A stretch of 33,775 bases of DNA. Source: Nitrospiraceae bacterium. Lineage in GTDB: Bacteria > Nitrospirota > Nitrospiria > Nitrospirales > Nitrospiraceae. Under the pieces are notes generated by a model that did not search any database, was not told the DNA's origin, and worked only from the letters and a program-made list of their open reading frames with translations. Location of the stretch: contig OMJA01000332.1 of the NCBI GenBank assembly GCA_900299245.1, forward strand, positions 1-33,775, written 5' to 3'. The position numbers and the translations under genes are program-made. Shown piece by piece: positions 1 through 33,775 of this stretch; the first letter of the stretch is position 1; the number at the start of each line of letters is the position of its first letter.

Positions 1-207
1 ATGTCCGTGGAGATTATGCTCAACGCCGCCAATATCAATCTCGTGGCGTTTTCCCATTATCTCGAATCGATGGCTGGACAATTGGTGGCCCTCTTCATTA
101 TCGCGATCGCCGCGGGTGAAGCGGCAATCGGACTGGCCATTATCATTGTTGTATTCCGCGGCAAGCTCTCAACCAACGTCGACGAAATGAACCTATTGAA
201 GTGGTAA
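1..207 (+). CDS. nuoK: NADH-quinone oxidoreductase subunit K, 3' part (start lies outside the window)
   Basis: This is the C-terminal 68 residues of NuoK, a small membrane subunit of respiratory complex I that helps form the proton path between the quinone site and the antiporter-like subunits. The reading frame is already open at base 1, and the first residues match the middle of NuoK (the SVEIMLNAANINLVAFS region), so the ATG at base 1 is internal and the gene is truncated by the window edge. The conserved glutamate of the VEIMLN segment is present, as is a second membrane-embedded acidic position in the AAGEAAIGLAI helix. The protein ends in the typical NVDEMNLLKW tail. The stop codon is one base before the GTG of nuoL, so the two are co-transcribed and probably translationally coupled. 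Confidence 0.95.
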   Translation: MSVEIMLNAANINLVAFSHYLESMAGQLVALFIIAIAAGEAAIGLAIIIVVFRGKLSTNVDEMNLLKW

Positions 208-208
208 C

Positions 209-2185
209 GTGTCCGACTTAACTGATCTGCTCATAAAACTGATTCCGGTGTTCCCCTTACTGGCCGTCATTGCCAATGGTCTCCTTGGCAGCCGGTACTC
301 GCACGAGGTCGCCCATCGTCTCGCCTGGGGATCAGTGGGACTCTCGTTCCTCTGCGTCATCGGCGTGTTCGCGGACGTCCTCCGCACCGGCACCACGCAC
401 GAAGTGGTGGCGTATCAATGGATCTTCGGCGGCGATCTGACGATCAATCTGGCATATCTTGTCGATCCCCTCACGTGCGTCTGGCTGCTGGTCGTCACCG
501 GCATCGGATTTCTGATTCACGTCTATTCCGTCGGCTACATGCACGGCGAAGCAGGCTTCACCCGCTTCTTCACCTATATGAACCTGTTTATGGTCTCCAT
601 GTTGTTACTCGTCATGGGGAACAACTACGCGGTCCTGTTCATAGGCTGGGAAGGCGTCGGGCTGTGCTCCTATCTGCTTATCGGCTATTACTACGACAAA
701 GTCTCCGCCGCAAAAGCCGCGTCCAAAGCCTTTGTCGTCAACAGGATCGGCGATGCCGGCTTTCTCTTAGCCATTTTCTTGGTCTTTATTAATTTCAAAA
801 CGCTCGATTACACGAAGGTCTTTGCTCAGCTGGGCCAGCTCTCACCCGAGATGGCCACCGCCATTGCCCTCTGCCTCTTGATCGGAGCTGTCGGAAAATC
901 CGCCCAGCTGCCCCTCTATACCTGGCTGCCCGATGCGATGGAAGGCCCCACTCCGGTCAGCGCGCTGATTCATGCCGCCACCATGGTGACGGCGGGCGTC
1001 TATATGATCGTCCGGAACCATGCCATTTTTGATCTCTCACCTGTAGCGATGGAAACCGTCGCGATCGTCGGAGGCTGTACGGCATTGTTCGCGGCAACCA
1101 TCGGCCTGGTGCAAACCGACATCAAGCGCGTGCTCGCGTACTCGACTGTAAGCCAACTCGGCTATATGTTCCTTGCGTGCGGGATTGGCGCTTATACCGC
1201 CGCTGTCTTCCACGTCATGACCCACGCCTTCTTCAAAGCCCTCTTGTTCCTCTCGGCCGGGTCGGTCATCCACGCCCTGTCCGGCGAACAAGACATCAGG
1301 AAGATGGGCGGCCTCAGCAAAAAGATCCCCTGGACCTATCGTCTGTTCCTTATCGGCACCATCGCGATCGCAGGCATCCCGCCGCTGGCCGGCTTCTGGA
1401 GTAAAGACGAGATCATGGGCCATGCCTTCGTGAATCACCAGTATCTCTTCTACGGATTGGCTGCCATTGGAGCCTTCCTCACGTCGTTCTATATGTTCCG
1501 TCTGACATACCTGACATTCTACGGGCCGTCCCGCATGGACCATCACACCGAAGAGCATGTCCATGAATCGCCCATGGTGATGGTCGGCCCCTTGATGGCA
1601 CTCGGTGTCCTCTCCGTCTTCGGCGGTCTCATTCTGGGATTCCCGCCGGAGCATGGCTGGCTCCATGGATTTCTGGCCCCGGTTGCAGGCGTGGCGGGCG
1701 GACACGAAACCAGCGTGGCGACGACGCTCCTTCTGATGGGCACCGCAACCGGTATTGCCCTCTTAGGATGGGGGCTGGCACATTTCCTCTATAGCCTCAG
1801 CCCTTCGACCGCGGACAACTGGGCAGGCAAATTTCAAGGCGCCTACAATACGCTGCTTAATAAGTACTTTGTCGATGAACTGTACGACTTCCTGTTCGTC
1901 GAGCCGACCAAACGCATCGGGGAATTCCTGGATTGGTTCGACCGGACCGTGATCGATGGTCTGGTCAACGGTGTGGCGCAGATGGCCGAATGGGGATCTG
2001 CCGGATCCACCTGGATCGAAAAATACGTAGTCTATGCGGGCCTGAACGTCATCGGATTCGGCAACCATCTGGCGGCGCGCCAGGGGCGCAAGCTTCAGAG
2101 CGGGATGGTCCATCACTACGCAGCAATTATTATCGCAGGCCTGTTCCTGCTGGCCTTGGTCGTCCAACTGATTCTACAGATGTAA
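209..2185 (+). CDS. nuoL: NADH-quinone oxidoreductase subunit L with extended lateral helix
   Basis: NuoL (658 aa, GTG start) is the most distal proton-pumping antiporter-like subunit of complex I. The key charged residues of the family are visible: Glu in GWEGVGLCSYLLIG (TM5), Lys in GKSAQLPLYTWLPDA (TM7), His in SALIHAATMVTAG (TM8) and Lys in AGFWSKDEI (TM12). The C-terminus has the usual lateral helix and final anchor helix. However, about 39 residues (590-628, bases 1976-2092) separate VNGV from LQSGMV, where ordinary NuoL proteins have about 13 as I recall them. The lateral helix is therefore about 26 residues longer. Together with the two downstream nuoM genes, this matches the 2M type of complex I, in which the longer helix is thought to clamp an additional NuoM. 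The gene sits one base after nuoK and 35 bases before the first nuoM. Confidence 0.96.
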   Translation: MSDLTDLLIKLIPVFPLLAVIANGLLGSRYSHEVAHRLAWGSVGLSFLCVIGVFADVLRTGTTHEVVAYQWIFGGDLTINLAYLVDPLTCVWLLVVTGIGFLIHVYSVGYMHGEAGFTRFFTYMNLFMVSMLLLVMGNNYAVLFIGWEGVGLCSYLLIGYYYDKVSAAKAASKAFVVNRIGDAGFLLAIFLVFINFKTLDYTKVFAQLGQLSPEMATAIALCLLIGAVGKSAQLPLYTWLPDAMEGPTPVSALIHAATMVTAGVYMIVRNHAIFDLSPVAMETVAIVGGCTALFAATIGLVQTDIKRVLAYSTVSQLGYMFLACGIGAYTAAVFHVMTHAFFKALLFLSAGSVIHALSGEQDIRKMGGLSKKIPWTYRLFLIGTIAIAGIPPLAGFWSKDEIMGHAFVNHQYLFYGLAAIGAFLTSFYMFRLTYLTFYGPSRMDHHTEEHVHESPMVMVGPLMALGVLSVFGGLILGFPPEHGWLHGFLAPVAGVAGGHETSVATTLLLMGTATGIALLGWGLAHFLYSLSPSTADNWAGKFQGAYNTLLNKYFVDELYDFLFVEPTKRIGEFLDWFDRTVIDGLVNGVAQMAEWGSAGSTWIEKYVVYAGLNVIGFGNHLAARQGRKLQSGMVHHYAAIIIAGLFLLALVVQLILQM

Positions 2186-2220
2186 GCAACGTCGCAAGAC
2201 GTCGGAGTCGCGCAACTATT

Positions 2221-3780
2221 ATGATCGAAGAACTCGCAGCCGGTTTCCCCATCCTGTCCTGTCTGCTCTTTCTGCCCTTCGTCGGAGCGGCCGTGCTCTG
2301 GCTGGTCGATGACGAGGATATGATTCGGACCTCGGCGCTGACGATCAGTCTCGTCGAGCTCGCGCTGGCCGTCTTCGTCTTACTCCGCTTCGTGCCGGAT
2401 TCGTCGGCAATGCAGTTTGCCGAACATGTGCGCTGGATTCCCGCCCTGGGCGTCAGCTATCACCTGGCGGTCGACGGCATCAGCGTCCTTTTTGTCGGGC
2501 TGACCGCCTTCCTGACAGTGCTTGTCATCGTCTATTCCTGGGACACCATTCGCCACCAGGTAAAACTGTACATGATGTGTCTCCTGGCCCTTGAGACCAC
2601 GACGATGGGCGTGTTCGTGTCGCTGGACCTGATTCTGTTCTTCGTCTTCTGGGAATTAATGCTCATCCCGAGCTATTTCCTGATCAAGCTTTGGGGCGGT
2701 GGAGCAGAGCGGCACAATGCCGCGCTGAAATATGTTCTCTATACTCTCCTGGGCAGCGTCTTCATGCTGGTCGGGATTGCGCTGCTGGACCTGAACTTTC
2801 ATCACTGGGCCGTCCTCCGGCATACAGAGCAACTCTACTCCTTCGACCTGCTCGATTTGCTGGCAGTGCCTATTCCCGTCAGCCAACAGATCCTGATCTT
2901 CTGGCTCATGTTCATGGGGTTCGCCTTCAAAGCCCCGGTGTTTCCGTTTCATACATGGTTGCCCGATGCGCTGCTCGAGGGTCCCATCGGCATGGCGGTC
3001 GTGCTCGCCGGTCTGAAGCTCGGAACCTTCGGCTTCATCCGATTCAGCATCCCCTTGCTTCCTGAAGCCTCGAAGAGCCACACCGTCGTAACTGTAATCA
3101 TGTGTCTGGGGATCGCGGCGATTCTCTACGGGGCCGTGATGGCCCTGATTCAACCAGATTTCCGTCGGCTCATGGCCTTCAGCAGCATCAGCCATCTGGG
3201 CTTCGTGATGATGGGGCTGTTTGCGCTGAACTTCCAGGGACTCCAGGGCAGCCTCCTGACCATGATCAATCTTGGATTCAGCACGGCAGGCCTCTTCTTC
3301 ATCGCAGGTTTTCTCTATTCAAGACAGCAAACGACGCATCTGTCGGCATTCGGCGGGATGGCCCAACAAGTGCCACTCCTGGCTTCGTTCTTCTTGCTGA
3401 TCGGGTTGGCCTCCATCGGCCTGCCTGGCACCAACGGCTTTGTCGGAGAGTTTCTGATCCTTCTCGGAACGTTTAAGGCCAATTGGATATTCGGAGCCTT
3501 TGCCGTCACCGGCGTGGTCTTCGGCGCCGCATACTTTTTGTGGTACTACGAGCGCGCCATCCTGGGCCCGCTCGGAAAAGCCGTGAAGAATACGATGGCC
3601 GATTTGCAGTTACGCGAAATGGTCATTGCCGTGTCGCTCTCCGTCATGATTCTGTGGATCGGGCTCTACCCGTCGCCGTTCCTGCACATCATGAACGGCT
3701 CTGTCCAGGCGCTGGTAGACCGTCTCGATCATGGAACCGTCGCCGTGCTGACTGAACCAGTTCAACGATTGGACCACTAA
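2221..3780 (+). CDS. nuoM: NADH-quinone oxidoreductase subunit M, first copy
   Basis: This 519-aa NuoM is an antiporter-like proton-pumping subunit of complex I. The frame is open upstream into nuoL (to 1933), but the ATG at 2221 begins a normal NuoM N-terminus (MIEELAAGFPIL), so that start was chosen. Functional residues appear intact: Glu in FWELMLIPSYFLI (TM5), Lys237 in FAFKAPVFPFHTWLPDA (TM7), Lys in LAGLKLGTFGFIRF (TM8) and Glu in NGFVGEFLILLG (TM12). The length is normal for the family. It is followed after five bases by a second, clearly diverged nuoM. Both belong to the nuoK-L-M-M-N operon, and no internal promoter is evident. Confidence 0.95.
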   Translation: MIEELAAGFPILSCLLFLPFVGAAVLWLVDDEDMIRTSALTISLVELALAVFVLLRFVPDSSAMQFAEHVRWIPALGVSYHLAVDGISVLFVGLTAFLTVLVIVYSWDTIRHQVKLYMMCLLALETTTMGVFVSLDLILFFVFWELMLIPSYFLIKLWGGGAERHNAALKYVLYTLLGSVFMLVGIALLDLNFHHWAVLRHTEQLYSFDLLDLLAVPIPVSQQILIFWLMFMGFAFKAPVFPFHTWLPDALLEGPIGMAVVLAGLKLGTFGFIRFSIPLLPEASKSHTVVTVIMCLGIAAILYGAVMALIQPDFRRLMAFSSISHLGFVMMGLFALNFQGLQGSLLTMINLGFSTAGLFFIAGFLYSRQQTTHLSAFGGMAQQVPLLASFFLLIGLASIGLPGTNGFVGEFLILLGTFKANWIFGAFAVTGVVFGAAYFLWYYERAILGPLGKAVKNTMADLQLREMVIAVSLSVMILWIGLYPSPFLHIMNGSVQALVDRLDHGTVAVLTEPVQRLDH

Positions 3781-3785
3781 GACCC

Positions 3786-5465
3786 ATGGGTGATTACGCG
3801 CTGCTCTACATTCTGTTCGCTCCGTTCTTCGGCGCCCTGGCATTGATCTTCGTGTCAAATCGCCAGGCGCTGCTCGTGCGCGGGATTGCGGCCGGCTCGG
3901 CGTTCATTTCGCTGATCGCATCGCTCTATCTGTTCTATGCCTATGATCCGGTTGCGGGCGGCTACCAGTTCATCCAGCGGTTTGAATGGTCGCGCCAGCT
4001 CGGCATCGCGCTCTACCTCGGCGTCGACGGCATCGGCACGCCGCTGGTCCTGGCCTCTTCAATCCTGTTGTTCGCCGGCATCTTCGTGTCGTGGCACATC
4101 AAGGATCGCGCGAAAGAATTTTACATCTGGATTTTGATTCTGGCGGCAGCGACCATCGGCGTCTTCATGTCGCTGGATCTCTTCTTCCTCTACTTCTTCT
4201 ATGAAATGTCGGTCATTCCCATGTATCTCCTGTTGGGAATGTGGGGTAGCCATACCAAGAAGTATCTGGAAATGACTGACCCGGAAGGAATGAAACAACG
4301 GGACTCCGTCGGATTTATCTTCAACTTCGGCTCCAACAGCAAAGAATACGCGGCCATGAAACTCGTGCTGTTTCTCTCCGCGTTTGCCGTCGCCGCCTTC
4401 ATGGGCATACTCCTGATCTATAAATATTCAGGCCTGAACACCTTTGACATCCTGGTGCTGCGCGAACATGCCAGCACCCTGATGAACATTCCCGTGCTGG
4501 GCACGACGCTGGACAAGATCATCTGGGTGCTGATTTTCTTCGGCTTCGCCTCGATCGCCCCTCTCTGGCCGCTGCATTCCTGGTCACCGGTGGGACACGC
4601 CGCCGCACCAGCCGCCACCAGCATGCTGCACGCCGGCGTCCTGATGAAGCTCGGCCATTTTTCGATTATCCGCGTGGCCTACGAGATCCTGCCGGAAACG
4701 ACGCGCGAACTCATGCCGATGGCCGCTGTGCTCTGCATGTTCAGCATTGTCTACGGCGGCTTCGTCGCGTACTACGCGAAAGACACCAAGTATGTCATCG
4801 GATATTCCAGCTCGAGTCACATGGGTTACGTATTCCTGGGCATGGCCGCCCTGGATTACATCAGCCTCAGCGGCGCCGTGATCTACATGTTCGCACATGC
4901 GATGGCCACCGGCATGCTCTTCTCGATGGCCGGCTGGGTCTACGATCAAACGCACACCCGCGATATCCCCTCCCTCGGCGGGCTGTCGAATAAGATGCCC
5001 TTCATCTCCGCGTGCTTCGTGGTCGGCTGTATGGCCTCCATCGGCATGCCGGGCACGGTCAATTTCGTCGCAGAAGTGATGATCATCGTCGGCAGTTGGA
5101 ATAAGTATCCGCTTCAGGTCGTCGTGGCCGTGCTCGGAATCGTCCTGACCATGGCCTATCTGTTTAAGATGATGCGGAGCCTGTTCTATGGGCCGATGGA
5201 TCAAAAATACAGTCACTCCCATGACGCCGTGGCGTTCGTCGACCGTCTCCCGCTCTTGATCATGATTTCGGTCAGCGTGGGATTCGGGCTGTTCCCCATG
5301 CACCTGTACAACGTGGTTCGCTCTGGAGTAGATCCGCTGATCGCCAAAATTACGCACGTCGTGCCCGTAGCCGCGCTTCCGGCTCCGGAGTCACCGGCGG
5401 CTTCACTGCACGAACAGTTAGCGGCCCGCGGCGCGCAGCTCCCTGAATCGCCGGCGGCTCAATAG
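3786..5465 (+). CDS. nuoM: NADH-quinone oxidoreductase subunit M, second and divergent copy
   Basis: This is a second NuoM paralogue (559 aa) in the same operon, five bases after the first. It is the hallmark of the 2M complex I arrangement. It keeps the TM5 Glu (FYEMSVIPMYLLLG), the TM8 Lys (HAGVLMKLGHF) and the TM12 Glu (NFVAEVMIIVG). The TM7 lysine, however, appears to be replaced: the segment reads FGFASIAPLWPLHSW, placing Ile257 where NuoM1 has Lys237, and the following LPDA is SPVG. It also has a hydrophilic insertion of about 45 residues after TM5 (from GSHTKKYLEMTDPEG) and an Ala/Pro-rich C-terminal tail with two ESPAA repeats. Identity as a NuoM-family protein is firm. Whether it translocates protons in the ordinary way is open. 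Confidence 0.93.
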   Translation: MGDYALLYILFAPFFGALALIFVSNRQALLVRGIAAGSAFISLIASLYLFYAYDPVAGGYQFIQRFEWSRQLGIALYLGVDGIGTPLVLASSILLFAGIFVSWHIKDRAKEFYIWILILAAATIGVFMSLDLFFLYFFYEMSVIPMYLLLGMWGSHTKKYLEMTDPEGMKQRDSVGFIFNFGSNSKEYAAMKLVLFLSAFAVAAFMGILLIYKYSGLNTFDILVLREHASTLMNIPVLGTTLDKIIWVLIFFGFASIAPLWPLHSWSPVGHAAAPAATSMLHAGVLMKLGHFSIIRVAYEILPETTRELMPMAAVLCMFSIVYGGFVAYYAKDTKYVIGYSSSSHMGYVFLGMAALDYISLSGAVIYMFAHAMATGMLFSMAGWVYDQTHTRDIPSLGGLSNKMPFISACFVVGCMASIGMPGTVNFVAEVMIIVGSWNKYPLQVVVAVLGIVLTMAYLFKMMRSLFYGPMDQKYSHSHDAVAFVDRLPLLIMISVSVGFGLFPMHLYNVVRSGVDPLIAKITHVVPVAALPAPESPAASLHEQLAARGAQLPESPAAQ

Positions 5466-5481
5466 GGTACCAGTCGACACT

Positions 5482-6978
5482 ATGAACTTTGAACTCAACA
5501 TGACGTTTGCCGATCTCCTCCTGCTCCTGCCGGAGATCTTCCTCACTCTGTGGCTCTGTCTGGTCTTGATCGTCGACTTTGCCTTTCCGCGATTACCCAA
5601 AGAACAGCTGGCCTACCTAAGCGTGGCCGGTCTCGGCGTCACCCTCGGCTGTCTCGCCTGGTTCGACTTGACGCATATTTCCGGTTCGCTGTTCGGGAAC
5701 ATGTTTGTGCTTGATCGCATGGCCATCTTCTTCAAGATGTTCATCGTCGGCGCGAGCATTCTCGTGATCCTTGCCTCCACCGAATATGTCAGCCGTTTTG
5801 CCTTTTTCCGCGGGGAATACTATTTCCTCATCGTTATGTCCGCTCTGGGCATGATGTTCATGGCCTCCGCCAACGATCTACTGTCCCTCTTCGTCACACT
5901 GGAGTTTTCCACTTTCGGGTTCTATGTGCTCGTGGCATATCTGCGCGAAGACCTGGCATCGAATGAAGCCGGCCTGAAATTTTTCATTCTTGGCGTGTTT
6001 GCCGCCGGTCTCTTAGCCTACGGCATCAGCCTCGTTTACGGCGAGACCGGGAAACTGGTCTTTTCGGACATGGCCTCAGCGCCGGCTACACCGGGGCTGA
6101 TCATCGGCTTTCTCCTTATCTTCGCGGCCCTCGGTTTCAAAATCGGCGCTGTCCCTTTCCATACCTGGATTCCTGACACTTATCACGGTGCGCCTACACC
6201 CGTGACGGCCTTTCTTTCGATCGCCCCGAAAGGCGCCGCGATCGCCATCCTGCTCCGGTTATTTTTCGTTGCCCTGTTTGCCTTTAAACCCATGTGGGTG
6301 CTGTTGCTGGCGGCTGTCTCCGTCTTATCGATGACCTACGCCAACATCGTGGCGATCGCCCAGACGAACATCAAACGTCTGCTGGCCTATTCGGGTATTG
6401 CCCAGATCGGCAACATCCTGATCGGCTTGGCGGCCGGAACAAAGATGGGCAACGATGCCATCTTGTTCTATCTCCTTACCTATCTTTTTGCGAATATCGG
6501 CGCCTTCGCCGTCGTGATTGCCATGAGCCAGGCGATCGGGAGCGAAGAAATCAACGACTACAGCGGGCTGAACCGTCGGTCGCCATTTCTGGCCTTCTCC
6601 ATGCTGCTCTTTCTTCTGTCGCTGGCCGGCGTACCGCCGTTAGCCGGATTCATCGGAAAGATCTATATTTTTGTGGCGGCTATCAAGGAGGGGCTCTACA
6701 CCCTCATCACCGTCGGACTCGTCAACATCGTCATCTCCATGTACTACTACTTGATCGTGGTGAAGAAGATGTACATTGCCGAACCGATAGACCCGTCACC
6801 CATCAGGATTTCCGGTCCGATGAAAGCCGTGGTATATGTCGGCCTCGGCGGAACGCTGTTGATCGGCATCTATCCGCAACCCTTCATCGACTGGGTGGTG
6901 TCTGCGACCATGATGTTCTCCCATCTCCCGGCACCCGCCGCGACCGCCCTCCCGCCGGTTCCCCCTCTCGGCGGCTAG
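5482..6978 (+). CDS. nuoN: NADH-quinone oxidoreductase subunit N
   Basis: NuoN (498 aa) is the antiporter-like subunit closest to the connection module of complex I, and it closes this operon. Conserved charged positions are visible: Glu in FVTLEFSTFGFYVLVAYLR (TM5), Lys in LGFKIGAVPFHTWIPD (TM7), Lys in IAPKGAAIAILLRLF (TM8) and Lys in AGFIGKIYIF (TM12). The ATG at 5482 lies 16 bases after the second nuoM. The C-terminus ends in a short Pro/Ala-rich tail. The stop codon lies in the centre of a 14-base GC-rich palindrome (6970-6983), which could form a short hairpin at the end of the operon but is not followed by a T-run. Confidence 0.95.
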   Translation: MNFELNMTFADLLLLLPEIFLTLWLCLVLIVDFAFPRLPKEQLAYLSVAGLGVTLGCLAWFDLTHISGSLFGNMFVLDRMAIFFKMFIVGASILVILASTEYVSRFAFFRGEYYFLIVMSALGMMFMASANDLLSLFVTLEFSTFGFYVLVAYLREDLASNEAGLKFFILGVFAAGLLAYGISLVYGETGKLVFSDMASAPATPGLIIGFLLIFAALGFKIGAVPFHTWIPDTYHGAPTPVTAFLSIAPKGAAIAILLRLFFVALFAFKPMWVLLLAAVSVLSMTYANIVAIAQTNIKRLLAYSGIAQIGNILIGLAAGTKMGNDAILFYLLTYLFANIGAFAVVIAMSQAIGSEEINDYSGLNRRSPFLAFSMLLFLLSLAGVPPLAGFIGKIYIFVAAIKEGLYTLITVGLVNIVISMYYYLIVVKKMYIAEPIDPSPIRISGPMKAVVYVGLGGTLLIGIYPQPFIDWVVSATMMFSHLPAPAATALPPVPPLGG

Positions 6979-6983
6979 CCGCC
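6970..6983. repeat. GC-rich perfect palindrome across the nuoN stop codon
   Basis: GGCGGC, TA, GCCGCC form a perfect 6-base inverted repeat with the TAG stop codon in its centre. It is at the end of the nuo operon, 103 bases before the next gene. No T-tract follows, so it is at most a weak or Rho-assisted termination element. Confidence 0.4.
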
Positions 6984-7086
6984 TGGCTTCCGGCATCAAT
7001 CTGCTAAAATAGATCTTGCGGCCCGAGAACGGCCGAGAGTAGAGTGCCCGAAGTTTTCCCTACACCTTTCAACGCGGTTTCATTTC

Positions 7087-8586
7087 ATGGACACAGTGAC
7101 GAGCGATCGACCGCCGGTTCCTCCGATCGCCGGAGCCCCCCCTCCCGAAACAGACGCAACGCCGTCACTCTCAACACGGCCACAACCGGCCAAACGAAGC
7201 GTGCTGACGTGGTTCCGCGAACTCACGATTGAACGCCGGATTCTCGCCGGATTCAGCCTGGTGTTTATCGGCATCCTTATTATCGGAGCCGTATCGTATC
7301 GAAATACGACAATCCTGATCGAAAACAGCCGCTTAGACACCAGAAGCCATGACCTTCTCCAGCTGCTGAACAACGTGGATACGGCGATGGACGAAGCAGA
7401 AAACAACCATCGCCGGTACCTCGTCACCGGAGAAGTCGTCTACCTCCAGAGCTTCCGTTCGCTGGCAGAACAAAAGCCGACCTATCTCAAATATCTGAAA
7501 GACCTCACGGCGGGCTCGCCCGTGCAAGAAGCGCGGGTCGATCAACTCCAAAAGTTGATCGAACAACAGATCAACGCGGAAACGGGAGCCATCGCCAAGC
7601 GGGATGGTGGGGGATTCGAAGCCGTGCGCCGGATCGCCCTGGAAGGGGTCGCGAAGCGCGAACTTGCCGCCATTCACAGGATCATCGCGGAAATGGAGAG
7701 TGACGAGCACCAGAGCCTGCGGCGGCGGCTGGGAGAATCGACGCTCAGCACAACCAATACGATCGTGTTGCTCGCCTTGGGCGCCCTCCTCCAGCTGGTG
7801 CTCCTTGCCTCAGTCTATTACCTCATCCGGCACGACATTACCGCCCGCAAAAAAGTGGCAACGGAACTCCAGCTTCGCGGTGAACTGCTCGAAGCGGCGA
7901 ACAAGGAGCTGGAGGCATTCAGCTATTCGGTCTCGCACGACCTCCGCGCGCCGCTTCGCCACATCGACGGCTATGCCTCTCTCCTGAACAAAGCCGTCGG
8001 GGAGACTCTGAACGACAAAGCCAAACGCTATCTTCAAACGATCTCCGACTCGGCCAAACAGATGGGCCAGTTGATCGACGACCTGCTCGTGTTTTCCCGG
8101 ATGGGGCGGCAGGAGATGCTGCATACCACCGTCAACCTCGATCAGCTCATCAAGACGATCCTTTACGATTTGCGACTTGACTTGCAAGGACGGGAAATAT
8201 CTTGGACAATTGACACACTGCCTGAAGTACCGGGCGATCCCGTCATGCTTCGACAGGTATTTGTGAACCTGATTTCTAACGCAATCAAGTTTACCAGTAC
8301 ACGTCCGGTCGCGAAAATCGCCATCGGTGTCGAGAGGAAAAGCGCCGGGGAGATCACCGTATTTGTCCGCGATAATGGAGTCGGGTTCGACATGCAATAT
8401 CTCGACAAACTGTTCGGCGTCTTCCAGCGGCTGCACCGGGCCGACGAATTTGAAGGAACGGGCATCGGCCTCGCCAATGTGCGCCGGATCGTCCATCGAC
8501 ACGGAGGGCGAGTGTGGGCGGAAGGCATTCCCGACCAAGGTGCGACGTTCTTTGTCACACTCCCAACCAGGAGACCTCGAACATGA
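7087..8586 (+). CDS. Membrane sensor histidine kinase (CHASE3-like sensor)
   Basis: This 499-aa sensor kinase presumably autophosphorylates and passes phosphate to the response regulator encoded immediately downstream. A Pro-rich cytoplasmic N-terminus of about 45 residues is followed by TM1 (about 53-70) and an extracytoplasmic helical region of about 150 residues with CHASE3-like features (the DEAENNHRRYLVTGE stretch). TM2 spans about 225-247, and a short linker leads to the HisKA domain with phospho-acceptor His284 in SVSHDLRAPL. The ATPase domain follows: N box in FVNLISNAIKF (392-402), G1 in DNGVGF (429-434) and G2 in GTGIGL (457-462). The kinase core is of the phytochrome-associated subtype, which often partners Rcp1-like regulators. 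The stop codon overlaps the next start as ATGA. No signal can be deduced. Confidence 0.9.
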   Translation: MDTVTSDRPPVPPIAGAPPPETDATPSLSTRPQPAKRSVLTWFRELTIERRILAGFSLVFIGILIIGAVSYRNTTILIENSRLDTRSHDLLQLLNNVDTAMDEAENNHRRYLVTGEVVYLQSFRSLAEQKPTYLKYLKDLTAGSPVQEARVDQLQKLIEQQINAETGAIAKRDGGGFEAVRRIALEGVAKRELAAIHRIIAEMESDEHQSLRRRLGESTLSTTNTIVLLALGALLQLVLLASVYYLIRHDITARKKVATELQLRGELLEAANKELEAFSYSVSHDLRAPLRHIDGYASLLNKAVGETLNDKAKRYLQTISDSAKQMGQLIDDLLVFSRMGRQEMLHTTVNLDQLIKTILYDLRLDLQGREISWTIDTLPEVPGDPVMLRQVFVNLISNAIKFTSTRPVAKIAIGVERKSAGEITVFVRDNGVGFDMQYLDKLFGVFQRLHRADEFEGTGIGLANVRRIVHRHGGRVWAEGIPDQGATFFVTLPTRRPRT

Positions 8587-9038
8587 CGGCTGCAAAACCC
8601 ATTCTACTGGCTGAAGACAATCCCCGGGATGCGGAGCTCGCGCTCGCGGCCATGGAAGAAGAGCATATCTCCGATAAGGTCGTCCTGTGCCACGACGGCG
8701 CAGAGGTCCTGGATTATCTCTATTGTCGCGGACAGTTCAAGTCACGCCTCAAAGGAAATCCCGCGGTCGTATTTCTCGATCTCAAGATGCCCAAGGTCAA
8801 CGGGCTCGAAGTGCTCCGCACCATCAAGTCGGACAGCAGTTTACAGCCGATTCCGGTTGTGATGCTCACCTCGTCGCGGGAAGAAAAAGACCTGGCGGAG
8901 AGCTATGCCCTGGGCGCAAACGCCTATGTCGTGAAACCCGTCGAGTTTCATCAGTTTCTCACGGCGGTCAAGGAATTGGGCACATTCTGGGGAGTGATCA
9001 ATGAGCCTCCGCCAGAAGGATCGGCTTCCACGAACTGA
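8583..9038 (+). CDS. Single-domain response regulator (Rcp1-like receiver)
   Basis: This 151-aa stand-alone receiver domain has no output domain. The acidic pair is E11-D12, the phospho-acceptor is Asp66 in FLDLKMPK, and the conserved Thr/Ser and Lys occur in MLTSSREEKD and VVKPVEF. The long loop before the phosphorylation site (CRGQFKSRLKGNP) is typical of the Rcp1-like regulators paired with phytochrome-type kinases. The ATG at 8583 overlaps the kinase stop as ATGA and was preferred to upstream in-frame starts inside the kinase gene. It probably relays phosphate between this kinase and other proteins, possibly the hybrid kinase 21 bases downstream. Confidence 0.9.
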   Translation: MTAAKPILLAEDNPRDAELALAAMEEEHISDKVVLCHDGAEVLDYLYCRGQFKSRLKGNPAVVFLDLKMPKVNGLEVLRTIKSDSSLQPIPVVMLTSSREEKDLAESYALGANAYVVKPVEFHQFLTAVKELGTFWGVINEPPPEGSASTN

Positions 9039-9059
9039 TATGCCACACCCCGAGGTTCC

Positions 9060-10676
9060 GTGACGACAGCGCTACGACTCCTCCACTTGGAAGACAATCC
9101 TGTTGACGCCGAGCTGATCCTGGCAACGCTCAACGAGGGGGGCATTCCTTGTGAGGCCGACCGGGTCGATCGGCGCGAGACCTTTGTCGCCGCCTTGAAG
9201 GATGGGCGGATCGATCTGATTCTGGCGGATTATTCGCTGCCAGGATTCGACGGAATCACCGCCCTTGCACTCGCCAGACAACTCAGGCCCGATATTCCGT
9301 TCATCTTCGTCTCCGGAACGCTCGGCGAAGAATTGGCGATCGACGCCATGCATCGCGGCGCGACCGATTACATTCTCAAGCAACGGCTCGGACGGCTGGT
9401 GCCCTCACTCCAGCGCGCCATCCGGGAACTGCAGGAACGCCAGGAGCGCGCCCGTGTCGAAGAAGCCCTGCGCCAAAGCGAGAAGCAGCTCCGGCAGGCC
9501 CAAAAGATGGAAGCGGTCGGCCGCCTCGCCGGCGGGCTCGCCCACGACTTTAATAATCTCCTCACCGTCATCATGGGCCATGCCCAGGTGCTCCTCAGTG
9601 ACATGGCGGCCGATCATCCGTACCGTGCCAAAATCGAAGAAATGCAGAAGGCCGGCGACCGGGCCGCGACGCTGATCCGTCAGCTCCTCACATTCAGCCG
9701 GAAGCAGCCGTCGACGCCGAAAGTGCTGAGCGTCAATCCGCTCATCACCAATTTTGAAACGATGATGCACCGGCTGATCGGCGAAGATCTCGAACTGACC
9801 CTGAAGCTGGCTCCTCAGGATCTGCGCATCAAAGCGGACCCGGCACAGATCGAACAAGTCCTCATGAATCTGGTCGTAAACGCGCGCGATGCGATGCCCA
9901 AAGGGGGAAAACTCACCATCGAGACGTCGCTCGTCGAGCTGAACCGGATTCCGATGTATCACGTCCAGCCTCCGGCTCTTGGAACCTTCGTCAAGCTCTC
10001 CGTCACGGACACCGGAAGCGGGATGCCGGCCGACGTCCTCGGCCATATCTTCGAACCGTTCTTCACGACGAAAGAAGAGGGCAAGGGAACAGGGCTAGGG
10101 TTATCGACCGTGTTCGGGATCGTCACCCAACAGGGAGGCGGACTCGATGTCACGAGTCGGGTCGGGCAGGGAAGCCGATTCGACGTGTACCTTCCCTGCG
10201 CAGAATCGAGTCCCGATCAAATCCCGTCCGGCGAGCCCCCCCGCATGTCACACCGGGGCCATGAGACCGTCCTCCTCGTCGAAGACGATAGCTCCGTGCG
10301 GGAGTTGGTTCGGGATGAACTCAAGCAGCTTGGTTATCGCGTGCTGGAATCAAAGAACGGACTGGAGGCTTGCCTGGTCGCCACACGGCAGATCGGCCAT
10401 GTTCAACTTCTGCTCACCGACGTGGTGATGCCGGGCATGAGCGGGACAGAACTGGCCCAACATCTGCGTATCCTCAAGCCGGACCTCAGAATTCTTTTTA
10501 TGTCGGGCTATGCCGACGACGTTGGCATCGGCGCACACGATCAACTGAGCGACTACCTCCAAAAACCGTTTACGCCGGAGCTGCTGGCCCAGCGGATTCG
10601 CCGGCTTCTTGATCACGCGCCGCTCCCGCAACACGGAGCGCCACGGCATGAAACAACCACCTCCCACGCGTCGTGA
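9060..10676 (+). CDS. Hybrid histidine kinase with N- and C-terminal receiver domains
   Basis: This 538-aa soluble protein starts at GTG 9060; the nearby ATG at 9040 is out of frame. Domains in order: receiver 1 (about 5-120, Asp57 in LADYSLPG, Lys107), a short coiled-coil linker (about 120-150), HisKA with His162 in [10 protein letters not shown], and ATPase domain (N box in [11 protein letters not shown]1 in DTGSGM, G2 in GTGLGL). Receiver 2 follows (about 403-517, Asp454 in LLTDVVMPG, Lys502 in QKPF). The HDFNN phosphorylation motif is that of the NtrB-like HPK4 kinases. No transmembrane or PAS sensor domain is seen, so it is probably driven by receiver 1, making it a middle component of a phosphorelay with the two upstream genes. 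Confidence 0.9.
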
Positions 10677-11619
10677 TCGCACCGGTCGCGGCCTTCATGC
10701 CTCCTCATGGATGAAGATCATGGCTCTTCGAATACCCCGGGCTCCCCATTCTGTCCCCCGGATGCTGCTCTGGTTCCTCATCACCCTGCCGTTGATTGTC
10801 ACGGAACCGGCACCTGCCCAGGAACTGCAGTGGGAACCGCTCGGAACCGGAATGGCCGCCGCCGTCTGGAAGCCGGGAGCACGCTGTTCCGAAATCGATC
10901 GTGTGCTCGCGCTCAAGGTCGATCCCGAGCGATACCGCTTCGCTGTTCATTTTTATGCCCAGGAAGGGTTGCTCCATCCTCCGACCATCGATGAATGGCA
11001 GAGACGAACCGGGCATGATGTCCTGTTCAACGCGGGCCTCTTCAGAGAAAACTTCGCCTATCTCGGGCTCTTATTTAAAGAGGGGCACTCGCTGGGCAGC
11101 CGGCGTCACGGGACATGGCAGGGACTCTTTGTTGCCGAACCGACCTCTGCAACGGCGGCACCGAAGGCCGGTGTACTGGATTTGGCCACGGATGCATTTC
11201 AGGAACAGATGCCAGCCTATCGAGAGGCGGCACAGTCACTGATGTTGCTGGATCGCGCCGGAATGATTCGCGTGCGGCAAAGCGGGAAACGGGCCTACCA
11301 GACCGTAGTGGCCGAAGAACACGACGGGCACATTCTCATTCTGAAAAGCCTGGGACTCGTCACCTTACACGGGCTTGGCCAATGTTTGCGGGACACCGTC
11401 CCATCGATCAAACTCGCCATGGCCATGGACGGCGGATCCTCGTCCGATCTCTTCGTCGCAGAATCACTCTGGAAACACGGCGACCAATCGGACACGAGAA
11501 CGAGTTGGAAAGAGCTGTTCGCCGGCCGGTCAACCGCACACATTCCATTACCGGCAATTATCAGCCTCAGTCCGCGAGAGGCGGCACCGGGCGCGGCCAC
11601 CCCCCCGTCGAAACCCTAG
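10648..11619 (+). CDS. Exported phosphodiester glycosidase family (NAGPA/DUF2233-like) protein
   Basis: The C-terminal two thirds match the phosphodiester glycosidase fold family. Features are an FNAGLF segment near 127-132 and the family signature AMDGGSSSDLFV at about 259-270. The family includes the eukaryotic uncovering enzyme for mannose-6-phosphate tags and bacterial exported enzymes of largely unknown substrate. A signal peptide is likely: basic residues, then a hydrophobic run LLWFLITLPLIV and a possible cleavage after APA, near residue 57. The start is uncertain. ATG 10648 has GGAG nine bases upstream and overlaps the hybrid kinase by 29 bases; ATG 10711 would give a more typical signal peptide length. 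The 3' end meets the convergent rhodanese gene at a shared CTAG. Confidence 0.75.
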   Translation: MKQPPPTRRDRTGRGLHASSWMKIMALRIPRAPHSVPRMLLWFLITLPLIVTEPAPAQELQWEPLGTGMAAAVWKPGARCSEIDRVLALKVDPERYRFAVHFYAQEGLLHPPTIDEWQRRTGHDVLFNAGLFRENFAYLGLLFKEGHSLGSRRHGTWQGLFVAEPTSATAAPKAGVLDLATDAFQEQMPAYREAAQSLMLLDRAGMIRVRQSGKRAYQTVVAEEHDGHILILKSLGLVTLHGLGQCLRDTVPSIKLAMAMDGGSSSDLFVAESLWKHGDQSDTRTSWKELFAGRSTAHIPLPAIISLSPREAAPGAATPPSKP

Positions 11620-12041
11620 CGGCCGGGGCGGGCGACCGGATAGCCGGCTTCCACCCATGCATTCATGCTTCCCGACACATTATAAACGTGGCGATAGCCC
11701 AGATCGGCCAGTGTTTCCGCCGCGATGTTACTACGGTGGCCCGACTGACAGTACACGACGATGTGCTCGTCCAGCTGAGCCCCGAGCTCACGATGCCGGG
11801 CTTTCATTTCCCGAAAATCGATATTCAGGTCCGTACCGGGAATCATGCCGGTCCGGTGCTCTTCAGGACTTCTCACATCAACCAACACGAAGCCCTTCTT
11901 GTCCGGAGTCGATGCTTTGGCCAATCCCGCCTGCAGCTGCTGGACGGTCAACAGGTAGGAATGGTATGACCACACCTGGCTAACAACAGCGAGGCTGCTC
12001 AGCAAAAGCATACCCAGGAGCCCCCATTTCCACCGGTGCAT
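11616..12041 (-). CDS. Exported or membrane-anchored rhodanese-like protein
   Basis: This 141-aa single-domain rhodanese has an N-terminal hydrophobic helix (about 7-24) that is either a signal peptide or an anchor, placing the domain in the periplasm. The rhodanese domain (about 35-138) carries the family motifs VLVDVRSPEEH and VVYCQSGHRS, with catalytic Cys98 in a loop of the usual size. Such proteins move sulfane sulfur or bind oxyanions; the substrate cannot be told from sequence. A strong Shine-Dalgarno (GAGGAGGT) precedes the ATG at 12041. It diverges from the lipoprotein gene across about 40 bases and converges on the glycosidase-family gene with stop codons overlapping in CTAG. Confidence 0.88.
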   Translation of the reverse strand: MHRWKWGLLGMLLLSSLAVVSQVWSYHSYLLTVQQLQAGLAKASTPDKKGFVLVDVRSPEEHRTGMIPGTDLNIDFREMKARHRELGAQLDEHIVVYCQSGHRSNIAAETLADLGYRHVYNVSGSMNAWVEAGYPVARPGR

Positions 12042-12081
12042 AAGACCTCCTCATAGTTCTCAATCGCTGCTTGCGTTGAAT

Positions 12082-12420
12082 ATGATGCTGACCAATCATA
12101 AAAAGAAGTCAAAAGTAGGGTCAAGGGCCCCGCTGCTCACCCTGTTCCTCTTATTGGCCGGCTGCGCCGACGGCGCGACGTTGCTACAGGAATCCGATCG
12201 CGGCGGTGTCGTCGTCTACCCCTTCAAAGGCGAACAGGGTGCCATGCTGGCCTCGTTCAGAAAAGATGCGCTGGCCGTCATGAAAGACAAATGCGGCGGA
12301 GCCTACACGATCATCCGTGAGGGAGAAACCAAGGGACGCGCCCGCGTTGCCGGGCCGGTCGAAGGCGCGCAGGAGGTCGTCCAGGAACGCCGGTGGGGGA
12401 TTGAGTTTCGTTGCAAGTAG
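12082..12420 (+). CDS. Small lipoprotein of unknown function
   Basis: This 112-aa protein has a lysine-rich N-terminus, a hydrophobic segment and a lipobox LLAGC, giving lipidated Cys28. It is therefore an exported lipoprotein. The mature part is small and mixed, with two further cysteines (in DKCGG and at the C-terminal FRCK) that could form a disulfide, and a VVVYPFKGEQGAMLASFRKDAL segment. I do not recognise the family. Possible starts are TTG 12076, ATG 12082 and ATG 12085; the first ATG was taken. It ends seven bases before the 3' end of the convergent pyrE gene. Confidence 0.65.
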   Translation: MMLTNHKKKSKVGSRAPLLTLFLLLAGCADGATLLQESDRGGVVVYPFKGEQGAMLASFRKDALAVMKDKCGGAYTIIREGETKGRARVAGPVEGAQEVVQERRWGIEFRCK

Positions 12421-12427
12421 AGCAGCT

Positions 12428-13018
12428 TCAGCCTCTGCGCTGAGCTGCCTGAGCGTTGGTCAGGTCGTTGATCGTGAGAAGACTGACCACGGTGAGTCCT
12501 TCCGCTTCGACCTTTTTACGTCCGTCCTGTTCCTGCCGGTCGACGATGACCAATGCATGGGTGACGGTCAGACCGGCGCCTCGTGCTGCCGCGACCGCCT
12601 TTAAGAGCGACCCGCCGCTGGTCAGCACGTCATCCACGATCAACGCTCGCTCGCCGGCTTTGTAGGCCCCCTCAATCAACTTGCCCAATCCGTGGTCCTT
12701 GGCCTGCTTGCGCACGACGAACGTCCGCCAATCCCGGGCCGGTTGAGCCGTAAAGGCGTAATCGGAAATGGTCGTCGCAATGGAAATCGCCCCGATCTCC
12801 AACCCACCGAGACACTGCACCTCTACCCCGCGCAACGCCTCGTACGCCAGCTGTCCGACCAGGCGACGGGCTCCCGGATGGGCCATGAGCGCACGGCAGT
12901 CTACATAGAAGGGACTCGTGAGTCCCGAGGCCAGCTTGAACCCGCCCTGGGGATCCCACTTAAAGGATTGCGTCTCGTGAAACGCTTTTGCCAATTGCTC
13001 GCGCACAGGACCCTCCAT
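12428..13018 (-). CDS. pyrE: Orotate phosphoribosyltransferase
   Basis: This 196-aa enzyme transfers phosphoribose from PRPP to orotate to give OMP in pyrimidine synthesis. The PRPP-binding motif ALIVDDVLTSGGS is at 125-137, and the flexible catalytic loop is present as VVRKQAKDHGLGKLIEG (101-117). The FKLASGLTSPFYVD N-terminal segment is typical of the family, and the length is normal. The gene stands alone on the minus strand, without other pyrimidine genes, preceded by a 310-base gap that presumably holds its promoter. Confidence 0.93.
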   Translation of the reverse strand: MEGPVREQLAKAFHETQSFKWDPQGGFKLASGLTSPFYVDCRALMAHPGARRLVGQLAYEALRGVEVQCLGGLEIGAISIATTISDYAFTAQPARDWRTFVVRKQAKDHGLGKLIEGAYKAGERALIVDDVLTSGGSLLKAVAAARGAGLTVTHALVIVDRQEQDGRKKVEAEGLTVVSLLTINDLTNAQAAQRRG

Positions 13019-13328
13019 CGCTCACCGTGAATAAATTAGGGAAGCCATTCTACACGGTTGCACGACGGAAGGCAGTACCCTTTGTAGCAAAGCAACTGTC
13101 CACTTGAAGCATGAGCGGGAATAATGAGCGCCAAACGATCTTGAGAATGAACAGAAATCACCGATGAGAGAGCCCTAGTTGAAGCGCTCCAAGATTGAAC
13201 CTGTCGCGATAACTCACTGGTCCGAAGCGAGCACCTAGGACTGCCACTATCCACCCTTCAAATCACCCGTCCCTAAGACAGAGGCCCACCAGACGAGCTG
13301 AAAAGCGGCTCAACACAAGCAACTCTGT
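13019..13328. other. Intergenic gap between pyrE and the long minus-strand operon
   Basis: This stretch of about 310 bases has no convincing gene. One open frame on the minus strand (13036-13254) has an unconvincing composition and no clear ribosome site. The minus strand contains TAGAAT about 30 bases upstream of the pyrE ATG, a possible -10 element without a good -35. Downstream of the CFA synthase stop there is only a weak 4-base stem, not a terminator. Both the end of the long operon and the pyrE promoter must lie here. Confidence 0.4.
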
Positions 13329-14633
13329 TCAGCATGCAACGGGGGCGCTACGCCAACCAGATTTGGCCAGGAGTAGATGAACGTTACTGATCGATCGCTC
13401 TGTAAAACCTCCTTCGCAATAGCTGAGATAAAAGTCCCACAGCCTCACAAAGTCAGGTGGGTACCCGAGTGCCGTAATAGACGTCAGCGCCTGAGCGGCA
13501 TTCTTCCGCCAAGCCTGAAGCGTCGGAACATAGTGCGCCCCGATGTCTTCCAGCTGCACGAGATTGAGCCCTCCGCTCTTAGCCGCCGCCACAATCAGCG
13601 CACTGACTGAAGGAATACAACTGCCTGGGAACATGAAATATTTGATAAAATCGACCGACCGCTTGGCCCGCTCATAGAGCTGCTCGTCGATCGTAATGCC
13701 CTGCATGAGCATCAGTCCGTCGGGTTTCAACATCCGACTGCAGACATCAAAATAGGCATCGAAATAGTGATGACCGACCGCCTCGATCATCTCGATGGAG
13801 ACCAGTTTGTCAAAGCGATCGCTCAACTGCGGTAAATCGCGGTAGTCTGTCTGAATGACCGTCACCCGATCCCGCAATCCCGCCGATTCTATACGCTGCA
13901 CAGCCAGATCAAACTGCTGTCGAGAGATAGTCGTCGTCGTGACCCGGCATCCGTACTGCGAGGCTGCATGGATGGCGAACCCACCCCAGCCGGTACCGAT
14001 CTCCAACAGATGATCGCTCGCGGATAGCTGAAGTTTCCGGCAGATCCGGTCATTCTTGGCACGGGACGCTTCCGCCAGGGTGACATCCCGACGTTCGAAG
14101 TATGCGCAGGAATACATCATTGTCTCATCAAGCACGAGACGAAAGAAGTCGTTGCCCAGATCGTAATGGGCGGCTATGTTTCTCCGGCTGCCCGTCTTCG
14201 TGTTCCGGTTGAGCCAGTGCATAGCCTTGAGCAGGGGCCTGGTCAGTATCGCAAGACCTCCTTCCACACCGTCCAGTAACTCCCGATTCAGGACAAATAT
14301 TCGAACCAGTGTCGTGAGATCGTCACAACTCCAGAATCCACGCCGGTAGGCATCGGCGACTCCGATCGTCCCGCCCAAGGCGACATCGACATACGTGTGA
14401 AGATTATGAATCGTGATGATGGCCTGAAGCGGACAGTCCGCCGTCACCTCGCCGAACGTCTGCCGGTCACGGCCGTCGACCACGATCACCGAGCCTTGAC
14501 GGAGAGATTTCATACGGGCAAAAACCGCTCGTCTGGCAAGCCGGTACAATTGCGCCGCCAGGCCTGAAGGCGGCGAGACTGGACCCGAGACTCGTTCGAC
14601 CATCACATCTGAGGGAATCATGGTTTCATTCAT
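13329..14633 (-). CDS. cfa: Cyclopropane-fatty-acyl-phospholipid synthase
   Basis: This 434-aa SAM-dependent enzyme methylenates double bonds of membrane phospholipid acyl chains. An N-terminal lipid-binding region (to about 140) precedes the catalytic domain. Catalytic-domain features are HYDLGNDFF at 156-164, SAM motif EIGTGWGGFA at 211-220, IEMIEAVG at 280-287, IKYFMFPG at 330-337, and the active-site cysteine segment YCEGGF with Cys406. The ATG at 14633 overlaps the DUF1365 stop as ATGA and was preferred to the upstream in-frame ATG at 14732. It is the last gene of the long minus-strand array. The FAD oxidase - DUF1365 - CFA trio is a widely conserved cluster. Confidence 0.93.
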   Translation of the reverse strand: MNETMIPSDVMVERVSGPVSPPSGLAAQLYRLARRAVFARMKSLRQGSVIVVDGRDRQTFGEVTADCPLQAIITIHNLHTYVDVALGGTIGVADAYRRGFWSCDDLTTLVRIFVLNRELLDGVEGGLAILTRPLLKAMHWLNRNTKTGSRRNIAAHYDLGNDFFRLVLDETMMYSCAYFERRDVTLAEASRAKNDRICRKLQLSASDHLLEIGTGWGGFAIHAASQYGCRVTTTTISRQQFDLAVQRIESAGLRDRVTVIQTDYRDLPQLSDRFDKLVSIEMIEAVGHHYFDAYFDVCSRMLKPDGLMLMQGITIDEQLYERAKRSVDFIKYFMFPGSCIPSVSALIVAAAKSGGLNLVQLEDIGAHYVPTLQAWRKNAAQALTSITALGYPPDFVRLWDFYLSYCEGGFTERSISNVHLLLAKSGWRSAPVAC

Positions 14634-15421
14634 GAGTGTAACTGGCTCGTCGCTACAGGCGACGCCTCCTTCCGCTTCTTCGGATGTGAGAGAAATGGCA
14701 CCCCCTTCATCCAGAGCTTCAAAGCCTGCCAATGAATCGCACCAATAACCTTGGCCGTCATCAGCGGATATTGCACCAGCACCTGCGCCAGTGCGCTGCC
14801 GGACAGCTCCTTCCTCTGCAACACCATCGTCGCGTCGAAGAACGGCTGCCCATCGTGCAGATTTTCCATGTGAATCACCAACTGTCTCGACGGTTCAGTG
14901 AACCGCCAGTCATAGGCCACATCCATGCCGATGAAGGGAGAAATATGAAACTCTTTATTGAGATGAAATCGTTTGCGGGAACCGGCCGCCAAATTGTCCC
15001 TGTCGCCAAGCACATAACAGTGGCGTTCGCCCCACGGAGTATTGGTGATTTCCGCCACGATCGCCTCGACGTGTTGCATGGACCTGTCATAACAAAAGAA
15101 GAAACTCACCGGATTGAAGACATAGCCGAAATAGCGGCAATGGGTAAGCAACCTGATGGGACCGGTCGGAGTCTGCCCCGTGCGCTCCGCGACGAGTGCC
15201 CGGATAGAACTATCCAGGGACATCACCGGATCACCGACATGATCAGTCCGTTGAAACGAGGCGAGATTCCCTCGCCCCACAGACCAGAGCCAACGATCCG
15301 CGAAAACCGTCGGCAGTTCTTCCAGATCCAGATACATCATGAACAGCCGATAGGTAAACGCGTGCGGAACCGGACTGAATCGGCGATGCCGGACATGGCC
15401 AGCATAGATACAACTGTTCAT
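14630..15421 (-). CDS. DUF1365 family protein
   Basis: This 263-aa protein belongs to DUF1365, a family of unknown activity nearly always found beside a flavin amine oxidase and a CFA-type methyltransferase. Recognisable elements are the N-terminal SCIYAGHVRHRRFSPVPHAF, the central YFGYVFNPVSFFFCYD (a highly conserved block), and a C-terminal GAIHWQALKLWMKGVPF. ATG 15421 overlaps the upstream stop as ATGA, and its own stop overlaps the CFA start in the same way, so the three are translated as a coupled unit. The context suggests a role in modifying unsaturated or cyclopropane acyl chains. Confidence 0.9.
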   Translation of the reverse strand: MNSCIYAGHVRHRRFSPVPHAFTYRLFMMYLDLEELPTVFADRWLWSVGRGNLASFQRTDHVGDPVMSLDSSIRALVAERTGQTPTGPIRLLTHCRYFGYVFNPVSFFFCYDRSMQHVEAIVAEITNTPWGERHCYVLGDRDNLAAGSRKRFHLNKEFHISPFIGMDVAYDWRFTEPSRQLVIHMENLHDGQPFFDATMVLQRKELSGSALAQVLVQYPLMTAKVIGAIHWQALKLWMKGVPFLSHPKKRKEASPVATSQLHS

Positions 15422-16680
15422 GACGATAGATCCTTGCCGAACGGCATGCAGACCGCCAGAGCGCTGTTGACCCCGTCCTCGTGAAATCCGAACCCCCAAT
15501 AGGACCCGCAATACGACGTCCGGTTCACACCGCTGATATCCCTGTGCCGTTTCTGCGCCGCAACGGCGGCAGGGGAATAGACCGGATGGTGATAGGTGAT
15601 CCGCCGAATGATCTTCTGAGGATCGATTGCCTTCGTATGATTCAACGTGACACAGAACTCCCGGGGCGCCCGCAGGCCCTGCAGACGGTTCATGTGATAG
15701 GTCACTACCGCGCGATCCGGCTGGTTCGGCAGAAGGTGATAGTTCCAGGCGGCCCAGGCCAGTTTATGACGCGGGAGGAGCGAAACGTCGGTATGGAGAA
15801 CGGCTTCATTATCTTGATAGCGGATGGCGCCGAGAATCTCTTTTTCCGCCGTAGAAGGATCGGCCAGGATCGAGAGCGCCTGGTCGCTATGCGTGGCCAG
15901 AATGACGTGATCAAATTGCATCGACAGACTCTGTCGCCCTTGAATAGTCGCTTCAATCTCTACAAAGTCTGGCTGACGGGTAATGGACTTGACCGGTGCG
16001 TTTAGCCGGATCCGATCCCGAAACGGTTCTACCAGCTTTTCCATATAGCGCTGCGATCCGCCGCTGATCACACGCCAGGTCGGGCGCTGGTCGACAGACA
16101 GCATGCCGTGGTTTTTGAAAAACTGCACTAGATAGCGCGCCGGAAATTCATGCATTGTCGCATGATCCGCTGACCAGATCGCCGCTCCCATCGGAACAAT
16201 GTACTGCTCAATAAACTCACGGGAATAGTTCTTCGCACTGAGGTACGAACCGAGCGAGGGGCCAGGCTCCGGCTCATCCAGCAGGTCCAGCGCATCACGA
16301 TTGAATCGGAGGATATCGCGGATCATGCGATAGAAAGAAGGCCGAAGCAAGTTGCGCCGCTGGGCGAAGAGGGCGTTCAAAGACGTCCCGTTGTACTCCA
16401 GACCGGTCCGCTCGCACTTTACGCTGAAACTCATGTCGCTAGGCTGAGACTCGACGTCGAGCTTGTTCAAGAGCGCGATAAAGTTGGGATACGTCCAGTC
16501 GTTGAACACGATGAAGCCAGTGTCGATTGCATACACACGGCCCTCCAGTTCAACATCGACCGTATTGGTGTGGCCCCCGATATAACCAGCGGCTTCGAAT
16601 ACAGTGACCTCATGATCTCGGTGAAGAAGAGAAGCCGCGACCATCCCGGAAATGCCCGTGCCGATAATTGCAATCTTCAT
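15418..16680 (-). CDS. FAD-dependent amine-oxidase-type oxidoreductase
   Basis: This 420-aa flavoprotein starts with a Rossmann FAD-binding motif (IIGTGISGM, glycines at 7, 9 and 12), followed by the ExxGYIGGHTNT segment typical of NAD(P)-binding-8 and amine-oxidase proteins. The C-terminal part has the conserved GVNRTSYCGSYWGFGFHEDG segment. Proteins of this subgroup, next to DUF1365 and CFA synthase, are associated with fatty-acid desaturation or oxidation in photo-oxidative stress clusters. ATG 16680 begins exactly at the Rossmann strand and has an AAGG-type ribosome site; the frame is open upstream to 16770. Its stop overlaps the DUF1365 start, and a 102-base gap separates it from the lipocalin gene. 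Confidence 0.9.
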   Translation of the reverse strand: MKIAIIGTGISGMVAASLLHRDHEVTVFEAAGYIGGHTNTVDVELEGRVYAIDTGFIVFNDWTYPNFIALLNKLDVESQPSDMSFSVKCERTGLEYNGTSLNALFAQRRNLLRPSFYRMIRDILRFNRDALDLLDEPEPGPSLGSYLSAKNYSREFIEQYIVPMGAAIWSADHATMHEFPARYLVQFFKNHGMLSVDQRPTWRVISGGSQRYMEKLVEPFRDRIRLNAPVKSITRQPDFVEIEATIQGRQSLSMQFDHVILATHSDQALSILADPSTAEKEILGAIRYQDNEAVLHTDVSLLPRHKLAWAAWNYHLLPNQPDRAVVTYHMNRLQGLRAPREFCVTLNHTKAIDPQKIIRRITYHHPVYSPAAVAAQKRHRDISGVNRTSYCGSYWGFGFHEDGVNSALAVCMPFGKDLSS

Positions 16681-16782
16681 CCGACCTTCAGCGCCTCGTC
16701 GATCGGGTCCGAACCAGGGGAGATTGCATAGTACCCCCCACAGCCACGACGCCCGGTACGCTTTGACCACTACCTGATGCCA

Positions 16783-17313
16783 CTATTTCCACCGCTGCGG
16801 GACCTTGCGGACTTTGGACACATCATAGCCTTCCCCAGCAATGAGCGTCAGAAAACGCTGGTAGTCCGACTCGGAAATTTCAGGTGCTCGCGCCATCAGC
16901 CACACATAATCGCGCGCGGATCTTCCGATGACCGTCTGACTATACGACTCGTCTACAAAGACGATGCGATAGTCGGCTTGGATGGGCCAGATGAACTGCA
17001 TCCCCCAAATGGCGTTTGATTCCCGATCAAGGACATAGCCGGTCGGATGGTAGGTCTTGCGCGCTCCGTTGAAGCCATCCTGGCGGAAACTGAACGTCGT
17101 CGCCACAGTGCCATCATCAACCAAGCGATAGGACTCCATGGCGTTGTAGGCGTTCGTCTCGATCACAGTTGGAATATTGGCGATGACATACCAGTCTCCC
17201 ATGAAACGCTCCAAGTCCACAGCCGTCGCGGTGCGAATGGCTGAGGGGCTACTGCAGGCTGCGAGAGCCAGAAGCAGAACGGGCAGAAACCATGATGGCC
17301 TCACATCTGACAT
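16783..17313 (-). CDS. Lipocalin family outer-membrane lipoprotein (Blc-like)
   Basis: This 176-aa bacterial lipocalin is anchored as a lipoprotein (lipobox ALAAC, Cys20). The lipocalin signature GDWYVIANIP occurs at about 49-58. Later motifs of the Blc group are seen as FRQDGFNGARKTYHPTG and DYVWLMARAPEISE. Such proteins bind lysophospholipids or fatty acids and often appear in membrane-stress operons. The start at 17313 has GAGGA five bases upstream and lies eight bases after the stop of the DUF6134-like gene, so the two are co-translated. Confidence 0.9.
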   Translation of the reverse strand: MSDVRPSWFLPVLLLALAACSSPSAIRTATAVDLERFMGDWYVIANIPTVIETNAYNAMESYRLVDDGTVATTFSFRQDGFNGARKTYHPTGYVLDRESNAIWGMQFIWPIQADYRIVFVDESYSQTVIGRSARDYVWLMARAPEISESDYQRFLTLIAGEGYDVSKVRKVPQRWK

Positions 17314-17321
17314 GGTAGTCC

Positions 17322-17993
17322 TCACTGGAGCGTATACCGAAGGGTGTCCCCCTTCTTCGTGGTGGATTGGAGTGCGACCCATCTGCCGTTTAGGGTGTAC
17401 CAAAGATCCACCGCAAATTTGTCAGCTAGGATCCGGCGATGGATAGCTCGCGTCGGGACGCCCTGCACAGGAATTGTCTCTTCCCCCAAGGCGAGAACGG
17501 ACACCGCCTGATGTTCGCCGGTCTGCGAATTCAGCAATCGCTCGCCCTTGACCCACTCAGGGTTCCAGTAGGCAAAGGTTTTGATACATCCCTCGCCGAC
17601 CCAGGCCCCGGATTGTGTCTGCACCTGCAACCGGCCGTTCCGGGAGATTCCCTGCACGAAGAACGACTCGCCGTTATCATCCGTGTCCGCACGAATGTCC
17701 CGCAGGCATGATCCCTCCCAAGTTTCGAAGTTGGTATGCCGATAGGTGTAGACGGTGATGTACAGGAACTTGACCGTGAACTGCGCATCTACCCTGACAT
17801 GGGTGCGGTCCCCTTCCGAAGAGACGTCAAAGCGCTGGTGGCCGATTTCCTCCTGGCCGAGAAAGACCTTGAAGTCATAGGTCTGCGAACTGGCGCTCCA
17901 AGCCTGTTGGGGAGCGCTTCCAATGCACGTCAGGAATCCGAGAACGGCCATCGCGGTGCGAAACCCGCTGGTCACGGAACACACGCTAAACAT
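17322..17993 (-). CDS. DUF6134-like exported protein
   Basis: This 223-aa protein has an N-terminal signal sequence (hydrophobic run AVLGFLTCIG, cleavage probably near the ASA region). The mature domain looks like a beta-rich single domain of the DUF6134 type. It opens YDFKVFLGQEEIGHQRF, has a central ETWEGSCLRDI block, and closes with VDLWYTLNGRWVALQST. Function is unknown; members often sit beside lipocalin and DUF1295 genes. The ATG at 17993 has AGGAG nine bases upstream and overlaps the DUF1295 gene by eight bases. A shorter form from ATG 17951 cannot be excluded. Confidence 0.75.
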   Translation of the reverse strand: MFSVCSVTSGFRTAMAVLGFLTCIGSAPQQAWSASSQTYDFKVFLGQEEIGHQRFDVSSEGDRTHVRVDAQFTVKFLYITVYTYRHTNFETWEGSCLRDIRADTDDNGESFFVQGISRNGRLQVQTQSGAWVGEGCIKTFAYWNPEWVKGERLLNSQTGEHQAVSVLALGEETIPVQGVPTRAIHRRILADKFAVDLWYTLNGRWVALQSTTKKGDTLRYTLQ

Positions 17994-18795
17994 GACCGCT
18001 GTCTCCTGGAATGGAGGCCTGCGCATCCTGTTTCGGCGGACCGGGAATGAAGGCGTTGGTCCTGGCGATGTACGCTCGATACGCCGGTCTCCGGTCGACA
18101 ATGGTCTCTTCCAGCAAGGTCACCCCAGAAAATCTCAAAAGCAAGTAAGTCAGGAGCAGCGGCCCTGCGACTGCCCACCAGGCTCCGGCCGACAGAGCAA
18201 AGAGGAAAAATCCCCACCAGATCAGACATTCGCCGAAGTAGTTGGGATGACGGGAGTAGCGCCAGAGTCCCCGGTCCATCACCTTGCCGTGGTTCGCTGG
18301 GTCGGCTTTGAACCGTGACAACTGCCAATCTCCAACACTTTCGAAGATCATGCCGACAGCCCATACCGTCACCGCGAGGACATCAAAAGCCCCCACATCG
18401 ACCGGCACGGTGAGCGCCGGCCATAGTGGCGTGGAAGTGATCCACGCGAGTCCCGCCTGAAACCAGAAGATGAGGCCAAGACTCTTCAGTACAAAATTCG
18501 GTTCATATTTCAGACGGATGTCTCGGTAGCGCCGGTCTTCAGGCTCACCCCAATTACGGTGGATGATATGACTCGACAGGCGCACGGCCCACAGCACAAC
18601 CAGCGTCAGGATGAGGGTGGTCCGTCCGGTATAGGACTCCGCACCAGTCGCATACACCGCCGCAGCGGCGAGGAGCATCAGGGCCCACACGCCGTCCACA
18701 ATGCTCACATCGCGCTTGAGGACACTGCCCACCCAGGTCAGCGTCGCCAGACCCAGAGTTGAAACCAGTCCCATGGCATAGAGCGAAAGACTCAT
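17986..18795 (-). CDS. DUF1295 family membrane protein (steroid-reductase-like)
   Basis: This 269-aa polytopic membrane protein (about 6-7 helices) belongs to DUF1295, related to 3-oxo-5-alpha-steroid 4-dehydrogenases and isoprenylcysteine methyltransferases. The C-terminal cofactor-binding signature is clear: GLWRYSRHPNYFGE, then LLLRFSGVTLLEE. The RP-YRAYIARTNAFIPGPPK tail also fits. These enzymes act on lipids at the membrane, though no substrate is established for this subgroup. The start overlaps the DUF2878 stop as ATGA and the 3' end overlaps the DUF6134-like start, so it is tightly embedded in the operon. Confidence 0.9.
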   Translation of the reverse strand: MSLSLYAMGLVSTLGLATLTWVGSVLKRDVSIVDGVWALMLLAAAAVYATGAESYTGRTTLILTLVVLWAVRLSSHIIHRNWGEPEDRRYRDIRLKYEPNFVLKSLGLIFWFQAGLAWITSTPLWPALTVPVDVGAFDVLAVTVWAVGMIFESVGDWQLSRFKADPANHGKVMDRGLWRYSRHPNYFGECLIWWGFFLFALSAGAWWAVAGPLLLTYLLLRFSGVTLLEETIVDRRPAYRAYIARTNAFIPGPPKQDAQASIPGDSGHV

Positions 18796-19337
18796 GCCGT
18801 CTTCTTCTCCAGCAGACCGGCATAACCGTCAAAACGAGCTGATAACGAGAGCAGTAGCGGCGTCAACACCGCCCAGCCGATGGCGAGAGCCAACAGCCCG
18901 GCTGGCATATTGCCGAATTGCAGCGCCCCAAGGCGGAGGCCACCATAGTAGGCGGCAGGGCCTCCGACAGCTCCAAACAACATCGCAAGGCCCCACCGCC
19001 CCCTCATCCAACGCAACGAAACATTCAAGAGGGTAGCGAAAAGCCCCCACAACGCCACGATCCAATAAGGGGCGACGTTCGAGAACACGATGCCCGAGGA
19101 ATACTCGAGCCAGCCCTGCCAAACCAACAGACTATCGAAGGCGAGTCCTAAGCCGAGTGAGAAGAGTACCAGTTCGAGCTCCGGTCTTGGCATGGGAGCG
19201 CGGAAGACATGCGTGAACACCACTGCGGTCGTCACAAGGAGGCCGAACCAGGGACGATGCGCGGCGGCGCTCAACACACCCGCAAACCAGCCGATCTGAA
19301 ACAGCACAACGTTGCTTACGATAGTCGTAGTGCTCAT
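18792..19337 (-). CDS. DUF2878 family membrane protein
   Basis: This 181-aa, highly hydrophobic protein has about five or six predicted helices and matches DUF2878 by its opening FQIGWFAGVLSAA, a PRPELELVLFSLGLGLAFDSLL block and a WGLFATLLNVSL segment. Function is unknown; it is a regular member of the DUF1295, CFA and lipocalin gene neighbourhood. The start lies two bases after the stop of the upstream methyltransferase and its stop overlaps the DUF1295 start. Confidence 0.85.
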   Translation of the reverse strand: MSTTTIVSNVVLFQIGWFAGVLSAAAHRPWFGLLVTTAVVFTHVFRAPMPRPELELVLFSLGLGLAFDSLLVWQGWLEYSSGIVFSNVAPYWIVALWGLFATLLNVSLRWMRGRWGLAMLFGAVGGPAAYYGGLRLGALQFGNMPAGLLALAIGWAVLTPLLLSLSARFDGYAGLLEKKTA

Positions 19338-19339
19338 CG

Positions 19340-20395
19340 TTATGACGCGCTTGCCGCGTGTTTTTCAAAAAGATAGTGACTGACGCCCCACTGACGGCCT
19401 TTCTCATAACCGAATAGTTCGGCACAGGCCATGAAGAAAAGACGCCACCGTCCCCACCAAACTTGTGCCTCTTCCCTGCCGTAGATGTGCTCGATCACAG
19501 GCCAGAGTGTCTGGCGGGCGTCATCCATATTGGCCAACCAGGCGTTGGCCGTCCTCTCATAGTGCGTGCCGTCCCAGCGCCAGCGGGCCACACAGGCGAG
19601 ATGGTCCTGACAGGCTAAGGCTAGTTCATCGCTAGGCATCATCCCACCTGTGAAAAACTCACGACTCATCCAATCGGCGGGCCCCCGGTCTTCAAACAGG
19701 TACGAAGCCGCGCGATGCACGAAGACGTGCAAGAAAAACCGTCCCTCCGGGGTCAGCCAGCGGCGGATGCGCGCAAAAAGCTCGGGCCAGTTCCGCATGT
19801 GCTCGAACATTTCCACCGACAACACCCGATCGAATTGCCCTGGATCGATCTCGAACCTGTTCATGTCGCAGGTAACCACCCGAATCCGGTGCTCTAGGCC
19901 GCGTTCTCTGACCTGAGCTTCAATGTACGCCCGTTGAGAGTGGGAATTGGAGACGGCCGTAATACGGCTACCGGGGTAGTGCTCAGCCATCCACAAGGTA
20001 AGAGATCCCCAACCGCATCCGAGTTCGAGAATGTTTTGTCCGTCATTTAGAGCGGCATGTAAACAAGTCTCGTGAAGGCCGGCCGCTTCGGCTTGCGCCA
20101 AGGTGGCCGCGCCGGCGGACCAGAACGCACTACTGTATTTCAAGTGAGGGCCCAGAACGTGTCCGAAGAAATCAGCTGTCACTTCATAGTGTTGCTCATT
20201 GGCTTTCTCCGCCAGGACAGCAATCGGGGCCCGGCTCATCTCGTCGATGAATCGGAGTTCGCGTTGGGCCGCGGTTTCGACATCTCCAGAACGAATCTCT
20301 GCGAGGCGCTGCTTGAGCAGCTGCCGAATTCCCCATCGGACTATCGCGTCCGGATAGAGCCCCCGTTCCGCCAGGGTCAAGATGAAAGGGGACAT
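19340..20395 (-). CDS. CFA-type SAM-dependent methyltransferase
   Basis: This 351-aa methyltransferase of the cyclopropane-fatty-acid synthase superfamily is distinct from the CFA synthase at the other end of the array. It has QHYEVTADFFGHVLG (a variant of HYDLGNDFF), SAM motif LELGCGWGSL at 123-132, and SVEMFEHMRNW at 193-203. It lacks an equivalent of the C-terminal YCEGGF active-site segment, so it may methylate rather than cyclopropanate its substrate. The ATG at 20395 was chosen because it has AGAGG seven bases upstream; the open frame extends to a GTG at 20419. A perfect 12-base palindrome lies 27 bases upstream. It heads the lipid-modification half of the array. Confidence 0.85.
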   Translation of the reverse strand: MSPFILTLAERGLYPDAIVRWGIRQLLKQRLAEIRSGDVETAAQRELRFIDEMSRAPIAVLAEKANEQHYEVTADFFGHVLGPHLKYSSAFWSAGAATLAQAEAAGLHETCLHAALNDGQNILELGCGWGSLTLWMAEHYPGSRITAVSNSHSQRAYIEAQVRERGLEHRIRVVTCDMNRFEIDPGQFDRVLSVEMFEHMRNWPELFARIRRWLTPEGRFFLHVFVHRAASYLFEDRGPADWMSREFFTGGMMPSDELALACQDHLACVARWRWDGTHYERTANAWLANMDDARQTLWPVIEHIYGREEAQVWWGRWRLFFMACAELFGYEKGRQWGVSHYLFEKHAASAS

Positions 20396-20421
20396 AGACG
20401 CCCTCTCTAAGGTACGCACAC

Positions 20422-20433
20422 GTGTCCGGACAC
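20422..20433. promoter_or_regulatory. Perfect 12-base palindrome in the gap before the CFA-type methyltransferase
   Basis: GTGTCCGGACAC reads the same on both strands and sits in the 52-base gap between the CbiX-like gene and the methyltransferase. This is one of the few non-overlapping junctions in the array, so an operator or internal promoter element is plausible. The half-site contains TGTCC, the core also seen in the 11-base repeats near 31.2 kb. No clear -35/-10 pair was found beside it. Confidence 0.35.
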
Positions 20434-20447
20434 CGACATCAACAACA

Positions 20448-20957
20448 TTATGAAAACCGCTTTACCTGCTCCCCCAAGGTGCTCGCAACGAGCTGAAGAT
20501 CGAACGGCCAGGCATAGCGCAGTTCGACGCCTGGATATTGCGGCCGCAGATGATCCAGAATCTCCGGTATCTCCACTTCCGAATGCGAGCCGCCTGGCGT
20601 AAACATCGTCGTCACGACGGTAATGTGTGTTGCCCCCTTCTTAATCAGTTCGTCGACAGATTCTTCCAAAGTCGGGGCGCAGAATTCATTATAAGCGACG
20701 GCAAAAAGTACATCTCCCAGGTTCACACGCAACTGAGCCGCCACGGCTTCCAGCCCCGCTTGATACGGATCCGTCTCCGGAGTCCTCGGCCACTGACGGA
20801 CTTTGGTATCCAGATCGAGTTCTTCCGCCGACATCGGTTGGTTAGCTGCGCGGCGCTGGCCCTCCAACCGTTTGAGTCTCGTCACTAACTCCTGCGGGCA
20901 CCCCTTGGGAATCCCGCCATGTCCTACTAAAATGACCCCGAGTTTCTTTGACATCAT
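20448..20957 (-). CDS. CbiX/SirB-like chelatase family protein
   Basis: This 169-aa protein of the small single-domain chelatase family includes sirohydrochlorin ferro- and cobaltochelatases. An N-terminal VILVGHGG (His13) and a later PGGSHSEVEIPEIL (His125) supply the two histidines usually involved in metal insertion, preceded by the EFCAPTLEESVDELIKKGAT helix typical of CbiX. Substrate is unproven. A role in tetrapyrrole or cobalamin metal insertion is suggested by family only. The ATG at 20957 overlaps the upstream stop as ATGA and has GGAG seven bases away; ATG 20954 is an alternative. It is placed downstream of photolyase and DUF523-DUF1722 in the same transcript. Confidence 0.8.
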   Translation of the reverse strand: MMSKKLGVILVGHGGIPKGCPQELVTRLKRLEGQRRAANQPMSAEELDLDTKVRQWPRTPETDPYQAGLEAVAAQLRVNLGDVLFAVAYNEFCAPTLEESVDELIKKGATHITVVTTMFTPGGSHSEVEIPEILDHLRPQYPGVELRYAWPFDLQLVASTLGEQVKRFS

Positions 20958-21358
20958 TTCCTTGCTCCTCTTGTTGACTTCCATGCTCGGATCGAACCAG
21001 CCTGCGTGTTCAAGTACTCCTGAAGATTGGTCTTCCCATAGCGACTCTCCGGATACACCATCCGAATAAATCCTGCCACTAATGCCATTAACTGTTTGAC
21101 CGCCGGCGTCTTCTCAGGGTCGGTGGCGGGCAAGAGACGAACCGTCACGGAATGCTCGTGACGTTTGAGTTGAATAAAGAAACTGCGTGCGACACCCTGT
21201 TCAATCGTCACCGAGTCCAGCAAAGCCTCCTTCCGGCTTCGTCCCAGATAACATTCCTGCACCTTCAGAATATCTGTGGCCGTCCGGTGCATAATCGGAA
21301 CGAACGCCTCAAAAATCCCCTGCAAATCTCCCGCGTGTTCCACGACGATATGCGGCAT
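20954..21358 (-). CDS. Small protein with CHMI/tautomerase-like N-terminus, function unknown
   Basis: This 134-aa protein begins Met-Pro-His-Ile-Val-Val-Glu-His, the style of N-terminus found in 5-carboxymethyl-2-hydroxymuconate isomerase and other tautomerases that use Pro-1 as catalytic base. The rest (for example RSFFIQLKRHEHSVTVRLLP) is compatible with that alpha/beta fold, but I cannot assign the family with certainty. It lies 12 bases after the DUF523-DUF1722 gene and overlaps the CbiX-like start. No transmembrane or signal segment is seen, so it should be cytoplasmic. Confidence 0.7.
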   Translation of the reverse strand: MPHIVVEHAGDLQGIFEAFVPIMHRTATDILKVQECYLGRSRKEALLDSVTIEQGVARSFFIQLKRHEHSVTVRLLPATDPEKTPAVKQLMALVAGFIRMVYPESRYGKTNLQEYLNTQAGSIRAWKSTRGARK

Positions 21359-21370
21359 ACCTGCTCATCT

Positions 21371-22324
21371 CTAGACATGATTCCGCAGCATCAGTTCCTT
21401 CGGGTGCGGATTGAGATAGACCTGATCGCGGATGTATGCCACATCAAACAAGTGAACATAATGTTTGACCAACGTGAGCGGGACAATCAGGGGCGTCAGG
21501 CCACGATGATAGTCATTGATCACATCCAACAACTCCGCTTTTTGCGGTGCCCCTAAGTGTGCCTTGAAGTAGCCCAGCATGTGCTGCAGCACATTGACAT
21601 GTTTGCGAACCGTCGCCTTCACCGCCAGGGCCTTCATAAATAACTCTCCGTACTTGACCGCCAACTCCCTGGGCCGATAGCGATCCGCCTGACCAACCAG
21701 CCGCCCCAGCCATTGATAATGCTGGACACTATGCGCCAACAGTAGGTACTTGTGGATCGTGTGGAATCGCACGACCGCTTGCCTAGTCACTCCATCCTCG
21801 AGCAAATCCTGATAGCGTCGATAGCAGAATATCCGCTCGATAAAATTCTCTCTTAAAGGCGCATCACAGAGCCGCCCTTCCTCCTCCACGGGAATCAGCG
21901 GAAACTGCTCCGCAAAAGCCCGGGCGAAGATGCCGGCTCCGGTATGACTGGGCATGCCTTTTTCTGTGTAGACTCGGACCCGTTCCAAGCCACAGCTTGG
22001 CGAGCCCCGTTTGAAGACGAAGCCGGACAGATCCGAACTCCCCAACTCAGCCAGCCGACCCGTCGTCATCTTCTCCAGCGACCGCGTATGGTCTTGCCCG
22101 CTCTTGATGGTCAGCAGGCGGGGATGCGCCGGATCACCCACCAGTCGCATCGCCTCGCGAGGAGTCCCCAATCCGGCCTCAACCTCCGGACAGACCGGGA
22201 TCCATTCCACATAGGGGCCGAGCACATCGGTCAGAAAATTGTCGCGCTTATGGCCTCCATCGAACCGGACTTCGTCTCCGAGGAGACAGCGGCTGATCCC
22301 GAGCCGGAGAATGGCAGTCGTCAT
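21371..22324 (-). CDS. DUF523-DUF1722 fusion protein (YbgA-like)
   Basis: This 317-aa protein has two domains. DUF523 (about 1-150) shows GISRCLLGDEVRFDGG near the start and FKRGSPSCG, with conserved cysteines that could bind a metal or iron-sulfur cluster. DUF1722 (about 190-310), the YbgA domain, shows FHTIHKYLLLAHS and a terminal LNPHPKELMLRN. In many bacteria, including E. coli (ybgA-phrB), the YbgA domain gene is next to photolyase, as here, where its start overlaps the photolyase stop as ATGA. The biochemical role is not established; the linkage suggests a part in photo-damage repair or cofactor supply. Confidence 0.9.
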   Translation of the reverse strand: MTTAILRLGISRCLLGDEVRFDGGHKRDNFLTDVLGPYVEWIPVCPEVEAGLGTPREAMRLVGDPAHPRLLTIKSGQDHTRSLEKMTTGRLAELGSSDLSGFVFKRGSPSCGLERVRVYTEKGMPSHTGAGIFARAFAEQFPLIPVEEEGRLCDAPLRENFIERIFCYRRYQDLLEDGVTRQAVVRFHTIHKYLLLAHSVQHYQWLGRLVGQADRYRPRELAVKYGELFMKALAVKATVRKHVNVLQHMLGYFKAHLGAPQKAELLDVINDYHRGLTPLIVPLTLVKHYVHLFDVAYIRDQVYLNPHPKELMLRNHV

Positions 22325-23766
22325 GGCCTCACCTGTTGTTTTCCAAGATTCAAGTATTCCTCCCTGGCCCGGCGATGATCCACAAGAGGCGCAGGATACT
22401 CCCGCCCGATCCGGCAGCCGAAACGTTCCTGCTCGCTGACAGGCATCAGATGCGGCTCATGTATCCACTTGCTTGAGACCGGGGCCAGCTCCGGCACATA
22501 GAGTCGAATGTACTGTCCGTCAGGATCGAATTTCTTGCTTTGAAGCGCCGGATTAAAAATCCGGTATCCGCGCATCGCATCCGTCCCGGTCCCTGCGCAC
22601 CACTGCCAGTTGCCGTTATTCGCCGCCAGATCGGCATCGAGCAAGTGCTGCATGAAATACCGCTCGCCGCTCTGCCAGTCAATGCGCAGATCCTTAATGA
22701 GGAACGACGCCACGATCATGCGCACCCGGTTGTGCATCCATCCGGTCCGGTTGAGTTGACGCATCCCCGCATCCACAATGGGATACCCGGTCCTGCCCTC
22801 GCACCACGCCCGGTAGAAACGATCGCGTTCGCTCCCCGGCTCACGGGCAGGGGGCACCGCAACCTGGCGGAACGGCCCGTCGGCGACGCGGGGAAATGCG
22901 GACAGGACTTGCTGGAAGAATTCCCTCCAGACCAGCTCGTCGATCCACGTCAGCACATCGGCTCTCGACACCCGCGCGCCCTTCGAGAGGCTCCCCAGGG
23001 CCTGGGAAATGGCGGTGCGAGGGGACAGCGTGCCGAACCGGAAATGCGGCGACAACTTTGCCGTGCCGTCGATCGCAGGAAGATTCCGCCCGTCGACATA
23101 GGTGTGGATCGGACCCTTCACAAACCACGAAAGACGGGCCCTGGCACTGCGTTCGCCCGGCTGAATCCACAACGTGCTCTGGTCATACCCGAGATCGGCG
23201 GGGAGCGGCAGAGGTGGGGCTGCGGACGCAACCCCGGCTTTGACGGCCAACCGCGGCGGGGGAGCCGGAAGCGGAACCGGACGGACCTCCTGCCATTTCG
23301 CCCACCAGCGCGCTCGATAAGCACTATACCGTTGCAACGGTTCCCCAGTAGCGCCGCGAATCTCCTCCGCCTCGAAGACCACATGATCTTTGAACGTCCT
23401 GGCGCGAACACCTTGCTCCGCTAGCGCCAGTTGCACCTGACCGTCGCGTTCGATCACAGCCGGTTCATAGTCGCGATTCCAATACACGACATCAGCCTTC
23501 CATTCGCGCGCAGCCTGCACCACAGTGGCTGCCGGCTCACCCCGGCGCCATTGCAGTACGATGCCCCGTTCCGCCAAAGAAGAAGCCAGTTCCTGCAGGC
23601 AACCCAGCATGAATCCCACACAGGCAGGGCCGAAGGTCTGCCCGCGGAGCAGGGGATCATCGAAAACAAACAACGGAATGATCTCGTCACATTCTTCACA
23701 AGCGGCCGACAGCGCCGGATGATCCGCAAGGCGAAGATCCCGCCGGAACCAGACGATGCCACGCAT
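22321..23766 (-). CDS. phrB: Deoxyribodipyrimidine photolyase
   Basis: This 481-aa class I CPD photolyase-type enzyme uses blue light and FADH- to split pyrimidine dimers. The N-terminal antenna-domain Rossmann fold begins IVWFRRDLRLADHPAL. The FAD domain has RFGTLSPRTAI, WIDELVWREFF, YPIVDAGMRQLNRTGWMHNRVRMIVASF (split here: DAGMRQL, TGWMHNR, MIVASF) and the characteristic NNGNWQWCAGTGTDA and RIFNPALQSKKFDPDG. ATG 23766 was chosen because it begins at the first Rossmann strand and overlaps the preceding stop as TGATG; the open frame continues to 23829. Its position inside a lipid-remodelling stress array fits light-induced expression. Confidence 0.94.
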   Translation of the reverse strand: MRGIVWFRRDLRLADHPALSAACEECDEIIPLFVFDDPLLRGQTFGPACVGFMLGCLQELASSLAERGIVLQWRRGEPAATVVQAAREWKADVVYWNRDYEPAVIERDGQVQLALAEQGVRARTFKDHVVFEAEEIRGATGEPLQRYSAYRARWWAKWQEVRPVPLPAPPPRLAVKAGVASAAPPLPLPADLGYDQSTLWIQPGERSARARLSWFVKGPIHTYVDGRNLPAIDGTAKLSPHFRFGTLSPRTAISQALGSLSKGARVSRADVLTWIDELVWREFFQQVLSAFPRVADGPFRQVAVPPAREPGSERDRFYRAWCEGRTGYPIVDAGMRQLNRTGWMHNRVRMIVASFLIKDLRIDWQSGERYFMQHLLDADLAANNGNWQWCAGTGTDAMRGYRIFNPALQSKKFDPDGQYIRLYVPELAPVSSKWIHEPHLMPVSEQERFGCRIGREYPAPLVDHRRAREEYLNLGKQQVRP

Positions 23767-24203
23767 CAGGGCGCTCCTTCCGACGTTGAAGGCCGCGCGG
23801 TGGTCATCACCTCCTGATCGACGAACCACTGCCTCCGCCAGATCAGGTACAGCGCAAAACAGGCCGTCGTGAAAATGAACCCGGCCCTGACATAATGGAA
23901 GCCGAACGCCGCCTGGTTCATCACCTCGCTGACAATCCCGAATCCCGCATAGGCCAGGCTCAATCCCCAGGCCCAGGGACGCAACCAGAGAAATCCGTAC
24001 CCGATCAGCAAATGCACGGCCGGGGAGTGGAGTTTGATCAGAAAAGCCGAGGGCCCGGTCATGACCGCACCGAACAGCTTCAGCGCATAGGTGGGAAACA
24101 ATTCGATGATCACCAGATCAACCACTCCGACGATCATGAACAACCCGCCGAACAGCTGGATCGTTCGCCGGACCCGCCGATAGGCCGGTGATTCTGTCTG
24201 CAT
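23766..24203 (-). CDS. Four-helix membrane protein of unknown function
   Basis: This 145-aa integral membrane protein has about four helices. The first is near 15-35 (LFGGLFMIVGVVDLVII), the second near 60-80 (HLLIGYGFLWLRPWAWGLSL), then GFGIVSEVM and FIFTTACFALYLIW. I do not recognise a named family. Its ATG directly abuts the stop of the upstream gene (TAGATG) and its own stop overlaps the photolyase start, so it is obligatorily co-translated with photolyase. Confidence 0.75.
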   Translation of the reverse strand: MQTESPAYRRVRRTIQLFGGLFMIVGVVDLVIIELFPTYALKLFGAVMTGPSAFLIKLHSPAVHLLIGYGFLWLRPWAWGLSLAYAGFGIVSEVMNQAAFGFHYVRAGFIFTTACFALYLIWRRQWFVDQEVMTTARPSTSEGAP

Positions 24204-24752
24204 CTATTGCCTCCAGGCCTCAGGGAAGCTTTTCCACCAGGTCGCCGGATGAGCGGCCCGCCACCGGGTCTGTTCCTGCCAGAGCCGGTTAGTTTCATCC
24301 TGACTCAACCGCGTTGCCATCGCCGCACTCAGATCCGACTGTTGCCGGACACTCGTTTGGATCATCTCTTTCGCCATGCGCGCCAGTCCCCCGGGCGGAT
24401 CCACCAGATCCTCGATCTCGCGATAGGCCAGATTCAGATACAGCTGCTCCACCGCCGTCCAGCGTTCGTCTTGCGACAGTTGTTCCAGATATCCGTCGAT
24501 CGCGTGATAGACATAGGTCAGATGCACATAGGCACGGACCGTGGACATGTCGCTGATCGCCTTCTGGCACGACTCCAGTGCCCGTCGGTAATCGCCCGCG
24601 GCGAGAAAGAGATTCGTCTTTGTCAGGTCGGACACCGCCGGCCCGGCCTCCGCCAGGGCCGGCGGACTGCCGGTCGGCCAGTCGGCGAGTGAAGCCGCCA
24701 CCCCAAGTACTGTCGTGAAGACCAATCGACGAATCACCGGAGACCTCTTCAT
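24204..24752 (-). CDS. Exported helical (TPR-like) protein of unknown function
   Basis: This 182-aa protein has a signal peptide (RRLVFTTVLGVAASLA, likely cleavage after the ALAEA region near 33-36). The mature part is mostly helical. The FLAAGDYRRALESCQKAISD segment resembles one TPR motif, followed by helices rich in Tyr, Leu and Glu and a Trp-rich C-terminus (ATWWKSFPEAWRQ). It overlaps the upstream PDZ gene as ATGA. Together these suggest a periplasmic scaffold or partner for the PDZ protein; no enzymatic motif is seen. Confidence 0.72.
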   Translation of the reverse strand: MKRSPVIRRLVFTTVLGVAASLADWPTGSPPALAEAGPAVSDLTKTNLFLAAGDYRRALESCQKAISDMSTVRAYVHLTYVYHAIDGYLEQLSQDERWTAVEQLYLNLAYREIEDLVDPPGGLARMAKEMIQTSVRQQSDLSAAMATRLSQDETNRLWQEQTRWRAAHPATWWKSFPEAWRQ

Positions 24753-25198
24753 CGGGCTGGATTCCCGTGAGCTCCAGCCGGACCTTTCGGAAGCTTGTCA
24801 CCGGCCACACGCGTGATCGACAGCTCCCGCACGGCTCCCTCACCCTTCACGCCGAGCTTGACCGGAGTCCCGACGGTGCCGCGAATCATTTTTACAACCT
24901 GCTCATAGCTCTTACCCGCCGTGGGAATGCCGTCTACCGTCACGATTTCGTCGCCATGCGCCAGCCCCGCCTGATGCGCCGGACCTTCCGGATGCACCAT
25001 GCCGACATACAGCACCGCCGGATCGCCGATCCGCTCGGCTCCAACCTGCAACGACACGCCGATGACGCCGTTCGGCAGGGCCGCGTCATCGCCATGGGCG
25101 TAGGGAGACGGCATCGACGGACTGTCCGCACGAACCTCCGCACCGCACAACAGTCCCACCATCATCCAGCCGGCCAGATACGCTGTTTTCCTGTTCAT
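24749..25198 (-). CDS. Exported PDZ-domain protein without protease domain
   Basis: This 149-aa protein has an N-terminal signal peptide (hydrophobic AYLAGWMMVGLLCGAEVRA) and a single PDZ domain covering about 42-131. The PDZ core is GPAHQAGLAHGDEIVTVDG, with a following SYEQVVKMIRGTVGTPVKLGV stretch as in HtrA and CtpA proteases, but no catalytic domain is attached. It could present C-terminal peptides to another periplasmic protein, perhaps the product of the gene it overlaps. It lies 31 bases downstream of the DUF4149-like gene. Confidence 0.82.
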   Translation of the reverse strand: MNRKTAYLAGWMMVGLLCGAEVRADSPSMPSPYAHGDDAALPNGVIGVSLQVGAERIGDPAVLYVGMVHPEGPAHQAGLAHGDEIVTVDGIPTAGKSYEQVVKMIRGTVGTPVKLGVKGEGAVRELSITRVAGDKLPKGPAGAHGNPAR

Positions 25199-25229
25199 GA
25201 CATCCCTCCCTCATGTTGAATCACCACGA

Positions 25230-25691
25230 TCAGATCAACGCCATCAGCGTGCACCCGGCGAGCAGTACGCTCGAATTCAAATAGACCGAGCGCTGATGCA
25301 CGCGCTGCCACGACGCCTGAAGGACCGGGTCGACGACTCCTCGCGACTCCTGATCCTTGAGCCGGTCGCGTATCGCATTGCTGCGGGGCGTCAGCATCGA
25401 CTGACAATAGGCTTCGGTCAACAACACCAGGAGCCAGAGTCCGCCCGCCGTCATCAACCTCGCACTGCTTGTATGCATCGCCACCAGCCCGTTCACGGCT
25501 ATGAAACCCGCGACGGCCGTTCCCATGCCCAATCTGTAATAGGCGGGAAACAGCTGCCGCACCACTTTCCCGAATGGTTCTCGCTCCAGATTCTCCGCAA
25601 GGATCGGCGCTACCACGAACGACAGGAGCACGACTTTGCCGACGAGAATGGCAACGGCCAACGCATGGATAAACTGAACGAGCGCCTCCAT
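25230..25691 (-). CDS. DUF4149/TMEM205-like membrane protein
   Basis: This 153-aa protein has four predicted helices: 5-30 (IHALAVAILVGKVVLLSFVVAP), about 52-72, about 78-98 (AGGLWLLVLLTEAYCQSMLTP) and a C-terminal one. A conserved-looking RLKDQES and WQRVHQRSVYLN segment lies between the last two. The layout agrees with DUF4149, whose function is unknown. It starts 13 bases after the epimerase stop, so it is in the same transcript. Confidence 0.75.
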   Translation of the reverse strand: MEALVQFIHALAVAILVGKVVLLSFVVAPILAENLEREPFGKVVRQLFPAYYRLGMGTAVAGFIAVNGLVAMHTSSARLMTAGGLWLLVLLTEAYCQSMLTPRSNAIRDRLKDQESRGVVDPVLQASWQRVHQRSVYLNSSVLLAGCTLMALI

Positions 25692-25704
25692 GGTCCTTCC
25701 TCCT

Positions 25705-26622
25705 TTACGCCTTCGAAAGAATCGCCCGCAACGCCGGCTCCAGCATCGGATACTGAAACTGATAGCCGCCCGCCAACGCTTTCACCGGACTCACCCGCTG
25801 GCCCGTCGTCATCAACGTGCCTAATTCTCCCAACGCCGCCTCGAGCGCAAACCCCGGCACCGGCAGCCAGGAGGGACGGCGAAGCACCTGTCCGAGCTCC
25901 TCGCAGAACGTCTTCATCGTTACGGCGCCGGGCGCGACGGCATTGACCGGACCGGAGACTGCCTCCGTCGTCAGCGCCCACTGGATCAAGCCGATGTGAT
26001 CGCGCCGATGAATCCAGGACACCCACTGCGTACCCGGCATAATCGGACCTCCGGCGAACAGCCGGAAGGGCAACAGCATCTTGGGCAGCGCACCGCCGTC
26101 CTGCTCCAGTACCATTCCAGTCCGCAATGTGACGACCCGCGTCCCAAACGCCGCCGCTTCCAGCGCCGCCGTCTCCCATTCAAGACACAAATCGGCTAGA
26201 AATCCCCGACCGCGCGGAGCCCCCTCGTCCAATACACGATCGTCGCTGGCGCCGTAGTACCCGATGCCCGACGCACTGATCAGCGTGCGGGGTTTTGAGG
26301 ACCGGCGGGACAGGGCTTCGACTAACAGACGTGTCGTCGACACCCGGCTGTCGGTGAGCAGGCGCTTTCGCGCAGTGGTCCAGCGGGCATCGGCAATCGG
26401 AGCGCCGGCAAGATTGATCACCGCATCCGCACGTTCCAGTATCGACTCCCACGCCCCGGCACCGCCTTCCACCCACTCAACCGCCGTGACCGCGCGTCCA
26501 CACAGTCGAGTCACCTCTTGCGGCCTTCTCGTCAACACGGTCACGCGATGGCCGGCCTGCTGCAGCGAGATGCAGAGCGCTCGCCCGATAAACCCTGTCC
26601 CGCCGGTCACCACCACATCCAT
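25705..26622 (-). CDS. TIGR01777 family NAD-dependent epimerase (SDR39U1-like)
   Basis: This 305-aa extended short-chain dehydrogenase has the Rossmann motif VVVTGGTGFIGRAL at the N-terminus, INLAGAPI in the middle, SASGIGYYG as the active-site Tyr region, and a C-terminal YQFQYPMLEPALRAIL typical of TIGR01777 proteins. The biochemical activity of the family is not defined; members recur in photolyase and light-response neighbourhoods. ATG 26622 has AGAGG five bases upstream and was preferred to GTG 26628. It is the first gene of the minus-strand array, 46 bases downstream of a zinc-ribbon gene. Confidence 0.9.
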   Translation of the reverse strand: MDVVVTGGTGFIGRALCISLQQAGHRVTVLTRRPQEVTRLCGRAVTAVEWVEGGAGAWESILERADAVINLAGAPIADARWTTARKRLLTDSRVSTTRLLVEALSRRSSKPRTLISASGIGYYGASDDRVLDEGAPRGRGFLADLCLEWETAALEAAAFGTRVVTLRTGMVLEQDGGALPKMLLPFRLFAGGPIMPGTQWVSWIHRRDHIGLIQWALTTEAVSGPVNAVAPGAVTMKTFCEELGQVLRRPSWLPVPGFALEAALGELGTLMTTGQRVSPVKALAGGYQFQYPMLEPALRAILSKA

Positions 26623-26668
26623 GGGCACCTCTTCTCATTCACCGCAACACTCCCAGCGGTCTGGCGAG

Positions 26669-26995
26669 TCAATTGTGCCGGTACGCTTCGCCGCTGTCAT
26701 TGCCATCACGGTCGCCCGAGCGGTCGGCTTCGTTCCAATCGACAGGCTGCGCGTACTTGCGCTGCTTCGTGCCATACAGAAGATTGGGCGCCGGTCTTTC
26801 ACGATTCTGAAGAATGACGGGGTCTATAACTTCTCCACAACTCATGCAGCGCCACGCCGTCAAGCCGATCTGCCCCGTGTCGTCCTGCAAGTCGATATAG
26901 TGCTCCACAACCATCAGTCCGCCACAGCGCGTGCAGGTTTCGTCGCTCTCCCACCCGGAGTAAAAAAGATTGTCCGGTCTCCCATTCGATTCCAT
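26669..26995 (-). CDS. Small zinc-ribbon protein, paralogue of the one at 30886-31146
   Basis: This 108-aa protein has two CxxC knuckles, CTRCGG and CMSCGE, which should form one zinc ribbon. Between them lies LMVVEHYIDLQDDTG, and after them IDPVI. The C-terminal half is polar and rich in Arg, Asp and Asn. The same arrangement is seen in the protein encoded at 30886-31146. ATG 26995 has GAGAGG five bases upstream and was preferred to 27031. No DNA-binding motif beyond the ribbon can be named; function is unknown. Confidence 0.7.
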   Translation of the reverse strand: MESNGRPDNLFYSGWESDETCTRCGGLMVVEHYIDLQDDTGQIGLTAWRCMSCGEVIDPVILQNRERPAPNLLYGTKQRKYAQPVDWNEADRSGDRDGNDSGEAYRHN

Positions 26996-27037
26996 GGGAC
27001 CTCTCGATCGCGCGAAAAACAGACGCCTCAACGTGGA

Positions 27038-27163
27038 TCAGTACCAACGACATGTTCTCAATCGGGCCGACGGCCGCACAGTCACGGCAACTAGCCGCGA
27101 TGAAAGAGAGACGAAATAACTGAGCCCACTCATCGCCAGAACAATGACAGCTGTCGTCATCAT
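27038..27163 (-). CDS. Possible 41-residue membrane micropeptide
   Basis: A short open frame of 41 codons plus stop starts at ATG 27163 with an excellent ribosome site (AGAGGAG, six bases upstream). It encodes Met-Met-Thr-Thr followed by a hydrophobic stretch (AVIVLAMSGLSYFVSL) and a basic C-terminus (RPSARLRTCRWY), the layout of a single-pass small membrane protein. It lies 42 bases upstream of the zinc-ribbon gene on the same strand and downstream of the strong hairpin at 27205-27234. It is supported only by the ribosome site and composition. Confidence 0.4.
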   Translation of the reverse strand: MMTTAVIVLAMSGLSYFVSLSSRLVAVTVRPSARLRTCRWY

Positions 27164-27204
27164 GGGACGCTCCTCTCTGATAGATTCTCGAGATCGACCG
27201 AGGT

Positions 27205-27234
27205 GACGGGTTCCTCCTTCAGGAGGAACCCGTC
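27205..27234. other. Perfect 13-bp hairpin with TTCA loop
   Basis: GACGGGTTCCTCC and GGAGGAACCCGTC are exact complements separated by TTCA. It lies about 112 bases beyond the stop of the third SUMF1 gene and 42 bases before the small ORF. No T-tract follows on either strand, so it is either an unusual terminator, an mRNA-stabilising 3' structure or a regulatory hairpin. Confidence 0.6.
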
Positions 27235-27345
27235 TGCCTCAGCGGGTAACGCCGTGCGGAGTAGCGGCGCCTCCCTATCTAGCTCGATGATAACCATCGT
27301 GGATCGAAGGTTAGTCGAACACTCCTCTCTTGACTGGTTATTACT

Positions 27346-28185
27346 TCACTTCTTACTGGCTTCTTCCTTAGAGCCACGGACACATCGAAATCCGGTCCCA
27401 TGGGTCTGAAGAGCAAATCCACCTTTCCCCCGTGCGGCGGCCCTGATATCCCCAACAGGGCTATGCCATGACCCACCCCGAATAGATCGGACAATCCCCT
27501 TTTTGTCCGGACCCTGTGGATTGCGATCGACCGCATTCCTGTAGTAATCGGCGTCGTACCAATCGGCCACCCATTCACGTGCATTACCGGCCATGTCTTT
27601 CACACCGTAGGGAGAATCACCAGCCGGCATACTTCCTACCGGATACAAGGTCTTAACCTCATCCCATTCTCGATCAAAATTGGCGCGCTTCTCTGAAGGG
27701 GTGGAATTCCCCCAGGGATACTTTCTCCCATCCGTGCCCCTTGCGGCTTTTTCCCATTCGGCCTCGGTGGGCAGACGTTTCTTGGCCCATGCGCAATAAG
27801 TCTTGCTGTCATACCAAGTGACTTGAACGACAGGGAGTTCTTCAATATCTTTTGCCGACTGAAGTGTCCCGGTGCCGTATGGGTTGGGAGGGTTACGGTG
27901 TCCCGTAGCCTGAACGAACCTCATATACCGTTCATTCGTTACCTCAACCTGGTCAATTTGGAATTCGTCCAGGTAGATTTCAAGCTGGGGCCATTCGTCA
28001 GACCGGCCCTCCCCTTCCGGATTGCCCATCTTGAATACACCAGCAGGAATCGTAATCATGGTAACGGGGTCGAGTTCTCGCTCCACTGCCGATGCTTTCA
28101 AAGACATCCATGTGATAAGACACAAGGGAACAATTGCGACGACAACTGCAATCTTTTTTGTGAAGTAACTTCCGAGAAGTCTCAT
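27346..28185 (-). CDS. Exported SUMF1-fold protein lacking formylglycine-generating cysteines (third copy)
   Basis: This 279-aa protein has an N-terminal signal or anchor (IAVVVAIVPLCLITWM) and one FGE/SUMF1 domain. Motifs in order: ITIPAGVFKMG, IDQVEVTNERYMRF, VTWYDSKTYCAWAKKRLPTEAEWEKAARG, KYPWGN, VKDMAGNAREWVADWY, IRGGSW (235-240) and GFRCVRG (265-271). True formylglycine-generating enzymes carry two cysteines just after RGGSW; here that stretch is HSPVGDIRAAARGKG, without cysteine. It is thus probably a non-FGE member used for binding or for another oxidative reaction in the periplasm. Unlike the two other copies it has no C-terminal TPR-like tail. The start overlaps the upstream stop as ATGA. 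Confidence 0.88.
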   Translation of the reverse strand: MRLLGSYFTKKIAVVVAIVPLCLITWMSLKASAVERELDPVTMITIPAGVFKMGNPEGEGRSDEWPQLEIYLDEFQIDQVEVTNERYMRFVQATGHRNPPNPYGTGTLQSAKDIEELPVVQVTWYDSKTYCAWAKKRLPTEAEWEKAARGTDGRKYPWGNSTPSEKRANFDREWDEVKTLYPVGSMPAGDSPYGVKDMAGNAREWVADWYDADYYRNAVDRNPQGPDKKGIVRSIRGGSWHSPVGDIRAAARGKGGFALQTHGTGFRCVRGSKEEASKK

Positions 28186-28571
28186 TTCTTTTTCTCCGTA
28201 CTCCCCTTGATGGCTTCTTGGAGATGCTGATTGATCACTTGCACATACCGATCTACTGACTCGCGATCCCCTCGCTCAGCCGCTTCGCGCGCTTTGATCA
28301 CGAGACTCCTCGACTCATGTAGATGGTCCTCCACCTCAAGCTGGATGTCCGGCGAGGCAATCGTGCCGCCGAGAGCAGATCGATGGTAGGTTTCCCAGGC
28401 ATAGTCCACAGCGCGCTGGGCATCTCGCACAGCATGAGTGGAGTCGGGATGAGCGCCAACCAGCGCATCCATAGGAGATGCCCCCATAGATATTACCCCC
28501 AGCAATAAAATTCCTGCTAATTGGGCGACTCCGGGTAGTATGCGGATCGAACAGTCCTTGCTGGGCTTCAT
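28182..28571 (-). CDS. Small exported helical protein
   Basis: This 129-aa protein has a signal peptide (VAQLAGILLLGVISMGASP). The mature chain is charged and almost entirely helical (VRDAQRAVDYAWETYHRSAL, then HLHESRSLVIKAREAAERGD), with a lysine-rich end. It looks like a small four-helix or coiled-coil periplasmic protein. No known family is recognised. GAGAGG lies four bases before the ATG. It sits between the second and third SUMF1 genes and overlaps the latter as ATGA, suggesting a partner of the SUMF1-fold proteins. Confidence 0.7.
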   Translation of the reverse strand: MKPSKDCSIRILPGVAQLAGILLLGVISMGASPMDALVGAHPDSTHAVRDAQRAVDYAWETYHRSALGGTIASPDIQLEVEDHLHESRSLVIKAREAAERGDRESVDRYVQVINQHLQEAIKGSTEKKK

Positions 28572-28596
28572 GTTCCTCTCCTCAGATCAAGTATCG

Positions 28597-28628
28597 GGCT
28601 GGAGGGATGGACTATCACCCCTCCAGCC
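28597..28628. other. 10-bp intra-operon hairpin
   Basis: GGCTGGAGGG and CCCTCCAGCC pair perfectly around a 12-base loop, starting about 18 bases beyond the stop of the second SUMF1 gene and ending before the next gene. There is no T-run, so it is more likely an mRNA stabiliser, processing boundary or partial terminator than a full terminator. Confidence 0.55.
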
Positions 28629-28646
28629 TTCAGGACACACGACTTT

Positions 28647-29723
28647 CTACCTGGCATTTCTGCTCATTTGAGACTGCAAACCGAGCAGTCGTGGATTGTT
28701 CGGACCCAACTCCAGCCCCTCACGGACCAATTGCTTCGCTTCAGCAAAATCTTCTTTGCCCATCTTAATCAATGCTTGGATGTATAATTCATCAAGCTTT
28801 ACGGCCATAGCTGGTGGAGCATCCGATGCACAACGGAACCCCAAGCCCACTCCATAACTGTTATTCAACGGATGGTTCCAGAATCGATGGGTGGTCGTCA
28901 GGGACGCCTGAGCGGCAACCCATGAACCTCCACGAATGACTCGCTTCTCTCCTACGGTCAATCGATCGACATAGGTGCCGGTTCCACCCAACCAAATGGG
29001 CTTCTCTGGTCCTGTGGGATTGAGCTGAGAAGAACCAGCCAACTTTCGATAGTAGTTCGGATCGTACCAGTCCTGGACCCATTCGAAGACATTACCTGAC
29101 ATGTTAAAGACTCCATACGGGCTGGCACCCTCTGGCATGGCATCGATGGGAGCAGTGGCTCCACGATCACTACCGATCGCGCCACCGAAGTTTGCCTTCG
29201 CACTATCGAAATCGTTGCCCCAGGGGTATCGGTAACCTTTCGGCCCTCTAGCAGCCTTTTCCCACTCCGCCTCGGTCGGAAGTCGTTTACCGGCCCATGT
29301 ACAAAACGCCTTTGCATCTTCCCAATTGACCCCGACCACTGGTTGCTCGGGCTTGTTCAATCGGGGATCGTCCCAATATGCTGGAGCAGGGTGTCCAGTG
29401 GTCTTAATGAATTCCCCAAACAGCTTGTTAGAAGTCTCATATTTGTCGATCAAGTAGGCATCCAAGGTCACTTCATGCGCTGGTCCCTCGTCGTGGAATG
29501 CATCCTTGGACATCGGATTATTCATTCGTTTTTCATAGAGCGATGAAGGAGTTTTCGATAGCTTCTTAGGCTCCTTGTCGATTCCCATCATGAACGAGCC
29601 ATGAGACACGTAGACCATGTCCTTGGGCGTTGTGGCTGTTTCAGACTCTGCAAAAGACACTCCGAGGCTCACCCAGCTCGCAAGTACCAATCCCGTCAAG
29701 CATACTATCTGTTTTTCGAACAT
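28647..29723 (-). CDS. Exported SUMF1-fold protein with TPR-like tail (second copy)
   Basis: This 358-aa protein has a signal peptide (VCLTGLVLASWVSLGVSFA) and a SUMF1 domain over about 36-300: MVYVSHGSFMMG, LIDKYETSNKLF, YWDDPRLNKPEQPVVGVNW, FCTWAGKRLPTEAEWE, YRYPWGN, FNMSGNVFEWVQDWYD, IRGGSW (263-268) and GLGFRCAS (293-300). The catalytic cysteine pair of formylglycine-generating enzymes is absent after RGGSW. The last 50 residues form a TPR-like helical pair (YIQALIKMGKEDFAEAKQL, then LELGPNNPRLLGL). The ATG at 29723 has AAAGGA seven bases upstream; the open frame extends to 29786. It is closely related to the upstream copy (shared TGHPAPAYWDDPRLNKP), indicating local duplication. Confidence 0.88.
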   Translation of the reverse strand: MFEKQIVCLTGLVLASWVSLGVSFAESETATTPKDMVYVSHGSFMMGIDKEPKKLSKTPSSLYEKRMNNPMSKDAFHDEGPAHEVTLDAYLIDKYETSNKLFGEFIKTTGHPAPAYWDDPRLNKPEQPVVGVNWEDAKAFCTWAGKRLPTEAEWEKAARGPKGYRYPWGNDFDSAKANFGGAIGSDRGATAPIDAMPEGASPYGVFNMSGNVFEWVQDWYDPNYYRKLAGSSQLNPTGPEKPIWLGGTGTYVDRLTVGEKRVIRGGSWVAAQASLTTTHRFWNHPLNNSYGVGLGFRCASDAPPAMAVKLDELYIQALIKMGKEDFAEAKQLVREGLELGPNNPRLLGLQSQMSRNAR

Positions 29724-29756
29724 AGAGGATTCCTTTGAGATATGGATGGAGGATAG

Positions 29757-29781
29757 AGCGGGGAAGCCGTGCCTCCCCGCT
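29757..29781. other. 8-bp GC-rich intra-operon hairpin
   Basis: AGCGGGGA and TCCCCGCT pair around a nine-base loop, eight bases beyond the stop codon of the first SUMF1 gene. Flanking GATA and TATC could lengthen the stem with a small bulge. Like the hairpin at 28597-28628 it follows a SUMF1 gene and lacks a T-run. Confidence 0.5.
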
Positions 29782-29788
29782 ATCAAGG

Positions 29789-30829
29789 TTACTTCTTTAG
29801 ATTTTTCTTAATGATATCCTGAACATCCTTATATTCCTTGTTGTTCGGATCAGCCTTGAGAGCCTTCTCGATGGATGCCATGGCATCGGCATGCTTCTCC
29901 TGCCCCATGCTGATTAACGCTTGCATGTAGGCATCACGTCCATCCATCCATTTCGCATTATCAGACGTCTGCGCTGATGCTTGCCCAGCTCCTTCCCCTG
30001 ACTTAGCGCAGCGGAACCCCAGGCCGACGCCGTAGGAGTTATTCTCCGGCTGATTCCAGAACCGGTGGCTAGTGTGAAGCGACGTCTCTGGTGCTAGCCA
30101 TGATCCGCCACGAAGGACTCGCACTTGGCCTTGATTGGCAAAGTTGTACCCCTTGTCCGGGCCCTGAGGATTCAATGCAGGGCTGTCTTTGTAGTATTTC
30201 GGGTCGTACCAGTCCTGAACCCATTCGAAAACGTTACCGGCCATGTTGTACAGTCCGAACCCATTCACCCCTTCGGGAAATGAATCGATGGGTTTTGTCC
30301 CCGAATTGTTCTGTCCATAGTTAGCCTTGTTCGGATTGACATCATGCCCCTCCCAAGGATAGTGGGCATCACCTTTTGGCCCCTTGGCTGCGCGCTCCCA
30401 CTCGGCTTCCGTGGGCAACCGTTTACCCTCCCACTTGCAGAAGGCAGTTGCATCATTCCAATTCACTCCTACAACGGGATGACTGGGCTTATTGAGTCGT
30501 GGGTCGTCCCAGTACGCTGGAGCGGGATGACCGGTGGCCGTCATGAATTGCTTGTACTTCTCATTGGAAACCTCATACTTATCGATTGCATAGGCGTCGG
30601 TCACCACGTTGTGAGCTGGTTCATCCGCATGCTCCTTGCTACCCATGGTGAATTCCCCTCGAGGAATTGACACCATGTCTTTCTCCTTTGCTGCGGTTGC
30701 CGCGACTGCCTTGCCGCCCTTGGCACCCTCGTGTTGCGAATGGTCCTTACCGGCAGCGAACGCTGCGGGAGAGCCATTCATGATTAAAAAGACACTCAAA
30801 ACGATTCCGACCCCTCTTTCACTCCGCAT
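29789..30829 (-). CDS. Exported SUMF1-fold protein with TPR-like tail (first copy)
   Basis: This 346-aa protein has a signal peptide (VGIVLSVFLIMNGSPAAFA). A His/Lys/Ala-rich linker (about 28-50) leads to a SUMF1 domain (about 51-275): MVSIPRGEFTMGS, AIDKYEVSNEKY, YWDDPRLNKPSHPVVGVNW, GKRLPTEAEWERAAKG, YNMAGNVFEWVQDWYD, RGGSW (240-244) and GLGFRCA (269-275). No cysteine follows RGGSW, so formylglycine generation is unlikely. A TPR-like pair forms the tail (YMQALISMGQEKHADAMASI, ALKADPNNKEYKDV). ATG 30829 has GGGAGG six bases upstream and was preferred to the frame's extension to 31027, which would run into the zinc-ribbon gene. It is the first SUMF1 gene of the operon. Confidence 0.88.
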   Translation of the reverse strand: MRSERGVGIVLSVFLIMNGSPAAFAAGKDHSQHEGAKGGKAVAATAAKEKDMVSIPRGEFTMGSKEHADEPAHNVVTDAYAIDKYEVSNEKYKQFMTATGHPAPAYWDDPRLNKPSHPVVGVNWNDATAFCKWEGKRLPTEAEWERAAKGPKGDAHYPWEGHDVNPNKANYGQNNSGTKPIDSFPEGVNGFGLYNMAGNVFEWVQDWYDPKYYKDSPALNPQGPDKGYNFANQGQVRVLRGGSWLAPETSLHTSHRFWNQPENNSYGVGLGFRCAKSGEGAGQASAQTSDNAKWMDGRDAYMQALISMGQEKHADAMASIEKALKADPNNKEYKDVQDIIKKNLKK

Positions 30830-30853
30830 AGCAAACCTCCCTGGTTGTAAAAT

Positions 30854-30870
30854 GCCAGGATCATCCTGGC
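30854..30870. promoter_or_regulatory. 17-base near-perfect palindrome upstream of the first SUMF1 gene
   Basis: GCCAGGAT, C, ATCCTGGC is an 8-bp inverted repeat with a single central base. It lies in the 56-base gap between the zinc-ribbon gene and the SUMF1 gene, 13 bases before the SUMF1 Shine-Dalgarno. It could be an operator or an mRNA hairpin that adjusts translation of the SUMF1 gene relative to the zinc-ribbon gene. No T-run follows on the transcribed side. Confidence 0.45.
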
Positions 30871-30885
30871 CGAAAAAAACCGACT

Positions 30886-31146
30886 TTAGATCCGCCTCCC
30901 GAACACAGTTTCCGCGAATGTGACTGTCATCGTTTTGACCGAGCTTGCCTGTTGCCTGAACAGTCGATGGCGCTGAATCAAAGGATCGACGATGTCGCCG
31001 CACTGGACACAACGCTTGGCTGGACAATCAGATCCTTTGGTGCTCAGATAATCCATGCACAATTCAGTCACCAGCAGGCCTCCGCATCTGACACAGACTG
31101 ACTCGTGCCGGCCGACCATCACTGATGAGCTCGTTATGTTCTCCAT
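30886..31146 (-). CDS. Small zinc-ribbon protein, first gene of the SUMF1 operon
   Basis: This 86-aa protein has two CxxC knuckles (CVRCGG and CVQCGD) separated by LLVTELCMDYLST and followed by IVDPLIQRHR. The layout CxRCGGL, V-E, D, then RCxxCG and DPxI is shared with the protein at 26669-26995, so the two are paralogues bracketing the SUMF1 genes. The ribosome site AGGAGGT is perfect, five bases before the ATG. The promoter (-35 at 31238-31243, -10 at 31215-31220) and the 11-base repeats lie directly upstream. Function is unknown; a small regulator or metal-binding adaptor is possible. Confidence 0.75.
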   Translation of the reverse strand: MENITSSSVMVGRHESVCVRCGGLLVTELCMDYLSTKGSDCPAKRCVQCGDIVDPLIQRHRLFRQQASSVKTMTVTFAETVFGRRI

Positions 31147-31173
31147 AGTTACCTCCTGACTCTGACTGACAAT

Positions 31174-31215
31174 ACGTCAAACCAATGTCCAACCTATGTC
31201 CAACATATGTCCAAC
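31174..31215. repeat. Four-unit direct repeat with exact 11-bp period (candidate CarH-type operator)
   Basis: Units ATGTCCAAC start at 31185, 31196 and 31207, exactly 11 bases apart. A degenerate fourth unit, ACGTCAAAC, starts in phase at 31174 (7 of 9 bases match). The array covers the -10 and start-point region of the minus-strand promoter for the zinc-ribbon/SUMF1 operon. From memory, the Thermus CarH tetramer binds three head-to-tail 11-bp direct repeats, one per DNA-binding domain; a CarH-like gene is divergently transcribed 89 bases away. Confidence 0.8.
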
Positions 31216-31243
31216 CTATACCCTTTCCAATTCAAGCTGTCAA
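31208..31243 (-). promoter_or_regulatory. Sigma70-type promoter of the zinc-ribbon/SUMF1 operon
   Basis: On the minus strand a perfect TTGACA (31243-31238) is followed after exactly 17 bases by TATAGG (31220-31215), predicting a start near 31208 and a leader of about 62 bases. The -10 region and everything downstream of it are overlaid by the 11-bp direct repeats, so a bound repressor would occlude polymerase or block escape. Confidence 0.75.
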
Positions 31244-31261
31244 GTGTTTTCATGAATTTTT

Positions 31262-31291
31262 TTGACAAACATTGGACGCATCAGTTAAAAT
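31262..31291 (+). promoter_or_regulatory. Sigma70-type promoter of the MerR/CarH-like gene
   Basis: TTGACA at 31262-31267 is followed by TTAAAA at 31285 (17-base spacer) or TAAAAT at 31286-31291 (18-base spacer). The spacer contains TTGGAC (31272-31277), an inverted copy of the GTCCAA core of the 11-base repeats, suggesting autoregulation. The start point would be about 5-8 bases before the ATG at 31304, so the leader is very short. Confidence 0.65.
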
Positions 31292-31303
31292 GTAAAAATA
31301 AAT

Positions 31304-32218
31304 ATGAATACACATAGAATTCGTAGGGTTGCAAAATTGACCGGCCTATCTAAGGACGTTATTCGTGTCTGGGAGAGGCGTTACGAGCTTGTCAAACCTT
31401 CACGAAGTTCAAACCGATATCGTGAATATAGTGACGAGGATGTGTTGCTTCTAAGGTTTGTGAAAGGCCAAATCGATCTGGGAATACCCATAGGTACAAT
31501 CGCGGCTGAAGGTCGTGATGCCTTAGTCGAACAAATGAGGGCCGCTACCCCAGTTTCAGAGGACAAGCCGAAGCCGCATGACCGATTGATCGACGACTTG
31601 ATGGGATTACTCAATCCTCTTGATAAGGTGGGATTTGAACGAAAGCTCAACGGAGCTGTTGCGGTCATTCCATTTGAGGAAGCTCTTGATAGAATCCTTC
31701 TTCCACTTCAGATCCGCATCGGGGAGATGTGGCATGAAGGACGGCTCAACATTTCCGTCGAACATTTCGTCACGAAACTGCTTCAACAGAAGTTATTTTC
31801 CGTCATGAACCAACTACCCACTCATGAAAAAGGTCCTCGCGTTCTCATCGCATGTCCGTCCGGAGAAATACACGAGCTTGGCGCACAAGCTGTCGCGTAT
31901 ATGGCGGCTTCTCGGGGCTGCCACGTCCACTATCTCGGCCCGAATCTTCCCAGCGCGGCCCTGCAGATATTCTGCCGTCTGATCAAGCCACAGCTTGTAT
32001 TACTCTCATTGACAGAAATTCCGACCGATGAAAAAAGGCAAATGTTACTAGAGGAACTCACACCGATCGCGGATCACTGGCCTCTGGCAATCGGCGGCAA
32101 CGGAGCCCAGGCAATCGCCAAGTATTTGTATGGGACACACATTGAGTTGATCAGCGATTTAGCTTCCCTCCATCACAGAATACAAAAATTAAAAACAGAA
32201 CGAGAAGCAGACTTTTAA
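31304..32218 (+). CDS. MerR-family regulator with adenosylcobalamin-binding module (CarH-like)
   Basis: This 304-aa protein has an N-terminal MerR winged-helix domain (about 5-72: VAKLTGLSKDVIRVWERRY and SNRYREYSDED). A helical cap follows (about 95-172) with W143, H144 and E153-H154, matching the W-x9-EH signature of CarH, where the residue after Trp is the light-state ligand. The cobalamin Rossmann domain (about 178-300) begins VLIACPSGEIHELG, with His190 in E-x-H-x-x-G as the expected lower axial ligand. This set is what defines the B12-dependent photoreceptor repressors CarH and LitR. The protein is divergent from the SUMF1 operon and 19 bases upstream of a CBS gene. Light response itself is inferred, since CarA-type members use B12 without light. 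Confidence 0.87.
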   Translation: MNTHRIRRVAKLTGLSKDVIRVWERRYELVKPSRSSNRYREYSDEDVLLLRFVKGQIDLGIPIGTIAAEGRDALVEQMRAATPVSEDKPKPHDRLIDDLMGLLNPLDKVGFERKLNGAVAVIPFEEALDRILLPLQIRIGEMWHEGRLNISVEHFVTKLLQQKLFSVMNQLPTHEKGPRVLIACPSGEIHELGAQAVAYMAASRGCHVHYLGPNLPSAALQIFCRLIKPQLVLLSLTEIPTDEKRQMLLEELTPIADHWPLAIGGNGAQAIAKYLYGTHIELISDLASLHHRIQKLKTEREADF

Positions 32219-32237
32219 CTTAAAGGAGAAACTGATT

Positions 32238-32681
32238 ATGCGACGAATTGATATCATGATCGGCCCCAAGGATTTCTCCACGCTTAAGGCGGAGCAGTTC
32301 ATGGAAAGTGCGGTGTCATACTATTACGTTGAAGACACAGGGGAGAGGTTGGCAACGGCGATTGCTGAAGGCGGTTTCGGAAGTGTGCCCATTTTAGCTA
32401 AAGATGGCAAAGTTCTGGGGATTGTGAGTGAGTTCGACTTACTGAAGGCCATCATGGATGGCAAAGAACTGTCTAAGGTCACGGCCGGGGAAATCATGAC
32501 CCAAGGAGCGATCTCCGTCGCCAAGGATACCCCGGCCTTGGAGGTCATTCAGTTGTTGCAAAGCAAACATCTCATCCGGGTTGCCGTGGTTGACGCTGAA
32601 AGCAGGCTTATCGGTATTGTCGCTCGCAGAGATATCCTCTTGGGCTACATCAGAGCTACAAAACGACTATGGACATTTTGA
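32238..32681 (+). CDS. CBS-domain pair protein
   Basis: This 147-aa protein consists of two tandem CBS motifs (about 18-75 and 85-140), with typical strands GFGSVPILAKDGKVLGIVSEFDLLKAI and LIRVAVVDAESRLIGIVARRDIL (key elements PILAKDGKVLGIV and LIGIVARRD). Stand-alone CBS pairs bind adenosyl ligands such as AMP, ATP or SAM and act as energy or cofactor sensors. AAAGGAG precedes the ATG by about nine bases. It follows the CarH-like gene by 19 bases and is probably co-transcribed, suggesting an adenosyl-ligand sensor coupled to the cobalamin-sensing regulator. Confidence 0.9.
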   Translation: MRRIDIMIGPKDFSTLKAEQFMESAVSYYYVEDTGERLATAIAEGGFGSVPILAKDGKVLGIVSEFDLLKAIMDGKELSKVTAGEIMTQGAISVAKDTPALEVIQLLQSKHLIRVAVVDAESRLIGIVARRDILLGYIRATKRLWTF

Positions 32682-33168
32682 TTTGGCCCCGCTTTCTTAA
32701 AAAGGCATAGGATCCTTTATGCAGGCCGGGCTGAATAAAATTCCAACCCATGGTGATTTTCAGTCGCCTGCCTAGGGACGTTGCTACAAAGAGGAAGATC
32801 GGCCTTTGCCCAATCTTCCTGCACTTTGGGTTCCAATAACCGGGCCACCAGATTTACTACAATCTACAATAGCGAGCCTCTTACTTCTTAAGCGAAGACA
32901 TGGTGTAATTGTTAAAAAAGTGACCCTCCTTATTTTCCCTGATTTACTACTCTGTCTTGGGAGCCCGAGTTAACGCCAGCGAAGGGAAGCCTCAAGTCAC
33001 GGCAACCTAAAGCGAAATATCCCTTGCCCGCCAGCAAGCGGGTGCAGGTTCAAATTAGGCCTTCTTTACCAATCATGTTTTTCATCCCTTCATAGGTTTT
33101 TCCTTTTTCTGTCCTTACATTTTTAGCACCTACTCACACCTCTTCCGGCATACTTCACGTTTCATGTC
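32682..33168. other. AT-richer non-coding stretch between the CBS gene and the recombinase remnant
   Basis: No gene can be supported here. There is a weak stem at 33027-33042 (CCCGC, six-base loop, GCGGG). It is followed by a tRNA-3'-end-like string (33044-33071: five bases, TTCAAAT, five bases, seven bases, ACCA) whose stem does not pair well. A 10-base direct repeat GATTTACTAC occurs at 32851 and 32941. The stretch looks like decayed mobile-element DNA. Confidence 0.4.
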
Positions 33169-33591
33169 TTGCTATCTGAGATAGTATACCGGGGATCACG
33201 AACTGTAACCGAAGGAATGAACATGGAACCCTGTCAACTTGGACAATATCCAGATCACTCCTTTTGGTTTTTTGCCAAAAACGGTAAAAGCCGCGAGGTA
33301 CCCTTAACTCCTCTCTCAAGAAGAGCTTTGACCAACAGCGGGAGACGGACTGAGACGGATCAGAAACTTGGCATTACACAAACATAGAAGGGGACTGAAT
33401 CATACCTACTGATACATGCAGAATTTGTGTTGAGAGAAAATGTCAAAGATTTCGTGTTCCACGATCTGAAACGACTGAGGGGCAAGCAAGCTGCGGATGA
33501 CTCAGCAGATGCCGAGACGGTGGTGAAGATCGTAGATATTCTTTGGTCTAGGGGTTTTACGCTAGCGCAAGATCAACCCGGGGGTCTTTGA
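33169..33591 (+). pseudogene. Remnant of a tyrosine recombinase (phage-type integrase), C-terminal part
   Basis: One frame, interrupted by an in-frame TAG at 33385-33387, carries two fragments of an integrase catalytic domain. The first includes FFAKNGKSREVPLTPLSRRAL, which matches the conserved T-K-N-G-K-x-R-x-V-P-L beta-hairpin before the second box. The second has DFVFHDLKRL, resembling the F-x-F-H-D-L-R-H box with its catalytic Arg region altered to KR. The next part (ADAETVVKIVDIL) no longer shows the LGH and Tyr motifs clearly. The N-terminal half is missing. It lies about 90 bases from the 3' end of a tRNA-Leu gene, a classical island integration site. The call rests on short motifs. 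Confidence 0.5.
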
Positions 33592-33625
33592 CACCGGGAT
33601 GACTCAGTTAAAGATGCTAATACCA

Positions 33626-33641
33626 CGGCATGTGAATGCCG
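33626..33641. other. 6-bp hairpin with GTGA tetraloop downstream of tRNA-Leu
   Basis: CGGCAT, GTGA, ATGCCG forms a short stem. On the tRNA strand it lies about 40 bases beyond the tRNA 3' end. Without a T-run it is at most a weak terminator or processing structure. Confidence 0.3.
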
Positions 33642-33679
33642 CTCGCCAAGTCCCTAGAATTTCTGCACTATGGGGCGAG

Positions 33680-33765
33680 TGGTGCCGAAGGCGGGAGTTG
33701 AACCCGCATGACCTTGCGGTCGCTGGTACCTGAAACCAGTGTGTCTGCCATTCCACCACTTCGGC
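33680..33765 (-). tRNA. tRNA-Leu (anticodon CAG), CCA encoded
   Basis: The minus strand reads a complete class II tRNA. Acceptor arms GCCGAAG and CTTCGGC pair perfectly. The anticodon stem CTGGT/ACCAG encloses loop TTCAGGT with anticodon CAG. A long variable arm (about GACCGCAAGGTC) and T-arm GCGGG-TTCAACT-CCCGC follow, then discriminator A and encoded CCA. The length and variable arm fit leucine. Its 3' end points to the recombinase remnant. Confidence 0.95.
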
Positions 33766-33775
33766 AAGAAGGGTC

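Follow-up and report, generated by a model that had tools for sequence, protein, structure and literature searches.

The 33,775-nt stretch analysed here (the window) carries a gene for a CarH/LitR-type regulator, carH, and, divergently on the minus strand, a long cluster headed by a small zinc-ribbon-like gene, ZnR, and three genes (27346-30829) for FGE-sulfatase-domain proteins with leader-like N-termini, SUMF1a, SUMF1b and SUMF1c (Table 1). After SUMF1c the cluster continues on the same strand through ZnR2, SDR39U, DUF4149, PDZ and two unknown genes to a DNA photolyase, and behind the photolyase through RudS-type, CbiX-like, CMAS, DUF2878, DUF1295, DUF6134, lipocalin, FAD amine-oxidase family, DUF1365 and again CMAS genes, to about position 13329. 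The plus strand from 209 to 10676 encodes Complex-I/Mrp-type antiporter subunits and, beyond them, two histidine kinases, which adjoin the cluster in two other genomes (G043 and G057) also. A tRNA gene (33683-33765, minus strand) lies near the contig end, and a CBS-domain protein is encoded directly downstream of carH (32238-32681), a neighbour that was found beside carH in no relative locus.

Table 1. Coordinates of the genes and putative control elements in the window.
Feature	Position	Strand	Remarks
carH, CarH/LitR-type regulator: MerR HTH, B12-binding_2, B12-binding	31304..32218	+	W143, E153, H154, H190, G212xxxP216
carH -10 TAAAAT	31286..31291	+	18-bp spacer
Second carH-side unit TGGACG	31273..31278	+	exactly 11 bp past the first; pair kept in relatives
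carH -35 TTGACA, itself a TnnACA unit	31262..31267	+	
-35 TTGACA, ZnR/SUMF1 promoter	31238..31243	-	layout kept in relatives
-10 TATAGG, ZnR/SUMF1 promoter	31215..31220	-	relatives mostly TATACA
Putative CarH direct repeat 1 TTGGACATATG	31204..31214	-	core TGGACA 31213-31208; full T..ACA at the same place in 50/60 relatives
Putative CarH direct repeat 2 TTGGACATAGG	31193..31203	-	core TGGACA 31202-31197; in register
Putative CarH direct repeat 3 TTGGACATTGG	31182..31192	-	core TGGACA 31191-31186; full T..ACA in 40/60 relatives
Pseudorepeat dr4 TTTGACGTATT	31171..31181	-	core TTGACG 31180-31175; absent from relatives
ZnR, small zinc-ribbon-like, first gene of target cluster	30886..31146	-	CxxC pairs; no Pfam match
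SUMF1a, secreted FGE-sulfatase-domain protein	29789..30829	-	no FGE cysteine pair
SUMF1b, same family as SUMF1a	28647..29723	-	
p129, conserved small protein	28182..28571	-	leader-like N-terminus
SUMF1c, FGE-sulfatase-domain protein	27346..28185	-	
SDR39U-type epimerase	25705..26628	-	PF01370 + DUF1731
DNA photolyase (CPD)	22321..23829	-	PF03441 2e-84, PF00875 1e-43
RudS-type tRNA desulfidase	21371..22324	-	TudS/2-thiouracil desulfurase domain + DUF1722
Cyclopropane synthase (CFA)/UfaM-like methyltransferase 1	19340..20419	-	
DUF2878, DUF1295, DUF6134, lipocalin, FAD amine-oxidase family, DUF1365, CMAS 2	13329..19337	-	

The initial annotation had described 11-bp repeats laid over a minus-strand promoter of the form TTGACA-17 bp-TATAGG, and both the promoter and the positions and phase of the repeats were borne out. 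ATGTCCAAC occurs exactly at 31185, 31196 and 31207, with no other exact copy in the window, and a fourth unit, ACGTCAAAC, lies in phase at 31174 with two mismatches. Read on the minus strand, the units (TTGGACATATG, TTGGACATAGG, TTGGACATTGG and TTTGACGTATT) begin right behind the -10, so that unit 1 overlaps the -10 and start region of the ZnR/SUMF1 promoter; units 2-4 probably fall in the 5' leader of its transcript. The repeat recognized by Thermus and Bacillus CarH is nnnnTnnACAn, overlapping the -35 or -10 (PMC9304148). Set against this consensus, the array consists of three direct repeats (DR) and one pseudorepeat (dr), oriented in the sense of the ZnR/SUMF1 transcript. Three TnnACA motifs at a period of 11 bp occur only here when both strands of the 3.0-Mb assembly are scanned, with no occurrence of the reversed control, and triples at other periods from 6 to 16 are absent from the window. 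Composition shuffles of the 157-bp carH-ZnR gap put the chance of such a triple at ~5.5e-5, and the four-unit score of 15/16 compares with a shuffle maximum of 12 for the same region.

A second, shorter candidate operator, which the initial annotation did not contain, consists of two units in the promoter of carH itself. Of 70 unique regions upstream of carH, 66 contain a TnnACA/TnnAC pair at 11 bp. Because the -35 TTGACA is itself a TnnACA unit, this conservation is partly explained by promoter constraint, and it is the second unit that carries the evidence. The two putative operators point in opposite directions, each following the promoter to which it belongs. This suggests that carH may be autoregulated through the operator in its own promoter.

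We then examined carH loci drawn from whole genomes and from named contigs, nearly all of them labelled Nitrospira or Nitrospirota. The register of each putative operator is preserved in roughly 60 to 66 of 70 Nitrospira upstream regions. The -35/17 bp/-10 layout of the ZnR/SUMF1 promoter was recognized in 61 of the 70 unique upstream regions, and the spacer is 17 bp in 57 of these. Scoring for four full units discriminated only weakly among the relatives, owing to the degeneracy of the middle and fourth units there, a difficulty that was overcome by anchoring the comparison on the -10. With the SUMF1-side promoters of 60 relatives aligned in this way, the consensus is TATACA-TTAGACATACn-TGnTACAAACA-TTGAACA. 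All four core bases are present in the unit at +1 in 50 of the 60, in the unit at +23 in 40, and in both in 35. The middle unit is full in six, has at least three of the four core bases in 36 and keeps ACA in 30, and the pseudorepeat dr4 was not present in the relatives. Had relatives that share the gene order lost the 11-bp periodicity, this would, by the criterion set beforehand, have spoken against an operator; instead, the register is kept, with a degenerate middle unit in most relatives. This unit-by-unit conservation indicates that the 11-bp register is old, and that the perfect triple is an elaboration peculiar to the present lineage.

The relatives also differ in the promoter spacer, where 45 of 60 have an extra TTGGACA-like unit that has been lost here. 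Its distance to the next unit is 21 bp instead of 22, which puts it out of strict phase. In two order-level relatives (L093 and L094), reading by eye revealed pairs at 11 bp too. A diagnostic 15-mer, TATACATTNGACATA, gave 35 matches in 68 genomes of the genus, against none for the reversed pattern. Twenty-nine of these adjoin carH, and the other six precede ZnR/SUMF1a genes, some of them at contig ends or in secondary modules.

The product of carH matches PF13411, PF02607 and PF02310, all above the cut-offs. Its closest match by sequence in the PDB is TtCarH/LitR, with ~28% identity to TtCarH, and an AlphaFold model (pLDDT 86.8) gave 5c8f, 5c8d and 5c8e as its best Foldseek matches (E ~1e-18; TM-score of the B12 domain, relative to the target, up to 0.84). 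Light-responsive B12 domains carry the signature GxxW/EH/GxxH/GxxxP (PMC11796333), for which the reference residues in TtCarH are W131, E141, H142 and H177. The signature is complete in the regulator, as GEMW, EH, GEIH and GPNLP, and its residues W143, E153, H154, H190, G212 and P216 are invariant in 27 proteins, down to ~48% identity. The two B12 domains, the TtCarH fold and the light signature together uphold the earlier view that a CarH-like protein is encoded divergently from the cluster. Class II LitR proteins lack the second B12 domain (PMC9758184); a class II identity was rejected given the presence of PF02310, and by its domain content the regulator is a class I LitR/CarH as that paper defines the classes. 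A gene for a cobalamin adenosyltransferase (Cob_adeno_trans, PF01923) occurs in the same genome and in 61 of the 68 genomes of the genus, so that AdoCbl can plausibly be made by the host.

While the CarH operator reading proposed for the ZnR/SUMF1 operon is well supported by consensus, orientation, register and regulator, the accompanying statement that the operon has no known link to B12 or light is not, because the same-strand cluster holds a photolyase, an enzyme that repairs damage by sunlight, a RudS-type gene, CFA/UfaM-like genes and other known light-induced families. The initial annotation had taken in only the head of this cluster. RudS is typical of light-responsive operons (PMC11417400). 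No carotenoid synthesis genes were recognized among the window proteins scanned, and no B12 genes in the target cluster besides the CbiX-like gene. The latter (20448-20984, cobaltochelatase family) lies within the light cluster and is a possible link to tetrapyrrole or B12 metabolism. SUMF1a, SUMF1b and SUMF1c lack both cysteines ahead of the C-terminal GFRC motif (SLHTSHRFW, SLTTTHRFW and DIRAAARGK respectively), the position that we take to be that of the FGE catalytic pair in SUMF1. We considered whether they might be true formylglycine-generating enzymes and rejected this, as the catalytic cysteine pair is missing.

The order carH/ZnR-SUMF1a-(SUMF1b)-p129-SUMF1c recurs throughout the carH loci of relatives, and the gene order of the photolyase arm is likewise kept across the genus. 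Among 68 genomes, 40 have both carH and SUMF1a, 21 have neither, and 5 + 2 are mismatched, at least one of the seven mismatches (G054) lying at a contig edge; these counts serve as description, Fisher values for such co-occurrence being inflated by shared ancestry. When both genes are on one contig, the median gap between carH and SUMF1a is 558 bp, and the median distance between carH and the photolyase is 7.4 kb.

Regulator and operator alike are members of a known family. Like the class I LitR proteins CarH of Thermus thermophilus and Bacillus megaterium, the regulator combines a MerR HTH, a helical bundle and a Rossmann B12 domain, and has the same W, E, H and H light residues. The operators of those species, too, are built from tandem 11-bp repeats of the form nnnnTnnACAn, three or four in number, over the -35/-10, some in B. 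megaterium sharing the make-up of three DR and one pseudorepeat. The differences lie in the divergence from TtCarH noted above and in the target, which here is a ZnR/SUMF1-photolyase cluster; carotenoid targets, usual but not obligatory for class I LitR/CarH, were not encountered among the proteins scanned, and photolyase-type genes take their place. Myxobacterial CarH/CarA operators resemble ours in mixing DR and dr units, in embedding the -35 TTGACA in a DR, in their orientation with transcription and in tolerating degenerate units, whereas their targets are carotenogenic and their CarA branch is B12-independent. A parallel in gene content is offered by the regulons of the Pseudomonas class II LitR proteins PplR/PmlR, which comprise a very similar light-induced set (PhrB, SDR, FAD oxidoreductase and UfaM, with RudS in one operon). 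Those proteins, however, have no second B12 domain and owe their inactivation to a LOV protein, and their sites, TGTACA-N12-TGTACA, are unlike the 11-bp repeats described here.

We consider it quite probable that in the dark this class I CarH/LitR, with AdoCbl, represses both the photoprotection cluster and its own gene, and that light releases it. CarH binding, AdoCbl dependence, light release, the oligomeric state and read-through into the photolyase arm are inferred from the sequences, their spacing, uniqueness, conservation and synteny, and from domain and residue content; the binding, photolysis and derepression steps are modelled on the known CarH mechanism. In the dark, AdoCbl-bound CarH, probably a tetramer, would lie head to tail on the 11-bp repeats over the -10/start site and into the leader, and also on the two-unit operator spanning the -35 of its own gene. 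Such occupancy would block RNA polymerase, keeping the cluster off and limiting expression of carH itself. Green, blue or UV light would break the Co-C bond of AdoCbl, the dark oligomer would be lost and CarH would leave the DNA. Both transcripts would then be derepressed and the ZnR-SUMF1 genes switched on, and the photolyase/RudS/CFA-type genes behind the SUMF1 genes would probably be expressed too.

How far the operator reaches is the point at which an alternative is most readily envisaged. SUMF1c is separated from the photolyase arm by a 315-bp gap containing a perfect 13-bp inverted repeat at 27205-27234, GACGGGTTCCTCC-TTCA-GGAGGAACCCGTC, possibly an attenuator or processing site, and because of this gap and hairpin co-transcription of the two arms is uncertain. 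The operator might thus be real and govern only the ZnR-SUMF1-p129-SUMF1 genes, the photolyase arm having a promoter of its own and its adjacency being incidental, as would be in keeping with the seven of 68 genomes in which a photolyase homologue, but no carH, was detected. We think this unlikely. The hairpin has no U tract, neither an operator nor a sigma-70-like promoter was found in the 315-bp gap, and in 36 of the 40 genomes that have SUMF1a as well as the photolyase the two genes share a contig, at a distance of 2.7-7.2 kb.

It is less likely still that the CarH homologue binds the array with light not as the main signal, acting instead as a sensor of B12 status or with another partner, in the manner of CarA or class II LitR. 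There are precedents, in that CarA and class II LitR control light genes without B12 (PMC9304148; PMC9758184), and B12 status would be worth sensing, since Nitrospira marina is auxotrophic for B12 and has several enzymes that depend on it (PMC8115632). Against this reading stand the retention of both B12 domains, the second of which class II proteins do not have, and of every light-signature residue, invariant across the family, and the presence of a photolyase in a target cluster whose sole recognized B12-type gene is the CbiX-like one. Finally, the 5' leader probably contains units 2-4, and three identical 9-mers could stem from tandem duplication of an 11-bp unit, so that the repeats might act in the RNA leader or be a product of chance or slippage with no regulatory function. 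This seems to us very improbable. The overlap of unit 1 with the -10/start, and of the carH-side unit with the -35, argues for action at the DNA level, and both sites are conserved genus-wide as well as in L093 and L094, which are relatives at the level of the order. Rfam finds no RNA element here, and a cobalamin riboswitch or other known RNA element at the array was rejected on that ground.

Light is known to inhibit nitrification, and the nitrite oxidisers with the widest distribution are Nitrospira. Our literature searches turned up no light sensor controlling protection genes in Nitrospira; on a connection of CarH with Nitrospira, or of photolyase with formylglycine-generating proteins, they gave only tangential papers. 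As far as the literature shows, then, what is new is the assignment to Nitrospira, the genus-wide operator pair and the SUMF1-fold secreted proteins heading a light cluster. With about even confidence, we propose a broader picture, in which a CarH-controlled light cluster headed by secreted non-catalytic SUMF1-fold proteins is common to the genus, a B12 photoreceptor governs envelope or periplasmic photoprotection, and some species have several tandem carH-operator-SUMF1 modules. The conserved arrangement suggests how light-sensitive nitrifiers may switch on sun protection, and it would place secreted SUMF1-fold proteins in a light regulon. Since the regulator is named, the cluster defined and a putative operator placed in each of the two promoters, light control in Nitrospira becomes directly testable. 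The light response would also be tied to B12, a compound that in at least one Nitrospira has to be supplied by neighbours (PMC8115632).

Copy number varies among the relatives. One contig (L042:1956-9969) has three carH paralogues in ~8 kb, each adjoining SUMF1-type genes, and six Nitrospira genomes (G005, G023, G047, G060, G061 and G062) have two carH copies each, which suggests that carH-operator modules may have expanded in some Nitrospira. A contig labelled Pyrinomonadaceae (L061) carries a Nitrospira-like carH-ZnR-SUMF1a arrangement and is probably misbinned. In the order-level relatives, a second CarH-like gene, ~31-34% identical, lies between the RudS-type and CbiX-like genes of the cluster (L093:14311 and L094:3846).
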